Origin: an uncultured Bacteroidia bacterium
GTDB lineage: Bacteria > Bacteroidota > Bacteroidia > Bacteroidales > UBA932
NCBI GenBank assembly: GCA_902788175.1
Contig: CADAJF010000005.1
Location: forward strand, 62,001 to 126,000
Reading direction: 5' to 3'
Length of the DNA: 64,000 nucleotides
The notes beneath the pieces were generated by a model. That model was not told the origin of the DNA. It saw only the letters and a list, made by a program, of their open reading frames with translations, and did not search any database. Positions 1-64,000 of this stretch are shown one piece after another (positions within the stretch are counted from its first letter, which is position 1; the number at the start of each line of letters is the position of its first letter). Position numbers and translations under genes: made by a program.

Positions 1-1994
1 CGCAGCTTCAGGTTGGAGAGCCAGTTGCCGGCATTGGCAAGGAAGGGTTCCTTATGGATGTTCCAACCCACGGAAACGGAAGGGAAGAAACCCCAGCGAT
101 GGTTGGCGGCAAAGCGGGAAGAGCCGTCATAGCGGCCGTTCAGCTCCAGGAGGTAGCGGCCGTCGTAGTCATAGTTGATACGGCCGAAGAAACCGCGGGT
201 GGCCCAGCCGTAGCGGGTATCCACCAGTGTCTGGTCGCCGTTACCCATGGTTACGCTGGGCGTAGCCGTAGTGTACAGCCCGGTAATGGCGTTCTTGACA
301 TAGGCATAATGGAAATCCTCTTCCTGGTAACCTGCCAGGAGGGTCACATTATGCTTCTCTCCCAGGGTGAGCAGGTAGTTGGTGTACACGTTCAGGCTCT
401 GGTAGTTGGTATTGGTATTGGCGCGGGTGTACTTGCCGCCTGCGGGAATACTGAGCTCCGCACGTTGTCCTTTCACGGTAGTGACCCCGTCCATCAGGTA
501 AATGTCCGGCTGGATAGCCACTGCCTCATAGTTGCTTACGCCCAGGCGGTAAGTGTAGTCCATGTTGATGAACCAGTTCTTGAGAGGCTGGATCTGCAGG
601 CCGGGCGTAATATCCAGGCGGTCGCGCACGTTCTGGGTATAGGTGCCGCTCTGCAGGTAGGGAATCATGGTGTATTCCACGTAATGACCGTTGGGATCCA
701 TGTAGTGCTTGGTGGCAAACTCACGGGCCATGGTGTGGAAGAAGCCGTAGCCGATACCGCCGTCGCCGAAGGGGCTGTCGGTGATACCGTGCACGAACTT
801 GGTGCTGAATGTGAGCTTGAGCCAGTCGGTCACCTGGGCCTGGGTGTTGGCGTTGACATTGAAACGCTTGTAACCCATATTGGCAAAACGGAGGACGCCG
901 TCCTCGTCGTAGAGACCGCCGCTCACGAAGTACTGCACCTTCTTTGTGCCGCCGCGGATGGACAGGTTGTGGGTTTGCTTGAAAGCCCAGTCCTTATAGT
1001 GGAGCTTGAAATAATCCGTGTTACCCAGGCCTTTTTCGGAGTTCTCGAAAGAGGAGGGATTGGCACTGGGATTGTCTTTGATCTCTGCCCAGGGGGCATA
1101 AGGATCGTTGGCGTAGTCACCGTTGATGAAGCGCTGCAAGTCGGCGATTTTCTCCTCCGTGTACTTGCGGGGAGCATTGGCGTTGGTAGCACCGTCGTTC
1201 CAGAAATGGGCGAAATCTACGGAATTGGCCATCACGGGAAGTTTGGTGGGCGCGTTCCAGCCGGCGTTGCCGGAGTAGCTGATGACGGGCTTGCCGTCCT
1301 GGCCGCGCTTGGTGGTGACCAGGATGACACCATAGGCCGCGCGGGCGCCGTAGATGGCGGCCGATGCAGCGTCCTTGAGCACCGAGATGCTCTCGATGTC
1401 ATTGGGGTTCACGTCCTGCAGGCTCATTTCCACGCCGTCCACCAGGATGTAGGGCGTTCCGGTGCCGCTCAGGTTACCGCGGCCGCGCAGGGTAATGGTG
1501 GTTTCTGCGCCGGGCGTGCCCGCCTGCGTGTTGGAGATGGTGAGGCCGGGAACCAGGCCCTGAAGAGCCTGAGCGGCATCCACCACCGGACGCTGGGCGA
1601 ATTCGTCGCCCTTCACCTGGGAAACGGCGCCGGTGAGATTCACCTTCTTCTGGACGCCGTAACCCACCACCACGGTCTCTTCCAGCAGCTGGGCGTCTTC
1701 CTCGAGGGCGATGTTCAGCGTGCCGCCGGTCCAGTTGATTTCGCGGGTGGTGTAACCGATGCAGGAGAATACGAGCGTTGTTCCGGGCGTCACCTGGGGC
1801 AGGCTGTAGGCTCCGTTTACATCTGTGATTGCTCCCTTTTGCGTGCCTTTCACCATGACAGAACCGCCGATGACGGGAACTCCGTCCGTGTCGGTAACCG
1901 TACCGCTTACGGTCTGCGTCTGTGCCAGCACAGCCACGGAAGTCAGGGTGACGGCAAGCGCCGTCAAAATGGCTTTTGTGATGTGTTTAAGCAT
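1..1994 (-). CDS. SusC/RagA-family TonB-dependent outer membrane transporter, 3' end beyond window
   Basis: The reading frame runs from an ATG at 1994-1992 through about 664 codons and leaves the window at base 1, so the C-terminal barrel is missing. A signal peptide (MLKHITKAILTALAV...VLAQ) is followed by a carboxypeptidase-regulatory-like domain (TVSGTVTDTDGVPVIGGSV), a TonB-box-like segment (EETVVVGYGVQKK) and a plug domain with IYGARAAYGVILVTTKRG, the standard SusC order. The family imports oligosaccharides across the outer membrane with a SusD lipoprotein, which may lie beyond the left edge. It sits downstream of a sulfatase gene on the same strand but has its own -7 box, so it may belong to a second SusCD pair. 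The long open frames opposite it are shadows. Confidence 0.93.
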   Translation of the reverse strand, partial: MLKHITKAILTALAVTLTSVAVLAQTQTVSGTVTDTDGVPVIGGSVMVKGTQKGAITDVNGAYSLPQVTPGTTLVFSCIGYTTREINWTGGTLNIALEEDAQLLEETVVVGYGVQKKVNLTGAVSQVKGDEFAQRPVVDAAQALQGLVPGLTISNTQAGTPGAETTITLRGRGNLSGTGTPYILVDGVEMSLQDVNPNDIESISVLKDAASAAIYGARAAYGVILVTTKRGQDGKPVISYSGNAGWNAPTKLPVMANSVDFAHFWNDGATNANAPRKYTEEKIADLQRFINGDYANDPYAPWAEIKDNPSANPSSFENSEKGLGNTDYFKLHYKDWAFKQTHNLSIRGGTKKVQYFVSGGLYDEDGVLRFANMGYKRFNVNANTQAQVTDWLKLTFSTKFVHGITDSPFGDGGIGYGFFHTMAREFATKHYMDPNGHYVEYTMIPYLQSGTYTQNVRDRLDITPGLQIQPLKNWFINMDYTYRLGVSNYEAVAIQPDIYLMDGVTTVKGQRAELSIPAGGKYTRANTNTNYQSLNVYTNYLLTLGEKHNVTLLAGYQEEDFHYAYVKNAITGLYTTATPSVTMGNGDQTLVDTRYGWATRGFFGRINYDYDGRYLLELNGRYDGSSRFAANHRWGFFPSVSVGWNIHKEPFLANAGNWLSNLKL

Positions 1995-2045
1995 ATGAGT
2001 AAGTGTTAATTAAGTTGGTTTCCGGAATTCGTTTTTCCGCGAAAG

Positions 2046-2053
2046 CAAACATA
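2046..2053 (-). promoter_or_regulatory. Putative -7 box (TATGTTTG) for the left SusC gene
   Basis: On the minus strand TATGTTTG matches the Bacteroidetes -7 consensus TAnnTTTG and lies about 50 bases before the SusC start. No convincing -33 TTTG was found at 19-21 bp, so the call is tentative. Confidence 0.4.
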
Positions 2054-2107
2054 ATCGATTCCACTTACAAAGGAGTCAACGCGCGTCCAATTTTGCTCCG
2101 ATTCTGT

Positions 2108-3571
2108 TCATTCCTCCCCTTTCAGCACCGGAAAGTCCGGGTTGGGGACATGGGAGGCGTCCATAAGGGCCTTCAGGGCAGCTACGCGCTCCGGGTGGAC
2201 CAGGGAGAGGTCCTGGGTTTCACCGGGGTCCTCTTCCAGGTTGTAGAGCTCCAGGCGGGCGTTCTCGTTCCGGATATTCATGTGTACCAGCTTCCAGGGG
2301 CCTTGCCTGACGGCCTGGCGGCCGCCCAGTTCCTGGAACTCGAAGTACAGGTATTCGTGCTCTTTCTGGCCTTTTTTGCCCGTCAGCACCGGCAGCAGGG
2401 ATACGCCGTCCATCCCTTCCGGGCTTCCGGAGCCGGTGAGTTCCCGGAAAGTGGGCATCAGATCCCAGAAGCAGCCCATAAAGCTGCTCTCGCTTCCCGG
2501 AGCTATGTGCCCGGGCCAGGAGAAGATGGTGGGAACGCGGATGCCGCCTTCGTACAGATCCCGCTTGTAACCGCGCCAGGGGCCGTTGCTGTCGAAGTAG
2601 TCGGGGTCGGCCCCGCCTTCGCGATGCGGGCCATTGTCGCTGCTGAAGATAATCAGTGTATTCTCATACAGGCCCAGTTCCTTGAGGTGCGTTACCAGTT
2701 CTCCCACATAATTGTCAAGGCGCGTAACCATGGCGGCAAATGCGGCGTGGGGGTGCTCCTGGGCCACATAAGCCCCTTTCAGGAAGTACGGGTCCCCGGG
2801 ACGCGCGCCGGCATAGGGCTCCTCCGGGTACTGGCCGCGGAAGCTTTGCATCAGGTCGTCTTCGGGCACCAGCAGTTCCGCGTGCGGAATGGTGGTGGGA
2901 TACCACAGGAAGAAGGGCTTCCCGTCCTGCGCGGCCTTGTCCAGGAACTCCAGGGCCTTGGCGTGAATCAGGTCCGGGGCGTAGGAACCGCTGCCATAGC
3001 TTTCGTCGTCCCGGTTATCCGGCAGTTCAATGCGCGTGGCGTTGTCCCAGAGGTGGTCCGGATAGTAACTGTGGGCCAGCAACTGGCAGTTGTAGCCGTA
3101 GAAAGTATCTACGCCCTGGGTCTGCGGGTCTCCGCTGGTGCCCACAAAACCCAGACCCCATTTGCCGAAGGCACCGGTGGTGTAACCGGCGGCCCGGAAA
3201 TCATGGAAAAGCGTGCCGGCGCCCGAAGGCAGCGGGAACTGGCCTTCGGGACTCATCTCGCGGTTGCCGCGGATGGCCGTGTGCCCGCTGTGGGTGCCCG
3301 TCACCAGGCAGGAGCGCGACGGGGCGCTCACCGTGGTGCCGCTGTAAAACTGCGTGAAGCGCATTCCGCTTTGCGCCAGGGCATCAATATTGGGGGTGGA
3401 AAAACGCTCCTGTCCAAAACAGGAGAGGTCGCCCCAGCCCAGGTCATCGGCCAGGATGAACACCACGTTGGGGGCGGGGGCTTTTTTGCCCTGCTCAGAT
3501 GCGCAGGAGCCGACGGCCATCGCCGCGGCTCCTGTCAACATCAGAGCACCGGATAAATTCGGTGTTTTCAT
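2108..3571 (-). CDS. Serine-type sulfatase (family S1) lipoprotein
   Basis: This 487-residue protein begins with a lipoprotein signal ending at VGSC (Cys23). It has the S1 sulfatase core: an ADDLGWGD metal motif near residue 41, the formylglycine motif S82-A-P-S-R86 and SDNGPHREGG near residue 310. Because the modified residue is Ser rather than Cys, maturation should need an anaerobic radical-SAM enzyme (anSME), which is not in this window. It would remove sulfate from a glycan in the periplasm or at the cell surface; the substrate cannot be read from sequence. It follows susD by 10 bases and is probably cotranscribed with the susC-susD pair, suggesting a sulfated glycan target such as mucin or host glycosaminoglycan (inference). 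Confidence 0.9.
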   Translation of the reverse strand: MKTPNLSGALMLTGAAAMAVGSCASEQGKKAPAPNVVFILADDLGWGDLSCFGQERFSTPNIDALAQSGMRFTQFYSGTTVSAPSRSCLVTGTHSGHTAIRGNREMSPEGQFPLPSGAGTLFHDFRAAGYTTGAFGKWGLGFVGTSGDPQTQGVDTFYGYNCQLLAHSYYPDHLWDNATRIELPDNRDDESYGSGSYAPDLIHAKALEFLDKAAQDGKPFFLWYPTTIPHAELLVPEDDLMQSFRGQYPEEPYAGARPGDPYFLKGAYVAQEHPHAAFAAMVTRLDNYVGELVTHLKELGLYENTLIIFSSDNGPHREGGADPDYFDSNGPWRGYKRDLYEGGIRVPTIFSWPGHIAPGSESSFMGCFWDLMPTFRELTGSGSPEGMDGVSLLPVLTGKKGQKEHEYLYFEFQELGGRQAVRQGPWKLVHMNIRNENARLELYNLEEDPGETQDLSLVHPERVAALKALMDASHVPNPDFPVLKGEE

Positions 3572-3581
3572 TTCGGTTCAA

Positions 3582-5684
3582 TTATTTCCAGCCTGCCTGC
3601 TGCTCCAGGGCGCTGTTCAGCAACAGTTCCTCGGAGGGGATGGGCTCCAGGTAGTACTTGTCCAGCCAACCCTTACCGGCCTTCACCGGATCCAGGTAGT
3701 AGTAGAGGTGGCCGCCGCCCTGGGCCGCCACGTCGGCCGCAGAGGCCTCCAGGCGGGTGCTTGCGTTCAGGAGGCCGGTGGCTCCGCCGGTCTTGGAGAT
3801 GACCGCGCCGGTGTTGTCGGCGTTCACCCAGGCACCGTAGTGCTGCTTGTTCACGTACCAGTCGGCCTTCTTCCAGCGGCGCACGTCCTCGAAGGAGAAG
3901 CTCTCGCCCATGAGCTCAATCAGGCGCTCGCGGCGGATTTCCCACAGCACGGGATCTACGCTTTTGTCGCGGTCGGGGTCGAAGTTGGCGTCAATGGCGG
4001 CAACGCTCATGCGGCCCACGCCTACACGGTCACGGAGCTTGTTGATGCTCTCGTCGGCCACGCTCTGGTTGAACTTGCCCAGCTCGAAGGCTGCCTCTGC
4101 GTAATTGAGCATCACTTCCTCTATCTTGAACATGGGCTTGTCGGCCACGTCCTTAGTGTAGGTAGGATCCTGGCCGTCCCAGTTGGCCACCTGCTTCCAG
4201 ACAAAGTAGCCGCTGTGGCCGCGCTGGAAGCCCTTTCCGGCGTAGTAACCGGTCTTTCCGTTCACATAGCCGTTGGCGTTGTTGGACATGTCCGTGTGGG
4301 GAACGCCCACCAGGACATTGCCGGCCCAGTTGGTGGAAGGCAGGGACTTGTGGGTCTCAATCTGGTGATAGCCCTGGTTGAAGTTGGGCACCATCCAGCA
4401 GTCGGTCTGCTTGTTGCCGCGGGGGGCGAACTGGTTGATGAACTCGGAGTAGACACCGTCGGAGGCATCGTCCGGAATCCAGCCGTTGGTGCCCACGTTG
4501 TTCACCACGTGGTAAGGCGGAATCACCGTCTGCCACAGGCGCGGATCACGCTTGCGGAAGGTCTTGTACGGGTCTGCGTTGGCATAGTCGTACGGGGTGG
4601 CGGACAGGGTGTATTCTTTGGTGAGGCCGTTGTAGTCGTAGGTTTTCACAGCCGCGTTGTGGATGGGCAGGCCGTCCACGGTCAGGTACATGTCCACGGT
4701 GCTCTGGGGCATTTCCAGGCGGGCGCTGGCAATGTGCTCAAAGTGGCCCAGGCGGTGCATCTTGTAGTCCGGGATGTACTTGACATACAGCAGTACGCTG
4801 CTCACTTTGCTCAGGTCCTCGGAGGTCCACATCTGGCCCCAGCCCTTGCCGGGATGCTTGTCGTTGCCGTCGCCGGTGTACAGCGTGGGGAATTTCCCGA
4901 TCAGTTCACGGGAGGTTTCAAAGCAAGTGTTCAGGAGGGTGGCGGCAGAGGTCAGGGAGCCTTCATCGGCCACGCCATGGTACTTGCGCCAGGTGCCTTC
5001 GAAGAGGCAGAAACGGCTCATGAAGGCCTTCACTACATTGCTGTTGATGGTGTTGGGCTCTGCCAGGTTGTCCTGGATATTCTGGATGCACCAGCTGAGC
5101 TCCTTGTAAATCTGGTCGGCCACGTAGAGGCGGGAATCCCGTTTGCCGAAGATTTTCTCCGAGCTTTCGCCCAGTACCTCGTCCACGTAGATGCAGTCTC
5201 CGTAGTTCACCAGCAGCGCATAGTGGCAGTAGGCCCGGAAGAAGCGGGCGACGGCCTCCAGGTGGCTGCGCTGGTCATCGGAAATCTGGGCATCCTCCAG
5301 GTGTGAAAGCAGGATGTTGGCCTGACGGATCCACACATAAGGATTGCTGTAGGAGTTGGCCGATGTAGGGATGGTGATGGTCTGGGCGGCATAGCCGTTG
5401 GGGATGGTGGAGAAACCGGAGCCGTAGTTGGTCAGAAGGCCCGAGTAGGTGTCCCTCATGGAGGAACCCATGGCGTCGCTCACGATGGCCGGTCCCTGGA
5501 AGAAACGGTATCCGTTGAAGACATTGTACAGGCCCAGCAGGTAGGCGCTGCAGGACTCGTAGGAGTCAAAAGCGGTGGCATCGGTCACTGCGCCTTTGGG
5601 AGAACGCTCCAGAAAGGCGTCGTTACAGGAAGTGGCGCTCACCAGGACCGCTGCAATGGCAGATAAAAGAATATATTTTTTCAT
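3582..5684 (-). CDS. SusD/RagB-family surface glycan-binding lipoprotein
   Basis: The 700-residue protein starts MKKYILLSAIAAVLVSATSC, a lipoprotein signal, followed by the SusD-type N-terminus (NDAFLERSPKGAVTDATAF) and the helical TPR-like repeats and C-terminal region of the RagB/SusD family (EIRRERLIELMGESFSFEDVRRWK). It is somewhat longer than the usual 500-650 residues. SusD proteins cap the SusC barrel and hand over oligosaccharides. The start lies 12 bases after the susC stop, the standard susC-susD arrangement, and the sulfatase follows 10 bases later. Confidence 0.94.
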   Translation of the reverse strand: MKKYILLSAIAAVLVSATSCNDAFLERSPKGAVTDATAFDSYESCSAYLLGLYNVFNGYRFFQGPAIVSDAMGSSMRDTYSGLLTNYGSGFSTIPNGYAAQTITIPTSANSYSNPYVWIRQANILLSHLEDAQISDDQRSHLEAVARFFRAYCHYALLVNYGDCIYVDEVLGESSEKIFGKRDSRLYVADQIYKELSWCIQNIQDNLAEPNTINSNVVKAFMSRFCLFEGTWRKYHGVADEGSLTSAATLLNTCFETSRELIGKFPTLYTGDGNDKHPGKGWGQMWTSEDLSKVSSVLLYVKYIPDYKMHRLGHFEHIASARLEMPQSTVDMYLTVDGLPIHNAAVKTYDYNGLTKEYTLSATPYDYANADPYKTFRKRDPRLWQTVIPPYHVVNNVGTNGWIPDDASDGVYSEFINQFAPRGNKQTDCWMVPNFNQGYHQIETHKSLPSTNWAGNVLVGVPHTDMSNNANGYVNGKTGYYAGKGFQRGHSGYFVWKQVANWDGQDPTYTKDVADKPMFKIEEVMLNYAEAAFELGKFNQSVADESINKLRDRVGVGRMSVAAIDANFDPDRDKSVDPVLWEIRRERLIELMGESFSFEDVRRWKKADWYVNKQHYGAWVNADNTGAVISKTGGATGLLNASTRLEASAADVAAQGGGHLYYYLDPVKAGKGWLDKYYLEPIPSEELLLNSALEQQAGWK

Positions 5685-5696
5685 GGGATGCGCTGT

Positions 5697-8600
5697 TTAG
5701 AGAGTGATGTTCAAGCCGAAGGAAACCGTGCGGTAAAGCGGGTAGGACCAGGAAAGGGTTTCGGGGTCTATCCCGTTGGGAAGAGAGGTGAACGTAGCCA
5801 GGTTTTCTACGCTGGCAAAAGCCCTCAGGTTGGCGATATGGGCCTTCTGCAGCAACTTCTTGGGGAAGGAGTAGGAAAGGGTTACGTTCTTGATGCGCAG
5901 GTAGGCTGCACTGGAGAGCATGTGGGTGTTCTGCCAGCGGTTGTAGCCTCCGTTGCCCACGGAACCGTAGATACGGGGCAGGGTGGCATCCGGGTTGGCG
6001 GCCACGTAGTAGTCCGGGCTGCCGGCATCGGTGCTCTTCGGGGTCCAGTAGTTGTCCGTACCTGTAAAGACGGGCGACCAGATGGCATCGCCCTGGCCGA
6101 AGTAGGTGTAGAAGTAAGGGCCGCTGCTGAAGTAGTCGCGCTTGCCTACGCCCTGCAGACGTACGCTCAGATCGAATCCGCCCACGCTCAGGCCCAGGTT
6201 CAGGCCATACTGCAGGCGAGGCGTGGTGTTGCCTATCACCTTGCGGTCGCCGGGCTCGTCGTAGGTGCCGCGGCCGGTGTTGATGCTGTTGCGGTCTTCT
6301 TCGGAGTACTGTCCGTCGGCCAGGTTCTTGTACTTGAAGTCGCCGGGGCGGGGAGACACGCCGTCAACACCTACCACGCCGTCCTTGAGTTTCCAGGTCT
6401 CCAGGTCTGCGAAGTCGTTGACGTTGTAAAAACCGTCCCACTCGTAACCCCAGATTTCACCCACCTGCTTGCCTTCGTACAGGTAGTTCAGGCTCTTTTC
6501 CTCGTTGAAGTTGAGGCGGGTCACACGGGAAGTGTAATCCCAGATGTTGAAGTCTGCCCTGTATTGGACCAGGCTGCCAATGCTGCCCCTCCAGCCAATC
6601 TGGAACTCCCAGCCCTGGGAGCGCATGCAACCTACATTCTGCATAGGGGCGTTGTCACCCAGCACGGCGGGCAGCGCCACGCTCTGGGACAGGATGTCCT
6701 TGGTGTCGCGGCGGAACCAGTCGAAGGAACCGATGAGGCGGTTGCCCAGCAGGGAGAAGTCCACACCGGCATTCAGGGTGGTGATGGTTTCCCAGGTGAA
6801 GCTGTCACTGACGATACCCGGCATGCCGATCACCGTCACATAGCCTTCGTCGTTGCCGCTAAGCCAGGTATTGGCGTTGGTGTTAAGGGCCATGGTGGAG
6901 TAGTAGTCGTAGTAGCCCACGGAAGACTGGTTGCCGATGGTACCGTAAGAGAAACGCGGCTTGAACTGGTCCAGCCAGGTGCGGGTGCTGGCCATGAAGG
7001 GCTCACGGGCCACGTTCCAGGCCAGGGAGAAGGAGGGGAAGAAGCCAAAGCGGTGGTTCTTGGGGAATTTGGACGAACCGTCGTAGCGCCCGCTCACCTC
7101 CACGATATAACGGCCGTCAAAGTCGTAGTTGAAACGGAAGAAGCCGCTGCGGGTGGCAAAGTCCTCGTACTTGTCATCGGTGGTCTTCTTGCCCTGGGCG
7201 TTGCTCATGGAAGGGATGTTCAGGATGGCCTGGTCCTCTGCGCGGGTGTTGAAGTAGGCATAATTCCAGTATTCCTGGTTGTAACCGCCCATCACGGAGA
7301 AGTGATGGTCTTTCCAGGGCTCGAAGCGGTAAGTGACATAGGCATTGATGGCATTGCGGGCCTCATAGAAGCGGCGGGCAATGGAATAGTCGTGCGCCGG
7401 ACCGTTGAGCACGTTGAGCTGGATGTCCGTGTACGTGTACTTTCCGGAGTTGTAGTTGAAGTCCGTTCCGCGCTTCTGGTAAGTGTATTCGAAAATGGCC
7501 TCCAGGCCCTTGATGGGACGCAGGATGGTTTTGGTGAATACACGCGGCTGGTCAATCACCGTGGTGGCCACATTGGCGGTTTCGATGATGTTGCGCGGGG
7601 TGCGGATCAGGTAGCCGTCCGGATCCCTGCCGTCCGGCAGGAAGCTGGGGTTACGCTGCCCGTAGAGGGCGCCGGCTTCGTCCTGCAGGAGCTCACGCTG
7701 CTGCTGGGTGTAGTAGAAATCCAGCTCCTGGGTGAGCCATTTGGTGATATCGGCAGAGATGACGCCGTTCACGCCCTTGCGGTCATAGATGTCCTTCTTG
7801 CCGTAGAGGGGGCCGTTTTCGGTGTAGCTGTTGGCCGACATACGGAAGCGGATGGAGTCCGAGCCGCCGCTCACTGCCAGGTTGTGGTTCCAGGAGGAGC
7901 CCGTTTCCATCATGCGGCCGGCCAGGTCGTCGTCCTTCAGGTAATAGCGAAGGCCGTCCGGGGCCACGTAGATGCCGTTGTCAGTAACGCCGGAGAGCTT
8001 ACCGGCCTTGTACTGTTCAATGTAGCCGATCCAGTTGTCGATGTTCTGGTTCTGGGCTGCGGTGTACAGGTCCGTGGCAAAAGCTTCCTTGTACATGGAA
8101 AGGAGCTTGGTGGTTTCCACCTGGCGGGGCGTGGAGATGGCGTTCACCAGACCCACCGTGCCGCTGTAGTTGATGGAGACTTTCTGGGCCTGCTTGGGGC
8201 GCTTGGTGGTAATGAGAATAACACCGGCTGCGGCGCGGGCACCGTAAATGGCCGATGCCGAGGCATCCTTCAGGACCGTGACCGTCTCGATGTCTTCCGG
8301 GTTCAGGGCGTCCAGTTCCCCGGGTACGTTGTCGATGAGGATGAGCGGACCTATCGAGGAAACTTTGTCGCTGCTGCCCGAGAAGGAGGAGCTGCCGCGA
8401 ATCTGGATGCTTTTTCCCGTCTGGCCGGGCGTGTTGGAGGTGGAAGAAATGTACAGGCCGGGAATGGCACCCTGCAGGGCTGCAGCCACGTTGGGCTGGG
8501 GCCGGTCTCCCAGGACCTCTTCCATTTTCACCGATGAAACGGCGCCGGAGAGATTCATCTTTTTCTGGGCGCCGTAACCCACCACTACCGTCTCTTCCAG

Positions 8601-8912
8601 CAGGGTGGCGTCTTCTTCCAGGATAACGTTCAATTCACCGCCTGTCCAGGTAATTTCCTGGGGAGCGTAGCCGATGCACGAGAAGACCAGCACATCGGAG
8701 GTGTTCACGCGGGTGAGCTGGTACTTGCCGTCCAGGTCTGTGACGGCACCGTTCTGGGTACCCTTCACAAACACGGAGGCGCCCACGACGGCCGCGCCGG
8801 AAGGGTCAGTGACCGTTCCGCGAACCGTCTGCGGGCCTTGCGCCAGCACAACAAGGGAGGCCAACAGGAAGGCAGCTGCCGACATGATGGCTTTTTGGAT
8901 TGTTTTTCGCAT
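5697..8912 (-). CDS. SusC/RagA-family TonB-dependent outer membrane transporter
   Basis: A complete 1071-residue SusC protein. A signal peptide (MRKTIQKAIMSAAAFLLASLVVLAQ) precedes a carboxypeptidase-regulatory-like domain (residues about 30-95), a TonB box (EETVVVGYGAQKK, about residue 107), the plug (about 120-235, with VTVLKDASASAIYGARAAAG) and a long beta-barrel ending with the short barrel terminus RTVSFGLNITL. It pairs with the SusD gene 12 bases downstream. Together with the sulfatase and the divergent sensor it forms a small polysaccharide-utilisation-type locus. No glycoside hydrolase is adjacent, so the nature of the glycan is unknown. Confidence 0.96.
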   Translation of the reverse strand: MRKTIQKAIMSAAAFLLASLVVLAQGPQTVRGTVTDPSGAAVVGASVFVKGTQNGAVTDLDGKYQLTRVNTSDVLVFSCIGYAPQEITWTGGELNVILEEDATLLEETVVVGYGAQKKMNLSGAVSSVKMEEVLGDRPQPNVAAALQGAIPGLYISSTSNTPGQTGKSIQIRGSSSFSGSSDKVSSIGPLILIDNVPGELDALNPEDIETVTVLKDASASAIYGARAAAGVILITTKRPKQAQKVSINYSGTVGLVNAISTPRQVETTKLLSMYKEAFATDLYTAAQNQNIDNWIGYIEQYKAGKLSGVTDNGIYVAPDGLRYYLKDDDLAGRMMETGSSWNHNLAVSGGSDSIRFRMSANSYTENGPLYGKKDIYDRKGVNGVISADITKWLTQELDFYYTQQQRELLQDEAGALYGQRNPSFLPDGRDPDGYLIRTPRNIIETANVATTVIDQPRVFTKTILRPIKGLEAIFEYTYQKRGTDFNYNSGKYTYTDIQLNVLNGPAHDYSIARRFYEARNAINAYVTYRFEPWKDHHFSVMGGYNQEYWNYAYFNTRAEDQAILNIPSMSNAQGKKTTDDKYEDFATRSGFFRFNYDFDGRYIVEVSGRYDGSSKFPKNHRFGFFPSFSLAWNVAREPFMASTRTWLDQFKPRFSYGTIGNQSSVGYYDYYSTMALNTNANTWLSGNDEGYVTVIGMPGIVSDSFTWETITTLNAGVDFSLLGNRLIGSFDWFRRDTKDILSQSVALPAVLGDNAPMQNVGCMRSQGWEFQIGWRGSIGSLVQYRADFNIWDYTSRVTRLNFNEEKSLNYLYEGKQVGEIWGYEWDGFYNVNDFADLETWKLKDGVVGVDGVSPRPGDFKYKNLADGQYSEEDRNSINTGRGTYDEPGDRKVIGNTTPRLQYGLNLGLSVGGFDLSVRLQGVGKRDYFSSGPYFYTYFGQGDAIWSPVFTGTDNYWTPKSTDAGSPDYYVAANPDATLPRIYGSVGNGGYNRWQNTHMLSSAAYLRIKNVTLSYSFPKKLLQKAHIANLRAFASVENLATFTSLPNGIDPETLSWSYPLYRTVSFGLNITL

Positions 8913-8954
8913 AATGATTATGGTTAGTTAATGTTGGTTTTTGTGGTTTGGGAG

Positions 8955-8962
8955 CAAACTTA
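8955..8962 (-). promoter_or_regulatory. Putative -7 box (TAAGTTTG) of the susC-susD-sulfatase operon
   Basis: TAAGTTTG on the minus strand fits TAnnTTTG and lies about 42 bases before the susC ATG in the AT-rich divergent spacer between susC and the sensor gene. No clear -33 box is visible, which would suit activator dependence. Confidence 0.4.
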
Positions 8963-9099
8963 ATAATAATTTTTAAGATTGTCATACTCTCACGTGTAAT
9001 AATATGTCAAATATTATCCAGAAATAATCCTTTATTGTCCAACGCGCCGCTTTTTGACAACCTCTTTAAGAATATACTGGCATTGTTCCCGGATTTTTT

Positions 9100-9107
9100 T
9101 ATCTTTG
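9100..9107 (+). promoter_or_regulatory. Putative -7 box (TATCTTTG) for the propeller/AraC sensor gene
   Basis: TATCTTTG matches TAnnTTTG and lies 23 bases before the ATG at 9131. This supports that start over an in-frame ATG further upstream at 8948. A -33 TTTG is not apparent. Confidence 0.45.
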
Positions 9108-9130
9108 CAATAATCTTACGCCGTGTCACC

Positions 9131-11851
9131 ATGAAAAGGCTTTTTCTGCTGTTTCTCTCCCTTCTTTCTGCCGCGCTTCTGGCTGCCCGGGAGCGCCAGT
9201 ACGCCTACATTTCCCTAACGGTGGGCGAGGGCCTGTCGCACCCCAACGTGACGGCCCTTTCCTATGACTTCCGGGGCAGCCTGTGGATAGGAACCAAAAA
9301 TGGCCTCAACCGCTTTGACCGGCAGCAAATCAAGGTATTCCACTCCCGGATGGAAGACCCGGCCACCCTGCCGGACAACCGCATCAACGCCCTTGCCGAA
9401 GGCAGGGACGGCACGCTGTGGGCACTCTGCGAAAACGGATTGGTGCGTTATCTGCCCGCAGAAGACCGCTTTGAAACCCTCATCCCGGACGTAGCCTTCT
9501 GCGTACTCCCCCTGGAGAACGAGGTGCTTGTGGGATCGTCGGGGCGGCTGCTGCGCTGCAGCCCGGAAGGAGAGGCCCTGCCGCCGCTTTTCCCCTTCCC
9601 CGGAAGGGAAAACGAGCACGGCTACGACATTCTCCGGATAGTGCCCCTGCCCAGCGGGGAACTCCTGCTGGGAACACGCTCCAACGGCATATTCCGCTAC
9701 CGGGAAGGAAAAGTCGCCAGCCTTTTCGCCCCTGCGGTGGAGTTTGAGCTCATAGCCCTTTACCGCTGCTCGGACGGGACGGTGTGCGCCTCCTTCCACG
9801 GAGGGGGATTCCGCCAATATGCCCCCGACGGGCAGCTCCTGAAAGAATACACCACCCGCAATTCCAATCTCTCCAGCGATTTTGTCCAGGACTTTGCCGA
9901 ATACGGCGGGGAGCTGTGGCTGGGCACCGACGGCGGCGGCATCTGCATCCTGCCGCAAGGAGCCGGCTCCTTTGTCTGCCTCCGCCACCAGAGCGGCCTG
10001 GACGACTCCCTCCCCTCCAATTCCATCACCACCCTCTACCTCGATGCCAACGGAGCCCTTTGGGCGGGAACCGTCAAAAACGGGCTGTTCCAGATCAGGG
10101 AGCGCCATGTCCAGAGCCTTCGCGGCAGCGTGCGCGGCCTGGCGGACAATGCCATCACCAGCCTTTTCCGGGACTCGGATCAAGTGCTCTGGGTAGGGAC
10201 GGACGGAGGAGGCATTCACCGCTTCCATCCGGAAAGCGGCCAGTTCACAAAGCTAAGGGGCAGCGACGGGAAAATCCTCTCCATCGCGGAGTATGACCGG
10301 GAGCGGCTGCTGGTATCCATGTACCTGGAGGGCTTTTTCCTGCTGGACAAGCGCAGCGGGGCCAAAACGCCCTTCCTGGTGATAGACGAGCCCACCTCGC
10401 GGCAGCTCCGTTACAGCGGGGCGCTGCTTAGGGGCTACCAGGCGCCCTGGGGAACCCTTTGCTTCCTTTGCGGCCCCGCCTGGATCTACCACCTCGGGAG
10501 CAAGCGTTTCCAACCCCTCCTGATGGAAAGCGGCGAACCTGCACCCTCCACACTGCAAATGGCTTTCGCCAACGAAAACGGGGCTTTGCTGTACAAGGGC
10601 AACCACGTTTTCCTGTGGCGCCGGGACGATGAGCGGCTGCAGCTCCTCTTCTCCGTCGGCCTTCACGAAAGTATCACCGCCCTGTCCCCGGACAGTGCCG
10701 GCACCATCTGGGTGGGCACTTCCCGCTCCCTGGGCCGCTACCATGTGGAACAGGGCACCTACGTTCCCCTGCAAACCCAGCAGTTCCAGGATGTATCGGC
10801 CCTGGAATGTTCGCCGGACGGGAATGTGTGGATTTGCGCCCGGAACCACCTCTACACCTACCTGCCCCGGGAAGACCGCATGGTATCCTGGAGCGAGTCG
10901 GACGGTTTTCGTCCCAACAACATCAAAATGCTGTACCAGAATGCCCTGGACCCCGATTTCCTTTATATGGGCGGCTCGGAAGGCCTGGTACGGATAGACC
11001 GGCGGACTACAGTTCCGGGGGCCGGAAAGCCGGAAATCTTCCTGGAGCAGCTTTATGCCAACGGACAGCCCGTCTCCTTACCGCAGGAGGAGATCAACAT
11101 TCCCTGGAGCAAGCGGCAGCTCAGCGCTTCCTTCCTGGTCAGGGACGAAGACCCTTTCCTGAGCCATTTCTTCCGCTATGAGCTTCGCGGCGCCCGCAGC
11201 TGGACCATTGACAGCGACCAGCCCCGGCTCACCTTGTCGGCCCTGGAGGCGGGATACTATGAGCTATGGGTGTCGTGCCTTACCAAAGGCGGTTCTTTCT
11301 CAGAACCTGCGCAGCTGCTCTCTTTCACGGTGCAGCCTCCCTGGTACCGCAGCTGGTGGTTTGCCCTGCTGTGCCTGCTTGTTTTCCTGCTGGGTTTTGC
11401 CCTGCTGCAAAGAAAGATGCTCCACAACGAAGAAGCGGCCAACAAGAGCTCCATGGCCCATTTCCTGGAAGAGATGCTGCAGGAAGGAGACGAGCAGGAA
11501 CTGCCCCCGCCCAGCCAGACGGCGGATTCCGCCTTCCGCACCCAGCTGGACACACTTATCCGCGAGAATCTCTCCAACCCGGAACTGGGCATCAAGTTCC
11601 TGACGGACAGGCTTCCTTTGAGCCGAAGCGCCCTTTATGCCAAGGTGAAAGAAGTGACCGGCATGGGCGTAAAAGACTATATCAACCGCATGCGCATAGA
11701 GCGGTCCGTGGAGTTGCTGCTGAACACAGACAAGAATATCAACGAGATTGCGTACGAAGTAGGCTTCAGCTATCCGCGTTACTTCAGCACGTCTTTCAAA
11801 CTGCTCAAGGGCGTCACGCCCACCCACTTCAAGAAGGAGAACAAGGCCTAA
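9131..11851 (+). CDS. Membrane-anchored beta-propeller sensor with AraC-type DNA-binding domain (HTCS-like, no kinase)
   Basis: The 906-residue product starts at MKRLFLLFLSLLSAALLAARE, a signal sequence; an upstream in-frame ATG would add 61 residues without a signal peptide. Two-component-regulator propeller repeats (for example GSLWIGTKNGLNRF, GELWLGTDGGGI, QVLWVGTDGGGIHRF) fill residues about 20-640. A Y_Y_Y-type domain comes next, then a transmembrane helix near residues 742-761 (WWFALLCLLVFLLGFALL), then an AraC helix-turn-helix (about 800-906, ending VTPTHFKKENKA). In hybrid two-component systems a histidine kinase and receiver lie between membrane and HTH; here only about 40 residues do. 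It probably senses glycan in the periplasm and regulates the divergent susC operon. Its stop overlaps that of sufD by 4 bases. Confidence 0.88.
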   Translation: MKRLFLLFLSLLSAALLAARERQYAYISLTVGEGLSHPNVTALSYDFRGSLWIGTKNGLNRFDRQQIKVFHSRMEDPATLPDNRINALAEGRDGTLWALCENGLVRYLPAEDRFETLIPDVAFCVLPLENEVLVGSSGRLLRCSPEGEALPPLFPFPGRENEHGYDILRIVPLPSGELLLGTRSNGIFRYREGKVASLFAPAVEFELIALYRCSDGTVCASFHGGGFRQYAPDGQLLKEYTTRNSNLSSDFVQDFAEYGGELWLGTDGGGICILPQGAGSFVCLRHQSGLDDSLPSNSITTLYLDANGALWAGTVKNGLFQIRERHVQSLRGSVRGLADNAITSLFRDSDQVLWVGTDGGGIHRFHPESGQFTKLRGSDGKILSIAEYDRERLLVSMYLEGFFLLDKRSGAKTPFLVIDEPTSRQLRYSGALLRGYQAPWGTLCFLCGPAWIYHLGSKRFQPLLMESGEPAPSTLQMAFANENGALLYKGNHVFLWRRDDERLQLLFSVGLHESITALSPDSAGTIWVGTSRSLGRYHVEQGTYVPLQTQQFQDVSALECSPDGNVWICARNHLYTYLPREDRMVSWSESDGFRPNNIKMLYQNALDPDFLYMGGSEGLVRIDRRTTVPGAGKPEIFLEQLYANGQPVSLPQEEINIPWSKRQLSASFLVRDEDPFLSHFFRYELRGARSWTIDSDQPRLTLSALEAGYYELWVSCLTKGGSFSEPAQLLSFTVQPPWYRSWWFALLCLLVFLLGFALLQRKMLHNEEAANKSSMAHFLEEMLQEGDEQELPPPSQTADSAFRTQLDTLIRENLSNPELGIKFLTDRLPLSRSALYAKVKEVTGMGVKDYINRMRIERSVELLLNTDKNINEIAYEVGFSYPRYFSTSFKLLKGVTPTHFKKENKA

Positions 11852-12486
11852 AGGCTTCTGACGGCTTTTTCCACTTCCTCTTCGCGGCCTGCTGGAACCA
11901 CCGGAGACAGGAACGAGAGCATCTGGAGGGTGCGGGCTTCTGCCTCCGGGATGCCGCGGGAGCGCATGTAGAAAAGTTCGTCGGGGTTGAGCTGGCCCAC
12001 GGTGGCGCCGTGGGAGCATTTGACATCGTCGGCGTAGATTTCCAGCTGGGGGCGGGTTTGCACCCGGGCCTGCTCCGTGAGTACGATATTGTGGTTTTCC
12101 TGGTAGGCCTCTGTCTGCTGAGCCTCCGGAGCCACCACAATGGTGCCGTCAAAATGAACCTGCGCACAGCCGCCGGCAATGCCTTTGACCTGCTGGGTGC
12201 TGTGGCAACCCGGGGCGCGGTGGTGCATCAGGATGCGGAAGTTCACTTTTTCTTCTCCGTTGCAGAGATAGAGCGCCTTGACATGGGCCTGGGCCCCGGG
12301 ACCTGTCAGGTCTATGGACAGGTCAATGTCGCGGGACTCCCCGGGCAGCACCACGAACTGCAGCTCCAGCCGCTCCCCGGCCGGCACCTGGTAAAGATTG
12401 CCGGTCAAGCCGGCAATGACGGAAGTCGTCATGCCCGGCTTTGACCGGGCATCTGCCAGGGGATCAATGTATTTGCCGTGTCCCAT
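11848..12486 (-). CDS. sufD: SufD, Fe-S cluster scaffold subunit, short form lacking the N-terminal domain
   Basis: The 212-residue product carries the SufB/SufD beta-helix core and the C-terminal family block (YADDVKCSHGATVGQL, Cys157 and His159, then ELFYMRSRGI). SufD forms the SufBCD scaffold that builds Fe-S clusters in the cytoplasm. Typical SufD proteins are about 420-450 residues, so the whole N-terminal helical domain is missing. Residues 12-31 (ADARSKPGMTTSVIAGLTGN region) are encoded by an inverted pair of REP-like repeats rather than family sequence. The gene starts 2 bases after sufC and is last in the operon. It could be a functional short form or an N-terminally truncated remnant. 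Confidence 0.85.
   Translation of the reverse strand: MGHGKYIDPLADARSKPGMTTSVIAGLTGNLYQVPAGERLELQFVVLPGESRDIDLSIDLTGPGAQAHVKALYLCNGEEKVNFRILMHHRAPGCHSTQQVKGIAGGCAQVHFDGTIVVAPEAQQTEAYQENHNIVLTEQARVQTRPQLEIYADDVKCSHGATVGQLNPDELFYMRSRGIPEAEARTLQMLSFLSPVVPAGREEEVEKAVRSL
12396..12453. repeat. Inverted pair of REP-like palindromes inside sufD
   Basis: Unit one (12396-12420) begins GATTGCCGGTCAAGCCGG and ends CAATGAC. Unit two (12428-12453), read on the other strand, begins GATGCCCGGTCAAAGCCGG and ends GCATGAC. Each unit is itself a palindrome, and the two face each other across 7 bases, as in REP doublets (REPINs). Both are inside the coding frame of sufD. A related single unit lies at 29577-29601. 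Confidence 0.75.
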
Positions 12487-12488
12487 GC

Positions 12489-13223
12489 TTAAAACTGGTC
12501 AAATCCTTGGGCCTCGATGGCGTCTATGAGCTCGCGGCCGCCGGTACTCACTATCCGGCCGTCCTTGAGCACATGCACAACATCCGGCTGCACGTATTCC
12601 AGCAGCTTGTGGTAGTGGGTGATGATGACGGCGCTTTTTTCCGGGCTGCGGAGGGCGTTCACGCCATCGGCCACAATCTTTAGGGCATCCACGTCCAGGC
12701 CGCTGTCTGTCTCGTCCAGGATGGAGAGATCCGGCTCCAGCAGGGCCATCTGGAAAATCTCGTTGCGCTTTTTCTCGCCGCCGGAAAAGCCCACGTTCAC
12801 CTCACGCTTGGCAAACTCCGGTTTCATCTGCACCAGGGCCATCTTTTCCTTCATCAGCTTGAGAAAATCCCCCGCCTTGAGCTCCGGCAGCCCGTGGGCC
12901 TTGCGCTTGGCGTTCACCGCCGCCTTCATGAAAGCGGTGATGGTAACGCCGGGAATCTCTATCGGGTACTGGAAGCTGAGGAAAAGGCCCGCCCAGGCGC
13001 GTTCCTCGGGCGTTTTTGCCAGAAGGTCCTCTCCCTTGTAGAGGATGCTTCCCTGCGTAACCTCGAAACCTGGCCTGCCGGTGAGAACGGCGCCGAGGGT
13101 GCTTTTGCCGGCGCCGTTGGGCCCCATGACGGCATGCACCTCCCCGGCCCCTATGCTAAGGTCTATTCCTTTCAGGATTTCTTTTTCGCCAACCTTGGCG
13201 TGTAGGTTTTGTATCTGAAGCAT
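12489..13223 (-). CDS. sufC: SufC, ATPase of the SufBCD Fe-S assembly complex
   Basis: A 244-residue ABC ATPase with Walker A GPNGAGKST (about residue 35), the SufC-type signature FSGGEKKRNEIFQM and Walker B with LSILDETDSGLDVDAL, typical of SufC rather than transporter ATPases. It energises cluster assembly on SufB/SufD in the cytoplasm. Its ATG overlaps the pnuC stop by one base (TAATG), so translation is probably coupled; sufD starts 2 bases after its end. Length and motifs are normal. Confidence 0.96.
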   Translation of the reverse strand: MLQIQNLHAKVGEKEILKGIDLSIGAGEVHAVMGPNGAGKSTLGAVLTGRPGFEVTQGSILYKGEDLLAKTPEERAWAGLFLSFQYPIEIPGVTITAFMKAAVNAKRKAHGLPELKAGDFLKLMKEKMALVQMKPEFAKREVNVGFSGGEKKRNEIFQMALLEPDLSILDETDSGLDVDALKIVADGVNALRSPEKSAVIITHYHKLLEYVQPDVVHVLKDGRIVSTGGRELIDAIEAQGFDQF

Positions 13224-13846
13224 TATGCTTTGTTTTTATACAGTTTTACCCAGGTCCGGAGCGACCACAGGCCGTTCACCAGATAGAGGGCGCACACAAT
13301 GGGCATGAACACGTTGCCCACACTCAGGTGCAGGATAATCTGCGTAATGTTCACAAGCAGCCACACTATCCAGCACTCCCACTTCTTGAGGGAGCTCAGC
13401 AGCTGCGCCAGCAGGATGAGTGCGGTGACTACGGAGTCCAGGTAGGGATGAGGGTCCGCCGGGAAAAGCCTATCCAGTGTAAAGCCCCAGAGGCCGGCCA
13501 CCAGGAAGGTTCCCGCCACGCAGATGACTATGGAGGCAGGGCTCAGGCTGCTCACCTTGAGGGCGCTGGCATCCTGGGAACTTTGCTGCCCGGCCTTGGG
13601 ATGCGTCCAGCGGTAGTGGCCCAGGATGTTGATGGCCAGGGACACCGGCTGGAGCAGCAGGCTGGCATAGAGATTCTTGTTCCAGAACAGCAGGAAGAGG
13701 GCCGCCGTGTACAGGTAACCCACCCAGAAATTGTATTTGGAATTGCGGCCGGCAAGGAACACGCAGGTGAGGCCTAACAGACTGGAAATGAGGTCTATCA
13801 GCAGCACCGGCCGGCCGGAGAGGGTGAATATGACGGTATCAAGCAT
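13223..13846 (-). CDS. pnuC: PnuC-family vitamin/nucleoside transporter (nicotinamide riboside type)
   Basis: The 207-residue protein is mostly hydrophobic, with about seven membrane segments and PnuC-like blocks (NFWVGYLYTAALFLLFWNKN, KKWECWIVWLLVNITQI). PnuC proteins let nicotinamide riboside diffuse across the inner membrane; relatives carry thiamine or other vitamins, so the substrate is a family-level guess. The gene interrupts the usual sufB-sufC adjacency: it begins 33 bases after sufB and overlaps sufC by one base. No N-terminal oddity or kinase fusion is seen. Confidence 0.85.
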   Translation of the reverse strand: MLDTVIFTLSGRPVLLIDLISSLLGLTCVFLAGRNSKYNFWVGYLYTAALFLLFWNKNLYASLLLQPVSLAINILGHYRWTHPKAGQQSSQDASALKVSSLSPASIVICVAGTFLVAGLWGFTLDRLFPADPHPYLDSVVTALILLAQLLSSLKKWECWIVWLLVNITQIILHLSVGNVFMPIVCALYLVNGLWSLRTWVKLYKNKA

Positions 13847-13879
13847 GGAGATTCTTCACTTCGTTGGGAATGACGGGGG
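13847..13879. repeat. Dispersed-repeat fragment between sufB and pnuC
   Basis: The entire 33-base spacer between the sufB stop and the pnuC start reads GGAGATTCTTCACTTCGTTG followed by GGAATGACGGGGG. It resembles a repeat arm common in bacterial intergenic regions (the 'ATTCTTC..TTCG..GGAATGAC' type). It may be half of a mobile palindrome; the partner arm is absent. Confidence 0.45.
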
Positions 13880-15331
<1,452 letters not shown>

Positions 15332-15349
15332 AAAGGTACGGATTAAAAA

Positions 15350-16429
15350 CTACAGCGCCAAATCCGTAAGGGCAATGGCGGCCATGGCCTCCACGATGAC
15401 GGGAGTGCGCAGGGCAAAGCAGACGTCGTGGCGGCCGCCTGTTCCGGCTTTGGCTATGCTGGAAGTGGGTTTGAACGCCACGCGGAAGACCAGCGGATTG
15501 CCGTTGGTGAGGCCGCCGTTCACGCCGCCGGCATGGTTGGTAAGGGGCAGCTGGGGACGTTTATGATGACCGCAGCAGTGGTGGCCTTCTTCGTGGTGGT
15601 GGCCTTCCCAGTGACAGCAGTGGTGCTCTTCATCGTGGTGATGGCCTTCCCCGTGACAGCAGTGATGCTCTTCGTCATGGTGGTGCCCTTCTCCGTGGCA
15701 GCACTGGTGCTCCGGGAAGGGGTCGTTGTGCTCGCTGCCGCGCATGGCAGCGGCGTGGAAGCCGTCGCCGAATTCTATCCCCCGCACGCCCGGAATGGCA
15801 AAAATGGCATGGGAGACCACGGACTCCACGCTGTTCCAGAAGGGTTCGCCAAGGCCAACAGGAAGCCCTTCCACCGTGCATTCCACTACGGCGCCCAGGG
15901 AATCACCTTCCGCCTGGGCGGCCTCCAGGGCAGGCTTCCACGCCTGCGGGTCCGTGAGCCCGCCCACTTCCTTCAGGGCGGCCTGGAAGCGTGCGAAATA
16001 GAGCATCCTTTTGGCAATGACGCCCGCCGCAACTATACCCACGGTGAGCCGGCCGCTGAAATGACCGCCGCCGCGGGGATCGTTGAAGCCGCTGTACTTG
16101 AGCCCGGCCGCAAAGTCTGCATGGCCCGGACGGGGATTCCGGGACACCTGCTCATAATCCTCCGGACGGATGTCCTCGTTGCGGAAGATGAGGGTGACGG
16201 GGGCACCCGTTGTGCGGCCTTCATAGACGCCGCTGACAATCTCCGGAACGTCTGCCTCCCGGCGGGTGGTGGTGCCGGGGGCGCCGGCGCGGCGGCGGGC
16301 AAGGTCTTCGCGGAAGTGGACCGGTGTGAGCGGGATGCCCGGCAGCACGCCATCTACCGTTACGCCCACCAGCGGGCCGTGGGATTCGCCAAATATACTG
16401 ACTTTGAATTTGTTGCCAAAAGTGTTCAT
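15350..16429 (-). CDS. aroC: Chorismate synthase with a His/Cys-rich repeat insertion
   Basis: The 359-residue enzyme converts EPSP to chorismate using reduced FMN. The family blocks are intact: GESHGPLVGVTVDGVLPG (about residues 14-31), RRRAGAPGTTTRREAD, RPGHADFAAGLKYS, GGHFSGRLT, GSEHND (231-236), NHAGGVNGGLTNGNPL (298-312) and KPTSSI. Between GSEHND and the NHAGG block, where relatives carry a short variable loop, residues 241-290 hold 21 His and 8 Cys in three 14-residue repeats plus a half repeat. The start overlaps the end of the aroD/aroA fusion by 4 bases. Catalytic activity should be preserved because the insertion is in a loop; metal binding by the loop is an inference. Confidence 0.95.
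   Translation of the reverse strand: MNTFGNKFKVSIFGESHGPLVGVTVDGVLPGIPLTPVHFREDLARRRAGAPGTTTRREADVPEIVSGVYEGRTTGAPVTLIFRNEDIRPEDYEQVSRNPRPGHADFAAGLKYSGFNDPRGGGHFSGRLTVGIVAAGVIAKRMLYFARFQAALKEVGGLTDPQAWKPALEAAQAEGDSLGAVVECTVEGLPVGLGEPFWNSVESVVSHAIFAIPGVRGIEFGDGFHAAAMRGSEHNDPFPEHQCCHGEGHHHDEEHHCCHGEGHHHDEEHHCCHWEGHHHEEGHHCCGHHKRPQLPLTNHAGGVNGGLTNGNPLVFRVAFKPTSSIAKAGTGGRHDVCFALRTPVIVEAMAAIALTDLAL
15563..15703. repeat. 42-bp in-frame tandem repeat encoding CCHGEGHHHDEEHH units in aroC
   Basis: Three consecutive 14-codon units, CCHGEGHHHDEEHH, the same again, and CCHWEGHHHEEGHH, are followed by CCGHH. Codons for His and Glu differ slightly between units, so it is not a brand-new expansion. It lies in a flavin-site loop of chorismate synthase. 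Confidence 0.9.
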
Positions 16430-18411
16430 AGCTGGGAAAATAATTCGTTAAAGGCAGGGAAGGATTTCCCTACGCAGTCTGTGTTGTCAATGTCAAGGGG
16501 AGTATCGGCCCCAAGGGAAGCCACTCTCAGGGCCATTACCAGCCTGTGGTCCCCGTAAGAGGGATAGGCGCCGCCTTTGAGGAGCCGGCCGGTGCAGATC
16601 CGCTGGCTCAGGGCCATGCCGCTTATGCGCATCTCATCCTCATCGATCTGCACCGGGACGCCCATTTGCAGGAGCATCTTTTCGATGGCGGCGGCACGGT
16701 CCGTCTCTTTGTGGCGCAGGCGCTCCACACCCAGGATGCGGCTCTCGCCGGGGCAGAAAGCCGCCAGGACGGCTACGATGGGGAAAAGGTCCGGGCAGTT
16801 GTTCAGGTCCGTGTGGAAAGGGCTCAGGGGGGCGCGCCGCACATGGATGGGACCGTCCGGCCCGTCCAGCTGCGACATGCTGGCGCCGGCCTGCACCAGG
16901 ATGTCCATGATGGAGATATCGGCCTGCAGGGAGCTGGTGTCCAGGCCGGTCACCTCCACGTCGCCGAAGATGGCGCCTGCCACCAGAAAGGGAGCGGCGC
17001 CGGACCAGTCGCCTTCCAGGGTGAAATCTACGGCCTGGTAGCGCTGACCGCCTTTTATACGGAAGTTCACGCCGGTGCAGAGGCTCCAGTCCTGGGTTTC
17101 CAGGAAATCCTGGTCTCCTTCCATCTCGGAGCCTGTCCGGATGCCGAATTTTTTCAGGACGTCCACCGTGATGAACAGGTAGGGGATGCTTTTGGGCTCG
17201 TGTACGTACAGGGTGGATTTGCCGGCGGTAAGGGGCAGGGCGGCCAGCAGTCCGCTGATAAGCTGGGAGCCGCCGCTGCCGGAGATATCGGCCCGGCCGG
17301 GAAGGAGGGGGCCGGCTACTTTGAGGGGGAGGTAGCAGTCGGTTTTTCTGGAGGGGGACAGGGCGCCTTCCTCCGGATACAGCCGTACGCCGAAGGCGGC
17401 CATGATGTCGTGGGCATCGGCCAGAGGGCGGCCCAGGAGCGTTTTTTCTCCGGTTACGCGCACGGGTTCCTGGGAGAGGACGGCCAGCAGCGGGATCATC
17501 AGCCGGGCCAGGAAGCCGGATTCGCCGGCCTGGAGCTCTTCCAGTTTCAGGCAGCCTTCACCGGCGCCGATACCCCGAATGGTCAGGAGGCTTCCGTCCT
17601 GCTCGATGTGGGCACCCAGGGCGCGGGCGGCGGCCAGGGCGCTCTCGTTGTCGCCGCAGGGGGAATAACCGTTCAGGTGCGAAACGCCTTCTGCGAGAGC
17701 TGCCGCCACGATAGCCCGCTGGGCAAAGCTTTTGGAGCACGGCATGGGCAGGGCCTGGGCGCGGATAAAGCGGAAGGGGCCATACAGGGCTTCCCGCATG
17801 GCTTCCGTGCTCCACTGGCCAGGTGCCGTAGCCTGCTCCTCGCTCAGGCAGGCGTAGGTGAAAGGGGCGCCTTTTTCCAGCGCTTTCAGGCGGGAAGCCC
17901 GGCCGGCCTCCCCCATGCAAAACGCCACCAGGGTGCCTGGCTGCGCATATTGATACAGCTGGCCGATGATCTCGTTATCTGCCTCCGATGTGGCCGTGGT
18001 CACGATTTTTACCACTTCTGCGCCAAAGCCCCGGGCACGTTCCATGAGGGAGCGCAGCACCGCAAGCGGCGGGGTGCCTTCCTGGTGGTGATAGGAGCGG
18101 ATGAGCACTGTGCCGTATTCCCGGCAGGCTTCGCGGATGCGTCGGCCCACTGCGGCAGGGGCTTCCATCTCCAGATCTACGTATTTGGCGCCGGCGCGGA
18201 TGGCGGTCTCCAGCAGTTGGGGGGCATCAGGTTCTTCCGAGAGGCGGCAGGTGGCTATGAGCGGCACGTCGGAGCCGGAAAACAGATCCTCTATCTGCTC
18301 CTGGTCCAGGGGGCAACGGTCCAGGCGAATCTCTGCCATTTCCAGCTCGCCGCCTTCCAGAAGTTCCAGAAGGGGGGCCAGTTCTTTATCTTGAACGGAG
18401 GTAACAATCAT
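16426..18411 (-). CDS. Bifunctional 3-dehydroquinate dehydratase / EPSP synthase (AroD-AroA fusion)
   Basis: The 661-residue protein joins two shikimate enzymes. Residues 1-about 208 form a type I 3-dehydroquinate dehydratase, with EIRLDRC near 27, the catalytic-His region SYHHQEG (His108/109) and the Schiff-base Lys135 in AEVVKIVTTA. Residues about 212-661 form EPSP synthase, with PCSKSFAQRA (Lys227), SGSGGSQLISGLL, LEGDWSGAAPF, DLNNCPDLFPI, LRHKETDRA and PSYGDHRLVMAL. Catalytic residues of both halves appear present. It overlaps aroB by 26 bases upstream and aroC by 4 bases downstream, so the pathway genes are tightly coupled. Shikimate dehydrogenase and shikimate kinase are not in the window. 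Confidence 0.93.
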   Translation of the reverse strand: MIVTSVQDKELAPLLELLEGGELEMAEIRLDRCPLDQEQIEDLFSGSDVPLIATCRLSEEPDAPQLLETAIRAGAKYVDLEMEAPAAVGRRIREACREYGTVLIRSYHHQEGTPPLAVLRSLMERARGFGAEVVKIVTTATSEADNEIIGQLYQYAQPGTLVAFCMGEAGRASRLKALEKGAPFTYACLSEEQATAPGQWSTEAMREALYGPFRFIRAQALPMPCSKSFAQRAIVAAALAEGVSHLNGYSPCGDNESALAAARALGAHIEQDGSLLTIRGIGAGEGCLKLEELQAGESGFLARLMIPLLAVLSQEPVRVTGEKTLLGRPLADAHDIMAAFGVRLYPEEGALSPSRKTDCYLPLKVAGPLLPGRADISGSGGSQLISGLLAALPLTAGKSTLYVHEPKSIPYLFITVDVLKKFGIRTGSEMEGDQDFLETQDWSLCTGVNFRIKGGQRYQAVDFTLEGDWSGAAPFLVAGAIFGDVEVTGLDTSSLQADISIMDILVQAGASMSQLDGPDGPIHVRRAPLSPFHTDLNNCPDLFPIVAVLAAFCPGESRILGVERLRHKETDRAAAIEKMLLQMGVPVQIDEDEMRISGMALSQRICTGRLLKGGAYPSYGDHRLVMALRVASLGADTPLDIDNTDCVGKSFPAFNELFSQL

Positions 18412-19531
18412 AGGCCTCTTGGGGGGTCATTGAATGGAGGAAAACGTTTCCCGGTGCGCGCAGGAGCACGAATTTGATTTGGTTGCCAGCGGCCTTCTTG
18501 TCCTTCTGGAGGGCTTCCAGGAGCTCCTCCACGGGATAGGGACTTTGCGTGGGAAGGCCTACGGAGGCGAAATCCTCTGCCAGGCGGCGGGCCAGGCCCT
18601 TGGGGGCTTCTCCCAGCCCTTCCGAGACAAGGGCCGCCAGCACGATGCCCATGGCCACCGCCTCTCCGTGGAGGATATCGGCACCTTTTTGCTGGGCCAG
18701 GTACTCAATGGCGTGGCCAAAGCTGTGGCCCAGGTTTAGGACGGCCCGCTCCCCTTGCTCATACGGGTCCCTTTCCACTATCGCGGCCTTAATCCGGGCC
18801 GCCTGCCGCACCCACTCAGCCGGGGCGTGCTCATTTTCGGGCGTTTCTGCGCACGGGAGGGCGATATTTGCCGGTTCGTGCTCATTTTCGGGCGTTTCTG
18901 CGCACGGGAGGGCGATTTTGGCCGGTTCGTGTTCATTTTCGGGCGTTTCTGCGCACGGGAGGGCGGAAAGCAGGGCGGTGTAGGCTTCTGGGGCGGCGAT
19001 GAGGAAGGTTTTGAGCATTTCGGCCAGGCCACAGCGCCACTGGCGGGCTGGGAGGGTTTTCAGGAACTCCGGCGCCAGGAGAGTGAACTCCGGCATGTGG
19101 AAAGCGCCCAGCATGTTCTTGTAGCCGTCCAGGTTCACGCCGGTTTTGCCGCCGATAGCCGCATCCACCTGCCCCAGCAGCGTAGTGGGCACGCTGGCAT
19201 AGCGGATACCCCGCTTGTAAATGGCCGCCGCAAAGCCCGTCACGTCCGTGATGAAGCCGCCGCCGACGGCAAGAAGAAAGGCGCCGCGCCCAGCACCGGC
19301 CTCCAGGAGCCATCGGCAGATAGCCAGCGCCGTCTCCGGTGTTTTTGCATTCTCCGATGCCTCAAGGGCCATTTTGGCTCTTATCGGCAGGCCCCCCAGC
19401 AGCTCCTCTGCTACCCAGTCCACGTTCCTGTCATAGACCACAAACAGCTCCGGCTCCTGGGAGAGCAGCCGGAGAGCATCGGCCCGGTCCAAAAAAGCGG
19501 GACAGGCAGGTTGAGCGTTCAAAGTCATCAC
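18386..19531 (-). CDS. aroB: 3-dehydroquinate synthase with Glu/Pro-rich tandem repeat
   Basis: A 381-residue AroB that cyclises DAHP to 3-dehydroquinate. It has the NAD-binding VGGGFITDVTGFAAAIYKRG segment, PTTLLGQVDAAIGGKTGVN and the metal ligands Glu171 (GLAEMLK), His269 (LNLGHSFGHAIE) and His288 (ILHGEAVAMG). Residues 191-241 are three 17-residue repeats (LPCAETPENEHEPAKIA type) placed between helices in a normally variable region. Translation may start at Met1 or Met2; a -7 box only 4 bases upstream hints at a nearly leaderless mRNA. It is first in the aro-suf operon and overlaps the next gene by 26 bases. Confidence 0.94.
   Translation of the reverse strand: MMTLNAQPACPAFLDRADALRLLSQEPELFVVYDRNVDWVAEELLGGLPIRAKMALEASENAKTPETALAICRWLLEAGAGRGAFLLAVGGGFITDVTGFAAAIYKRGIRYASVPTTLLGQVDAAIGGKTGVNLDGYKNMLGAFHMPEFTLLAPEFLKTLPARQWRCGLAEMLKTFLIAAPEAYTALLSALPCAETPENEHEPAKIALPCAETPENEHEPANIALPCAETPENEHAPAEWVRQAARIKAAIVERDPYEQGERAVLNLGHSFGHAIEYLAQQKGADILHGEAVAMGIVLAALVSEGLGEAPKGLARRLAEDFASVGLPTQSPYPVEELLEALQKDKKAAGNQIKFVLLRAPGNVFLHSMTPQEAYDCYLRSR
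18809..18961. repeat. 51-bp in-frame tandem repeat (three copies) in aroB
   Basis: Three head-to-tail 51-base units encode LPCAETPENEHEPAKIA, LPCAETPENEHEPANIA and LPCAETPENEHAPAEWV. The first two differ by only a few bases, and the third diverges at its end. The high identity suggests recent slippage or recombination, and the copy number may vary between strains. Confidence 0.9.
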
Positions 19532-19534
19532 TTA

Positions 19535-19542
19535 CAAAGATA
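19535..19542 (-). promoter_or_regulatory. Putative -7 box (TATCTTTG) of the aro-suf operon
   Basis: TATCTTTG on the minus strand ends 4 bases before the aroB ATG. If used, transcription would begin at or just inside the first codons, giving a leaderless or near-leaderless message. It lies back to back with the tRNA-Leu promoter. Confidence 0.4.
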
Positions 19543-19551
19543 ACTGAAAAA

Positions 19552-19583
19552 TTTGGCAGTTCCCCGAATTTGCCGTATTTTTG
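19552..19583 (+). promoter_or_regulatory. Promoter of tRNA-Leu
   Basis: TTTG (19552-19555), a 20-base spacer and TATTTTTG (19576-19583) give a textbook Bacteroidetes -33/-7 promoter. The mature tRNA begins 12 bases after the -7 box. This fixes 20 bp as a normal spacer in this genome. Confidence 0.75.
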
Positions 19584-19595
19584 CACTCCATCCCT

Positions 19596-19682
19596 GCCCG
19601 GATGGCGGAATTGGTAGACGCGCTGGACTCAAAATCCTGTGGTAGCAATACCGTGCGGGTTCGATTCCCGCTCTGGGCACCA
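19596..19682 (+). tRNA. tRNA-Leu (anticodon CAA), CCA encoded
   Basis: The 87-base gene starts GCCCGGATGGCGGAATTGG and ends in an acceptor strand TCTGGGC-A-CCA. The acceptor stem GCCCGGA/TCTGGGC has one G-U pair. The anticodon loop CTCAAAA gives anticodon CAA, a long variable arm (GTGGTAGCAATACCG region) is as expected for class II tRNA-Leu, and the T-arm is GCGGGTTCGATTCCCGC. The anticodon stem appears to hold one U-U mismatch. Confidence 0.95.
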
Positions 19683-19730
19683 GGAATCCGCAACAATTTG
19701 TAAATGAGATTGTTGCGGATTCCTCTTTTG
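19682..19730 (+). terminator. Rho-independent terminator after tRNA-Leu
   Basis: A perfect 16-bp inverted repeat, AGGAATCCGCAACAAT (19682-19697) and ATTGTTGCGGATTCCT (19709-19724), is followed by CTTTTG and a further T-run. It begins on the last base of the tRNA CCA. Confidence 0.85.
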
Positions 19731-19788
19731 TTTTTAGGACCGTCCCGAATCCACGTTAGCCAACTCGCTGTATATCAGCGTATTATAA

Positions 19789-19821
19789 AAATCAATCGTC
19801 GCAAAATGCAACGATTGATTT
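19789..19821. repeat. Dispersed palindrome, copy 1 (GTTGCAA family)
   Basis: Arms AAATCAATCGT...ACGATTGATTT around a GCAAAATGC centre, with one C-A mismatch. It is followed by TTTCTGGAAACAGCTGTG, related to the AACAGCTG motif flanking other copies. It lies 73 bases beyond the stop of the minus-strand DUF5723 gene and could end its transcript. Confidence 0.75.
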
Positions 19822-19893
19822 CTGGAAACAGCTGTGGTTCAGTGGGTTAGGTGTCACGGGTGTACGGAAACACGTGCGGTGCCAAGCTCTGGT

Positions 19894-21243
19894 CTACAGG
19901 TCGTAGGTGAGTCCGGCGGTGAGCTGGCGGCTGTTGGCTTTTACGGGGGTGCTGGTATAGGGGATGGTGCCGCCGAAGCCGTCGCTGTAGGCGATGGTGA
20001 GGCGGAAGTGCTTGAAGGCGGCGTGCACGGCTGCGCCCCAGACGGGGCCCAGGCTGCCGCTTCCGCCGCTGGCCACCACACCCAGCCAGCTCCAGGGATT
20101 CCAGGCCAGCACGCCCTGGGCCTCCATATAAGGCATCTCTTTCGTACCCACGTAGTTACCCGTTGCGCCCAGCGAGAGTGCCCGGTAGAACGGAAGCTCA
20201 TACCGAACTGCCAGGTTGGCCTGGAAAGGAACGGGCTCGAAGAGGGTTTGGCTCCTCACGGGCTTGAGCTTGAGGGTTTGCTTGAACTGATCCAGCTGCT
20301 CATTGAGCTTTTCCTTCAGGCCGTCGGCATTGAGCTCATCCATGCCAAGGCCCTCCAGACCGGTGAAGTTCACGCTGCCCTTGGACTGTCCTGAGTTGCC
20401 GTAATACCAGAAGAGGCCGCCCAGATCCGTCACCGAGGCCGAGAGGGACAAGCCCTCCAGCGGTGTCAGCACCACACCCAGGTCCAGCGCAAGACCGGCG
20501 CCCGAAGGCAGGAACCAGCGGTCTTTGGGGTTCAGGTTCAGGAAACTCAGATAGCCATCCTTGTCCGTTCCCACCTTGTTCCAATGGCTGGTGAGGGAAA
20601 GGTCTGCCTGGATATCGGCGCGGTATTCCTGCTCCGTGAAGGTCATGTCCAGCTGGGTGAGCCTGTAGCGGAGCGACTCCATACCCACCAGCAGCTTGGC
20701 GCGCGCACCCACGGACACCCAGTCTGCCAGCTGCCTGGAATAGCCGTAGGCCAGTTCTATATAGGCGTTACCGGCCACCTGCATGCCGTCAAGCCGGTAA
20801 TTCTTCCCGGACGTTCCCTGCTTCAGGATGGAAAAGATGTCCTTGGGGACGGAAAGCGAGTACTGCGCACGGACATTGGCCTCCAGGGTATGGAAAGCCG
20901 GTCCTTTTTTCCAACCATAGGAAAGAAGATGTACGTCATACTGACCGCCCAGGGAATTGACGTCCTTCAGATTTCCCAGGAATTCCTGGGCCGAAACACT
21001 TGAATGAAAGGCCGTTACCAATTCATCTCCCCGGCGGTAAAGAAAACTCTCCGCGCCAATGTTGTTGCGGCTCCGGCTGCCCCACTGCCCCAGTGCCAGG
21101 AAAGGGGTATCGGCCTGCAAAGCGGGATTGTAGCGATAGCCCAGGCGGTAACCGTCCAGGAAAAACGCCTGCGGGAAACTCTGTGCACCGGCATTGACCG
21201 CCATCAGGGCGCACGCAAGAATAAGGATGATGCTCTTTTTCAT
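19894..21243 (-). CDS. DUF5723-type outer membrane beta-barrel protein
   Basis: A 449-residue protein with a signal peptide (MKKSIILILACALMAVNAGAQ). Its composition alternates aromatic and small residues as in beta-barrels, ending in ANSRQLTAGLTYDL. The opening (SFPQAFFLDGYRLGYRYNPALQAD...FLALGQWG) and the central TDLGGLFWYYGN segment fit the DUF5723 family of Bacteroidetes, whose role is unknown. It starts 6 bases after the end of a lipoprotein gene, and such pairs are probably co-expressed. The family call rests on recall of conserved blocks. Confidence 0.75.
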   Translation of the reverse strand: MKKSIILILACALMAVNAGAQSFPQAFFLDGYRLGYRYNPALQADTPFLALGQWGSRSRNNIGAESFLYRRGDELVTAFHSSVSAQEFLGNLKDVNSLGGQYDVHLLSYGWKKGPAFHTLEANVRAQYSLSVPKDIFSILKQGTSGKNYRLDGMQVAGNAYIELAYGYSRQLADWVSVGARAKLLVGMESLRYRLTQLDMTFTEQEYRADIQADLSLTSHWNKVGTDKDGYLSFLNLNPKDRWFLPSGAGLALDLGVVLTPLEGLSLSASVTDLGGLFWYYGNSGQSKGSVNFTGLEGLGMDELNADGLKEKLNEQLDQFKQTLKLKPVRSQTLFEPVPFQANLAVRYELPFYRALSLGATGNYVGTKEMPYMEAQGVLAWNPWSWLGVVASGGSGSLGPVWGAAVHAAFKHFRLTIAYSDGFGGTIPYTSTPVKANSRQLTAGLTYDL

Positions 21244-21249
21244 GGCCGA

Positions 21250-22407
21250 CTACTTTTCAGGAATGGTGATACCGCCGCTGACAACAGCAGAGGAAGACTT
21301 GATTTGAACCCCTTGCCGGGTGGTGAGGGCCACTTTTTCAAAGCCGGGCGCTCCGGTAAGCTGAATGTCCAGCAAGAGCTCCCCGATATCCGGGATGCAG
21401 CCTTCCAGGGCCTCAATGGATACGGTGATGCTGCTGGTGGCGGGATTCTCCATGGAACCTGCGGCAATGGTGAAGCCGGAAACAATCTTGATATTATCGT
21501 CTGCGACAGCTTCATCCCCTTCGTTTTCCTTAGGCCGGAGCAGGCGGACATTGTCCACGCCAACCGCAATGGGGATGGTGCTCTCCACCTCCAGGGTGAG
21601 CTGGCATTTCTTCAGTTTGAACTGGCCCATCGGCAGGCCGATCTTACCCGTTGAGATATTGGAAAGCGGAAGCTTGAAACCCTTTCCCACGGCCAGGCCG
21701 CAGGAGAAGACGTAGTCCAGCGAGAAGAAGAGGTTCCCGGTGTCGTCGGCGATCCTGGAAAGCATGTTGGCCGGCAGATCGAACGTCAGATGGGACAAAT
21801 CCAGGGACGACATGGTCCCCGAGACACTCTCCGGAACAGAAACGCTGACAATGTCCACGGACCCCCTTCTGGGAATGGCGAACCGGTCCATTTCCGGTAT
21901 GCGGGCCGTGTGCTCCTCCTCTCCTGTGTAGCGGTAAGAGGCGCTGCTGGTGACCGGAACTTCCACCCTGAGCGGATTGGTGGCGCTGATACCCAGTTGC
22001 TGCCGTACCGGAACAAGCCCAAAATAAGACAGCAGGGTGACCATCCCGTCCACTTGGGCCGACTGGGGGCCCGCATCCCACGCCTGCGCCAGCCCGGGGT
22101 CATTCAGCTGGGCAGACACTTCATAAACGTTCTTCTTGAAGATGGCACCGCGGGTTTCCAGTTTCAGAAGGCCGTCATCGGCCACTTTCAGGAGCTCTCC
22201 CAGCACTTGGCCGATTCCCTCCATCCGCCCCAGCTTATCCACAAAAGAACCAAGGGTAATGGGGCCGATACTACCCAGCGGGGCCGATACCTCCTCTTCG
22301 AACAAGGTCATCTCCGTGTTCATCCCTTCCCAGATGTCGTACTCTTGCCGGGAGCAGCCAAGCACCAGCGGAAGCAGGAGGATAAGGCAAAGTTGCACGC
22401 GTTTCAT
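21250..22407 (-). CDS. Hypothetical lipoprotein paired with the DUF5723 barrel
   Basis: The start chosen is MKRVQLCLILLLPLVLGCS at 22407, giving a lipoprotein of 385 residues and fitting a promoter 20 bases upstream. An earlier in-frame ATG would add 43 residues that lack a signal. The mature part is beta-rich, repeats hydrophobic strands (GSIGPITLGSFVDKLG, LTFDLPANMLSRIADDTG) and ends SSSAVVSGGITIPEK. No known enzyme motif was seen. It precedes the DUF5723 gene by 6 bases and may be its surface or periplasmic partner. Confidence 0.8.
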   Translation of the reverse strand: MKRVQLCLILLLPLVLGCSRQEYDIWEGMNTEMTLFEEEVSAPLGSIGPITLGSFVDKLGRMEGIGQVLGELLKVADDGLLKLETRGAIFKKNVYEVSAQLNDPGLAQAWDAGPQSAQVDGMVTLLSYFGLVPVRQQLGISATNPLRVEVPVTSSASYRYTGEEEHTARIPEMDRFAIPRRGSVDIVSVSVPESVSGTMSSLDLSHLTFDLPANMLSRIADDTGNLFFSLDYVFSCGLAVGKGFKLPLSNISTGKIGLPMGQFKLKKCQLTLEVESTIPIAVGVDNVRLLRPKENEGDEAVADDNIKIVSGFTIAAGSMENPATSSITVSIEALEGCIPDIGELLLDIQLTGAPGFEKVALTTRQGVQIKSSSAVVSGGITIPEK

Positions 22408-22427
22408 AAGAATAGATTTATTTGTCA

Positions 22428-22459
22428 CAAAGTTACTGCATTTCGACGTATTTAACAAG
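22428..22459 (-). promoter_or_regulatory. Promoter of the lipoprotein-DUF5723 operon
   Basis: On the minus strand CTTG (22459-22456), a 20-base spacer and TAACTTTG (22435-22428) match the Bacteroidetes -33/-7 pattern. The ATG at 22407 is 20 bases further on. Confidence 0.6.
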
Positions 22460-22543
22460 ATTTTTGCCGTTTTTGTCCAATAATTAATCCTTTTCGACAA
22501 TTTTTCGGCACCTCCGCTATCTAACAGTTTGCTCATTATTTAC

Positions 22544-22551
22544 TATCTTTG
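22544..22551 (+). promoter_or_regulatory. Putative -7 box (TATCTTTG) for the small lipoprotein gene
   Basis: TATCTTTG fits TAnnTTTG and lies 25 bases before the ATG at 22577. A TTTG at 22528 is only 12 bases away, too near for a standard -33 box. Confidence 0.45.
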
Positions 22552-22576
22552 CCTCGTATAACGTTTACTTATTGCT

Positions 22577-23134
22577 ATGAACAGATTTTTGCTCCTCATG
22601 GCCGCTGTTGCCAGCCTTTTTATCACATCTTGTAAAAAGGACGACTATTCCTCCCTCATCGGGTCCTGGAAAGGCTATTCCCGCTCATACACCGTCCTGA
22701 AAAATGGCCAGCCCGTCTCTCCCGAGACTTTTGTCCGTGATCTAATCAAGGTCGGGGAATTGGAGGAACCGGAAGATGCGAAAGAGATGGCCGAATATAT
22801 CGAAGAGGCAAAGAGCGCCATCTACGACGAATATCTCCTTGAAGGGGATGAGGACATTACCCTTACCTTCCACAATGACGGAAAACTCACTTCCGTTTAC
22901 GTAGACGAAAAGCCGGAGACCCAACATCTGACCTATTCCTTAAGTGGAAAAACGCTCACTATCATGGACCCCAGCGACCCCTCCGAAACCATGGTCGTGA
23001 CTATCGTATTGCTCAACCAAAAAGAATTCGCGTTCACCCACGACACTTCTGATACCTATCGTGTCAATCAATCTATGAAGTCTTTGGGCTACAGCATGCG
23101 TAGCCAGGTGCTTTTCAAGAAGATCTTCCTCTAA
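22577..23134 (+). CDS. Small lipoprotein, possible lipocalin-like fold
   Basis: The 185-residue product has a lipobox (VASLFITSC) followed by KKDDYSSLIGSWKGYSRSY. A GxW motif near the mature N-terminus and later strands (ITLTFHNDGKLTSVYVDEK, GKTLTIMDPSDPSETMVV) resemble Bacteroidetes lipocalin-like lipoproteins, but similarity is weak and no function is claimed. The uvrA-like gene starts 24 bases downstream on the same strand. Confidence 0.7.
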   Translation: MNRFLLLMAAVASLFITSCKKDDYSSLIGSWKGYSRSYTVLKNGQPVSPETFVRDLIKVGELEEPEDAKEMAEYIEEAKSAIYDEYLLEGDEDITLTFHNDGKLTSVYVDEKPETQHLTYSLSGKTLTIMDPSDPSETMVVTIVLLNQKEFAFTHDTSDTYRVNQSMKSLGYSMRSQVLFKKIFL

Positions 23135-23158
23135 AGGCCACCGATTGCGTTCTCGGGC

Positions 23159-25432
23159 ATGGAACAAGCAGGTGCAAAGCCCTTTCGGGACAGGGAAAAA
23201 AACAGCATTCGCATACGGGGTGCGCGGGAGAACAACCTCAAGGAACTCTCGCTGGATATTCCCAAATACAAGATTACGGTTTTCACGGGCGTGAGCGGCT
23301 CGGGAAAGAGTTCGCTGGTGCTGGATACCCTGGCCGCCAAGAGCCGCCGGGAGCTCAACGACACCTTCCCCAGCTTTGTACAGCAGTACCTTCCCAAGTA
23401 CGGCAGACCGCACGTGGACAGCATCGAGGGGCTTCCCATTGCCATTGTCATAGACCAGAAAAAACCTGCGCAGAATTCCCGCTCTACCGTAGGCACCTAC
23501 ACGGATACCTATTCCCTGATGCGCCTCCTTTTCTCGCGCGTGGGAAAGCCTTTTGTGGGCTACTCGGACAGCTTCAGCTTCAACCATCCTCAGGGAAGCT
23601 GCCCGCGCTGCAGCGGCCTGGGGGAAATCCGCGAGCTGGACATCCACAAACTGGTGGACTTTGACAAAAGCCTCAACGACGAGGACACCATCCACTACAT
23701 CGCCTTCGGGAAGGGTGGCTGGCGCTGGATACGCTATGCCCACAGCGGCCTTTTTGACCTGGACAAGAAGATCAAGGACTACAGTCCGGAGGAGCTGGAC
23801 CTTTTCCTGAACAGCCCGCAGATAAAGCTGAAGAACCCGCCCTCCAACTGGCCAAAAACGGCTAAGTACGAGGGACTTATCCCGCGGATGTACCGCAGTA
23901 TCATCAACTCAGAGGAAGGCCTGCTGCATGCCGCGGTGCTGAACCCCATGCTCACCATGGGCACCTGCCCGGACTGCGGCGGCACCCGTCTCAACCCCAA
24001 GGTCCTCACCTGCCGCATCGAGGGCCTCAACATTGCCCAGGCCTGCGCGCTTTCCATCTCCCGGCTCTGGGAATGGACAGCCGGTCTTCAGGACCCGCTG
24101 GCTGTGGACCTGAAAGAGGCCATCGGCGCCCGGCTGGGTGCGCTGGAGGAGATAGGCCTTGGCTACCTGAGCCTGGACCGCGCGGTGGGTACCCTTTCCG
24201 GCGGCGAAGCCCAGCGCTGCAAGATAGCCAAGTATATAAACTCTTCACTCTCAGACGTTCTCTATATCCTGGACGAGCCCTCCGTGGGGCTCCACAACCA
24301 GGACATCGAGCGCATGAAACGCTCCGTTCAGCGCCTGCGGGACCATGGTAATACCGTCCTGCTGGTAGAGCACCACAAAGAGCTTATCCGCATAGCAGAC
24401 CACGTGGTGGATCTGGGTCCCGGCCCCGGGGCCGATGGCGGCCACATCACCTTCCAAGGCTCCTACCAGGAGCTCCTGCAAAGCGACACTGCCACCGGCC
24501 GCCTCATGGGACAGGCGCTGCCTTTCAAGGCCTCTCCCAGGCCCGTCACCCAAAGCTTTCCGCTCAGGGATGCCTCGCTTCACAATCTTAAAAACCTTTC
24601 TATAGACATTCCGCTGGGCGTTTTCGGCGTTGTGGCAGGCGTGGCCGGCAGCGGAAAGAGCTCGCTCATGGAGTGCTTCCGCAAGGCCTGTCCGGAGGAG
24701 ATGGTTTACATCAGCCAGAAGAGTATCGGCGTAAGTCTCCGCTCTACCCCCGCCACCTACATGGAAGTGGCGGGCGACATCCGCAAGGCCTTTGCCAAGG
24801 CGCACAGGCTCAAGGAGGAGTATTTCTCTTTCAACGGCAAGGGCGCCTGCCCCGTGTGCGGCGGCAAGGGCGTCATCGTGTCGGAGATGGCCTTCATGGA
24901 TTCCATCGAGACGGTGTGCGAGGCCTGCGGCGGGCTTCGCTTCGGCCCGGAGGCGCTGCAATACAGCTTACGCGGGCTCAATATCGCGCAGGTGATGGAC
25001 CTTTCCGTGCGCAAAGCCATGGCCTTTTTCGAGGGCAGCGCCATCGAGCGCAAGCTCAGGCCCCTGGCCGATGTGGGCCTGCAGTACCTGCACCTGAACC
25101 AGGCGCTTTCCACCCTTTCCGGAGGGGAGCTCCAGCGCCTCAAACTGGCCTCCCACCTTGGCAGCCAAGGGAAAATCTTCGTCATGGACGAGCCCACCGA
25201 CGGCCTGCACTCCCAGGATATCCACCATATCCTGCGCCTGTTCGACTCCCTGGTAGAGCAGGGAAACACGGTCTGGCTCATCGAGCACAACACAGACGTT
25301 ATCCGCAGCGCGGACTATGTGATAGAACTGGGCCCCGGCGCCGGCGAAAAAGGGGGCCGCATCCTTTTCTGCGGTCCCCCTTCGGCACTTCCTGCCTGCC
25401 CGGAGTCTGTCACCGGGCCGTATCTTATTTGA
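23159..25432 (+). CDS. UvrA-like ABC ATPase (short UvrA paralogue)
   Basis: At 757 residues this is about 180 shorter than canonical UvrA (about 940). It has both ATPase modules: Walker A GVSGSGKSS near residue 44 with LSGGEAQRCKIAKY and LDEPSVGLHNQD, and a second GVAGSGKSS with LSGGELQRLKLASHL and MDEPTDGLHSQD. A CPVCGGKG...CEACGG zinc module is present in the second half. The UvrB-interaction and insertion domains appear reduced, as in class II UvrA/DrrC-type proteins linked to DNA repair or drug tolerance. It overlaps the convergent oxidoreductase gene by 8 bases. The genome's canonical uvrA is not in view. Confidence 0.88.
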   Translation: MEQAGAKPFRDREKNSIRIRGARENNLKELSLDIPKYKITVFTGVSGSGKSSLVLDTLAAKSRRELNDTFPSFVQQYLPKYGRPHVDSIEGLPIAIVIDQKKPAQNSRSTVGTYTDTYSLMRLLFSRVGKPFVGYSDSFSFNHPQGSCPRCSGLGEIRELDIHKLVDFDKSLNDEDTIHYIAFGKGGWRWIRYAHSGLFDLDKKIKDYSPEELDLFLNSPQIKLKNPPSNWPKTAKYEGLIPRMYRSIINSEEGLLHAAVLNPMLTMGTCPDCGGTRLNPKVLTCRIEGLNIAQACALSISRLWEWTAGLQDPLAVDLKEAIGARLGALEEIGLGYLSLDRAVGTLSGGEAQRCKIAKYINSSLSDVLYILDEPSVGLHNQDIERMKRSVQRLRDHGNTVLLVEHHKELIRIADHVVDLGPGPGADGGHITFQGSYQELLQSDTATGRLMGQALPFKASPRPVTQSFPLRDASLHNLKNLSIDIPLGVFGVVAGVAGSGKSSLMECFRKACPEEMVYISQKSIGVSLRSTPATYMEVAGDIRKAFAKAHRLKEEYFSFNGKGACPVCGGKGVIVSEMAFMDSIETVCEACGGLRFGPEALQYSLRGLNIAQVMDLSVRKAMAFFEGSAIERKLRPLADVGLQYLHLNQALSTLSGGELQRLKLASHLGSQGKIFVMDEPTDGLHSQDIHHILRLFDSLVEQGNTVWLIEHNTDVIRSADYVIELGPGAGEKGGRILFCGPPSALPACPESVTGPYLI

Positions 25433-28400
25433 ACGCGCTCTCGGAAAGGCCGTTGCCTTCCAGGGAGAGTTCCTTGAAGAAATCCGGTACGGGACGGCCC
25501 ATGAGGGTGTCTACGTACAGCTTGGCGATGTACTGCGCCAGCATGAAGCCGTGGCCGCGCATGCCCACAAACAGGCCCTTGGCGGGATCTACAATGTAGC
25601 GGGGCTCTGTGTAGTAGCCGCTCCAGGTGGCCTGGAAACTCATGCCGCGAAGGCGGGGAATCCACTCGCAGAAGACCTCGGCGCAAATCTCCAGGAACTC
25701 CTGGGTGTTGATTTTGAGGTCTTTGCCGGCCTCTGCGGCGTCCGTGGCGGGAGAGGCGCAGCCAATGATCTGGCCAGTGGAAGCCAGTTGCTGCCCGTAC
25801 ACCGCGCTGAAACCCTTGTAATGGCGGCGGTCTATGAGCATGTCCAGCGTGGCGCCGTCCGGGCCCAGCAGCGGCATGCGCTTGGTGATGAAGGCCTGGT
25901 GGCGCACCGGATAAAGGCCCGTCCGGATGCCCAGCAGGGAGGCAAACTTCTCTGCCCCTGCACCCAGCGCATTCACAAAGATGGCCGTACGGTAGCGGCG
26001 GTATTTCCCGCCGGGCAGTTTCACGGTAAGGATATAGTCTTTTCCGTCACGCACGGCATCTACCAGCTCCGTGTCCTCCAGCACCTGGCCGCCCTTGGCA
26101 ATGCCCAGGCCGCGTACGGTGTCGATGGTTTTGCCGGGGCTGGCCTGCCAGCAGTCCTTGGAGATGAGTGCATGGCTGTAGAGGTCCAGCTTGGGATTGA
26201 TATAAGGGGAAACCTCCTTGGCAAAGTCCTTACCCTCAACCATATAGGCGTTGGACCAGGCGCGAGAGGCGTCCAGGCTGCGGTAGGTGGCGTCGTCGTG
26301 GACAAAGTTCACGTAGCGGATCATGCGAAGGTCTATGTCCGTGAGCTTTTGCAGCTCCCGGAAGATCTCCAGGTTTCCGCGGGCAATCTCTGCCAAGGCG
26401 GGCACCGAGAAAGCGGGCCGACCACCGGCTATGCAGCGCCAGGAGCTGCCATGGTCCTTGTTCACCAGCACGGGTTTCAGGCCTTCCTCTGCCAGGTAGC
26501 GGAAAAGGGCCGTACCCGCCATGCCGCCGCCGGCCACAAATGCGCCCACCTCCACGGTCTCCGTAGGGGCCGAAGGCAGGATGAGCTCATGCTTGCCGGG
26601 CGATGCCACGCCGCCGATTTCCACCAGGTTGGCCATGGGGCCGCGGGGGGTAAATTCGCCCGTCACCTCTATTCCATGGGCCCGGAGGGCCTGTTTGGCG
26701 CGCGGCAGGCAGCGCGAGCCGCGGCATGGCCCCATGCCCATGCGGGAGATATGCTTGAGCTCCTGCGCCGTAATGCTGGTGCGGCCCTTCAGCTGTTCCA
26801 GCAGGCTGCGCAGCGAGACGTCTTCGCAGTGGCAGATATAGGTATCGGCGTCATCATCGGCCTGGGGAACCATGTTCAGCGGCTCCGGGTAGCGGTCCTT
26901 GGGGATGAAGCCGTGGGCGTCGGTGAGGCTGGCCTTCAGGGAAGAGGCCTTGATAACCGCCACGTGCGTCTTGTTGGGCTTGTGGAGGATGCGCTCTATG
27001 ACGCCTTCGCCTACGATGGCGCCGTTGTCATCTACCAGGAATACGTCCTTGCTCTGGGGGTCTTCGAACTCGAAGGGCAGGAAAAGCTGCTGCTTGCCGG
27101 GATTGTAGCCAAAGATGGCCAGGCCGGGGCACTGCGAGACGCAATCCATACAGCCGATGCACTTGTCGTAGTCAATGACAGGCGTGGCCGATGTGGAGCT
27201 CTTGGTGATGGCCCCCTGGCGGCAGGCGAAGGAGCAGGGGTTGCAGGCGAAGCCATAGAGGCAATCGGCGATGACAAAGGGCTTGGTGCGGCCCTCTTCC
27301 GGCCTGCGGGGCTCTTCCAGCACCCGCGTGGGTTTTTGCTGGGAGTCTATGTATTCGCGGCTGATTTCCAGGTACTTGGCATAGTCTGTCCTGAGGCCCA
27401 GGTCCTGCATCACCTCATAGGCGCACTGGCGCCCCCTAAGGACGGCCGATGTTCCCTCGCCGATTCTCACGGCATCGCCTACGCCATGGCAGTCGCGGCC
27501 GAAAACCCGGACACCCTTGGTGAAGAGGTTCTTGTCCGGCAGCAGGCCGGTGCAGATGTTGATGCAGTCTATGCCGTCTATGCGCACCTCCGTGCCGGGG
27601 ATGGCTTTGAAATTCTCGCACTTGGCAATGATGGCGCCCACCACGCCCGAACGGTCCTCGTTGGGGATGGCCTCCACCAGCGTGTAGCCGGTGAGGATGG
27701 GAATGCCCAGCCTGCGTACGCGGTTGGCCTGCACGGGGAAGCCGCCCTCACGGGGCATGGCCTCGATAATGGCCTTTACCCGAGCCCCGGCCTGCATGGC
27801 CTGGTAGGAGGTGAGATAGCCGATATTGCCGGCCCCCACGGTGAGGATGTTCTTGCCCAGGAGGGTGAACTCCGTATTCATCATGCGCTGGACCACGGCG
27901 GCGGTATAGACGCCGGGGAGGTCGTCGTTCTTGAAGGCGGGCATGAAGGGCAGGGCGCCGGCGGCCACTACCAGTACATCCGCATCCACGTAGCTGATTT
28001 CTCCGGTAGATACATTCTTGAGCGCCAGGCGTTTGCCCTCCAGGATGTCCCAGACTACGGAGTTCAGGAGGATGCCTTCGGCGGTTTCGCCGGTGAGGGT
28101 ATCGGCAATGTCAAAGCCGCGCATGCCGCCGTAGTGGCGCTCCTTCTCGAAGAAGAAGAACTGGTGGGTTTGCATGCGGAACTGGCCGCCCACGGAGGGG
28201 TTGGCGTCAATCACCAGGTTATCTACGCCCGCCTTGCGCAGCTCTTCCCTGACAGCCAGGCCGGACGGACCAGCGCCCACGATGGCAACCGTGGTGCGGT
28301 AAATCTTGCGCGCAGAGGCCTTGGGCGCCTCTTTTTCCTCCGGCGGGAGGGTGGCTTCCTGGACGCGGCACACTTCCTTAACCTCATCTATCTTGGTGAT

Positions 28401-28640
28401 GCAGATGCGGCGGACGTGGCCATCCACCAGCATTTCGCAGGCGCCGCACTTGCCGATGCCGCACTCCATGGAGCGGCTGCGGCCCTTGAGGCTATGGTGA
28501 TGTACGGGAAGGCCGGCCTGGTGCAAGGTGGCGGCAATGGTTTGTCCTTTCTGTCCCGTTACGGGCGTTCCTTCAAAAAGAAAAGTGTGAAGGTCCTCTG
28601 CGGGGACCTCCAGCACAGGATGGCTGCTTATCTTATACAT
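25425..28640 (-). CDS. Multidomain Fe-S/FAD oxidoreductase (HcnA-HcnB-HcnC / opine-oxidase-like fusion)
   Basis: The 1071-residue protein strings together parts that usually form separate subunits. Residues 1-95 hold a [2Fe-2S] ferredoxin domain with Cys60, Cys65, Cys68 and Cys80. Residues about 115-440 hold a FAD/NAD-binding disulfide-reductase-like domain (VGAGPSGLAV at 121). Residues 460-510 hold Cys460/466/469/473 and a 4Fe-4S motif CIGCMDCVSQCPG (Cys494-504). Residues 600-650 hold a BFD-like [2Fe-2S] motif (Cys603, 605, 639, 644). Residues about 695-1060 hold a DAO-type FAD amine or amino-acid oxidase domain (FVAGGGMAGT). It resembles HcnABC, opine oxidase and dye-linked proline dehydrogenase. 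The substrate is unknown; probably cytoplasmic or membrane-associated. Confidence 0.88.
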   Translation of the reverse strand: MYKISSHPVLEVPAEDLHTFLFEGTPVTGQKGQTIAATLHQAGLPVHHHSLKGRSRSMECGIGKCGACEMLVDGHVRRICITKIDEVKEVCRVQEATLPPEEKEAPKASARKIYRTTVAIVGAGPSGLAVREELRKAGVDNLVIDANPSVGGQFRMQTHQFFFFEKERHYGGMRGFDIADTLTGETAEGILLNSVVWDILEGKRLALKNVSTGEISYVDADVLVVAAGALPFMPAFKNDDLPGVYTAAVVQRMMNTEFTLLGKNILTVGAGNIGYLTSYQAMQAGARVKAIIEAMPREGGFPVQANRVRRLGIPILTGYTLVEAIPNEDRSGVVGAIIAKCENFKAIPGTEVRIDGIDCINICTGLLPDKNLFTKGVRVFGRDCHGVGDAVRIGEGTSAVLRGRQCAYEVMQDLGLRTDYAKYLEISREYIDSQQKPTRVLEEPRRPEEGRTKPFVIADCLYGFACNPCSFACRQGAITKSSTSATPVIDYDKCIGCMDCVSQCPGLAIFGYNPGKQQLFLPFEFEDPQSKDVFLVDDNGAIVGEGVIERILHKPNKTHVAVIKASSLKASLTDAHGFIPKDRYPEPLNMVPQADDDADTYICHCEDVSLRSLLEQLKGRTSITAQELKHISRMGMGPCRGSRCLPRAKQALRAHGIEVTGEFTPRGPMANLVEIGGVASPGKHELILPSAPTETVEVGAFVAGGGMAGTALFRYLAEEGLKPVLVNKDHGSSWRCIAGGRPAFSVPALAEIARGNLEIFRELQKLTDIDLRMIRYVNFVHDDATYRSLDASRAWSNAYMVEGKDFAKEVSPYINPKLDLYSHALISKDCWQASPGKTIDTVRGLGIAKGGQVLEDTELVDAVRDGKDYILTVKLPGGKYRRYRTAIFVNALGAGAEKFASLLGIRTGLYPVRHQAFITKRMPLLGPDGATLDMLIDRRHYKGFSAVYGQQLASTGQIIGCASPATDAAEAGKDLKINTQEFLEICAEVFCEWIPRLRGMSFQATWSGYYTEPRYIVDPAKGLFVGMRGHGFMLAQYIAKLYVDTLMGRPVPDFFKELSLEGNGLSESAFK

Positions 28641-28718
28641 GTGGTCTGTGGTTATCAGTGGGGCAAATATAATAAATTATCTGCTCATTTCCACATGATT
28701 GTGCTTTCTGTCCGGACC

Positions 28719-29264
28719 TTATTTCAGGGCAGAGTATTTGCGATACTCAGAGGGGAGCATCCCAAACCGATCCTTGAACGAGCGGTAGAAGGTAGAGGTT
28801 GTCTTGAATCCGGCCCGTTCGCCTACGGTGGTAACGGGTAAATCCTTCTCATTTACAAGCAGTTGCGCCGCATAACGGAGCCTGTAGGAGTTCACGTAAT
28901 CCCTGATGGGCAGCCCGCCGGTTATGCTCTTTACCGCAGAGGAGAGGTAGGTGCGGTTGGTTCCCAGCATCTTGGCCAATTTTTCACGGTCCAGTTGCTG
29001 GTCCCGGAACACCTCCCCTTCCTGCAAGAGCTCCGTAAGGCGTTTGAACAGCAGCTGGTCCTGCGTGAGCTGGGCCTCCGGAAGGCTTTGCAGCAGATGA
29101 TCGGCTGCTCCTTTAATGCGGAAGGTGTCTTCGGCCTGGCGGTACAGCAGCTTGTTCTTGCGATGGAGGGAAAGGTACATCCAGGCAAGAGCGCCACACA
29201 AAAGAGTCAGGACAACAATCGCAATTCCGGCCAGCGGCCCACATGACAACATCTCCATTTTCAT
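28719..29264 (-). CDS. Small membrane-anchored AraC-family regulator
   Basis: The 181-residue protein has one transmembrane helix (residues about 11-33, GIAIVVLTLLCGALAWMYLSL), a short linker and an AraC helix-turn-helix pair (about 95-178, KMLGTNRTYLSSAVKSITGG and VGERAGFKTTSTFYRSFKDRFGMLPSEYRK). There is no room for a periplasmic sensor, so the signal must come from a partner or from the membrane. The C-terminal half resembles the TPR-AraC regulator at the right end of the window. It lies 78 bases upstream of the flavoprotein gene on the same strand, which may be its target (inference). Confidence 0.85.
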   Translation of the reverse strand: MKMEMLSCGPLAGIAIVVLTLLCGALAWMYLSLHRKNKLLYRQAEDTFRIKGAADHLLQSLPEAQLTQDQLLFKRLTELLQEGEVFRDQQLDREKLAKMLGTNRTYLSSAVKSITGGLPIRDYVNSYRLRYAAQLLVNEKDLPVTTVGERAGFKTTSTFYRSFKDRFGMLPSEYRKYSALK

Positions 29265-29504
29265 AGCACAACTTCAAACTTCATAACGCAGGTACAAATT
29301 AAACCGCGAGGCCTTCGGCCTATAATGCCGATTAGTTATTTGGTAGCCATCCCTTTAAGCTCCTCCACAGACAACCCAGTCGCTTGGGCGCTAATTTAGT
29401 GAATTCCGCGCAGTCAAACAAGAGCGTGTTTCTTACGATTGCAGCGTGTTTCGCTATGCCCAAAAACTGTGATGGCTAACTGCCTGACGCACAAGACATT
29501 ACAC

Positions 29505-29537
29505 AAATCAATCGTTGCAAATTGCAACGATTGATTT
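29505..29537. repeat. Dispersed palindrome, copy 2 (perfect)
   Basis: A perfect 33-base palindrome, arms AAATCAATCGTTGCAA and TTGCAACGATTGATTT. It is flanked by TGCCTGACGCACAAG on the left and CCACTGTAGGTCAGGCG on the right, which are themselves partly inverted (CCTGAC/GTCAGG). No gene ends next to it. Confidence 0.85.
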
Positions 29538-29576
29538 CTATAACCCACTGTAGGTCAGGCGCTTGCGTATCAGAAA

Positions 29577-29601
29577 ATTCCCGGTCGGGGGCGGGAATGA
29601 C
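29577..29601. repeat. REP-like unit related to the sufD pair
   Basis: ATTCCCGGTCGGGGGCGGGAATGAC shares the layout and the end AATGAC with the sufD units (GATTGCCGGTCAAGCCGG...). Here it stands as a single unit in intergenic DNA. Confidence 0.45.
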
Positions 29602-29637
29602 GGAGCGAAAGATGGCCGGCCGGGGGGGAGAACGATA

Positions 29638-29739
29638 TCAGGCCATAACGCGGGGGCGGAGATAAAAAGGGAAACGGAGCGGTGCATCACTGCAGGGCTC
29701 CGTCAAAATATCGTCGGTACCGAAAATGGATAAAAACAT
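29638..29739 (-). CDS. Possible 33-residue peptide after the orphan twin-site promoter
   Basis: The frame begins ATG at 29739, 21 bases after the -7 box, the same distance as peptide genes in complete units, and encodes MFLSIFGTDDILTEPCSDAP followed by LRFPFYLRPRVMA. It lacks the Y-x-x-P...E-G-V-I-A core of the peptide family, so it may be decayed or non-coding. Confidence 0.2.
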   Translation of the reverse strand: MFLSIFGTDDILTEPCSDAPLRFPFYLRPRVMA

Positions 29740-29759
29740 GTACCGTCAGTGCTTCGATG

Positions 29760-29823
29760 CAAAGGTCTGCTTTTATTTGCAAACTCCTGTCCCACCAGCG
29801 CAAAAAAATTTCTCATTTTGGCA
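29760..29823 (-). promoter_or_regulatory. Degenerate orphan copy of the twin-site promoter
   Basis: In the minus direction: TGCCAAAATGAGAAA (29823-29809), then TGCGCTGGTGGGACA (29802-29788), then 20 bases, then GACCTTTG (29767-29760). Spacing is identical to the four good copies (21 bp between sites, 20 bp to the -7 box). The distal site matches 12 of 15 positions. No lipoprotein gene follows. Confidence 0.5.
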
Positions 29824-29842
29824 AATTTTCCTCACTCTTCTT

Positions 29843-29879
29843 TTGCATTTCGACAAAAAGTGTTGCATTTCGACAAAAA
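29843..29879. repeat. Two direct repeats TTGCATTTCGACAAAAA, 20 bp apart
   Basis: Identical 17-base units at 29843-29859 and 29863-29879, immediately upstream of the orphan twin-site promoter. The spacing of two helical turns resembles tandem regulator sites. A similar TGCATTTCGAC occurs once near 22437. Confidence 0.5.
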
Positions 29880-29964
29880 AGGCACTTCAGAGGACTTGGT
29901 CAGCCAAACCGCAATAGCAGGCAACACCCGCAAAGCCGGGCGAGGCGCAGAGGTGTGGAACAGC

Positions 29965-32091
29965 CTACCACTTTATCTGCACGCGAACGCCTTCGGGATT
30001 GTTGGGGAAGCGGAGGAGGGCGGTGCGGGAAAAGTCATCCCAGCTGGCGGGGCAGGGTGCGCCGTCCACCAGAACGGCCTTAGGGGCGCGGGGAAGCAGG
30101 ATGCGGGTGACGTTGTAGGTGTCCTGGGGGCCCTTGCAAACGTAGGAGAAGCGGCGAAGACCGCGGCGCTCATCATAAGAGCGGCTGCCGGCGGCCAGGA
30201 TTTGCGGGGCCTTTCCGGCTTTGCGCACATCGTACAGGAGCTTTTGCGTCCCGGGTGCCACCTCCAGACGGTCATAGACCGGAAGACCGGGGCCGAAAAG
30301 GTCTATCAGGCAGCCTTCGGCCACGTAAGGGCGCTCACAGGAGCCTTCATCCAGCACGGCCACCACCTGGTAAGGGCCTCTCTCCAGCGTAAGGGCGTTC
30401 CCCTCCGGCAGCGGGCCCAAAACCTTTTCCACGGCCGCCAGCAGCCGTTTTTCGCTGCCATCGGCCAGGACAAATTCCTTGGGGTCCTGCCTGAGGATAC
30501 TCAGGCTGCCTTCCCCGCAGGGATAGACGCCTTCCGGCGCAGCGGCACCCACCCCCAACAGCCGGAAAAGATGGTCTGACGGGGCTGCAAAGGCATGGTC
30601 CCCGGTATTCCACCATTCCTGCACCTGCTGGAAGGGGTCCGTGTCCGTGGCGCAGTACAGGAGATGGCCGCCGGAGCGCACCCAATTGGCCAGATAGCCG
30701 TGGGCGTCCGCGTCCAGCGGTTTCATGTTGGAGTAGCTCATCAGGAGCACTTTCACGCCATCCAGCGCCTTGTCATAACCCAGGTTCTCCATGTGCACGA
30801 TGCCCGGCCCACAGCCCTTTTTGAGCAGCGGCATAGCCAGGCCGAAGAAATTGGAAAGCTGCGGATCCTCATAGCCCTGATGCTCCGGAAACGCCTGAAA
30901 CATAAGGGAATTGGCCATCATGACAGCCACCTGGGGAGCAGGCGCCTGCGCCAGCGGCATCTGCTGCAACGCATGCAGCATCACCTGCATCATGGAAGAG
31001 AAATGCTCCGGAATGCGGCTTTTTTCCTCCGATCCGGGGCTCACCGGATACAGGCGCTCATAAATGCGCTCCGGCCAGGGCATGATCTCGTATTCATTCA
31101 CCTGCGGGTACAGCAGTTGCGCCGTGTAGGTGGCCTGGTAATTTCGCTTGAAGTCTTCCCAGTCCCGGGGCCTGTCCTCGATGGGGTCCGTCAGCAGCCA
31201 CAGGCGGCGGCCGGTGGGGGCTGTCATGGACGTCATGCAGCCGTACTCGAGGAAAGCCGTTTCAAAAACGCGCTCTTTCCGTACCCCCCGATAATAATTG
31301 GGCACGCGGGAAGTACCGGTCCATACCTGGGCAATGTAGCCGTCCACGCAAGGGAGCGAGGCCAGCGATGCTTCCGGGCTCACTATCTGCCACTGCGTAT
31401 AATTGATGAGCGAGTGGGTGGGCACGTAGCAGCGGATGTCGCGGCCCAGGCTGCGGCCGTACTCCTTGGCATAGCTAAACGCCTGGTCCAGCGCCCGGTA
31501 ATAGAGATGGTACTTGAGTTTCTGGCTAAGGTAGGTGGCTTCCGGGGAAGCGTCCTGCGGCTGCCAGGGGCACCCGTAAAAAGCCTCCCATTCCCGCTTG
31601 AAGGAAGCCGAGTAGCCGGCAGCGGCCCAGAACTCTGGTTCTTCCAGGAAGATATGGTCCACCCCGGCGTCTATTACCCGCTTGATCTGGCTCTCTTTGA
31701 AATAGTCCAGGTAATTCTGTGTGGGAACGATGTAAGGGACCATGGGACCGTGCCACAGGGTGTCTCCGGCGGCGTTGACCTGACCTTCGTCCATGTGGGA
31801 GGCGCCGTCCCAGGCGCCGGTGAAGTAGTCCTGGTAACCGCCCCAGGCTATGCCCGTCATGAAATGGGTCTGGTAGCCGCGCTCCTGCCAGGAGGCAAGG
31901 CGCTCCTCCACGGAGCGGCCCACGCCCTCCGAGGGGTTGCCGCCCGCGCCGTAAACCATCACTGCATCGGCCCGGTTATCCAGGGTGGGACGCCAGGAAC
32001 TGCCGCTTTGGAAGGTGGTCTTGGCCCCTTGTGGCGCGGAAGCCGTGCACGCTACCGCCAGTAGCGCGCAAACGCCTAAGCCGCAGCGCAT
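29965..32091 (-). CDS. Glycoside-hydrolase-like lipoprotein of unknown specificity
   Basis: The start at 32091 gives a 708-residue lipoprotein (MRCGLGVCALLAVACTAS). The much longer upstream frame is a shadow of the preceding gene. The body has features of a TIM-barrel enzyme: FMTGIAWGGYQDYFTGAWDG, VDHIFLEEPEFWAAAGYS with a candidate acidic pair, and YEIMPWPERIY, followed by a Rossmann-like glutamine-amidotransferase-type segment (KVLLMSYSNMKPLDADAHGYL) and beta-rich C-terminal domains. I do not recognise the family with certainty. Its start overlaps the stop of the DUF1080 gene by one base (TAATG), so the two are translationally coupled. Confidence 0.75.
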   Translation of the reverse strand: MRCGLGVCALLAVACTASAPQGAKTTFQSGSSWRPTLDNRADAVMVYGAGGNPSEGVGRSVEERLASWQERGYQTHFMTGIAWGGYQDYFTGAWDGASHMDEGQVNAAGDTLWHGPMVPYIVPTQNYLDYFKESQIKRVIDAGVDHIFLEEPEFWAAAGYSASFKREWEAFYGCPWQPQDASPEATYLSQKLKYHLYYRALDQAFSYAKEYGRSLGRDIRCYVPTHSLINYTQWQIVSPEASLASLPCVDGYIAQVWTGTSRVPNYYRGVRKERVFETAFLEYGCMTSMTAPTGRRLWLLTDPIEDRPRDWEDFKRNYQATYTAQLLYPQVNEYEIMPWPERIYERLYPVSPGSEEKSRIPEHFSSMMQVMLHALQQMPLAQAPAPQVAVMMANSLMFQAFPEHQGYEDPQLSNFFGLAMPLLKKGCGPGIVHMENLGYDKALDGVKVLLMSYSNMKPLDADAHGYLANWVRSGGHLLYCATDTDPFQQVQEWWNTGDHAFAAPSDHLFRLLGVGAAAPEGVYPCGEGSLSILRQDPKEFVLADGSEKRLLAAVEKVLGPLPEGNALTLERGPYQVVAVLDEGSCERPYVAEGCLIDLFGPGLPVYDRLEVAPGTQKLLYDVRKAGKAPQILAAGSRSYDERRGLRRFSYVCKGPQDTYNVTRILLPRAPKAVLVDGAPCPASWDDFSRTALLRFPNNPEGVRVQIKW

Positions 32092-33365
32092 TACAGTGTC
32101 TTTATATGGAGGTTGCGCCAGCGGACCTTGATGCCGCCGCCGTCGTGGATCTGGAGGGCTATGCGGCCATGCCCGGCGCCCACTTTCTCGTCGGTGATAT
32201 CCACCATCGATTCTCCGTTGAGCCAGGTCTGGATGCGGTCTCCCTGTGCCAGGATGCGCAGGGTATTCCACTCGCCCTCGCGGAGAACCTCCTCTTTCTC
32301 TTCCGGAATCTGGACCAGCCAGCCACGGCCGTAGGACTCATAGATACCGGCGGTGTCGTTGCCCTTGGGGGCCACCTCCACCTGCCAGCCGGCCACCTTG
32401 GCCGGAGGGGTGACTGTGCTGCGGAAGAACACGCCGGAGTTGCCGTTGGCCTCCTGCTTGAACTCTACGCTAAGGTCAAAGTCCTGGAAGTATTCGTCCG
32501 TTGCCAGGTAGCCGTAGTCGGAGAAATCTTCCCCGCTTTCGCACACCAGTTCCCCGCCGTCCACGTACCACTTATCCTTTCCATAGAGCGTCCAGCCCGT
32601 GAGGTCCTTCCCGTTAAAGAGCTCTTTTTCAACAGACCGGGTGGGCAGTTCCTTGATTTTGATATTGCGGAACCAGGCCGGATAGCCGTGGTCCTGCAGG
32701 CAGATGCGGCCCGTGCGGGAGAGGCCGTATTCCGGGGCGTTCTCCCACTTGCCGGAGTTCTTGCGCGCGAACCAGTCCGGTGTCCAGGCCTCGAATTCCA
32801 CCGTCACCTTGCCATTCAGGATATAAGTTACGTGGCCGTTGTCGAAGATAATCTCCGAGCTGTTCCACTCCCCGGCGGGCCTGAGGTCCCGGGCGTCAAA
32901 GTCCGGCACGTACATGGCATAGTCCACGGCGCAGCGCTGCCAGGGCACCAGGGCAAAGCCGTTCACGGCCTCCCAGTTGTCGTCGTCTATGAGCTGGTAC
33001 TCCGGGCCGGTGACGTAAGGCACTTTGTACTGAGGCGCTTCCACCACGTGGTACAGCATGCCGGAGTTGCCCCCGCGGGAGATTTTCCAATCCCACTTGA
33101 GGTGGAAGTTGGCGTACTCGCGCTCCGTGACAATGTAGCCGTTTCCGTCGTCCCCGTGGCCTTCTGCCAGGATGCAGCCGTCCTCCACCATCCAGGGGCC
33201 GGTGAGGGTGGTGCCGCCGAAGTCGCGCCAGCCATCCATGGTTTTTCCGTCAAAAAGGAGCTGCCAGCCCTCTGCCTTTTCCTTGGAGGTAAGGGTGTTG
33301 TCCCCGGGGGCGCAGGCAAGGACCAGGGCGCCTGCAGCCAGTACAAAGAATAACTTTTTCATCAT
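32091..33365 (-). CDS. DUF1080 (3-keto-disaccharide hydrolase type) lipoprotein, two domains
   Basis: A 424-residue lipoprotein (VLACAPGD lipobox) with two concanavalin-like DUF1080 domains. The first opens GWQLLFDGKTMDGWRDFGG and the second KELFNGKDLTGWTLYGKDKW, each with the NSGM/NSGV and EYQLIDDD-type motifs of the family. DUF1080 proteins in Bacteroidetes act on 3-keto-glycosides or bind glycans. Here it is the first gene of a two-gene operon with a GH-like lipoprotein, which suggests periplasmic glycoside processing. The promoter lies in the 68-base divergent spacer shared with the phosphodiesterase gene. Confidence 0.88.
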   Translation of the reverse strand: MMKKLFFVLAAGALVLACAPGDNTLTSKEKAEGWQLLFDGKTMDGWRDFGGTTLTGPWMVEDGCILAEGHGDDGNGYIVTEREYANFHLKWDWKISRGGNSGMLYHVVEAPQYKVPYVTGPEYQLIDDDNWEAVNGFALVPWQRCAVDYAMYVPDFDARDLRPAGEWNSSEIIFDNGHVTYILNGKVTVEFEAWTPDWFARKNSGKWENAPEYGLSRTGRICLQDHGYPAWFRNIKIKELPTRSVEKELFNGKDLTGWTLYGKDKWYVDGGELVCESGEDFSDYGYLATDEYFQDFDLSVEFKQEANGNSGVFFRSTVTPPAKVAGWQVEVAPKGNDTAGIYESYGRGWLVQIPEEKEEVLREGEWNTLRILAQGDRIQTWLNGESMVDITDEKVGAGHGRIALQIHDGGGIKVRWRNLHIKTL

Positions 33366-33403
33366 ATACGGTTTTTAGTTCTGCAAGATAGTAAAATTTT
33401 TTC

Positions 33404-33411
33404 TAAATTTG
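33404..33411 (+). promoter_or_regulatory. Putative -7 box (TAAATTTG) for the phosphodiesterase operon
   Basis: TAAATTTG fits TAnnTTTG, 22 bases before the ATG at 33434; TTCTG ends 20 bases upstream as a weak -33 box. Confidence 0.45.
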
Positions 33412-33433
33412 TAAGACAATAATTTTTTACGCC

Positions 33434-34642
33434 ATGAAACGCAGCCTGTTAGCCCTTTCCCTGCTTGTCCTTCTGGCCGGATGCCGGCCCAATTATACTG
33501 TTGTGATCTCGCTGGACGGCTTCCGCTGGGACTATCCGGAGTACTATGACATGCCTTTCATGGACTCGCTGGCCGCAGTTGGCGTAAAGGCCCGGATGGA
33601 ACCCTCCTTCCCCTCCTCAACCTTTCCCAACCACTACACCATGGCCACCGGCCTGGTGCCGGACCATCACGGCCTGGTGAACAACAGTTTCTGGAACCCG
33701 GACACGCAGCACGGCTACGCCATCATGGACAAAGAATCCCGCTACGACCCCCGCTATTACGGCGGTGAACCCATCTGGCTCACGGCCCAGCGGCAGGGCG
33801 TAAACTGCGGTGCCGTGTACTGGGTGGGGTCGGACATTCCCTTCGGCCCGAACGGAAAGGGCCTGCCCACCTATTACAGGCACTGGGACGCAGACCCCCA
33901 CTGGAACTTCCAGGAGCGCGTAGAAGAAGTGGTGCGCCTCCTGAGCCTTCCCCGCAAGGAGCGCCCGCGCCTGGTGATGGCCTATTTCGACGAGCCAGAC
34001 CACATGGGCCATGTGTATGGCCCCATATCGGCCGAATGTAAAGCGCAGGCGGAGCAGATGGACAGCCTCATGCGCGTGCTGTACACCCGCCTCAAGGCCC
34101 TGCCGCACGGAAAGCGCATCAATTTCATCGTCACCGGGGACCATGGCATGGCCGATATTTCCCCGGAACGCTTCATCAGCTGGCAGGAAGCCCTTCCGGA
34201 GGAATGGACAGAGCGCGTGACCGGCAACCTTCCCACCAGCATCTGGGTCAAGGAGGGCTGCCTGGAGCAGGCCTATGAGCGGCTCTCCCAGTATGAGCAC
34301 CTGAATGTCTGGAAACATGGGGAAGTGCCTGAGTACCTGCATTATGGCACCTCCAACAGGCTGGGGGACCTTATTGTGAGCCCGCAGCTTGGCTGGCAGT
34401 TCGGTTTTGCCCCCTCCCGGAGCCTGGGCGCCCATGGCTTCGACTGCAAGGAAACAGACATGATGGTGGCTTTCCGCGCCGTCGGCCCGGATTTCAAAGA
34501 AGGCTACGAGGCCCCCTTCACGGACGGGGAGCAGTCGGCCTTCCGCAATATAGACCTGTACCCCATGCTCTGCAAGCTCCTGGGCGTCAAGCCGGCCCCC
34601 GTGGACGGCTCCCTGGAAAGAATCCAATCTATTCTCCGATAA
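33434..34642 (+). CDS. Type I phosphodiesterase / nucleotide pyrophosphatase lipoprotein (NPP family)
   Basis: The 402-residue lipoprotein (LVLLAGC) belongs to the alkaline-phosphatase superfamily. It shows metal ligand Asp28 in ISLDGFRWD, nucleophile Thr63 in FPSSTFPNHYTMATGL, FDEPDHMGHVYGP, TGDHGMAD and GAHGFDCKETDMMVAF. NPP enzymes hydrolyse nucleotide pyrophosphates, nucleotide sugars or phosphodiesters in the periplasm. It precedes the NagB/PIG-L gene by 3 bases, so it could release amino-sugar phosphates upstream of that protein (inference). Confidence 0.92.
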   Translation: MKRSLLALSLLVLLAGCRPNYTVVISLDGFRWDYPEYYDMPFMDSLAAVGVKARMEPSFPSSTFPNHYTMATGLVPDHHGLVNNSFWNPDTQHGYAIMDKESRYDPRYYGGEPIWLTAQRQGVNCGAVYWVGSDIPFGPNGKGLPTYYRHWDADPHWNFQERVEEVVRLLSLPRKERPRLVMAYFDEPDHMGHVYGPISAECKAQAEQMDSLMRVLYTRLKALPHGKRINFIVTGDHGMADISPERFISWQEALPEEWTERVTGNLPTSIWVKEGCLEQAYERLSQYEHLNVWKHGEVPEYLHYGTSNRLGDLIVSPQLGWQFGFAPSRSLGAHGFDCKETDMMVAFRAVGPDFKEGYEAPFTDGEQSAFRNIDLYPMLCKLLGVKPAPVDGSLERIQSILR

Positions 34643-34645
34643 ACC

Positions 34646-36571
34646 ATGGCCAAACACTTCACTCTTCCCTATGAAGGCGGGCTCATCACCGAGAACCTGC
34701 CGGCGGGCATCCTGCACACCTATGAGAAAATCTGGACCCACGTGTACCCGGAATCCCGCCCCGCCTCCTATGTCATCGCAGACTATATCGTAGAGTCCAT
34801 CAACGCCCGCAAGGAGGGCCTGTACCGCCTGGGCGTCACCACCGGCGCCACGCCCGTGTCCCTGTACAATGAACTGGCGCGCCGCTACCAGGCCGGCAAG
34901 GTGTCCTTCAGGAACGTGGAGATTGTGTCCATCGACGAGTATTACCCGGCATCGGCCGATGAAGCCCGCAGCCGCAACCGCCGCCTCTTCGAGGCCCTGC
35001 TGGACAAAGTGGACGTGCTGCCGGAGAACATCCATATCCCGGACGGCTCCGTTCCGCCGGACCAGGTGAGCCAGTACTGCACCAAGTTCGACACCTTGGC
35101 CCGCGGGCTGGACCTGCTGGTTATCGGCGTGGGCGAACAGGGCCAGGTGGGCTTCAACGAGGCCGGCTCCAACGAGAAAACGCGCACCCACGTGGTACGG
35201 CTTTCCTACCCGTCGCGCAAGCGCCAGGCCAAATTCTTCAACAAGGACTTAAGCGTTACCCCGGACAAGGCCATTACGGTGGGAATCAGCACCATGCTCA
35301 CCGCCCGCAAGATAGTCCTGATGGCCTGGGGAGAAGAGAAAGCCGCGGCGGTGAAGGCCATCTCGGAGGGTCCCATGACGCCGGACTGCCCCGCGTCCCT
35401 GCTGCAGCGCCATGACCACATCTCCCTTTACGCCGATGAAACCGCCGCCAGCCTCCTCACCCGCAGCGTGGCGCCCTGGCTGGTAGGTCCCTGCGACTGG
35501 ACACCCAAGTTTGTGCGCAAGGCCGTGGTGTGGCTGTGCGAGGTAACCGGCAAGCCCATCCTCAAGCTCACGGAAAAAGACTATCTGGACAACAACCTGA
35601 GCGAACTCCTGGAAAAGGTGGGCGCCTTTGACAAGATCAACATAGACGTTTTCAACGACCTCCAGCACACCATCACCGGCTGGCCGGGCGGCAAGCCCAA
35701 CGCCGATGACAGCACCCGTCCCGTCAAGGCCACGCCCTTCCCCAAGACGGTCCTCATCCTCTCTCCTCACCCCGACGACGACGTCATCTCCATGGGCGGC
35801 ACCTTCATCCGCCTGGTTTCCCAGGGGCATAATGTCCACGTCGCCTACCAGACCTCCGGCAACGTGGCCGTCCACGACGACGTAGTGCTCCAGCACATGG
35901 ATGCGGCCTTTCAGCTGGGCTTCGGGGACAAGTTTGACCACGTCAAAAAGCTGATTCAAGGAAAAATACCCGGAGAGGCAGAGCCACGGGAGCTGCTTCA
36001 GATGAAGGGCGCCATCCGCCGCAGCGAGGCCCGCGGCGCCGTCCGTTCCTTCGGCCTCGACGACGCAAGCAACGCGCATTTCCTGAACCTTCCCTTTTAC
36101 GAGAGCGGCGGCATCAAAAAGAACCCCCGCACGCAGGCCGATGTAGATATCATCAAGGCCCTCATGGCAGAGCTGAAGCCGCACATGATTTTTATGGCCG
36201 GAGACCTGGCAGACCCTCACGGGACGCACCGCGTTTGCACGGAGGCAGCCCTGGACGCCCTGGACCAGCTCCGCGAGGAAGGCGCCCCCTGGGCGGCCCA
36301 GACGCACGTGTGGCTGTACCGCGGCGCCTGGATGGAGTGGGAACTGGCCCGCGTGGACATGGCTGTCCCGCTGTCCCCCGATGAAGTTGTGATGAAGCGC
36401 CACGCCATTTTCCGCCACCTCTCGCAGAAGGACATAGTCCCCTTCCCCGGCGAAGACCCCCGGGAATTCTGGCAGCGCGCAGAGGAGCGCACCACCAACA
36501 CCGCCCGCCTCTACGACCAGCTGGGCATGGCCGAGTACCAGGCCATCGAGGTCTTCCTCAAACTCTTCTGA
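34646..36571 (+). CDS. Glucosamine-6-phosphate deaminase-like domain fused to PIG-L deacetylase
   Basis: The 641-residue cytoplasmic protein has a NagB/RpiA-type domain (residues about 20-275; TTGATP at 65, SIDEYYP with Asp97/Glu98) and a PIG-L/LmbE N-acetylglucosaminyl deacetylase domain (about 365-620; ILSPHPDDDVISMGG and DLADPHGTHR zinc motifs). This fusion is known in Bacteroidetes and annotated as NagB. However, the active-site loop usually reading GxDGHIAFNEPGS is GEQGQVGFNEAGS, so the Asp and His equivalent to E. coli Asp141 and His143 are Gln165 and Gln167, while Glu172 remains. Deaminase activity is therefore uncertain. Confidence 0.88.
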   Translation: MAKHFTLPYEGGLITENLPAGILHTYEKIWTHVYPESRPASYVIADYIVESINARKEGLYRLGVTTGATPVSLYNELARRYQAGKVSFRNVEIVSIDEYYPASADEARSRNRRLFEALLDKVDVLPENIHIPDGSVPPDQVSQYCTKFDTLARGLDLLVIGVGEQGQVGFNEAGSNEKTRTHVVRLSYPSRKRQAKFFNKDLSVTPDKAITVGISTMLTARKIVLMAWGEEKAAAVKAISEGPMTPDCPASLLQRHDHISLYADETAASLLTRSVAPWLVGPCDWTPKFVRKAVVWLCEVTGKPILKLTEKDYLDNNLSELLEKVGAFDKINIDVFNDLQHTITGWPGGKPNADDSTRPVKATPFPKTVLILSPHPDDDVISMGGTFIRLVSQGHNVHVAYQTSGNVAVHDDVVLQHMDAAFQLGFGDKFDHVKKLIQGKIPGEAEPRELLQMKGAIRRSEARGAVRSFGLDDASNAHFLNLPFYESGGIKKNPRTQADVDIIKALMAELKPHMIFMAGDLADPHGTHRVCTEAALDALDQLREEGAPWAAQTHVWLYRGAWMEWELARVDMAVPLSPDEVVMKRHAIFRHLSQKDIVPFPGEDPREFWQRAEERTTNTARLYDQLGMAEYQAIEVFLKLF

Positions 36572-36592
36572 CGCTTTCACCGCCACCAAAGA

Positions 36593-36622
36593 TTGCATTT
36601 TTGAAAATAAGTCGTATTTTTG
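36593..36622 (+). promoter_or_regulatory. Promoter of the peptide-fimbrillin-M6 protease operon
   Basis: TTG (36593-36595), a 19-base spacer and TATTTTTG (36615-36622) fit the Bacteroidetes promoter pattern. The peptide ATG follows at 36665. The twin operator of the right-hand array is absent. Confidence 0.55.
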
Positions 36623-36664
36623 TGTCAATAACGGCAATTCCCTCATATAAAAACACATAACCCT

Positions 36665-36841
36665 ATGAACAAAATAGTCCTGCCACAGAAGCAGAAGGGG
36701 AAAATTTATCTTTCCCCCCACGCCGAGACCATCGAGGTTCAAGCACCTCAACTTATCTGTCAATCCAACACCGAAACAATCAAGCCAGGCACAGAAACCG
36801 ACTGGGTTATGGGCGGAGGTCATTCTAACGGTTTGTTTTAA
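36665..36841 (+). CDS. Small peptide of the Y-x-x-P family (58 residues)
   Basis: Reads MNKIVLPQKQKGKIYLSPHA, continues ETIEVQAPQLICQSN and ends GGGHSNGLF. Y15-L-S-P-H-A-E-T-I-E-V aligns with the core of the peptides at 45-55 kb, and a Gly-rich end is typical. There is no signal peptide. It lies 24 bases before a fimbrillin-like lipoprotein gene, the same arrangement as the other members. Confidence 0.65.
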   Translation: MNKIVLPQKQKGKIYLSPHAETIEVQAPQLICQSNTETIKPGTETDWVMGGGHSNGLF

Positions 36842-36865
36842 GGAACCATTAAAAAAGCCAGCATC

Positions 36866-38074
36866 ATGAAAAAGCTATTAGTGATTACGCTAGTTGCCGT
36901 CTCGGCTTTTACGGCCTGTAAAATGCGGGAGACGGAAAAAGACATTCAGCCCACCGAGGTGGCAGCCCGCGAGTCCCATCGTGATTTTCACGCCGTCCTG
37001 GAAGGAGCCGGTGCGCAAACCAAAGTATATACGGACGAGTCCCTGCACGTCCTGTGGAACAAAGATGACTATATCACCATTTTTGACAAATCAACCCGCA
37101 ACAAGAAGTATCACTTCAAGGGGGCGGACGGCGCCACCGGTGGTGATTTCGAATACGAGAGCACCGGCTACGGAACCGGAGAAGCTCTCAGTTACAGTTA
37201 TGGCGTTTACCCCTACGATGAGCGTACGGGCTACGTTCACGACGACATCATCCGCGCCTATCTTCCCGGCGCCCAGGCCTACAAGGCCAACTCTTTTGGC
37301 CGGGATGCCAACCTGATGGTAGCAAAAAGCAGCACGGACGACCTCTTCTTCAAAAATGTGGGCTCATTCCTGTGCCTGAAACTCTATGGCGCGGGCTATT
37401 CTGTAAGCTCCATCATCCTCACGGGCAACAACGATGAAACCTTGTCCGGTCCGGTGAAGATAAGCTTCGACGCAAGCAATATCCCGTCTATGGTTTTTGA
37501 TACGGCCACGCCGGACGAACTGAAAAAAACGATTGTCCTGTCGGCCGAAACTCCGGTGGCCCTTGGCGCCAGCGAGGCCGAAGCTGTTACGTTCTGGATG
37601 GTGGTTCCCCCGATGGAACTCACGGGAGGTTTCACCGTTACCATCATTGACAGCGAAGGCGGCATGCACACCAAGACAACCACCAAGCCCGTCACTTTCG
37701 AACGCAACACCCAGAAACCCATGAAGGCGTTTGAGGTCACCGCAGAAGCCCTGGCCCCGCTTCCGCTGGGTATTCACCCGATTCCGGGAGGCGGTTATAC
37801 CTATAACAAAACCACTGACCAGGAGAACATCTATGAGTCAGAGGGACAGGTTTGGATTCGTTTTCTGAACACAGCCTCCGTTTCCATGTACGAGATTGGC
37901 CCTCTTCCGGCCAGTGTGGCGGCCGGTGACAGGGTCAGCACTGCCAAACTGGCTTACTACGAGAATGGTGTGAAGCTGGAGGAGGAAAATCTCCTGCTCA
38001 CGGTCCAGTCCATCGCCGACGGTTATATGAACCTGGTTTCCGCCGACGGTGTTCGTTTTGTTGTGCATTTTTAG
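36866..38074 (+). CDS. Fimbrillin-like lipoprotein
   Basis: A 402-residue lipoprotein (MKKLLVITLVAVSAFTAC). The first domain has the TKVYTDESLHVLWNKDDYITIF pattern (TK...W...D.I) of fimbrillin/Mfa-like proteins, followed by beta-rich segments and a PMKAFEVTAEALAPLPLG linker. The C-terminal about 90 residues (GGGYTYNKTTD...) form a separate domain. It probably sits on the surface. The genes before (small peptide, 24 bases) and after (M6 protease, 12 bases) make one operon. Confidence 0.78.
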   Translation: MKKLLVITLVAVSAFTACKMRETEKDIQPTEVAARESHRDFHAVLEGAGAQTKVYTDESLHVLWNKDDYITIFDKSTRNKKYHFKGADGATGGDFEYESTGYGTGEALSYSYGVYPYDERTGYVHDDIIRAYLPGAQAYKANSFGRDANLMVAKSSTDDLFFKNVGSFLCLKLYGAGYSVSSIILTGNNDETLSGPVKISFDASNIPSMVFDTATPDELKKTIVLSAETPVALGASEAEAVTFWMVVPPMELTGGFTVTIIDSEGGMHTKTTTKPVTFERNTQKPMKAFEVTAEALAPLPLGIHPIPGGGYTYNKTTDQENIYESEGQVWIRFLNTASVSMYEIGPLPASVAAGDRVSTAKLAYYENGVKLEEENLLLTVQSIADGYMNLVSADGVRFVVHF

Positions 38075-38086
38075 TTTGACTGCCTT

Positions 38087-40564
38087 ATGAAAAAGATAGT
38101 TTTTTCCCTGCTTTCCCTGCTTTTGGCCGCTTCTGTCGCCCAGGCAGTTCCGGCCGATCCAAAGCCGTACAAATACACCCAGCCGGACGGCAGCGTAATC
38201 GTGCTGCAGAACCACGGTGACGAGTTCTTCCACTGGACCACCGACAGCGCCGGCAACATTGTAGAAAAAGGGGCAGACGGTTTCTACCGCGTTTCCAAGA
38301 TCAACTTCGCCGCCGCTGCGGCCGAAGGTGCCCGGCGCCGGGAGCAGAACCGTGTGTGGTCCTCTTTCGACAACCCGCCCGAGACCAATTTCGGAGACCG
38401 GAAAGTATTGTGTATTATAGCCAACTTTACGGACTCAACCTTTGTGGTTTCCAATCCCAAGCAACATTTTTCCAATATGCTCAACCAGAGTGGATATAGC
38501 GAGAACGGCGCTATCGGCTCCGTGCGTGACTACTACCTGGACAATTCCTGGAACGGAACGGAGTCCCTGTACCGCCCCCAGTTCGACGTGTACGGTCCGG
38601 TGAACCTGACACAATCCTCCGCTTATTATAAAGCCAACGGGGTTCATCTGGCCATCCTTGAAGCTTACGAATTGCTGGCCAGCCAGATAAACATTGCCGA
38701 CTACGACACCGACAGCGACGGCAAGGTGGACATGGTCCTCTTCTACTATCCCGGCCACAATGAGGCCGAAGGCGCCGGCCCGGAATCTATCTGGCCTCAC
38801 CAGAGCAGCGGATATTTCGGCATGATGGACTCCAAGTACTTTGTCCGTTATTTCTGCACCTCCGAGTTGCAGGGGCAGAGCGGGACTGCGCCGGCTGCCA
38901 TCGGCACCACCTGCCATGAGTTCGCTCACTCCCTGGGGCTTCCGGATTTTTATGACACGGATTATGGTGGGAACGGGCAGAATTCTTACACCACGGGAGA
39001 ATTCGACCTGATGAGCGGAGGCAATTACAATGACTGGGGCCGTCGGCCGCCTTATCTGAATGCGGTAGAGCGCAACATGTTGGGCTGGATGGATTACCCC
39101 ACAGCCATCATCTCCTCCGGCAATTATACCTTGGGACCGGTTCAGACCAACCAGGCGTATCAGTTCGCCTCTGCGGTTACGGGAGAGTATTTTGTCCTGG
39201 AGTCCCGCAACCAGCACAAATGGGATTCCACCCTCCCGTCGGGCCTTCTGGTCTATCATATTGACAAGTCGGACCGTTTGGTGGGAGGCGGCTTGACAGC
39301 GGCCGAACTTTGGGCCAATACCAATTCGATCAATGTATATGGCGGTCATCCTTGTTTTTACATGGTACCTACGCTGCCTGGCTGGTCGTATCAGGAGCAG
39401 TTGGTTTTCCCGGGCTACAGCAATGTCACCACCTATACCCCCACCGACTGGGACGGCAATCCGGCAGGCCTTTTCCTGACCACTATCGCCCACGACGGCA
39501 CCAACAGCAGCTTCACGGTTAATTTCACATCCCAGCGGAGCGTATTCGGAACTGTTCTTGATACGGACAACAACCCGGTTGAGGGCGTTCAAGTGAGCCT
39601 TACGCAGAGTGATGCGCCCTTCTCGGGTGCGCCTTCCCTGATCTCCGGCAGCCTTTTCTGCACCACCGGCGCCGATGGCACCTATCGTTTTGACTTGGAA
39701 GACTCGGCCTCGAACTACCAAATTGTCAGGGCGGAAAAATCCGGCTATGTCTCTACTTCAAAAAATGTAACGCTGGCCGGCCTGTACAACCAGCAGGATA
39801 TTCTTCTCCTTCGTCTTGGAGAAGGCGCTCCGGGGGAGTTGATCAAGTATGATTTGTCGGGGGGGGCGTCTTTTTGGGGATTTAAGAAGAGCATTCAGAA
39901 AACAGCCTATGGTATTCGTTATACGGCAGAAGAACTCTTGGCAATGGATGCCGTAGGGGCTACAATCAGTTCGATAAGTTTTTTGACTGGTGCAAAAAAT
40001 GGAGAGAAGGTGTATTTAGTGGTAGATATTCAGGACGAAACACCTTTCCGCCTGGAGGTTACGGACCGATACGTTGCCAATTCCTTCACCACCATTGATA
40101 TTTCCAGTTCCAATTTAGTGATTCCGGCCGGAAAGGACGTTTATATTGGCTATGGACTCACGGACATAGCAACCGACTTTCCTTTCTACTTCGCAAAAAA
40201 TACCCCTGACAATGGGGGAAGCTACGTCATCATCGGTGATTTCCTGAACAGTTCGTCCTGGTCTAATTTTGGGGCACAAGGCGGCTATTATAGGAACGCC
40301 ATTGTTTCCGCTTCCATCCAGCGCACGGCAGACATTGACTTCGCGGCTCACGGCATCAGCTACATCAAGGTTGTGGGCAACATCCCCACAGTGGTGGTGG
40401 CCGCCGGCAAGTCGCTGCGTGACATCACCTGGTACGTGGACGGGACGGCCGTGGCTTCACCCACTCCCGTCAGCGCGCTGGCGACGGGCTCCCACACCTA
40501 CCAGGCCCGCGTGCGCTACTACGACGGTACGTCCGAGCGCTTATATTTCGACATTGACAAATAA
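38087..40564 (+). CDS. Secreted M6-family metalloprotease
   Basis: The 825-residue protein has a signal peptide ending AQA, a pro-region, and a catalytic domain with the zinc motif HEFAHSLGLPD (His277, Glu278, His281) and LMSGGNYND downstream, as in M6 immune-inhibitor-A-like peptidases. After about residue 480 there is a carboxypeptidase-regulatory-like domain (VFGTVLDTDNNPVEGVQVSL), then a beta-sandwich and a C-terminal Ig-like stretch. No type IX sorting domain was seen at the end. It is last in the operon with the small peptide and fimbrillin-like lipoprotein and could process surface proteins or host substrates (inference). Confidence 0.9.
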   Translation: MKKIVFSLLSLLLAASVAQAVPADPKPYKYTQPDGSVIVLQNHGDEFFHWTTDSAGNIVEKGADGFYRVSKINFAAAAAEGARRREQNRVWSSFDNPPETNFGDRKVLCIIANFTDSTFVVSNPKQHFSNMLNQSGYSENGAIGSVRDYYLDNSWNGTESLYRPQFDVYGPVNLTQSSAYYKANGVHLAILEAYELLASQINIADYDTDSDGKVDMVLFYYPGHNEAEGAGPESIWPHQSSGYFGMMDSKYFVRYFCTSELQGQSGTAPAAIGTTCHEFAHSLGLPDFYDTDYGGNGQNSYTTGEFDLMSGGNYNDWGRRPPYLNAVERNMLGWMDYPTAIISSGNYTLGPVQTNQAYQFASAVTGEYFVLESRNQHKWDSTLPSGLLVYHIDKSDRLVGGGLTAAELWANTNSINVYGGHPCFYMVPTLPGWSYQEQLVFPGYSNVTTYTPTDWDGNPAGLFLTTIAHDGTNSSFTVNFTSQRSVFGTVLDTDNNPVEGVQVSLTQSDAPFSGAPSLISGSLFCTTGADGTYRFDLEDSASNYQIVRAEKSGYVSTSKNVTLAGLYNQQDILLLRLGEGAPGELIKYDLSGGASFWGFKKSIQKTAYGIRYTAEELLAMDAVGATISSISFLTGAKNGEKVYLVVDIQDETPFRLEVTDRYVANSFTTIDISSSNLVIPAGKDVYIGYGLTDIATDFPFYFAKNTPDNGGSYVIIGDFLNSSSWSNFGAQGGYYRNAIVSASIQRTADIDFAAHGISYIKVVGNIPTVVVAAGKSLRDITWYVDGTAVASPTPVSALATGSHTYQARVRYYDGTSERLYFDIDK

Positions 40565-40572
40565 TTTACCTT

Positions 40573-40628
40573 TTGCCGCCTTGACACGCGCAAGCCCTTC
40601 CGGGGCCGATTCTGTGTCGAGGCGGCAA
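40573..40628. repeat. Stem-loop 1 between protease and transglutaminase genes
   Basis: TTGCCGCCTTGACAC (40573-40587) pairs with GTGTCGAGGCGGCAA (40614-40628), one G-U pair. No T-run follows. It resembles the second stem-loop at 40657-40710 in sequence. Confidence 0.55.
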
Positions 40629-40656
40629 GCAAATAAGCCAAAACATCGTTTTTTAA

Positions 40657-40710
40657 TGCCGTCTTGGCAAGCAGACATGCGTAGAAAGCCAATTTGCTGT
40701 CAAGACGGCA
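40657..40710. repeat. Stem-loop 2 upstream of the transglutaminase gene
   Basis: TGCCGTCTTGGCAAGC pairs with GCTGTCAAGACGGCA and is followed by AAATTTTAG. With stem-loop 1 it forms two related long hairpins in a 161-base spacer, so they may be two copies of one repeat. The second ends 16 bases before the next ATG. Confidence 0.5.
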
Positions 40711-40725
40711 AAATTTTAGAGAATC

Positions 40726-43245
40726 ATGCAACACCTTAGATTTTTACTGCTGGGTACGCTGGCTTTTCTGGCCGTTTCCTGCCAGCAGCATTTCATTACG
40801 GACCGGGACTTCCGGGCTACGGTGCAGGAGGACTTCCAGCACCGCATGGCCCAGCTGCCGGAGGCTTTCCACCCGCTGGACGGAATGGCGCTTAGCCAGC
40901 CGGAAAAAGAGGCGCTGGAGTTCCTCTACGCCTACATGCCCCTGGCCGATGTGACGGACTATCCCGCCGCCTTCTACCTGGAGAATGTGCGGGCAGCCTT
41001 TGCCACGCGGGAGCTTTGGAATGTGCCCGAGCGGGAGTTCCGGCACTTTGTGCTGCCGCTGCGGGTGAACAACGAGAACCTGGACAGTGCGCGGGTGGTG
41101 TTTGCGCGGGAGCTTCGGCCCCGCATAGAGGGCCTTTCCATGCAGGACGCCATCCTGGAAGTGAACCACTGGTGCCACGAGAAAGTGACCTACCAGCCCT
41201 CGGACGGCCGCACTTCCTCGCCCCTGAACCTGGTGCGCAATGCCCTGGGCCGATGCGGCGAGCAGTCCACCTTCTGCGTCACGGCCCTCCGCTCGGTGGG
41301 CATCCCCGCACGGCAGGTGTACACGCCCCGCTGGGCCCACACCGACGACAACCACGCCTGGGTGGAAGCCTGGGCCGACGGACAGTGGTGGTTCCTGGGC
41401 GCCTGCGAGCCGGAGCCCGTCCTGAACCTTGGCTGGTTCAACGCCCCCGCCTCGCGCGCCATGCTCATGCATACCAAGGTGTTCGGCAAGTATGACGGTC
41501 CGGAAGAAGTGGTGCTGGAAAGCCCCAATTTCACGGAGGTGAACCTCATTGACAACTACGCCAGCACCGCTCGCATAGACTTTACGGTGCAAACGCCGGA
41601 CGGCGATCCCGTAGAGGGCGCCAGGGTAGATTTCTGCATCTACAACTACGCAGAGTTCTACACCGCCGTTACCAAATACACGGACGCCCAGGGCCGCACC
41701 TTCTCCAGCGCCGGCCAGGGCGACATGCTCATCTGGGCCTCCAAGGACGGGGCTTATGGCTATGCCCGGGCTTCCTTCGGCAAGGAGACTCAGGTGAAAA
41801 TTGTGCTGGACAGCCCCTTCGGGAGCGAGTCCTTCACCATAGTGCCGCCGCCGGAGAACGTAAAACTGCCGGAGGTGAGCCCGGAACTTCGCGCTCTCAA
41901 TGACCAGCGCTTTGCCTACGAAGATTCCCTCAGGCACGCCTATGAGGCCACCTTCCCCGCCGGGGAGCCGGCCCGCGGCAACTGGAAACTGGTGCAGGAA
42001 TTCCGCGGCTGGGAGGCCCAGGACCGCGTACAGGCCATCCTTGCCTCCCTGAGCAACAAGGACCTGCATGACATTACCCGCGAGAACCTGGAAGACTACT
42101 ACCATGCCGCAGCTTTCCACGGCGCCCGTGTGGAAAATGAGTTCCTCACGCCCTTCTACGGCTATTTTTCCGCCCATATGCCGGAATCTTTCGAGAGCGC
42201 GGAAGGGCTGGTCCAGTGGGTGCGGGAGAACATCAGCGTGCAGGATGACCCCAAGGCCTGGCGCATTCCCATGTCTCCCCGCGGCGTGTACGAAAGCCGC
42301 CGGGCAGATCCCCGCTCACGCGACATCTTCTTTGTCTCGGCCGCGCGCGCCAAGGGCTTCGAGGCCCGGAAGGACCCTGTAACCGGCAAGGTACAGTACA
42401 AGGCCGGGGAAGAATGGCTGGACGTACATTTTGACGGCGCGGCCCAGGCCGTGGTCTCTCCCAAAGGTATCCTGAAACTCAGCTACACCCCCACACCCAC
42501 CATTGCCAATCCGCAGTACTATACGCACTTCTCCATCTCCAAACTGGAGGGTGGCCGCCTGCGCCTGATGGCCTTCGACGAAGGCGAGGTAGATATGGGC
42601 GGCGGCGTGGACTGGGCACACGTTTTCAAAGACGGCTTCAAGATGGATGCCGGGCAGTACCTGCTGGTCTCCGGAAACCGCACTTCAAACGGCTCCGTAC
42701 CCGTTTCCATGGTGTTCTTCACCCTGGAGGAAGGCAAGGTGAACGAGATTCCCCTGCGCATAGACCAGGGCTCCGGCGCCGTGCCTGTACTGGGCTCGCT
42801 GGACGCAGAGAAACTCTTTACACCCGACGGGGAGCAGGCCCCGAAGTCACTCCTTGCATCCGTGGGACGCGGTTTCTATGCCGTAGCCATCCTGGAGCCC
42901 GGCAAGGAGCCCACCAACCACGCCCTGCGTGACCTGGCCGCCGCGCGTGAGCGCCTGGAGGCCTGGGGACGGCCCATCGTGCTGCTGTGCGAGAGCCCCG
43001 AAGCCCTTGCCCAGCTCAAGAAGGAAAGCACCGAGGGCCGCTACGGCAAACTCCCCTCCACCGTCCTCCTGGGACTGGATACTGAGGGTATCCGCGGCGC
43101 CATTGCGGCAGACCAGAAGCTCGCTGGCACCGGCCGCCTGCCCCTTGTGGTAGTGGCCGACACCTTCAACCGCCTCTTCTTCTGCTCGGAAGGCTATACC
43201 ATCGGCCTGGGAGACCAGATTGCCGGTATCGTAACCCGTTTGTAG
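40726..43245 (+). CDS. Transglutaminase-like lipoprotein
   Basis: An 839-residue lipoprotein (LAFLAVSC) with a transglutaminase-like cysteine peptidase domain. The triad is visible as Cys177 (GRCGEQSTFCVTALRS), His210 (DDNHAWVEAW) and Asp218. It continues with a carboxypeptidase-regulatory-like domain (TPDGDPVEGARVDFCIYNYAE) and a C-terminal thioredoxin-like or beta-rich region. Such proteins in Bacteroidales are periplasmic or surface enzymes with unproven substrates; peptide cleavage is more likely than crosslinking. The mannanase gene begins 4 bases after its stop. Confidence 0.85.
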   Translation: MQHLRFLLLGTLAFLAVSCQQHFITDRDFRATVQEDFQHRMAQLPEAFHPLDGMALSQPEKEALEFLYAYMPLADVTDYPAAFYLENVRAAFATRELWNVPEREFRHFVLPLRVNNENLDSARVVFARELRPRIEGLSMQDAILEVNHWCHEKVTYQPSDGRTSSPLNLVRNALGRCGEQSTFCVTALRSVGIPARQVYTPRWAHTDDNHAWVEAWADGQWWFLGACEPEPVLNLGWFNAPASRAMLMHTKVFGKYDGPEEVVLESPNFTEVNLIDNYASTARIDFTVQTPDGDPVEGARVDFCIYNYAEFYTAVTKYTDAQGRTFSSAGQGDMLIWASKDGAYGYARASFGKETQVKIVLDSPFGSESFTIVPPPENVKLPEVSPELRALNDQRFAYEDSLRHAYEATFPAGEPARGNWKLVQEFRGWEAQDRVQAILASLSNKDLHDITRENLEDYYHAAAFHGARVENEFLTPFYGYFSAHMPESFESAEGLVQWVRENISVQDDPKAWRIPMSPRGVYESRRADPRSRDIFFVSAARAKGFEARKDPVTGKVQYKAGEEWLDVHFDGAAQAVVSPKGILKLSYTPTPTIANPQYYTHFSISKLEGGRLRLMAFDEGEVDMGGGVDWAHVFKDGFKMDAGQYLLVSGNRTSNGSVPVSMVFFTLEEGKVNEIPLRIDQGSGAVPVLGSLDAEKLFTPDGEQAPKSLLASVGRGFYAVAILEPGKEPTNHALRDLAAARERLEAWGRPIVLLCESPEALAQLKKESTEGRYGKLPSTVLLGLDTEGIRGAIAADQKLAGTGRLPLVVVADTFNRLFFCSEGYTIGLGDQIAGIVTRL

Positions 43246-43249
43246 GCCT

Positions 43250-45499
43250 ATGAAAAAGCATATTTGCAGGGTTTGGGCCTGGACTGCGCTGCTCCTTGCC
43301 CTTTGCGCTTGTGCGCCCAAAAATCCTTTTGTCAGCGTTAAGGACGGGCATTTTGTCCGCGACGGAAAGCCCTATACCTTTGTGGGGGCCAATTTCTGGT
43401 ACGGTCCCATCCTGGCATCGGAGGGACGGGGCGGGGACCTGCCGCGCCTGAGTCGCGAGCTGGACGCCCTCAAGGAGCTGGGTGTGGACAACCTCCGCGT
43501 CCTGGTGGGCGCCGATGGCTCCGGGGCGGCCCTCTCCCGCGTAGAACCCACGCTGCAAGTGGCTCCGGGTGTCTATAACGACACCCTCCTGGTGGGCCTG
43601 GACCGTTTTCTGCTGGAGCTGGGCCAACGCGGCATGCAGGCCGTCCTCTACGTGAACAATTCCTGGGAATGGAGCGGCGGCTACGGCCAATACCTGGAAT
43701 GGGCCACCGGAGAAAAGCCTGTGGTCCCGCTGGACGGGGATTACTGGCCCTACACCCAGCAAATGCGCAAGTTCCAAACCTGCACAGAGGCGCAGCAGCT
43801 CTATTTCAATCACTTGCGCAATATCGTCTCCCGGGTTAACTCCTTTACCGGGGTACCCTATAAGGAAGACCCTGTCATCTTTGCGTGGCAGCTGGGCAAC
43901 GAGCCCCGCTGCTTCTCCTCAGACGCAAAGGACCGCGAGGGCTTCCTTGCCTGGATGACGGAAGCCGCCCGCATAGTCAAGGAACTGGATGGGAACCACC
44001 TTCTTTCCACGGGCAGCGAAGGGCTCAAAGGCTGCGAGGAAGACCCTGAACTCCTGCGCGCCGTAAACCGGATTCCCGGAATTGACTACATGACCCTCCA
44101 TATCTGGCCCTACAACTGGGGCTGGGTGCGCCCGGACCACCTCACGGAGGACGTGGAGGCCGCCATGGAGAAGACCGGTGCCTATCTGGATCTTCATCTG
44201 CCTTTAGCCCGGGAGCTGGGGATGCCTGTGGTGGTGGAGGAGTTCGGCTTCCCGCGGGATGGCGCCATCCCTGCCATGACCGCCCCCACAACGGCCCGTG
44301 ACAAGTACTATGCGTATGTCTTTTCGCAGGTGGGCAGCCGCCTGGACGGGGCCAATTTCTGGGGCTGGAGCGGCTATGCCGTGCCCTGGCACACGCAGTG
44401 GCAAAGCGGCGACCCTTACACCGGAGACCCCGCGCAGGAGCCCCAGGGGCTGAATGGCGTTTATATCGGAGACTCCACGACAAGGATTATCGCGGAAGCG
44501 AATCACCGCCCTGCTCCGGCCCTTGAAATCCCCCGGCGCATCCTCTACGGCCACCAGGACGACCTCTCCTACGGGCACTCCTGGGTAGTGACGGACGTGG
44601 AGAACGACCCTCTCACGCGGTCGGATATCAAGGACGTGTGCGGCCAGTATCCGGCTGTGCTGGGCTTTGACCTGGGCGGCATCGAACTGGGAGACCCCTG
44701 CAACCTGGACGGCGTTCCCTTCGAGCTTATCCGGCGGGCGGCACTCACGCATATCGGCCGGGGGGGTGTTGTCACTTTCTCCTGGCATCCGCGCAATCCG
44801 CTCACCGGCGGCGACACCTGGGACGTTTCCTCGGGCGGAGTGGTTTCCTCCATCCTGCCGGGCGGTGAGAAAGAGGCGGAATTCAAGCTTTGGCTGGAGC
44901 GCCTGGGCACGTTCCTCGTCAGTCTTGACGGCGCGCCGTTTCACTTCCGGCCATGGCACGAGAACACGGAAAGCTGGTTCTGGTGGGGCGCCAATCTTTG
45001 CAGCGAGGATGAGTACAAAGCCCTCTTCCGCCTTACCTGGAACTATTTGCGCTCGGAAAGGGGCCTGGAGCAAATCTCATGGTGCTATTCCCCCAACGGT
45101 CCCTTCAGCGCAGAGCAGTACATGGCACGCTATCCCGGCGATGACTGCATAGACCTCCTGGGCGCGGACCTTTATCAGTTTGTGGGGGCCGATGGCCTTG
45201 CCCAGTCCAGCCTCCGCTTCACCGCGCAGGTCAAGGAGATGCTGGGCACGCTGGCCCTGCTGGCCAAAGAACACGGCAAGCGCTACTGCCTGTCGGAAAC
45301 CGGCTTCGAGGGTATTCCGGACCCGCATTGGTGGACTCAGGTCCTGTATCCCGCCATCCAGGGTAGCGGCATCGAGTACGTCCTCACCTGGCGCAATGCC
45401 CACAACATTCCGGGCCACTTCTACGCCCCCTGGAAAGGCTTCGACCATGAAGAAGACTTTCGGCAATTTGCCCTCTTGGAGGACATTCTCCTCCTTTAA
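43250..45499 (+). CDS. Double beta-mannanase lipoprotein, GH5 plus GH26
   Basis: The 749-residue lipoprotein (LLALCAC) carries two catalytic modules. Residues about 28-420 resemble GH5 (subfamily 7 mannanase type), with acid/base Glu218 in QLGNEPR and nucleophile Glu331 in EEFGFPRDG. Residues about 430-749 resemble GH26 mannanase, with VVTFSWHP, acid/base Glu571 in RPWHENTESWFWWG and nucleophile Glu683 in LSETGFEG. Both pairs of catalytic residues are intact. It would cut beta-mannan at the cell surface or in the periplasm from two module types. No SusCD pair is adjacent; the neighbour is a transglutaminase-like gene. Confidence 0.9.
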   Translation: MKKHICRVWAWTALLLALCACAPKNPFVSVKDGHFVRDGKPYTFVGANFWYGPILASEGRGGDLPRLSRELDALKELGVDNLRVLVGADGSGAALSRVEPTLQVAPGVYNDTLLVGLDRFLLELGQRGMQAVLYVNNSWEWSGGYGQYLEWATGEKPVVPLDGDYWPYTQQMRKFQTCTEAQQLYFNHLRNIVSRVNSFTGVPYKEDPVIFAWQLGNEPRCFSSDAKDREGFLAWMTEAARIVKELDGNHLLSTGSEGLKGCEEDPELLRAVNRIPGIDYMTLHIWPYNWGWVRPDHLTEDVEAAMEKTGAYLDLHLPLARELGMPVVVEEFGFPRDGAIPAMTAPTTARDKYYAYVFSQVGSRLDGANFWGWSGYAVPWHTQWQSGDPYTGDPAQEPQGLNGVYIGDSTTRIIAEANHRPAPALEIPRRILYGHQDDLSYGHSWVVTDVENDPLTRSDIKDVCGQYPAVLGFDLGGIELGDPCNLDGVPFELIRRAALTHIGRGGVVTFSWHPRNPLTGGDTWDVSSGGVVSSILPGGEKEAEFKLWLERLGTFLVSLDGAPFHFRPWHENTESWFWWGANLCSEDEYKALFRLTWNYLRSERGLEQISWCYSPNGPFSAEQYMARYPGDDCIDLLGADLYQFVGADGLAQSSLRFTAQVKEMLGTLALLAKEHGKRYCLSETGFEGIPDPHWWTQVLYPAIQGSGIEYVLTWRNAHNIPGHFYAPWKGFDHEEDFRQFALLEDILLL

Positions 45500-45632
45500 G
45501 CGTCTATTAGACAAACATAAACTTAGGTAGGTTTCCCCTGGCGGTCGTAGGGGGTGTCAATACCATCGACATACTGCCCGACAAGGTCGGTTGGCTCTCC
45601 CGGTATAATTTCAAGCGGGAAAATGCAAAAAT

Positions 45633-45696
45633 TGTCAGAATGAGACAAAAAATTGTCAATTTGAGACATCGGTTTGCGCGTGAAATGGCATTTTTG
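45633..45696 (+). promoter_or_regulatory. Twin-site promoter, copy 1 (drives peptide and lipoprotein at 45.7-47.5 kb)
   Basis: Sites TGTCAGAATGAGACA (45633-45647) and TGTCAATTTGAGACA (45654-45668), centres 21 bp apart, each with TGTC...GACA symmetry. Twenty bases on (TCGGTTTGCGCG...) lies CATTTTTG (45689-45696) as the -7 box. The proximal site occupies the -33 position. The same layout recurs at 49.2, 52.7 and 56.3 kb. Confidence 0.8.
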
Positions 45697-45713
45697 CAAA
45701 AAATAAAAGCGGT

Positions 45714-45896
45714 ATGAAAATCAACAACTATCTCCCTCCCCGTTGCAAGGCGTACTGCCTTGCAGGGGAAAGTATCATTTGCGGCAGCAGCAAGCTTAAC
45801 GGCAACTACAACGGGTTCGGAAGCGAACACGATATGGGCGGCAGTTACGGCGGAGGCGGAGGCTTCAATGGTTTTGGTGACGAATATGACATGTAA
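45714..45896 (+). CDS. Small peptide of the Y-x-x-P family with Gly-rich tail (60 residues)
   Basis: Begins MKINNYLPPRCKAYCLAGES and ends in a Gly-rich tail (NGFGSEHDMGGSYGGGGG then FNGFGDEYDM). Y6-L-P-P-R-C aligns with YLPPQC of the peptide at 52.6 kb. No signal peptide or double-glycine cleavage site is certain. It starts 17 bases after the -7 box, and the lipoprotein ATG is 13 bases after its stop. Confidence 0.75.
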   Translation: MKINNYLPPRCKAYCLAGESIICGSSKLNGNYNGFGSEHDMGGSYGGGGGFNGFGDEYDM

Positions 45897-45909
45897 AAAA
45901 TCTACAGAT

Positions 45910-47514
45910 ATGAAAAAGTTTATTCTACTCTTTGGCGCAGCCATCCTGGCCCTATCTTCCTGCCGGAAGGAAAGCCCTGTCATTATCGATATTCCCCAGG
46001 AGCCGGAAGCTCCGGCAAAGGCCATTACCTATTCCCTGGATGCCATCCATCCGGACGGTGCTGCCACCAAGGCCGTAAAAACCGGCTGGGAGACGGGGGA
46101 CGTGATTTTTGTATTCTTCTCCGGCGCCCCTGTCCCGGGTTATCTGGAGATGAAATGGGACGGCACCAAGTGGAACTTCACGGAAAAGAACAGCCTGGCC
46201 ATTCCCGATGGCCAGGGAACCATGTATGCCGTGTACCAGCCCTTCGGTAACGACAATGAGGTGCTGGCCGATAACGGCAACTGGGTTTTCAAGGACATCC
46301 ATTACACCTATTTTCTGCGAGACAGCCAGTCTTACAATATTTCCAATGGCCAGGTGAGCGGAACCTTCAATATGGGCATTCCGCATGGATTTGTGCAGTT
46401 TTTCCTGGACGACCCTTTGGCCGATTCCTCTACGGAGATGGAACTGCGCGAGATATTTCTCACTCCACAGGCTGTTAATTCTGTCCATCCGGAATATGGG
46501 ATATCATGGATATCGGGACACCGTGGCGCACCGTTACCCGGTTATGTCTATGACAAGGAGAACAAGGCCAGCGGCGAGCAAAAGGGCTGGCTATTCAGCG
46601 GAACGCTGATCTACAACAACTGTATGGGCGCTGCTGCCGACTATCATTTCACCCTGGTCAAAGGCGGCTGGCAGGGACGCTATTACCAAAAATCCTTCCT
46701 GAACAAGCAGTATTACACAAGCCACTCTGAGCGCCGTGCCCTCAAAATGCCTGCCCTTAGCACCTGGACGGAACTTACAGGCTGCAAGCCCATCGATTTG
46801 GGCACGAAAACTGCATATGGAGACATTCACACCTATTGGAGCTCCTGCAACCTGGGCGCCAGCAAAGACTTCCCAGACGGAAACACGCTGGAGGAGTGCC
46901 AGGCCACCTGGGGAGACTACTACGCCTGGGGCGCCACGGAGCCCCATTACCAGGCAGGCCATGCCTACGACAATCCCTGCTCCCACTGGAAGCCGGGGCT
47001 GACGGGATATGATTGGGACTCATATCCGCATTCGGGGAATAATGCCCATTCCATATTCAAATACACTTTTGCAGACGGCGAGGACGATGCCGACTGGTAC
47101 AATGGCCCCGGCCAGTTCATTGGAGACAACTTGAGGTGGCTTGAGAGAGAGGACGACGCTGCGGCCGTAGCTTTGGGCGGCCGCTGGGAGACGCCAACCG
47201 TTGAAGACTGGGAAGTTTTGTTTGACACAAATAACTTTACCATAAGCTTTGATCCGGACCATAGGGGCGTGAAATTCACCAGTAAAATCCCCGGCTATGA
47301 AGGCCGCAGCATCTTCCTGCCTCTTGCCGGCGCGCGTGGACACGATTATTTAGCCGAATTCGAATACGAAGTACGGGGTTATTACTGGAGTCGCGAACTG
47401 AGCAATGATCTATCCACGGACGCCAGAACTGCTGTAATTTTGCGCCAAGAAAGTGGCTACCTACCAAATATGCCACGATTGTTCGGCATGCCCATCCGCC
47501 CCGTCACCTATTAA
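45910..47514 (+). CDS. Fimbrillin-like lipoprotein with FISUMP-type C-terminal domain
   Basis: Start MKKFILLFGAAILALSSC at 45910 gives 534 residues. The N-terminal domain carries the array hallmark ATKAVKTGWETGDVIFVFF, followed by a beta-sandwich with VSGTFNMGIPHGFVQFFLDD. From about residue 300 a domain of the Fibrobacter-major-paralogue type appears: WSSCNLGASKDF, WGDYYAWGATEPHY, GGRWETPTVEDWEVLF, IFLPLAGARG, YYWSRE and GMPIRPVTY. It is probably a surface adhesin or structural subunit. It is the only array member on the plus strand and ends 30 bases before palindrome copy 3. Confidence 0.82.
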   Translation: MKKFILLFGAAILALSSCRKESPVIIDIPQEPEAPAKAITYSLDAIHPDGAATKAVKTGWETGDVIFVFFSGAPVPGYLEMKWDGTKWNFTEKNSLAIPDGQGTMYAVYQPFGNDNEVLADNGNWVFKDIHYTYFLRDSQSYNISNGQVSGTFNMGIPHGFVQFFLDDPLADSSTEMELREIFLTPQAVNSVHPEYGISWISGHRGAPLPGYVYDKENKASGEQKGWLFSGTLIYNNCMGAAADYHFTLVKGGWQGRYYQKSFLNKQYYTSHSERRALKMPALSTWTELTGCKPIDLGTKTAYGDIHTYWSSCNLGASKDFPDGNTLEECQATWGDYYAWGATEPHYQAGHAYDNPCSHWKPGLTGYDWDSYPHSGNNAHSIFKYTFADGEDDADWYNGPGQFIGDNLRWLEREDDAAAVALGGRWETPTVEDWEVLFDTNNFTISFDPDHRGVKFTSKIPGYEGRSIFLPLAGARGHDYLAEFEYEVRGYYWSRELSNDLSTDARTAVILRQESGYLPNMPRLFGMPIRPVTY

Positions 47515-47544
47515 ACTTAATTGGCTCTCTGTCAGTCACTTCCG

Positions 47545-47580
47545 AAAAGGGGGTCGTTGCAAATTGCAACGACCCCTTTT
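47545..47580. repeat. Dispersed palindrome, copy 3 (between convergent lipoprotein genes)
   Basis: Arms AAAAGGGGGTCGTTGCAA and TTGCAACGACCCCTTTT, with one extra G on the left. The centre equals copy 2, but the outer arm has changed sequence on both sides so that pairing is kept. It is followed by CAAAAACAGCTGCGCATCAG. It lies about 30 bases from the stop of each flanking gene and could terminate both. Confidence 0.85.
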
Positions 47581-47611
47581 CAAAAACAGCTGCGCATCAG
47601 GATCTTGCCAG

Positions 47612-49048
47612 TCACAATGCCATGACCGGCCTCACCGACGTACCCATTTTCCGCATGAGCGTTCCGTCGGGAGCGACTGTCGGGCCATTGAAAATACTAT
47701 TGAAATGGGGATGGCGGCCGTAAATGGACAGGCGGTACGCGAGGTCGTTTGTGTCTGCCTCGCCGGAAGACCAGAAGGCACCCACATAACTGTCAAACTC
47801 CCTTTTGCCGTCAAAGTAATACCCCGAGGTCAGAAAGACCAGGGACAGGCCGTTCTTCTTGCTGGTTGCCAGATAGACACCCGCCTGCTGGTCTCCTGAA
47901 TCCTTCGTCACCCAGGTCCAGGTGGCGTTGTTGTACAGGCTTGTGTATTCCGCCCTGGTGGGCAGGCGCCAGGAAGTGTTTTTCGCATAGGCCGGGTCCG
48001 TGCTTGTCACGTCGTAACTGCCCTGATAATAAGCCCCCCCGGCGTAGGGAGTGGTCTTTCCCCACATATACCAGTTGCCCGGCTGGAGCGGATCAGCAAT
48101 ATAGGGGGCGTCCTCCTGAAGATTGCCGATGCTCCATAGAACCCCCGTTCCCATATCCACGAAGTGCCTCTCCTGCCAGCCGCCCAGTTTGAAGGCAGCC
48201 TTGCTTACGGCCCCTCCTTCGACGACATACATCGTGGCGGTAACGCCGGCCTTGCCTTTTACGGCCGATACGTAGCTGTGCCCTTCCCGCTCGCTTTGCC
48301 GGACCATCTGGAAAGAATAGTTGGTCGATACGCCCCTTGACGCCTCACGCAGGATGCCATAAAAATAGTATCCTTTTTCCCCGTCCACCGTGGCGGGAAG
48401 ACCGGGCAGGGGGAAGCCATACGCTCCCGTACTCCAGTTGACGTTTCCGCCCGGAACAATCTTTCCGACGGCTGCGCAGGCGAAGTGGGCTTCCGTCAGC
48501 CACCAGCTGTCGGGCTGGGGGTTGTCATCGGCCACATAAAACTGGACGAATCCTTCCGGGGCCCGCATGTCCAGCTGCGCGCGCACGTTCGTCACGCCGC
48601 CCTCGGCTTCCGCGGTATAGGGAACGGCCTGGGCCGACATGAAATAGCCGCCTTGCCTGGCATCCGGGAACGTGAATCCTTCTCCTTCAACCCAGACGGG
48701 AGCACCGTCGTTCACATACGGGGGGAACCAGACGGCCGATACCTTCTTGCCGGAGGCCGTCAGGTTCAGGCCCTCGAACGCGCTGCCTCCCTGCTTGTCG
48801 GTCTGGTCCCAGGTGGTTCCGTTGAACGTCATCTTCAGGTACTGCAGGGCATTGTCCTCGAAAAAGACATAGAGCACATCACCGCTTTCCCAGTCGGTCT
48901 TGACGCCCTTGGTCGTGGGCATCCCGGCCGATGTGACGGCAATGTCGAATCTGTAAACGGGGGCTTTCCGGATTTCCATCGGGGTTTCCCGCACGCACGC
49001 ACCCAGCGTGAGAGCCAGCACTAATAAGAGGAACAATTTGTTTTTCAT
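47612..49048 (-). CDS. Fimbrillin-like lipoprotein with FISUMP-type C-terminal domain
   Basis: Start MKNKLFLLLVLALTLGAC at 49048 gives 478 residues, 4 bases after the small peptide stop. The N-terminal hallmark is TTKGVKTDWESGDVLYVFFED, then EGFVQFYVADDNPQ. The C-terminal part has GVLWSIGNLQEDAPY, WYMWGKTTPYAGG, SWRLPTRAEYTSLY, AFWSSGEADTND and MGTSVRPVMAL. It is likely surface exposed. It forms a two-gene unit with the peptide, driven by the twin-site promoter at 49.2 kb and ended by palindrome copy 3. Confidence 0.82.
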   Translation of the reverse strand: MKNKLFLLLVLALTLGACVRETPMEIRKAPVYRFDIAVTSAGMPTTKGVKTDWESGDVLYVFFEDNALQYLKMTFNGTTWDQTDKQGGSAFEGLNLTASGKKVSAVWFPPYVNDGAPVWVEGEGFTFPDARQGGYFMSAQAVPYTAEAEGGVTNVRAQLDMRAPEGFVQFYVADDNPQPDSWWLTEAHFACAAVGKIVPGGNVNWSTGAYGFPLPGLPATVDGEKGYYFYGILREASRGVSTNYSFQMVRQSEREGHSYVSAVKGKAGVTATMYVVEGGAVSKAAFKLGGWQERHFVDMGTGVLWSIGNLQEDAPYIADPLQPGNWYMWGKTTPYAGGAYYQGSYDVTSTDPAYAKNTSWRLPTRAEYTSLYNNATWTWVTKDSGDQQAGVYLATSKKNGLSLVFLTSGYYFDGKREFDSYVGAFWSSGEADTNDLAYRLSIYGRHPHFNSIFNGPTVAPDGTLMRKMGTSVRPVMAL

Positions 49049-49052
49049 AACG

Positions 49053-49178
49053 CTACAAATCTTCTTGATTGCCTCCAAAAGGAGGATTATACGTTGGATC
49101 GCTTACGGCAATTACGCCCTCCAGATGCAGCTCAAGCGCTTCGCACTGCGGTGCAAGGTAACTCTTTTTCGGATTCAT
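49053..49178 (-). CDS. Small peptide of the Y-x-x-P family (41 residues)
   Basis: Begins MNPKKSYLAPQCEALELHLE, continues GVIAVSDPTYNPPFGGNQEDL. This is one of the clearest members of the Y-x-A-P-x-C-E-A-L-E-L-x-L-E-G-V-I-A core. It starts 28 bases after the -7 box of the 49.2-kb promoter and stops 4 bases before the lipoprotein ATG. There is no signal peptide; Cys12 and the Gly-Gly near the end are notable. Confidence 0.78.
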   Translation of the reverse strand: MNPKKSYLAPQCEALELHLEGVIAVSDPTYNPPFGGNQEDL

Positions 49179-49206
49179 ATTGTAGTTATATGTTTGATGT
49201 TCGTCA

Positions 49207-49270
49207 CAAAGATGTCCATTCCCGCGCAATCCGATGTCCCATTCTGGCAATTTTTTGTCTCATTCTGACA
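49207..49270 (-). promoter_or_regulatory. Twin-site promoter, copy 2
   Basis: Read on plus, sites TGTCTCATTCTGACA (49256-49270) and TGTCCCATTCTGGCA (49235-49249), centres 21 bp apart; the -7 box CATCTTTG on minus is 49214-49207, exactly 20 bases beyond the proximal site. Confidence 0.8.
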
Positions 49271-49313
49271 AAAATTGCCCTTTCCCGATTGTCTATTGCT
49301 CAGCCACATACAG

Positions 49314-49346
49314 AACATGGTCGTTGCAAGCTGCAACGACCATGTT
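49314..49346. repeat. Dispersed palindrome, copy 4
   Basis: Perfect stem AACATGGTCGTTGCA / TGCAACGACCATGTT around AGC. It is followed by TGATAAACAGCTGTAAGTCAGG. It lies 28 bases beyond the stop of the minus-strand lipoprotein at 49375. The outer arm differs from copies 1, 2, 3 and 5 but still pairs. Confidence 0.85.
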
Positions 49347-49374
49347 TGATAAACAGCTGTAAGTCAGGAAGAAT

Positions 49375-50784
49375 CTACTCCGCCTTCCGGATGCCCCGGA
49401 CAGAGTGGCCGAAGGAGCGGTCGGAGTACCTCCAGCTCGGATATTCGGACTGGAAGTACGCGCTGCACGCTTTGTCCGGGTATTCTGTATAGAGGGAAGA
49501 AGACCAGTAGTAGCCGTTGATGCCCGCCATGCTGAGGTTCCTGCCTTCGCGATGACCCGCGGCGGGAAGGAAGATGCTGTTGCCCTCGTAACCCGCCTTG
49601 CGGCTGATTACCAGACTGCCTTTCCTGCCGCTTCCATTGAAGTTCTCTACCCAAACCCAGTAGAAGCTGAACTCGCTGAGAAGCGCCTTCCACTCCTCCT
49701 GCGTGGGCATGCGCCAGCCTGAACCCATATTTTGCGTAGCGGCATCGTCCGCAGGCTGCAAGACGGAATCATCGCTGCCCGTGTATTTGCTGAAGGTACT
49801 GCCGTCACCCCATTGATAAGAAGGCCAGGAGTAACCGTCGGCCTTGCCGTCCTTCCAATTCGCGGTGCCTGTGTTTTCCTCGTCGTAGGCATGGCCCGCC
49901 CTGTAGTACGGCTCCACCTCACCCCAGGCAAAGTAATCGCCGTAGTCCTCCGGCTTGTCCGCACCCACGTTCCTGACCGCCCACTTCAGGCCGTCGCCCA
50001 TTGCGACGTAATCGGCAGCCTCGCTCTGCAGGGTCATCTTCAGGGTGGACCGGTAGTACTTGCCGGCCTCGAAAGTGACATCGGCCCGGAAGAAACGGTA
50101 ACTGGACGTTCCCTTGTCGCCGGGGACCGAGACGGTCATCGCCTCTCCGCTGATCGCAGGAAGCAAGAGGTAATACTCGCTCGTCGCGGCAGACGGTGTG
50201 GCGACAAAGGTATCCGTATTGGCGGCCACCACCAGCGACTTCGCCATGATGGCCGATCCGTCTTCATCCTGCAGGGTGAACTTGAAGATAGATCCCAATG
50301 GGGTGAGGGGCATCGTCAGTGTCAGGCCGGCATCGGGCGTAGCGGGGCTGATGACGCCCATGCCGTAGCGGACATCCGGGATTGTGTTCAGATCTCCGCT
50401 CTGGAAGACAATGGTGGACTCATCGAGCGCCGTGGACGGGTAGAGGATTTCGCAGTCGGTTCCGTCCGGGGTGGAAGGATCTACCGTGAACTCGATGGTG
50501 GCGGCGCCGGAAGCGTCCACGGATACGACGCTGGCTACGGCCAAATAATCGTCATTTAACAGCTTGTACACGATGGCCAATGTCTCACCCACGGCCCAGC
50601 TGGCCGTGAGTTTCCCGTCCCCGTTGTCGGCGAGGGCCTTGGTGGGGGCATCCTTCGGAGCCAGGGTGGCCGTAAGGGTAATGCCTTTGTTTTCGACAGG
50701 CAGCAGCTGCTCCTCCGTTTCACTCTTGCTGCAGGCGGCGAGGGTAAGGGAGAGCGCCGCCAATGCGATAAGTTTTTTCATCAT
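49375..50784 (-). CDS. Fimbrillin-like lipoprotein with FISUMP-type C-terminal domain
   Basis: A 469-residue lipoprotein (MKKLIALAALSLTLAAC). Its N-terminal domain (ITLTATLAPKDAPTKALADN, LTASWAVGETLAIVYKL) is more divergent than in the other array members. The C-terminal domain is a clear FISUMP-type module: GLKWAVRNVGADKPEDYGDY, FAWGEVEPYYRAGHAY, GSGWRMPTQEEWKALLSEF, NSIFLPAAGHREG, GYYWSSSLYTE and SFGHSVRGIRKAE. Two small peptide genes precede it, and palindrome copy 4 follows. Confidence 0.83.
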   Translation of the reverse strand: MMKKLIALAALSLTLAACSKSETEEQLLPVENKGITLTATLAPKDAPTKALADNGDGKLTASWAVGETLAIVYKLLNDDYLAVASVVSVDASGAATIEFTVDPSTPDGTDCEILYPSTALDESTIVFQSGDLNTIPDVRYGMGVISPATPDAGLTLTMPLTPLGSIFKFTLQDEDGSAIMAKSLVVAANTDTFVATPSAATSEYYLLLPAISGEAMTVSVPGDKGTSSYRFFRADVTFEAGKYYRSTLKMTLQSEAADYVAMGDGLKWAVRNVGADKPEDYGDYFAWGEVEPYYRAGHAYDEENTGTANWKDGKADGYSWPSYQWGDGSTFSKYTGSDDSVLQPADDAATQNMGSGWRMPTQEEWKALLSEFSFYWVWVENFNGSGRKGSLVISRKAGYEGNSIFLPAAGHREGRNLSMAGINGYYWSSSLYTEYPDKACSAYFQSEYPSWRYSDRSFGHSVRGIRKAE

Positions 50785-50801
50785 GTATTATCCTCCATTC
50801 A

Positions 50802-50939
50802 TTAAGGGTTCAGCGGATCGTAGCCGCCGTCTTCATAATTACTCAGGCCACTGATTGTCAGGACCACACCTTCGAGCTTCAGCTCCACCGCCAGGCACTC
50901 CGGCCGGCAGTACTTTTCTTTGACTGCGCTGTTCTTCAT
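50802..50939 (-). CDS. Small peptide of the Y-x-x-P family (45 residues)
   Basis: Begins MKNSAVKEKYCRPECLAVEL, continues KLEGVVLTISGLSNYEDGGY and ends DPLNP. The Y-C-R-P-E-C-L-A-V-E-L-K-L-E-G-V-V core matches the family. It stops 17 bases before the lipoprotein ATG and starts 15 bases after a second, shorter peptide gene, giving a tandem pair. Confidence 0.75.
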   Translation of the reverse strand: MKNSAVKEKYCRPECLAVELKLEGVVLTISGLSNYEDGGYDPLNP

Positions 50940-50954
50940 AAATTCTTTTCTATT

Positions 50955-51050
50955 TTACAAACTGCAATGCGTCTGCAACAGATGTCCTTCCGTTGTCACC
51001 GCCAGCATGTATACTGCGGGCGGTTCATAATACTGTTTCTTTTCCATCAT
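50955..51050 (-). CDS. Shortest peptide of the Y-x-x-P family (31 residues)
   Basis: Reads MMEKKQYYEPPAVYMLAVTT then EGHLLQTHCSL. Y-Y-E-P-P-A-V-Y-M-L-A-V-T-T-E-G-H-L-L aligns with the family core, but the variable tail is almost absent. It begins 20 bases after the upstream lipoprotein stop. It is too short for usual gene callers; the second Met is an equally possible start. Confidence 0.6.
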   Translation of the reverse strand: MMEKKQYYEPPAVYMLAVTTEGHLLQTHCSL

Positions 51051-51070
51051 GATTTCATTGAAAAGCGGCG

Positions 51071-52558
51071 CTATTGCAAGGTGAATACGGGGCGGATGGG
51101 GGTGCCATACTCGGCCATTAATGTTCTAATATTTATTGGGACAGAAGGGGTACAAATAAAAATGTCTGCCGTTTCGGATCCCAAAGAATTTTTTCCTTTA
51201 TACTCGGGGGTCCAGCAGATAATGGCATCAAGGTTTTTTATGCTTAAATCCGAACCAAAGGCATTTGAAGAATGCGGCAAATAGAAATAATTGTTTGTAT
51301 AACCGGATTTTTTACCACAGAATGCCCGGACGCTGTTATTCAAGTCTTCTTGAGTGTAACCATGCTCGGTATAATCCCACAAACGCCTCCATTCATCAGA
51401 CGTAGGCATGCGCCAGGCGCCGCCCAGAACCACATAAGCTGCATCGTAGGCCGGCTTTAAATAGTTGTTTTCATCCAATTCGGGGAAGGAAAAATTGCTC
51501 TCTGAAAAATTATGATTGAAGGAGTACTTCCCATTGGCCCCAAGAATACGCGGGTAGCCGGTGGTCTGGCCCCAGGCAAAATACAAACCGGGATCATAAT
51601 CGGATGTGGCGCCCAGGTTGCGCCGGGCCCAGTACATTCGTTTGCCGTCGGCATTGTCAATGCCCAGGTCCTCGTATGGCGTGGCCTTCCACTTGCTTTC
51701 GTCGGAGATGTCCCCCAGGTTCACGCTCAGGTTTCCGTTCACGGTCTTGGGACCTACGCTCCGCGTGTAGGCAATCTTGTTCTTCTGGTCCAGGATGGTG
51801 AAATCGAAGGTTACGGGCGTTCCCACGGCGCTTGCGTCCAGAAGGCCGGCAAAGTGCATGGCACTGCCGTCCTTCCGCCCCACGATGAGCCGCTCACGGT
51901 CCAAGCCATAGGCTCCGTACCAAAGTTCCAAGGCTGAGTGGGTAACGCCGGTCACGTACAGTTTCCTCAGGTATTTCATGTTCAAGTGATACGTGCGGGA
52001 GGGGTCGAAGCCCGTCACCTGGAAGTCGATGAGTTTTCCCGAAGACGAGTCCGTGTACTGCGGCGCGGCCATCCTGAGTGTGGCCGTGAGCCCGCCGGTG
52101 CTGCTGTACGTGTAGTCCACAAGGCCGGACTCCAGGAAATAGTCGTAGTATGACAGCGCGTTGTATGAGGTGATACCGGGCTCCGGACGGACAGACTGAT
52201 TATGGGGCAGGTGGATGGCGCGGAGTTTCTTGGACGAAGCATTTGCAATCTCATCCTCTGTGAGACCGTGTTTGCATGTGCCAACCCAGCTGGCTCCGCT
52301 ATACTTTAACTCAAGGTATTTATGGACATCCGTCTTGAAAAACACAAGGATAACGTCGCCCACAGCCCACCCGGTTTTGATGGCCTTGGTGTCGGCCGAC
52401 CACCCGGCATGGGAAATGGTAAGGTTAAGCTTGAGTTCCTCCCCGGAGTTTGTCTCCTCCACGGGCGTCTGCCCGGCGTCAGGCTCCGGAAGGGTGGTCT
52501 TGGTGCAGGCGGCAAAGGCAAACGCCGCGCAAACGATGATGGCGGTAATCTTTTTCAT
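51071..52558 (-). CDS. Fimbrillin-like lipoprotein with FISUMP-type C-terminal domain
   Basis: Start MKKITAIIVCAAFAFAAC at 52558 gives 495 residues. The N-terminal hallmark is DTKAIKTGWAVGDVILVFFKTD, followed by a long loop (KHGLTEDEIANASSKKLRA) and SSGKLIDFQVTGFDPSRTYH. The C-terminal module has MYWARRNLGATSDYDPGLYF, AWGQTTGYPRI, GGAWRMPTSDEWRRLWDY, NYFYLPHSS and YGTPIRPVFTLQ. It is the first lipoprotein of a unit that contains three peptide genes and the lipoprotein at 49.4 kb, all behind the 52.7-kb twin-site promoter. Confidence 0.82.
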   Translation of the reverse strand: MKKITAIIVCAAFAFAACTKTTLPEPDAGQTPVEETNSGEELKLNLTISHAGWSADTKAIKTGWAVGDVILVFFKTDVHKYLELKYSGASWVGTCKHGLTEDEIANASSKKLRAIHLPHNQSVRPEPGITSYNALSYYDYFLESGLVDYTYSSTGGLTATLRMAAPQYTDSSSGKLIDFQVTGFDPSRTYHLNMKYLRKLYVTGVTHSALELWYGAYGLDRERLIVGRKDGSAMHFAGLLDASAVGTPVTFDFTILDQKNKIAYTRSVGPKTVNGNLSVNLGDISDESKWKATPYEDLGIDNADGKRMYWARRNLGATSDYDPGLYFAWGQTTGYPRILGANGKYSFNHNFSESNFSFPELDENNYLKPAYDAAYVVLGGAWRMPTSDEWRRLWDYTEHGYTQEDLNNSVRAFCGKKSGYTNNYFYLPHSSNAFGSDLSIKNLDAIICWTPEYKGKNSLGSETADIFICTPSVPINIRTLMAEYGTPIRPVFTLQ

Positions 52559-52580
52559 GGCTCTCTTTCTTTTACGGGGT

Positions 52581-52691
52581 TTACCACTTCTGCGTGTCTC
52601 CAAACGGATCCACAAAACTTTGGGCAATCACTCCTTCGGTCTGGAGCTCCAATGTCTCGCACTGAGGCGGGAGATACTTTTGCAGATTCAT
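52581..52691 (-). CDS. Small peptide of the Y-x-x-P family (36 residues)
   Basis: Begins MNLQKYLPPQCETLELQTEG, continues VIAQSFVDPFGDTQKW. It has the complete core Y-L-P-P-Q-C-E-T-L-E-L-x-x-E-G-V-I-A-Q-S and a short variable tail. ATG lies 27 bases after the -7 box; the stop is 22 bases before the lipoprotein ATG. Confidence 0.78.
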   Translation of the reverse strand: MNLQKYLPPQCETLELQTEGVIAQSFVDPFGDTQKW

Positions 52692-52717
52692 AGGGCTTTT
52701 CGTTTTACGTTCTGCTG

Positions 52718-52781
52718 CAAAGATGCCCTATCCCGCGCAAACCGATGTCTCAAATTGACAATTTTTTGTCTCATTCTGACA
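52718..52781 (-). promoter_or_regulatory. Twin-site promoter, copy 3
   Basis: Read on plus, sites TGTCTCATTCTGACA (52767-52781) and TGTCTCAAATTGACA (52746-52760), 21 bp apart; minus-strand -7 box CATCTTTG at 52725-52718 after a 20-base spacer. Confidence 0.8.
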
Positions 52782-52864
52782 AAAATTGCCCATTTGCCAT
52801 TCTGTGCGCAGCAATAAATCTCCTCTGGTGTCCTGACAAACGCGTTGGGGGCCGATGGAAAGAT

Positions 52865-52935
52865 ACAGGCGACAGCCTGTCCGTCTTTGCAAAAACGCCT
52901 TAAAATGCTTGGACGGGAAGCTGTCGCCTGTTTTT
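52865..52935. terminator. Large stem-loop after the LRR remnant
   Basis: ACAGGCGACAGC (52865-52876) pairs with GCTGTCGCCTGT (52920-52931), with an inner CCGTC/GACGG pair. The T5 run is on the plus strand, although the only nearby gene end is on the minus strand (52946), so direction is unclear. Confidence 0.5.
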
Positions 52936-52945
52936 GGGGGCCGGG

Positions 52946-53437
52946 CTACTGGCTCTGCTGCACGGTCCAGCCGGTGGGGATGCCGCTGATGCCGGAGGGC
53001 CAGGTGACACCGGACTTTTTGACGAAGGTGCCACTTGAGGGGACACCGCTCAGCCAGTCGTCGGTGTAGTCGGCTCCGGGGTTGGTTGCCAGGCAGGTGA
53101 CGTTGCCAAGCAAGGTGCAGTCACGGAACATGAAGGCGTAGCACCCGGAAACCAGCTTGGCGGCTTTCAGCTCCGGGGCGCTTGCCAGCGCTCTGCAGTT
53201 GTCGAACATATTCATGTAGCAGCCTTCCGCAAGGTTGGTGGCGGGAAGTTCCGGGGCGTCTTGCAGCCGGATGCATCCGCTGAACATGCCGCTGTAGCAG
53301 AACGCGGCCAGGTTGGTGGCAGGAAGCACCGGGGGCTTCCTGAGCTGGTTACAACCGCTGAACATGTTGGCATAGCACTCACTTCCCAGGGTGGTGGCGG
53401 GAAGCAGCGTTGCGGCAGCGGGCTCAGGGTGACTTGT
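52946..53437 (-). pseudogene. C-terminal remnant of a BspA-type leucine-rich-repeat protein
   Basis: About 163 codons encode three to four LRR units of the LPATxLAxxCYxxMFxGCxxL type and the usual BspA-like tail (DWLSGVPSSGTFVKKSG, then PSGISGIPTGWTV). No signal peptide or start precedes the repeats: the frame opens directly at the TAA of the upstream lipoprotein, in the same frame. The first Met (53365) is inside a repeat. It is probably the end of a larger protein left by recombination; stop-codon readthrough to make a fused product is an alternative. Confidence 0.65.
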
Positions 53438-54778
53438 TTAGAAGCTTATCTCGTCATGGAAGGGGTTAAAGGTGGGTGTCGTGGGGCTTTTGAGGGCGCG
53501 CACCATCAGTATATCTGACAAGCCGCACAACTCGTGGCCGATGCCGCTATGGCCGACGCGGATAGACGTTCCGGGCAAAGAGGTCCAATACGGTCCTTCG
53601 GGAAGGAAGATAAATCCCGAATCTCCCCAGATTACCAACCCCCATACAGATTCTTTAAATCTTATGGATGCATGGTTAAGGGTGGGCTCATTTGTCACAG
53701 GGTCTTTAATCAAATTCAGCCACTGATCGACCGAGGGAACAATGTATCCCAGGCTCGTTGCGGTTGAATAGTCATGTTCTGTACCATAATCCTCGGGTGC
53801 CGACGCTTCGTAGTTGCAGGTGTGCCATTCGCCGTAGGATACACCGTCCTTGACAAGTTCCACGGTCTTATCCGGCCCTACTTCCAGCCAGCGTGTACTG
53901 CTTTTGGCGGGAAGGACTATGGCGTTGTGGTTGGAGATGGTCTTGCCGGATACAAACAAATTTTTTCTGGAAAGGGTATTGCCTTGGAACATATCTCTCA
54001 ATACAAAGTAGTAATTGTTCCCGTACTCGTCCAGGTAATCAGGGTCAAGGATACCACTGAAAAGCCATCCGCCCTTGTAAGGGTTGCCCGCCATTGGATA
54101 ACCATAGGGGCCCTTATCCTGGTTAATATCCAGATTCTCCGTGACACCCCAGAACTGAGTGGAACTTATGGCTCCTGTAGACAACCATAACCGGGATGAG
54201 GAAGTCCCTGCGGACGCGTCTTCTATCCAGAACTGGACAAAAACTTCCGGAATGGTCATATTAAACGCTCCGGAAACCTTCCCGTTCTTTACGACAAAAG
54301 TGAGTGTTGCAGTAAGGTAGTATGATTCGTCCTCCTCCCCCGTGCAGTGGAAGGCGTAGTGTGTTGAAGAGCCATTAAAAATTGTCGTAGAAGATGTTGC
54401 AAAAGGCAGATGCACCGCCCGCATGGTGCCTGTGTCCCCTTCCTGCAGGCCAAGTGCGCCCACCTCTACGTTCGCTGCGTTCATCTCCACGTTTGTCCAG
54501 GCGGATCCGTCGTAACGCATCTGCAGGTGCCTGGGGGATGGCACCCCTTCAAAGAAGACATATATCACGTCGCCATCTTCCCAGCCAGTTTTCACGGCTT
54601 TGGTGGCGGGGCCGCCGTCGGAATAATCGGCCGAAAGGTCAAAGACGATGGGCGTGGCGGTGGTTTCCGCCTGGGTCTCACGTTCGGGTTCAGGAACGGG
54701 CTCAATCTCGGGAACTACATTTTCTTTCTGGCACGCTGCCAGGGCCACAAGGGCTGTGAGGAAAATAATCTTTTTCAT
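53438..54778 (-). CDS. Fimbrillin-like lipoprotein
   Basis: Start MKKIIFLTALVALAAC at 54778 gives 446 residues. After a Glu/Pro-rich linker (EPVPEPERETQAETT) comes the hallmark ATKAVKTGWEDGDVIYVFFEG, then VSGAFNMTIPEVFVQFWIED. The C-terminal region (YGEWHTCNYEASAPEDYG, GYIVPSVDQWLNLI, SGFIFLPEGPYWTSLP) is a shorter, diverged FISUMP-like module. It is closely similar to its upstream neighbour at 54.9 kb in linker, hallmark and C-terminal layout, which points to tandem duplication. It stops at TAA with an in-frame LRR remnant beyond. Confidence 0.82.
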   Translation of the reverse strand: MKKIIFLTALVALAACQKENVVPEIEPVPEPERETQAETTATPIVFDLSADYSDGGPATKAVKTGWEDGDVIYVFFEGVPSPRHLQMRYDGSAWTNVEMNAANVEVGALGLQEGDTGTMRAVHLPFATSSTTIFNGSSTHYAFHCTGEEDESYYLTATLTFVVKNGKVSGAFNMTIPEVFVQFWIEDASAGTSSSRLWLSTGAISSTQFWGVTENLDINQDKGPYGYPMAGNPYKGGWLFSGILDPDYLDEYGNNYYFVLRDMFQGNTLSRKNLFVSGKTISNHNAIVLPAKSSTRWLEVGPDKTVELVKDGVSYGEWHTCNYEASAPEDYGTEHDYSTATSLGYIVPSVDQWLNLIKDPVTNEPTLNHASIRFKESVWGLVIWGDSGFIFLPEGPYWTSLPGTSIRVGHSGIGHELCGLSDILMVRALKSPTTPTFNPFHDEISF

Positions 54779-54797
54779 ATGGGAGTGGGCTGATTGT

Positions 54798-54935
54798 CTA
54801 AAAGTAAATTTCATTGGGGTCGAAGCCATTAAAATTAGGATTTCCCGAAGCGGGGCTCTGCGCAATGACTCCTTCCAGGCGCAGTTCCAGCGCTTCGCAC
54901 AGGGGTGCGGTATAGCTTGTTTTGTCTGTTTTCAT
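54798..54935 (-). CDS. Small peptide of the Y-x-x-P family (45 residues)
   Basis: Begins MKTDKTSYTAPLCEALELRL, continues EGVIAQSPASGNPNFNGFDP and ends NEIYF. The core is nearly identical to that of the 49.1-kb peptide, while the tail is different. It starts 6 bases after the stop of one lipoprotein and ends 19 bases before the next, so it is cotranscribed between the two. Confidence 0.78.
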   Translation of the reverse strand: MKTDKTSYTAPLCEALELRLEGVIAQSPASGNPNFNGFDPNEIYF

Positions 54936-54941
54936 AGGGCT

Positions 54942-56279
54942 TTACAGGGTGCGTTCAGGGTTAAACAGGGTCAGAGACGGGTCTGTAGGGCCCACGAGGG
55001 CGCGGACAAGCGCATTGGCGCTTTTGTCAATATCTTTGATGTAAGGAGCCGACACACTGTGATTCACTACAACAGCATATGCCTCGGCGTCTTCGGCGCC
55101 GGAATAAGGGGTTGATGTCCAGTAGACTCCATCCTGCAGGAAGATAAACTTGCCATCCTTGTCCACTCCCGCAAGCCCCGGAATCAAATCTTCTCCCACG
55201 CAGACGGGAGCCCAGGAAAGGCCGCCGATAAGCGCTTCCCACTCCTGCTTGTCCGGAACGGTTTCACCCAGGGAAACGGCCGTGGCAAAGTTGTATTCCT
55301 TAGGATAATCATACCCGGGATATCGGTCGCCGAAGTTCTTGATCTTCCACTTGCCCAGGGAGGCCTGTGTGCTGCTCAGTTCCACAAAGTCGTCATCTTC
55401 CAGGACCGGCTGCCAGCGGGAGCTCTCCCATGACGGGAGTTTGATGGCATCGTGGCTCTGGATGGGGGCCGATGCCTTCACATACAGATCCTCCATTTCC
55501 GTCACATGCATAGTTCCACGATATTCCTTCTTCGTTTTACGGAAATAATAGCTGCTGCCAAATTCGGTGGTATATCCCTCTGCCAGGCGGCCGGCAAAAA
55601 GAAAGCCCCCTTCGTAGGCATTGGGGAGAATGCCCTTGCCGGCAGAGTAATCGAATTCGTAAATATCCATACTGTCAGGAATAATCTCGTTGATTTCGAC
55701 AGGTTTTATCGCCGGACAGTAAAGATAGTACTCATCTCTTGTAGCCAGCTTGGCGGCGGCATCCGGGTCCTCTATCCAGAACTGGACCATTCCTTCGGGA
55801 ATGCACATGTTGAACGCGCCGGACACTTTATTGTTGTTTACCACATAGTGGAGCGTGCCAGTAAGCCAGTAAGAATAATATGCAGGCTGATTCGCACTTG
55901 AGAAGAAAAACGACCCGCTGTAGTCGGTCGTAATAACAGTGTCATTCCCGAAAGGGAAGTAAACGGCCCGCATCAGCCCTTCCTGTCCGTTGGAAAGGCC
56001 AATGTCACCCTCAGTGTCGCCGTTCATCTGAACGGCAGTCCAGGAGCTGCCGTCGTAGCGCAGCTGAAGATGTTTTGGGGCCTCTACGCCCTGGAAGAAG
56101 ACAAAGACCACGTCGCCGGCCTCCCATCCGGTTTTCACGGCTTTGGTGGCATTGCCATAGTTGGCCGTCAGTTCAAAAGTAATGGGAGAAGCCGTCTCTT
56201 GCACCGTTTCAGGTTGTACGGTTTCTTTTTGGCAGGCCACAAGGGCCACAAGGATTGTGAGAAGGAAAAACTTTTTCAT
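54942..56279 (-). CDS. Fimbrillin-like lipoprotein
   Basis: Start MKKFFLLTILVALVAC at 56279 gives 445 residues, with hallmark ATKAVKTGWEAGDVVFVFFQG, then VSGAFNMCIPEGMVQFWIED. The C-terminal part (LGKWKIKNFGDRYPGYDYPK, GETVPDKQEWEALIGGLSW, GKFIFLQDGVYWTSTPY) parallels the neighbour at 53.4 kb. It is the one array lipoprotein with no small peptide gene directly in front; instead it follows the twin-site promoter by 29 bases and is followed by a peptide gene. Confidence 0.82.
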   Translation of the reverse strand: MKKFFLLTILVALVACQKETVQPETVQETASPITFELTANYGNATKAVKTGWEAGDVVFVFFQGVEAPKHLQLRYDGSSWTAVQMNGDTEGDIGLSNGQEGLMRAVYFPFGNDTVITTDYSGSFFFSSANQPAYYSYWLTGTLHYVVNNNKVSGAFNMCIPEGMVQFWIEDPDAAAKLATRDEYYLYCPAIKPVEINEIIPDSMDIYEFDYSAGKGILPNAYEGGFLFAGRLAEGYTTEFGSSYYFRKTKKEYRGTMHVTEMEDLYVKASAPIQSHDAIKLPSWESSRWQPVLEDDDFVELSSTQASLGKWKIKNFGDRYPGYDYPKEYNFATAVSLGETVPDKQEWEALIGGLSWAPVCVGEDLIPGLAGVDKDGKFIFLQDGVYWTSTPYSGAEDAEAYAVVVNHSVSAPYIKDIDKSANALVRALVGPTDPSLTLFNPERTL

Positions 56280-56308
56280 AAAGCGTTTTGTGTTTATGTT
56301 GTCTGTTG

Positions 56309-56372
56309 CAAAAATGCCCATTCTCGCGCAAACCGATGTCTCATTCTGACAAAAAAATGTCTCATTCTGACA
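56309..56372 (-). promoter_or_regulatory. Twin-site promoter, copy 4
   Basis: Two identical sites TGTCTCATTCTGACA (56337-56351 and 56358-56372, read on plus), 21 bp apart; minus-strand -7 box CATTTTTG at 56316-56309 after a 20-base spacer. Confidence 0.82.
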
Positions 56373-56445
56373 ATTTTTGCATTTTCAGCCTTATCGGCCC
56401 ACCCTTCCACTGATCGACAAACACCTGACCCACAGGCATTTATAA

Positions 56446-56478
56446 AAATCAATCGTCGCAAATTGCAACGATTGATTT
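56446..56478. repeat. Dispersed palindrome, copy 5
   Basis: AAATCAATCGTCGCAA / TTGCAACGATTGATTT with the same C-A mismatch as copy 1. The left flank CACCTGACCCACAGG resembles that of copy 2. It lies 26 bases beyond the stop of the LRR lipoprotein gene at 56504. Confidence 0.85.
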
Positions 56479-56503
56479 CTGTAACTCGATGATGATCAGC
56501 TTT

Positions 56504-59458
56504 TTACCTCCACGCTGCAGGGATGCTGGCGTGGTTGGTAAATCTGGCGTTTACCGGGGCATAGCAGCCTGACGTACCGTAGGGACCGTCCCCGCCATAA
56601 GTGTAATTCCAAAGGTCGGGCACGGTTCCTGCGACACCGCCAGAAGAACCCAATTGCTGGCCGGCACCATAAAACGCGGATGTGAAATTCGGGGTCACGC
56701 CGGCAAAGCGATTCGCTTTGGTAATGCCGCTGGCCGGGTCGATAAAAATACCCGCGCTAAGCTTCATACGAGGGCACGCCTGGAATGCACTGTTCAAATT
56801 CGTGAGCTTGGGATTGTAGGCGAGCAGCTTGTCAGGAAGGTTTGTAAGATCGGTTCTGTAAAACATAGCGGTGATGTTTTCCAGATTCTTGAGATTCCTG
56901 AAAAGGCCGGCAGGAAGCGTTCCCGCCAAAGTACGGTTAAAATCAAAGAAATACGATAAGTCGGTAAGCTTTTCATTGTTGACAAAGAAATCTTCTGAGA
57001 GGATATGCCCGGAAGCGTTGGGGTCGGCGATAATACAATCATTATAACCAGCGAAGACGGGGGCTGTTTCCAAATCGGGGTTGTTCTGGAAAAGCTTACC
57101 CGGGAGATAGCCCTGGTGGGCTTTGTTGAAAGCTCTCTGAAAAGCTCTGGTGACATTCTTAAGTTTCGGTGCCTCCCACAGCAGCTGCTCGGGAATCAGC
57201 TGGCCGTTATCTTGCACCAGAAGGCCGATACCGACAGCATCGGTGCCCCATCCGTTCCCCATATAAGAACACAGGCCCTCAATCGAATTTAATACGGGCT
57301 TGTCCTTTAAAAGCAAGGGGGGGATTTTCCCTGTCATATAGATACTATGACTGAATGTGTAGTTCATCATCTCCACCTTTTTGCAGTTCCAAAACAGCTC
57401 CTCCGGAACGAAATATCCGGAGGAATCACCCGTCATGCCATTGCAGTATGCGAAAGTGTAATTAAATCTCTTCGCCTCTACACAGTCCTCGAAAAGCGTT
57501 CCCGGAACGGAGCCTTCCAGGGATGAACAGTTAATGAAAATTCGACGGAAATCCCAGGCTTTTCTGCATTCCTTGAAAAGCCCCGGCGGAATGGTTCCTC
57601 CCAAATTGGCACAGCCGGAAAACAGGCAGAAAAAAGATTCTATCCCGACCGTGTTGTTGCTGTCCCTGCAGGCATAAAACAAATCTTCCGGGATGGGACC
57701 GGTCAGATAAGTGCAATTTTGGAATGCATAATCAAAATGCTTTGCAGAGCTGCATCCGGAGAAGGTGTCTTCCGGAAGGTTGGTAAGCCCTGAATTCTCG
57801 AAAACCCTATTGAAGAGGGTCACGTTGCTTAATCCCTGGAAAAGGCCGTCCGGAATTACCGAAAGGCTTTTACATTCATAAAACATCCCTTGACAACTTT
57901 CCGCCGAAACAAGGTTGGAAAGCATTCCCGGCGACAAAGACTCTAACCCTGAACGGCCGAAAGCAAAGGTGAAGTCACTCGCATTCTCAAGGCCTTCGAA
58001 CAACTGCTCCGGAATGGTCTTTAGGGATGAGCAACCGTAGAAAACGTATGTCATGGAGGTGAGCTGCGGGTTCTTGGAGAAAAGCCCTTCGGGAACTGAA
58101 CGGAGATTCGTACAGCCTCTGAAAGCACTGTCTGCGCTTGTCCCCGCATAGGGAAGGATGGGGGTCAGCATTTCTGTAAGCATGAACCCGGATGTCGAGT
58201 AAGCATTGAAATTGAATGGCGGAATCCTGGAATTGGACGGATTGTTCAGATAATCTTCAGGGGCTGCGGCAATTATGGTGATGGTGTGTTCCCCAAGGTC
58301 ATTCGCCTGATATTCAAAGGTTTTCAAGGCATCCTCAACGATTGTTCCTCTCGGAATCCTTGTGGAGCTACCGTTCATATCGCCCCAGAAGATGGTCAGG
58401 TCGGTTGGGGCCTCGGCCGATTGAAACGGGACGCAAAAACTCCGGCTGCCGCTTGACGTTGCGATGACGAAACTCATCGTCTCCTCCGCGAGTTCCCTCG
58501 GCAGGCCGTCATTCGGAGTCACGCTCAGGAAACTGCCGGGCTCAATGGGCGGCAAGTCAAGGGTAATGTCGCCCTGTTCCGTGGTCACGGTCAGGGTGGC
58601 GTCTGTGACAGGGAAGGGAGGAATAAAAAAGTACACCGTGTCCTTCTCCCCATAGCGGAGCGTCCTGCCGCCTGCGGGAAAGTCCAGACTCAGTTCCTTC
58701 CCCCGGGCAACACCCGTATTCCAGGCATACTCGATGGGGTTTTTACCCATATCGGCCGTCCACGCCCCGCAGAGGTAAGAATCGGCCCCCGAGGTGGTCA
58801 GCGTTACCGAGGTCACTGTCAACTGATTGCCAGGGTAGTTGTATCCGGAGGAAGGGGTGAGCACAAGCCTGAGGGGCATGACGGCCATCTGGAAGCCTAG
58901 GCTCACGGTAGCGCCGTCCCTTGGGTCGGCCATTGTGCTTGCGACCATGTAGGCGTATCTCATGTCCTTGCCATCCTGTACGTCCGGCAGGGAGAAATGG
59001 AGGAGGTCTCCCGTGAAAGTTCCCACGCCGGAGACGGGGGCGCTGTCAGGAGAGGGATACATGGCGCGGAAGCTGTGCGGCGTATCTTTTCCCCAGCGGA
59101 GTCTGGACTTCGGCCCGCACGGAGATAGAACGGTTGCGGTGGATGTGCGGCCCTCGGACGTAATTCCTTCCACCTGGTAGTCGCACCAATCGGGAGCCGG
59201 GTCGACACGCCAGATGCGGATGACATCCCCTCTCACCCAGTTCAGGCGCTCGTACTCCTGGCCGCCTGCGCTTACAATCTCGCCGGAGTAGGCCGTTTTC
59301 GTTGCCGGGGCCGACAGCGGGGTGCCGGCGAAGAGGATTTCATCCCCTGCGGGGAGCGTCTGAGGGGCATCCAGTTTCCCGGTGCAGCCGGTTCCGGCTG
59401 CACAGAGCGCCGCGACGGCAAGAAGGGCGGCTATCTTGTGTATGATTGTCTCTCTCAT
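56504..59458 (-). CDS. Fimbrillin-like N-domain fused to leucine-rich repeats, lipoprotein
   Basis: A 984-residue lipoprotein (ALCAAGTGC lipobox, about Cys25). Residues about 35-330 contain a fimbrillin-type domain (ATKTAYSGEIVSAGG, LNWVRGDVIRIWRV). From about residue 340 a bacterial-surface domain leads into BspA/DUF285-type repeats (SADSAFRGCTNLRSVPEGLF, YGCSSLKTIPEQLFEGL, NLPEDTFSGCSSAKHFDYAF) to about residue 940. Such proteins are surface adhesins. It follows the Big2-type lipoprotein by 13 bases and is last in its unit, ended by palindrome copy 5. Confidence 0.85.
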   Translation of the reverse strand: MRETIIHKIAALLAVAALCAAGTGCTGKLDAPQTLPAGDEILFAGTPLSAPATKTAYSGEIVSAGGQEYERLNWVRGDVIRIWRVDPAPDWCDYQVEGITSEGRTSTATVLSPCGPKSRLRWGKDTPHSFRAMYPSPDSAPVSGVGTFTGDLLHFSLPDVQDGKDMRYAYMVASTMADPRDGATVSLGFQMAVMPLRLVLTPSSGYNYPGNQLTVTSVTLTTSGADSYLCGAWTADMGKNPIEYAWNTGVARGKELSLDFPAGGRTLRYGEKDTVYFFIPPFPVTDATLTVTTEQGDITLDLPPIEPGSFLSVTPNDGLPRELAEETMSFVIATSSGSRSFCVPFQSAEAPTDLTIFWGDMNGSSTRIPRGTIVEDALKTFEYQANDLGEHTITIIAAAPEDYLNNPSNSRIPPFNFNAYSTSGFMLTEMLTPILPYAGTSADSAFRGCTNLRSVPEGLFSKNPQLTSMTYVFYGCSSLKTIPEQLFEGLENASDFTFAFGRSGLESLSPGMLSNLVSAESCQGMFYECKSLSVIPDGLFQGLSNVTLFNRVFENSGLTNLPEDTFSGCSSAKHFDYAFQNCTYLTGPIPEDLFYACRDSNNTVGIESFFCLFSGCANLGGTIPPGLFKECRKAWDFRRIFINCSSLEGSVPGTLFEDCVEAKRFNYTFAYCNGMTGDSSGYFVPEELFWNCKKVEMMNYTFSHSIYMTGKIPPLLLKDKPVLNSIEGLCSYMGNGWGTDAVGIGLLVQDNGQLIPEQLLWEAPKLKNVTRAFQRAFNKAHQGYLPGKLFQNNPDLETAPVFAGYNDCIIADPNASGHILSEDFFVNNEKLTDLSYFFDFNRTLAGTLPAGLFRNLKNLENITAMFYRTDLTNLPDKLLAYNPKLTNLNSAFQACPRMKLSAGIFIDPASGITKANRFAGVTPNFTSAFYGAGQQLGSSGGVAGTVPDLWNYTYGGDGPYGTSGCYAPVNARFTNHASIPAAWR

Positions 59459-59471
59459 ATTCTTCGCGCCA

Positions 59472-61673
59472 TCATTGAATGGTTACCCTGCATCTGGCGG
59501 AAACGGTCTTTGAGCCCCGGGTGAGCGAGCAGGTGATCCAGGCGGAGCCGGAGGATGCCACGGCGGTCACCTTGCCATTTGAAACGGTGCAGACCGATGT
59601 GTTGTCGGAGCTCCAGCTGCACTGTGCCGCAGAGATGCCGAGGTTCTGCCCGGAAGACGTGCCGTCGTGGTACAAGACCGTGGGAGTGAGGGTGGTGGAT
59701 GCGCCGCGGGCAAGACTGACTGTACTCTTGTCAAGTGACATTGACTCAAGTTCCCGGATGGTAAACTTAACCTTCACCGGCCAGTAGTAAGTACCTTCGG
59801 TAGGATGTACGGCGTAGAAAGTCACAACATCTCCGGTTTTTAACTGGTGCGATGAAACGTACCATACCCCATTCCGGTTAGTCCCGGCAGGATATGAATT
59901 GGTATTCCCAGTACCACTACAACTAACCAGTAACATGGCGACCTCTAAAGAATAACTGAAGTTAAAATTCTCTCCCTTCCAAAGGGTTACGTTCGGGGAG
60001 GCTAACACGAGCTCGAAAAGGAAAGGGAGGTAGGTCCTGACCCAGGCGGTGGCAGAGAAGGAGTCCATACCTCCGGTAATAGAGCAGGTTAAACACACCG
60101 GATCTGCGCCTTTCCAATGCGCAGAGACTATGCCGGAGGGGTTGACCGTACAAACGCTTTGATTGGAACTTTGCCAAGTCCAGCCGGAGCCAAGCAGTTT
60201 GTTTTGCGGATCCTGACCATCATTGTAATAGACGATGGGTGCGATGAGCCGGGTGGCAATACCGGGCGATGGAGCAACCATCATCTCTATAGGCGATGAA
60301 GACTCGGATGCCGGGTCCAACGTTAAGGATATGAGTTGCTGCGTCCGGATTTTGATAATTTTCTGCTTCTGAACTACATTTGCCCCGCTTCCCCGCGTGC
60401 CCGTTACGCGGATATAGATGATGCCGCGCTCTGTAGGGGTTGTCGAGAAAGTTCTCCCGTCGGAGGAAACGGTGCTGGTGTAGGGAAGATCGGTCACGTC
60501 CCTGTCATACCAGTTCACAGCATCCGTACTCCACTCGTACGAGTACTCTGGTGCAGGTCTGGCGCTGGAATAAAGGCTGAATGCGGCCTGCTCGCCTCTC
60601 CAGACAACAATGCTGTCTTTACTAGGGGTGAAGTCGAATTTTGGGAAGTAATAATCCCCTTGGTAGCTTTGCAGCATCTGCCCGTCTATGTACACGGTGG
60701 CATCCAGCAGGTTCGGGACACTCATATTGTCGATGAAAACCTTGCTGCAGGCCGGGAACTGGAGCCATTCGCCGTTCTTTTTCAGCTCAAGCTTACGGAT
60801 GACGCCGTTGTTGAAAGTCAGTGTCAGCGTCAGCTTATCCTGCATCAGCGGAAGGGTGAAAAGGGTGAACGAACGGGGCTGGGTCTTGCTAAGCTGGATG
60901 CCGCTGCCAAGATCCAGGCTAACCGATCGCGTAGGGCTGTAAAGAGTTGTGTCCGAGCAGTTTACATCATTGTCCCCGGTAGCGTCAATCTTCACCGAGA
61001 AATCGCCGGCCATGTCCGAGACTGCGCTGCTAAGCTCCAGTTTTTTCAGTAGCGTACCTTCCGGAATCTCGCTGTCCGCCAGGGTTGTGAGCGAAATGCG
61101 AAACGTTGTTACCAGGGGCTTGAACTTCAGTCTCACCTTGGACTGCGAAGTTGTTTCCTCGCTTGTGGCAACGGCGTACATACAAGCGTTGTTCATATTC
61201 GGCATGTACTCTGTGCGGCTGCTGTTCCAGGACCCTCCTTGCCCCGAAGGAATTGTGGCCCTGAATGTGCGGGATGTATTTGTCAGGGAGCCGAATGTAA
61301 CGCCCTCGGCCGGGTAAGAGGCATGGAAATAGTGTTTCCCGCTTCCCCAATGCAGGCCATTCTTGTTGACAGGAGTGATGGAGCCCTTGGTACGGTCCGA
61401 TGTGGGGGTCACGGTGTAGTCCGCCCATGAATTTCCCGACGGGTCTGCCGCCTGGTCGCAGAGAATCCGAATCTTGTCGCCGTCTATCCAGTAAATGTCT
61501 TCTATCTCTCCGGTGGCATAACTCCCGCCGGCATATTCCGTCTTGGTAGAAACGCCGCCCATCGAGGCGCTGAAGAAGATGGTACCCCCCCTTCCTATTG
61601 GCATGTCCTCCAAACACGACACCGCTGCGCACAAAGCCGCAGCCAGCATCAATATCAAAGGTGCTCGCTTCAT
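59472..61673 (-). CDS. Fimbrillin-like lipoprotein with bacterial Ig-like (Big2) C-terminal domains
   Basis: The 733-residue lipoprotein (LCAAVSC) has a fimbrillin-type first domain (STKTEYAGGSYATGEIEDIY, WIDGDKIRILCDQA). Later domains include an Ig/PKD-like segment (AAFSLYSSARPAPEYSYEWS) and Big2-like repeats, clearest at the C-terminus (MSLDKSTVSLARGASTTLTP, CTVSNGKVTAVASSGSAWIT). It is preceded by a small peptide gene 2 bases upstream and followed by the LRR lipoprotein 13 bases downstream. It is probably a surface adhesin or pilus-associated protein. Confidence 0.84.
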   Translation of the reverse strand: MKRAPLILMLAAALCAAVSCLEDMPIGRGGTIFFSASMGGVSTKTEYAGGSYATGEIEDIYWIDGDKIRILCDQAADPSGNSWADYTVTPTSDRTKGSITPVNKNGLHWGSGKHYFHASYPAEGVTFGSLTNTSRTFRATIPSGQGGSWNSSRTEYMPNMNNACMYAVATSEETTSQSKVRLKFKPLVTTFRISLTTLADSEIPEGTLLKKLELSSAVSDMAGDFSVKIDATGDNDVNCSDTTLYSPTRSVSLDLGSGIQLSKTQPRSFTLFTLPLMQDKLTLTLTFNNGVIRKLELKKNGEWLQFPACSKVFIDNMSVPNLLDATVYIDGQMLQSYQGDYYFPKFDFTPSKDSIVVWRGEQAAFSLYSSARPAPEYSYEWSTDAVNWYDRDVTDLPYTSTVSSDGRTFSTTPTERGIIYIRVTGTRGSGANVVQKQKIIKIRTQQLISLTLDPASESSSPIEMMVAPSPGIATRLIAPIVYYNDGQDPQNKLLGSGWTWQSSNQSVCTVNPSGIVSAHWKGADPVCLTCSITGGMDSFSATAWVRTYLPFLFELVLASPNVTLWKGENFNFSYSLEVAMLLVSCSGTGNTNSYPAGTNRNGVWYVSSHQLKTGDVVTFYAVHPTEGTYYWPVKVKFTIRELESMSLDKSTVSLARGASTTLTPTVLYHDGTSSGQNLGISAAQCSWSSDNTSVCTVSNGKVTAVASSGSAWITCSLTRGSKTVSARCRVTIQ

Positions 61674-61675
61674 GA

Positions 61676-61855
61676 CTATTCCCAGTTGTGATTGAAGGGC
61701 TGTTCTTCGCTCCAGTCGTAGTACTGTACCTTCTGGCCGGTAGTTTCCACCACCACGGCATCATTGATGGAGGCTGTCAGAATGGAAGTTTCCAGGCCGA
61801 CAGGAACACGACGCAGAATAGCAGGAGATCGATATGTGTCCTTCTGTTTTCCCAT
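61676..61855 (-). CDS. Small peptide, divergent member of the Y-x-x-P family (59 residues)
   Basis: Begins MGKQKDTYRSPAILRRVPVG, continues LETSILTASINDAVVVETTG and ends DWSEEQPFNHNWE. Y8-R-S-P...ETSILTAS aligns loosely with the core of the other peptides, and the tail is long and acidic. I recall similar short proteins in Bacteroidales genomes without known function. It stops 2 bases before the downstream lipoprotein ATG. Its -7 box (61906-61913) lacks the twin sites. Confidence 0.7.
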   Translation of the reverse strand: MGKQKDTYRSPAILRRVPVGLETSILTASINDAVVVETTGQKVQYYDWSEEQPFNHNWE

Positions 61856-61905
61856 TTTCCCTAATTCGCACGCGCTTAAGTGACGAGTACAGAACACGAT
61901 TCTTG

Positions 61906-61913
61906 CAAAAATA
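61906..61913 (-). promoter_or_regulatory. Putative -7 box (TATTTTTG) of the Big2/LRR unit
   Basis: TATTTTTG on the minus strand, about 50 bases before the peptide ATG. No -33 box at 19-21 bp and no TGTC...GACA sites are present. Confidence 0.45.
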
Positions 61914-62001
61914 ACAATTTTTGAATGCAAACCGCCGCCGCCCCCCTTATTTCAACCTTTTGACCCCCTCTTTTCTACCTATCGGCCTATTTTTCTACTT
62001 T

Positions 62002-62889
62002 TTACTGCAGGTATTTGCTGAAGAAATCCCAGACAATGTCGCAGGTGTCCATATCGGCCAGCGCCCAGGAGTGGTTGCCGCCTTGGACTTCATACAGACG
62101 CACTTCGCTGGGTGGTCCGCCTTCCCAGGCAGGAACTCCCAGCCAGGAATGCAGGACAACCGGACAGGCCGTTTCCGATGCCAGGGGAAGCGCTGTGGTG
62201 CGTTCCTCTGCCTCACATCCATTCTCCCGAACCCAGAACTGAACGGCTTCCGGCACGGGGATATACGCGCCCCAGCCTCCTTCATTCTCCAAGTCTCCCT
62301 CCCATCGGGAGGTGCGGTCCTGGGTTCCGTGAACTTCCATGAACGGAACGGGGCCATGCGGGGCAATATGCTCGGAGACCCACTCCATAGTGAGCCCTGC
62401 TATGGATGCGATGGCCCGGAACGCCCCCGGGTACTTCCGGCCAATCAGGTAGCACATTTCTCCTCCGTTGGACATCCCCACCAGAAAGGGGTTCTCCAGC
62501 TGATAAGTCTCGCAAAGATAGCGGGAGAGATGGCACACAAACTCGTCGTCGTTCTGCCGCATCCCTTTCTGCTTGGGGTAGCCCACATACCAGCCGGTCT
62601 TGCCTTGCGGCGCTTTCAACCCCTGCGGGATGCAGAGCGCAAATCCTTCCCGCCGGGCCACTTCCAGCATTTCGGGCCGATAGCCATCGGCCTTTCCGCC
62701 ATACCCGTGCAGCAGAATGACCAGGGGCCGGCCTTCCCGAAGCCGGGGAGGCATATACAGATAATGGGTGCGGTATCGGCCTTCGAAAAGAATGCTGTCG
62801 GCCGCAGCCTGGGGCCGATTCTCCTGGCAGAACCCCTGCAGGGAAAGGCACAGGGTAAGGGCGGCGGTGAGGATGTGTCGTATAAACAT
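62002..62889 (-). CDS. Secreted alpha/beta-hydrolase, polyhydroxybutyrate-depolymerase / feruloyl-esterase-like
   Basis: The 295-residue protein has a signal peptide (LCLSLQGFCQ) and an esterase core of the LpqC/PHB-depolymerase type: YLYMPPRL, VILLHGYGG (oxyanion region at about 57), nucleophile Ser140 in GMSNGGEM, Asp191 in HGTQDRTSRW and His in GGNHSWALAD. In gut Bacteroidales such proteins are usually carbohydrate esterases releasing acetyl or feruloyl groups; polyester cleavage is less likely. It starts 19 bases after the TPR-AraC regulator gene on the same strand. Confidence 0.86.
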   Translation of the reverse strand: MFIRHILTAALTLCLSLQGFCQENRPQAAADSILFEGRYRTHYLYMPPRLREGRPLVILLHGYGGKADGYRPEMLEVARREGFALCIPQGLKAPQGKTGWYVGYPKQKGMRQNDDEFVCHLSRYLCETYQLENPFLVGMSNGGEMCYLIGRKYPGAFRAIASIAGLTMEWVSEHIAPHGPVPFMEVHGTQDRTSRWEGDLENEGGWGAYIPVPEAVQFWVRENGCEAEERTTALPLASETACPVVLHSWLGVPAWEGGPPSEVRLYEVQGGNHSWALADMDTCDIVWDFFSKYLQ

Positions 62890-62908
62890 GTCTGCTAAAA
62901 CGCCCTCC

Positions 62909-64000
62909 TTAGCTGCGGGAAGCGGAGCGGTAGGAGGAGGGCGACATGCCGTACTGCTCCTGGAACAGGCGGTTGAAGGTGGAGCGGGAAGAGAAGCCGG
63001 CGTCTTCGCCGATTTCCTGCACTGGAATGTCGCTCTTGCAAGAAAGGGCCTCTGCCGCCCAGCGCAGCCGCTGGTGGTTGATGAAGCCGCCCAGGGTGAG
63101 GCCTGAGCAGAGTTTTACTGCTTCGGCCAGATAAGTACGGTTGGTGCCCAGGCGGGCACAGATGTCGTCGCGGCTAAGCTCCGGATTCTTGAACAGTTCC
63201 TCCTCCTTCATCAGGGACAGGAGCGATGCATAAAGCCCGGCCTCCGGCGTAGGTTGCTCGCCGATACGCTCCACCAGCGCCTCCTCTGCCTTTTCCTCTG
63301 CCTGGATATTCTCCCTGGAGGCCAGGTACAGTGCCCTGTTCTTGCGCTTGAGCGACTGGGCGTACATGAAAACGGCCAGCGACAACACCAACAGCAGTAC
63401 CGCTATGATAGTAAGGGCTGTGATCCGCTGCCGCGCCGCCGCATTCTCCATGGTGAGCTCCCGCAGCTGGTACTGCTTGGTAAGCGTATTCAGCTGTTCA
63501 TTGGTGCGGTACAGCCCCGCCGAGTCACTCTCTGCCGCGTACGCCCGGTAATTATCCACCGCCAGCGCCAGGTCTCCGTTGTCCCGCTGGTAGTCTGCCA
63601 GCGCCAGACGGAACCGCGCCACCTTCACCCAGTTCCCCGCCCTGCGGTTACGGACAATGAGGCTGTCCAGCCTTTCGTAGGCCGATGCCTTCTTCCCCGT
63701 CAACTGCTCAAACTGGATAATGGCCGTCTGGGCCAGCTCCTCCTGGCTGGGGTCGTTGATAATGGCCGAGTAGCGCAGCATCGTATCCTGCATAGCCTCC
63801 GCCTCCTTGAGCCTGTTCAGGCGCTGGAGCAGCACAAAACGGTAGCGCGCCTGCTTGAAACGGTTGTTGTAGTCCGTCTTCCCCGCCTTGAGCTCCATAC
63901 TTTCCAGCAGCACTTGGGTAGAGTCGTTGATGGCAAGGCCGCTCTCCGGTGTATTCAGGTTCATGGCCACCGCCTGCAGGTTGAAGCCCGCCCGGATGGC
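62909..64000 (-). CDS. TPR-type membrane regulator with AraC DNA-binding domain, 5' end beyond window
   Basis: The frame is open to the right edge (reads AIRAGFNLQAVAMNLN at the border), so the N-terminus is missing. The visible part has TPR-like helices (RYRFVLLQRLNRLKEAEAMQ, FRLALADYQRDNGDLALAVD), a transmembrane helix (ITALTIIAVLLLVLSLAVFMY), a linker and an AraC helix-turn-helix (RLGTNRTYLAEAVKLCSGLT to YGMSPSSYRSASRS). This TPR-TM-AraC layout is common in Bacteroidetes regulators. The DNA-binding part resembles the small AraC regulator at 28.7 kb. The esterase gene follows 19 bases downstream. Confidence 0.88.
   Translation of the reverse strand, partial: AIRAGFNLQAVAMNLNTPESGLAINDSTQVLLESMELKAGKTDYNNRFKQARYRFVLLQRLNRLKEAEAMQDTMLRYSAIINDPSQEELAQTAIIQFEQLTGKKASAYERLDSLIVRNRRAGNWVKVARFRLALADYQRDNGDLALAVDNYRAYAAESDSAGLYRTNEQLNTLTKQYQLRELTMENAAARQRITALTIIAVLLLVLSLAVFMYAQSLKRKNRALYLASRENIQAEEKAEEALVERIGEQPTPEAGLYASLLSLMKEEELFKNPELSRDDICARLGTNRTYLAEAVKLCSGLTLGGFINHQRLRWAAEALSCKSDIPVQEIGEDAGFSSRSTFNRLFQEQYGMSPSSYRSASRS

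Follow-up and report, generated by a model that had tools for sequence, protein, structure and literature searches.

Linear polyphosphorylated peptides (LPP), reported in May 2026 from the lpp cluster of Paenibacillus alginolyticus (PMC13381572), are the closest described counterparts of the genes considered here. According to that report, residues N33 and D70 of LppB hydrogen-bond the leader, LppS is an archaeal-type signal-peptidase-like protein, T was not a substrate of LppK, and the product is a linear core polyphosphorylated at Ser3. It gives LPP no known biological role and calls the type restricted to Bacillota, its main text being without the term "bacteroid" (PMC13381572).

We analysed a window of 64,000 nucleotides (the whole stretch of DNA), whose source genome is by kinship a Cryptobacteroides MAG. 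Its tiny genes most likely encode LPP-like RiPP precursors: a stand-alone PqqD/RRE protein would bind their YxxP leader, and their acidic variable core would be cut free and exported. We favour this reading because relatives of these genes in kindred bacteria share one operon with genes for a predicted peptide-binding protein, a predicted kinase, a predicted signal-peptidase-like protein and a predicted exporter.

All eight short frames listed in the preliminary description are present (Table 1). As it had claimed, seven end shortly before a lipoprotein ATG (2, 4, 13, 17, 19, 22 and 24 nt), and the eighth, 50955, precedes another peptide gene by 15 nt. Two of its starts were placed too early, the most likely ATGs being 49178 (41 aa) and 61855 (59 aa). 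The shared core that it gave, Y-x-x-P-x-C-E-x-L-E-L-x-x-E-G-V-I-A-x-S, is near-complete only in 49053, 52581 and 54798, and just Y and P are invariant in all eight. The pairing of tiny genes with fimbrillin-like lipoproteins is real, but one such lipoprotein, 54942-56321, has no peptide in front. A tandem operator is shared in this genome: four copies occur in the window versus 0.00 expected, and the strict pattern occurs 7 times in the genome versus 0 in the reversed control.

Table 1 Peptide genes, lipoprotein genes and tandem operators in the window.
Feature	Position	Strand	Remark
YxxP peptide gene, 58 aa	36665..36841	+	stop 24 nt 5' of lipoprotein 36866-38074
Lipoprotein paired with 36665 peptide, 402 aa	36866..38074	+	no Pfam match
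Tandem operator, a pair of TGTCANNNTGAGACA-like boxes with 21 bp spacing	45633..45668	+	just upstream of 45714 promoter
YxxP peptide gene, 60 aa, Gly-rich tail	45714..45896	+	stop 13 nt 5' of lipoprotein 45910-47514
Fimbrillin-like lipoprotein with additional C-terminal domain	45910..47514	+	
Fimbrillin-like lipoprotein paired with 49053 peptide	47612..49048	-	C-terminal Lcl_C match, sub-threshold
YxxP peptide gene, 41 aa from likely ATG	49053..49178	-	frame of preliminary description extends to 49250
Tandem operator upstream of 49053	49235..49270	-	2 mismatches
Fimbrillin-like lipoprotein paired with 50802 peptide	49375..50784	-	Lcl_C match, sub-threshold
YxxP peptide gene, 45 aa	50802..50939	-	stop 17 nt 5' of lipoprotein start at 50784
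YxxP peptide gene, 31 aa, short tail	50955..51050	-	stop 15 nt 5' of 50802 peptide gene
Fimbrillin-like lipoprotein paired with 52581 peptide	51071..52558	-	
YxxP peptide gene, 36 aa	52581..52691	-	stop 22 nt 5' of lipoprotein start at 52558
Tandem operator upstream of 52581	52746..52781	-	
Fimbrillin-like lipoprotein paired with 54798 peptide	53438..54778	-	structure modelled, mean pLDDT 85.4
YxxP peptide gene, 45 aa	54798..54935	-	stop 19 nt 5' of lipoprotein start at 54778
Fimbrillin-like lipoprotein without peptide	54942..56321	-	directly behind operator copy
Tandem operator upstream of lipoprotein 54942-56321	56337..56372	-	
Lipoprotein with Big_2 domain, paired with 61676 peptide	59472..61673	-	Big_2 E 4.5e-10
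YxxP peptide gene, 59 aa from likely ATG	61676..61855	-	subfamily with tail ending FNH[TN]WE; stop 2 nt 5' of lipoprotein start at 61673; frame of preliminary description extends to 61930

A profile of the eight peptides gave 23 matches in their own genome at E<=10, 15 beyond the eight (the weakest four of these at E 0.03-0.54). Of 36 sampled same-genus genomes, 22 contained 81 matches. A lipoprotein-type ORF followed within 40 nt for 69 of these 81 peptides, versus 24 among 1153 further short ORFs starting with ATG at those loci; for the other 12 peptides, no lipoprotein was detected within 40 nt. The genus-trained profile did not match any of 24 genomes from other families, and peptides that it missed there were recovered by broader profiles. 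The coupling to fimbrillin-like lipoproteins, proposed from the window, proved real both in the genus and in other families. The peptide family is covered by no Pfam or NCBIfam model and had no useful match in the PDB, and literature searches combining fimbrillin with small ORF, LytTR, leader peptide or RiPP returned nothing on peptide-lipoprotein coupling. The model of lipoprotein 53438..54778 resembles, over residues 40-296, solved Bacteroides and Porphyromonas adhesins (e.g. 3ufi, 3t2l, 5nfi), a predicted fold match to the FimA/Mfa fimbrillin superfamily; for the C-terminal domain of the lipoproteins, the sole Pfam match was Lcl_C, sub-threshold.

Among 102 distinct peptides, selected for YxxP (3 of 105 were dropped), and counting from Y=0 and P=+3, E occurs in 78 at +13, G in 59 at +14, C in 69 at +17 and S in 79 at +19. 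The 23 peptides without S at +19 include 8 with T; in copies linked to enzyme clusters +19 is not S in 12 of 15, and several of these have S one place later. The core carries a mean net charge of -4.2, and an aromatic residue falls among the last 8 in 90 of the 102 peptides. For the 54798 peptide, boundaries inferred from LPP would place the leader up to about residue 24 and the conserved Ser at residue 27. A head resembling RRE-binding RiPP leaders and the operons described below support the earlier suggestion of a leader-core peptide.

The candidate enzymes of the source genome are encoded outside the window, on contig C25, where an RRE, an HprK-like protein with intact P-loop, a signal-peptidase-like protein and an ABC exporter occur together; this cluster has no NTP transferase, and no precursor gene was found in the 8126 bases read around the RRE. 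PF05402 (PqqD/RRE) scored above cut-off in 10/10 peptide-bearing versus 3/14 control genomes. HprK-like kinase and signal-peptidase-like genes adjoin the RRE in 9 of these 10, with an ABC exporter in 8 of the 9, and in G032, which has 11 peptides, the best RRE lacks these neighbours. Across 199 Bacteroidales genomes, the peptide was found in 14, the RRE in 28 and both in 13 (13/14 peptide-positive versus 15/185 peptide-negative genomes; Fisher 5.9e-12, shared ancestry ignored); with the own genus excluded, the RRE accompanies 11 of 12 peptide-positive genomes (Fisher 2.6e-10, shared ancestry likewise ignored). At the thresholds used, one peptide-positive genome (G186) gave no RRE and 15 RRE-bearing genomes gave no peptide. 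In other families the peptide gene lies inside the RRE cluster (G242, G385 and G054) or beside it (G143), followed in three of the four by its own lipoprotein, the in-cluster G054 copy having none. In eight rumen-type loci, the peptide gene directly follows that of the NTP transferase; reversed loci gave 0 peptides.

Residues equivalent to LppB N33 and D70 are kept in 17/17 RREs read. The putative kinase and peptidase identities are assigned from sub-threshold matches and motifs: for the peptidase-like proteins, the TIGR02228 model of archaeal-type signal peptidase I gave E 1.4e-10 and 1.8e-8, below cut-off, and the Ser of GxSM and a His are kept in 9/9, and the kinase-like proteins match HprK_rel_A and PEPCK weakly, with the P-loop SGTGKSTH invariant in 10/10 aligned. 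The exporter (ABC_membrane and ABC_tran) is present in 62 of 80 named loci, and the NTP transferase in 13 of 80. By Pfam the transferase is present in G016, G054 and G242; NTP_transf_5 matched at 4.8e-32, 6.2e-40 and 3.9e-33.

We then considered what else the peptides might be. One proposal, compatible with RiPP precursors and concerning only their job, is that the mature peptide is a pheromone: a membrane-bound AraC regulator would detect it and turn on the adhesin operons. Of 13 operator sites, one lies upstream of the gene for a 354-aa protein whose N-terminal half is hydrophobic and whose C-terminal part matches an AraC HTH below cut-off (HTH_18, E 4.9e-6), and a 60% identical relative stands 182 nt before a peptide-lipoprotein pair in G036. 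Against the proposal, the 36 same-genus genomes showed no copy of the operator except for two matches of another kind, and relatives of the regulator, often recognised by their HTH part alone, occur in just 17 of the 81 genomes of the genus, the source genome counted. We regard a pheromone role as unlikely. Among 60 relatives the strict pattern had just two matches, both poor with 3 mismatches, versus 7 sites in G000, and being nearly confined to G000 it was rejected as a genus-wide conserved operator; a repeat before the G352 regulator was found there only, among four genomes. A LytTR-type site was dropped because an AraC-like gene was the only regulator found behind the operator. Contig ends near three operators had suggested an invertible promoter or recombination site, but they are more simply read as a pair of nearly identical copies.

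The short frame could instead merely tune lipoprotein translation by reinitiation or stalling, its product being useless in itself. The tight stop-to-start distance (median +13 nt) and the copies directly before a lipoprotein would suit such a coupler, but the constraint lies at the amino-acid level. For 21 codons of the head, the summed information amounts to 11.6, 16.9 and 4.8 bits at codon positions 1, 2 and 3, and the conserved Ser is written as AGY in 58 and TCN in 21 peptides, which indicates that the constraint acts on the protein. Moreover, peptide genes are members of RRE clusters, and the one in G054 has no lipoprotein at all; many copies stand behind an upstream operon gene; and the same 5' leader and promoter copy drives a lipoprotein without peptide (L003 vs L005). 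The regulatory leader peptide considered in the preliminary description is accordingly a poor fit, and we consider it very unlikely.

Its third suggestion, a chaperone-like partner, would be a small cytoplasmic protein that binds the lipoprotein before Sec export and stays unmodified. The pairing is indeed near one-to-one, a peptide standing in front of 11 of the 13 fimbrillin-like lipoproteins found in the genome (19 matches merged by hand to 13), and tails covary with the lipoproteins (Mantel r 0.32 vs 0.17 for heads, p 0.001 within genomes). However, the low-confidence peptide model is without secondary structure (mean pLDDT 70.8, pTM 0.20), near-identical tails precede unrelated lipoproteins in G012, the in-cluster G054 copy has no adjoining lipoprotein, and the RRE linkage is left unexplained, so that the suggestion is unsupported and highly improbable. 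A true lasso peptide, its core closed by a macrolactam ring, is hardly credible despite the YxxP leader and an RRE whose weak best NCBIfam matches are lasso PqqD families and for which the PDB offers a single match under E 0.001, the lasso RRE TfuB1 (6jx3), since no lasso cyclase or B2-type peptidase was found among the scanned cluster proteins and 10 further linked-locus proteins, and the cluster holds a signal-peptidase-like gene.

We therefore return to LPP-like precursors. By analogy with LPP of Bacillota, the YxxP head would be bound as a leader by the stand-alone PqqD/RRE protein, the conserved Ser at about Tyr+19 would be phosphorylated, the leader would be cut off just before this Ser, and the freed acidic core would leave through the dedicated ABC exporter; a peptide without secretion signal would be expected because that exporter would carry it. 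With less support, a single trans-acting enzyme set may serve all of the roughly twenty scattered precursors, and on the cell surface every mature peptide may work together with the adhesin-like lipoprotein of the neighbouring gene. In the source species, the operons might be switched together by an AraC-type regulator, perhaps the membrane-bound one carrying the same operator. It is a tentative possibility that each fimbrillin-like lipoprotein has one phosphorylated acidic RiPP, that one enzyme set matures and exports them all, and that outside the cell each peptide caps its cognate adhesin, loads it or signals for it.

The LPP-like reading gives a likely identity to small Bacteroidales proteins without Pfam or NCBIfam model and extends this RiPP type from Bacillota to Bacteroidales. 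Because the precursors adjoin adhesin-like lipoproteins, the role of LPP becomes directly testable here. If the pairing is functional, Bacteroidales show modified peptides with adhesins on the cell surface and each adhesin would be provided with its own companion peptide. Such a display would form a layer of host and community contact absent from the literature searched. One peptide per adhesin would also mean a RiPP family devoted to building the surface and not to warfare, a single genome encoding about twenty variants.

Prochlorosin-type systems likewise combine a conserved leader and variable core with many scattered precursors and few enzymes acting in trans, but differ from the present peptides in leader, enzymes and chemistry; we know of no adhesin pairing among them. 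Paeninodin-type phosphorylated lasso peptides, as described, share the [Y/W]xxP leader and the RRE, putative HprK-like kinase, NTP transferase and ABC exporter, whereas the cluster proteins scanned here include a signal-peptidase-like protein instead of a macrolactam cyclase or B2 peptidase (PMC13381572, PMC7533575). With LPP, the likeness extends to a short precursor with conserved YxxP leader, very variable C-terminus and Ser just after the predicted cleavage site, and to a discrete RRE, an MsbA-like ABC exporter and, with identities here putative, an HprK-like kinase and an archaeal-type signal-peptidase-like protein, with an NTP transferase in part of the clusters and no cyclase seen in them. 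The LPP leader YxxPxVLxHQxIxFETxxS is not complete here: HQxIxFET is absent, and just YxxP, a hydrophobic residue near +5 and Ser near +19 are common to both, the conserved Ser standing at +19 rather than +18. Compared with the one to three precursors per LPP cluster of Bacillota, those of the Bacteroidales, another phylum, are numerous, mostly scattered and paired with fimbrillin-like lipoproteins.

The eight short frames of the preliminary description translate as reported there; seven end just before a lipoprotein ATG (gaps of 2, 4, 13, 17, 19, 22 and 24 nt), and the eighth, 50955, lies 15 nt upstream of another peptide gene. Two of the listed frame starts had been placed too early, and the quoted consensus is nearly complete in three of the eight frames, but only Tyr and the Pro three residues later are invariant in their alignment.

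A profile built from the eight peptides gave 23 matches in the genome containing the window (E ≤ 10), 19 of which were followed, as judged by eye, by a lipoprotein-type open reading frame (ORF); of the others, 50955 precedes a peptide gene, those at loci L020 and L029 precede a signal peptide without lipobox, and that at L026 has no gene within 290 nt. The same profile found 81 matches in 22 of 36 same-genus genomes and none in 24 genomes from other families. We fetched all 81 with their loci and scored lipoprotein-type ORFs at most 40 nt from the stop by a simple lipobox test, which revealed such an ORF after 69 of the 81 peptides; for the remaining short ATG ORFs of these loci the figure was 24 of 1153. 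The median distance from peptide stop to lipoprotein was +13 nt. Among the 12 failures, some appear lipoprotein-like by eye and are missed by the pattern (e.g., loci L061, L071 and L079), three have a lipoprotein at 153–260 nt, one is interrupted by a contig end, and one (L049) lies upstream of an unrelated membrane protein. Conversely, a profile of six window lipoproteins gave 19 matches in the window's genome, which we merged into 13 genes with a lipoprotein N-terminus. A peptide stands in front of 11 of these (one link spans a contig break), the exceptions being 54942-56321 and a gene preceded by an ORF of a different kind. The peptide family is paired with lipoproteins.

The tiny genes constitute a protein-coding family. 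Across 102 distinct peptides, left after 3 of 105 were removed as duplicates or for lacking YxxP, the summed information over 21 head codons was 11.6, 16.9 and 4.8 bits at codon positions 1, 2 and 3, respectively, and Ser occupies Tyr+19 in 79 of them, encoded by AGY in 58 and TCN in 21. The mean net charge of the tails is −4.2 over 81 pairs, making them acidic, and an aromatic residue occurs among the last eight positions in 90 of the 102 peptides. The family is not covered by any Pfam or NCBIfam model; hits at E ≤ 0.1 were few and linked individual members to unrelated models.

We also observed a subfamily with tails ending in FNH[TN]W (window 61676-61855; loci L021, L022, L023 and L025; L290:10384-10569), common to the window's genome and G198, a genome from a different family, a hint of a single conserved core. 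No lipoprotein follows the G198 copy. Elsewhere in the window, a protein we label chorismate-synthase-like (15350-16429) contains a repetitive His/Cys-rich insertion (HCCHGEGHHHDEEHHCC...), unusual in chorismate synthase, and its neighbour, labelled dehydroquinate-synthase-like (18386-19531), carries a short ALPCAETPENEHEPA-type unit in three near-identical copies.

The peptide head resembled the YxxP leaders of lasso peptides, to which stand-alone PqqD-like RRE proteins bind, and we therefore searched for PF05402. It scored above cut-off in all 10 peptide-bearing genomes examined and in 3 of 14 named control genomes. HprK-like and signal-peptidase-like genes adjoin the RRE gene in nine of the ten, and an ABC exporter gene in eight of those nine, G012 being without it; the RRE gene of G032 has none of these neighbours. 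In the window's genome the set lies outside the window, on contig C25. Cluster proteins matched PqqD (1.5e-16), ABC_membrane and ABC_tran, with Peptidase_S24 and PEPCK/HprK-related matches below cut-off, and NTP_transf_5 was matched in G016 (4.8e-32). The kinase-like P-loop SGTGKSTH is invariant in ten proteins, as are the Ser of GxSM and the His of HR in nine peptidase-like proteins. For two peptidase-like proteins the best NCBIfam match is TIGR02228 (archaeal signal peptidase I), below its cut-off.

One set of 199 Bacteroidales genomes was searched both with a peptide profile of broader reach (E ≤ 0.01) and with a profile of the RRE (E ≤ 1e-6). The peptide occurred in 14, the RRE in 28 and both in 13 (Fisher, 5.9e-12, uncorrected for shared ancestry); with the own genus left out, the RRE was present in 11 of 12 peptide-positive vs 15 of 185 peptide-negative genomes (2.6e-10, likewise uncorrected). 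Eight of nine peptide-containing families have the RRE, and G186 is the sole peptide-positive genome in which none was detected. Fifteen genomes have an RRE but no detected peptide, and in 11 of them the RRE match is weak (E 1e-12 or worse).

Physical linkage was also evident in other genomes (see table), with peptide-to-RRE distances of ~5.7 kb in G198 and G262 and ~20 kb in G223. A kinase profile searched across GTDB genomes yielded at least 592 confirmed loci, and in the best 80 of these, read for neighbours, we found peptidase-like genes in 76, the RRE in 74, exporters in 62, NTP transferases in 13 and peptides in 11, eight of the latter immediately after the NTP transferase; reversed reading of the same 80 gave no peptides. 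These results establish a genomic bond between the peptide family and the RRE–kinase–peptidase–exporter set.

Loci joining the peptide family to RRE-cluster genes in four other genomes
Genome	Genes	Arrangement
G242	peptide, lipoprotein, kinase-like, peptidase-like, RRE, NTP transferase, exporter	consecutive, one strand
G054	peptide, kinase-like, peptidase-like, RRE, NTP transferase, exporter	without lipoprotein
G385	NTP transferase, kinase-like, peptidase-like, peptide, lipoprotein, transposase-family gene, RRE, exporter	
G143	peptide, lipoprotein, exporter, RRE	peptide and lipoprotein immediately ahead of exporter and RRE

Four window operons carry a tandem operator, two boxes 21 bp apart immediately upstream of the promoters. 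Relaxing the pattern gave 13 sites in the genome, against none in a reversed control. Ten precede peptide genes, one lies upstream of lipoprotein 54942-56321, one upstream of an AraC-like protein whose N-terminal half is hydrophobic, and one (L177, G000:C22:15224) before a 394-aa protein we label outer-membrane-like. No peptide gene accompanies this last protein, so the regulon extends past peptide–lipoprotein pairs. A spacing of two helical turns between direct repeats fits AraC proteins. The strict pattern was not found in 60 relatives (two poor matches, 3 mismatches); the general system therefore does not include the operator.

Near the adhesin loci, the window also encodes two additional AraC-type regulators (28719-29264 and 62909-63970), with HTH_18 matches and what look like membrane segments. 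Loci L003 and L005 are near-exactly alike in operator, promoter and 5′ leader up to an ATG that starts a lipoprotein in one and a peptide in the other, suggesting that the promoter cassette moves as one unit. Nearly identical operator–peptide copies at L004 (C5 end) and L006 (C15 end) each stop at a contig break, and both breaks lead to one assembled lipoprotein start, L162 (C14 end), indicating either a repeat that was collapsed or a locus that recombines.

Linear polyphosphorylated peptides (LPP) of Bacillota were described in May 2026; their precursors combine a YxxPxVLxHQxIxFETxxS leader with a variable C-terminus, and the enzymes are the RRE LppB, HprK-like LppK, archaeal-type signal-peptidase-like LppS, NTP transferase LppN and MsbA-like LppD, with leader cleavage after Thr-1, multiple phosphorylation of core Ser3 and a biological role given as unknown (PMC13381572). 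By analogy, the Bacteroidales peptide head would be bound as a leader, the peptide phosphorylated, the leader cleaved off and the peptide exported. The same enzyme kinds appear to recur in the Bacteroidales clusters, with the NTP transferase in some of them, and 17 of 17 RREs retain the two LppB residues that form hydrogen bonds to the Tyr and the Pro kink of the leader, by an alignment to 9x8z chain B that is itself a weak match (E 0.93). The HQxIxFET part of the leader is missing from the Bacteroidales peptides, and we therefore name the system LPP-like rather than filing it as a member of LPP.
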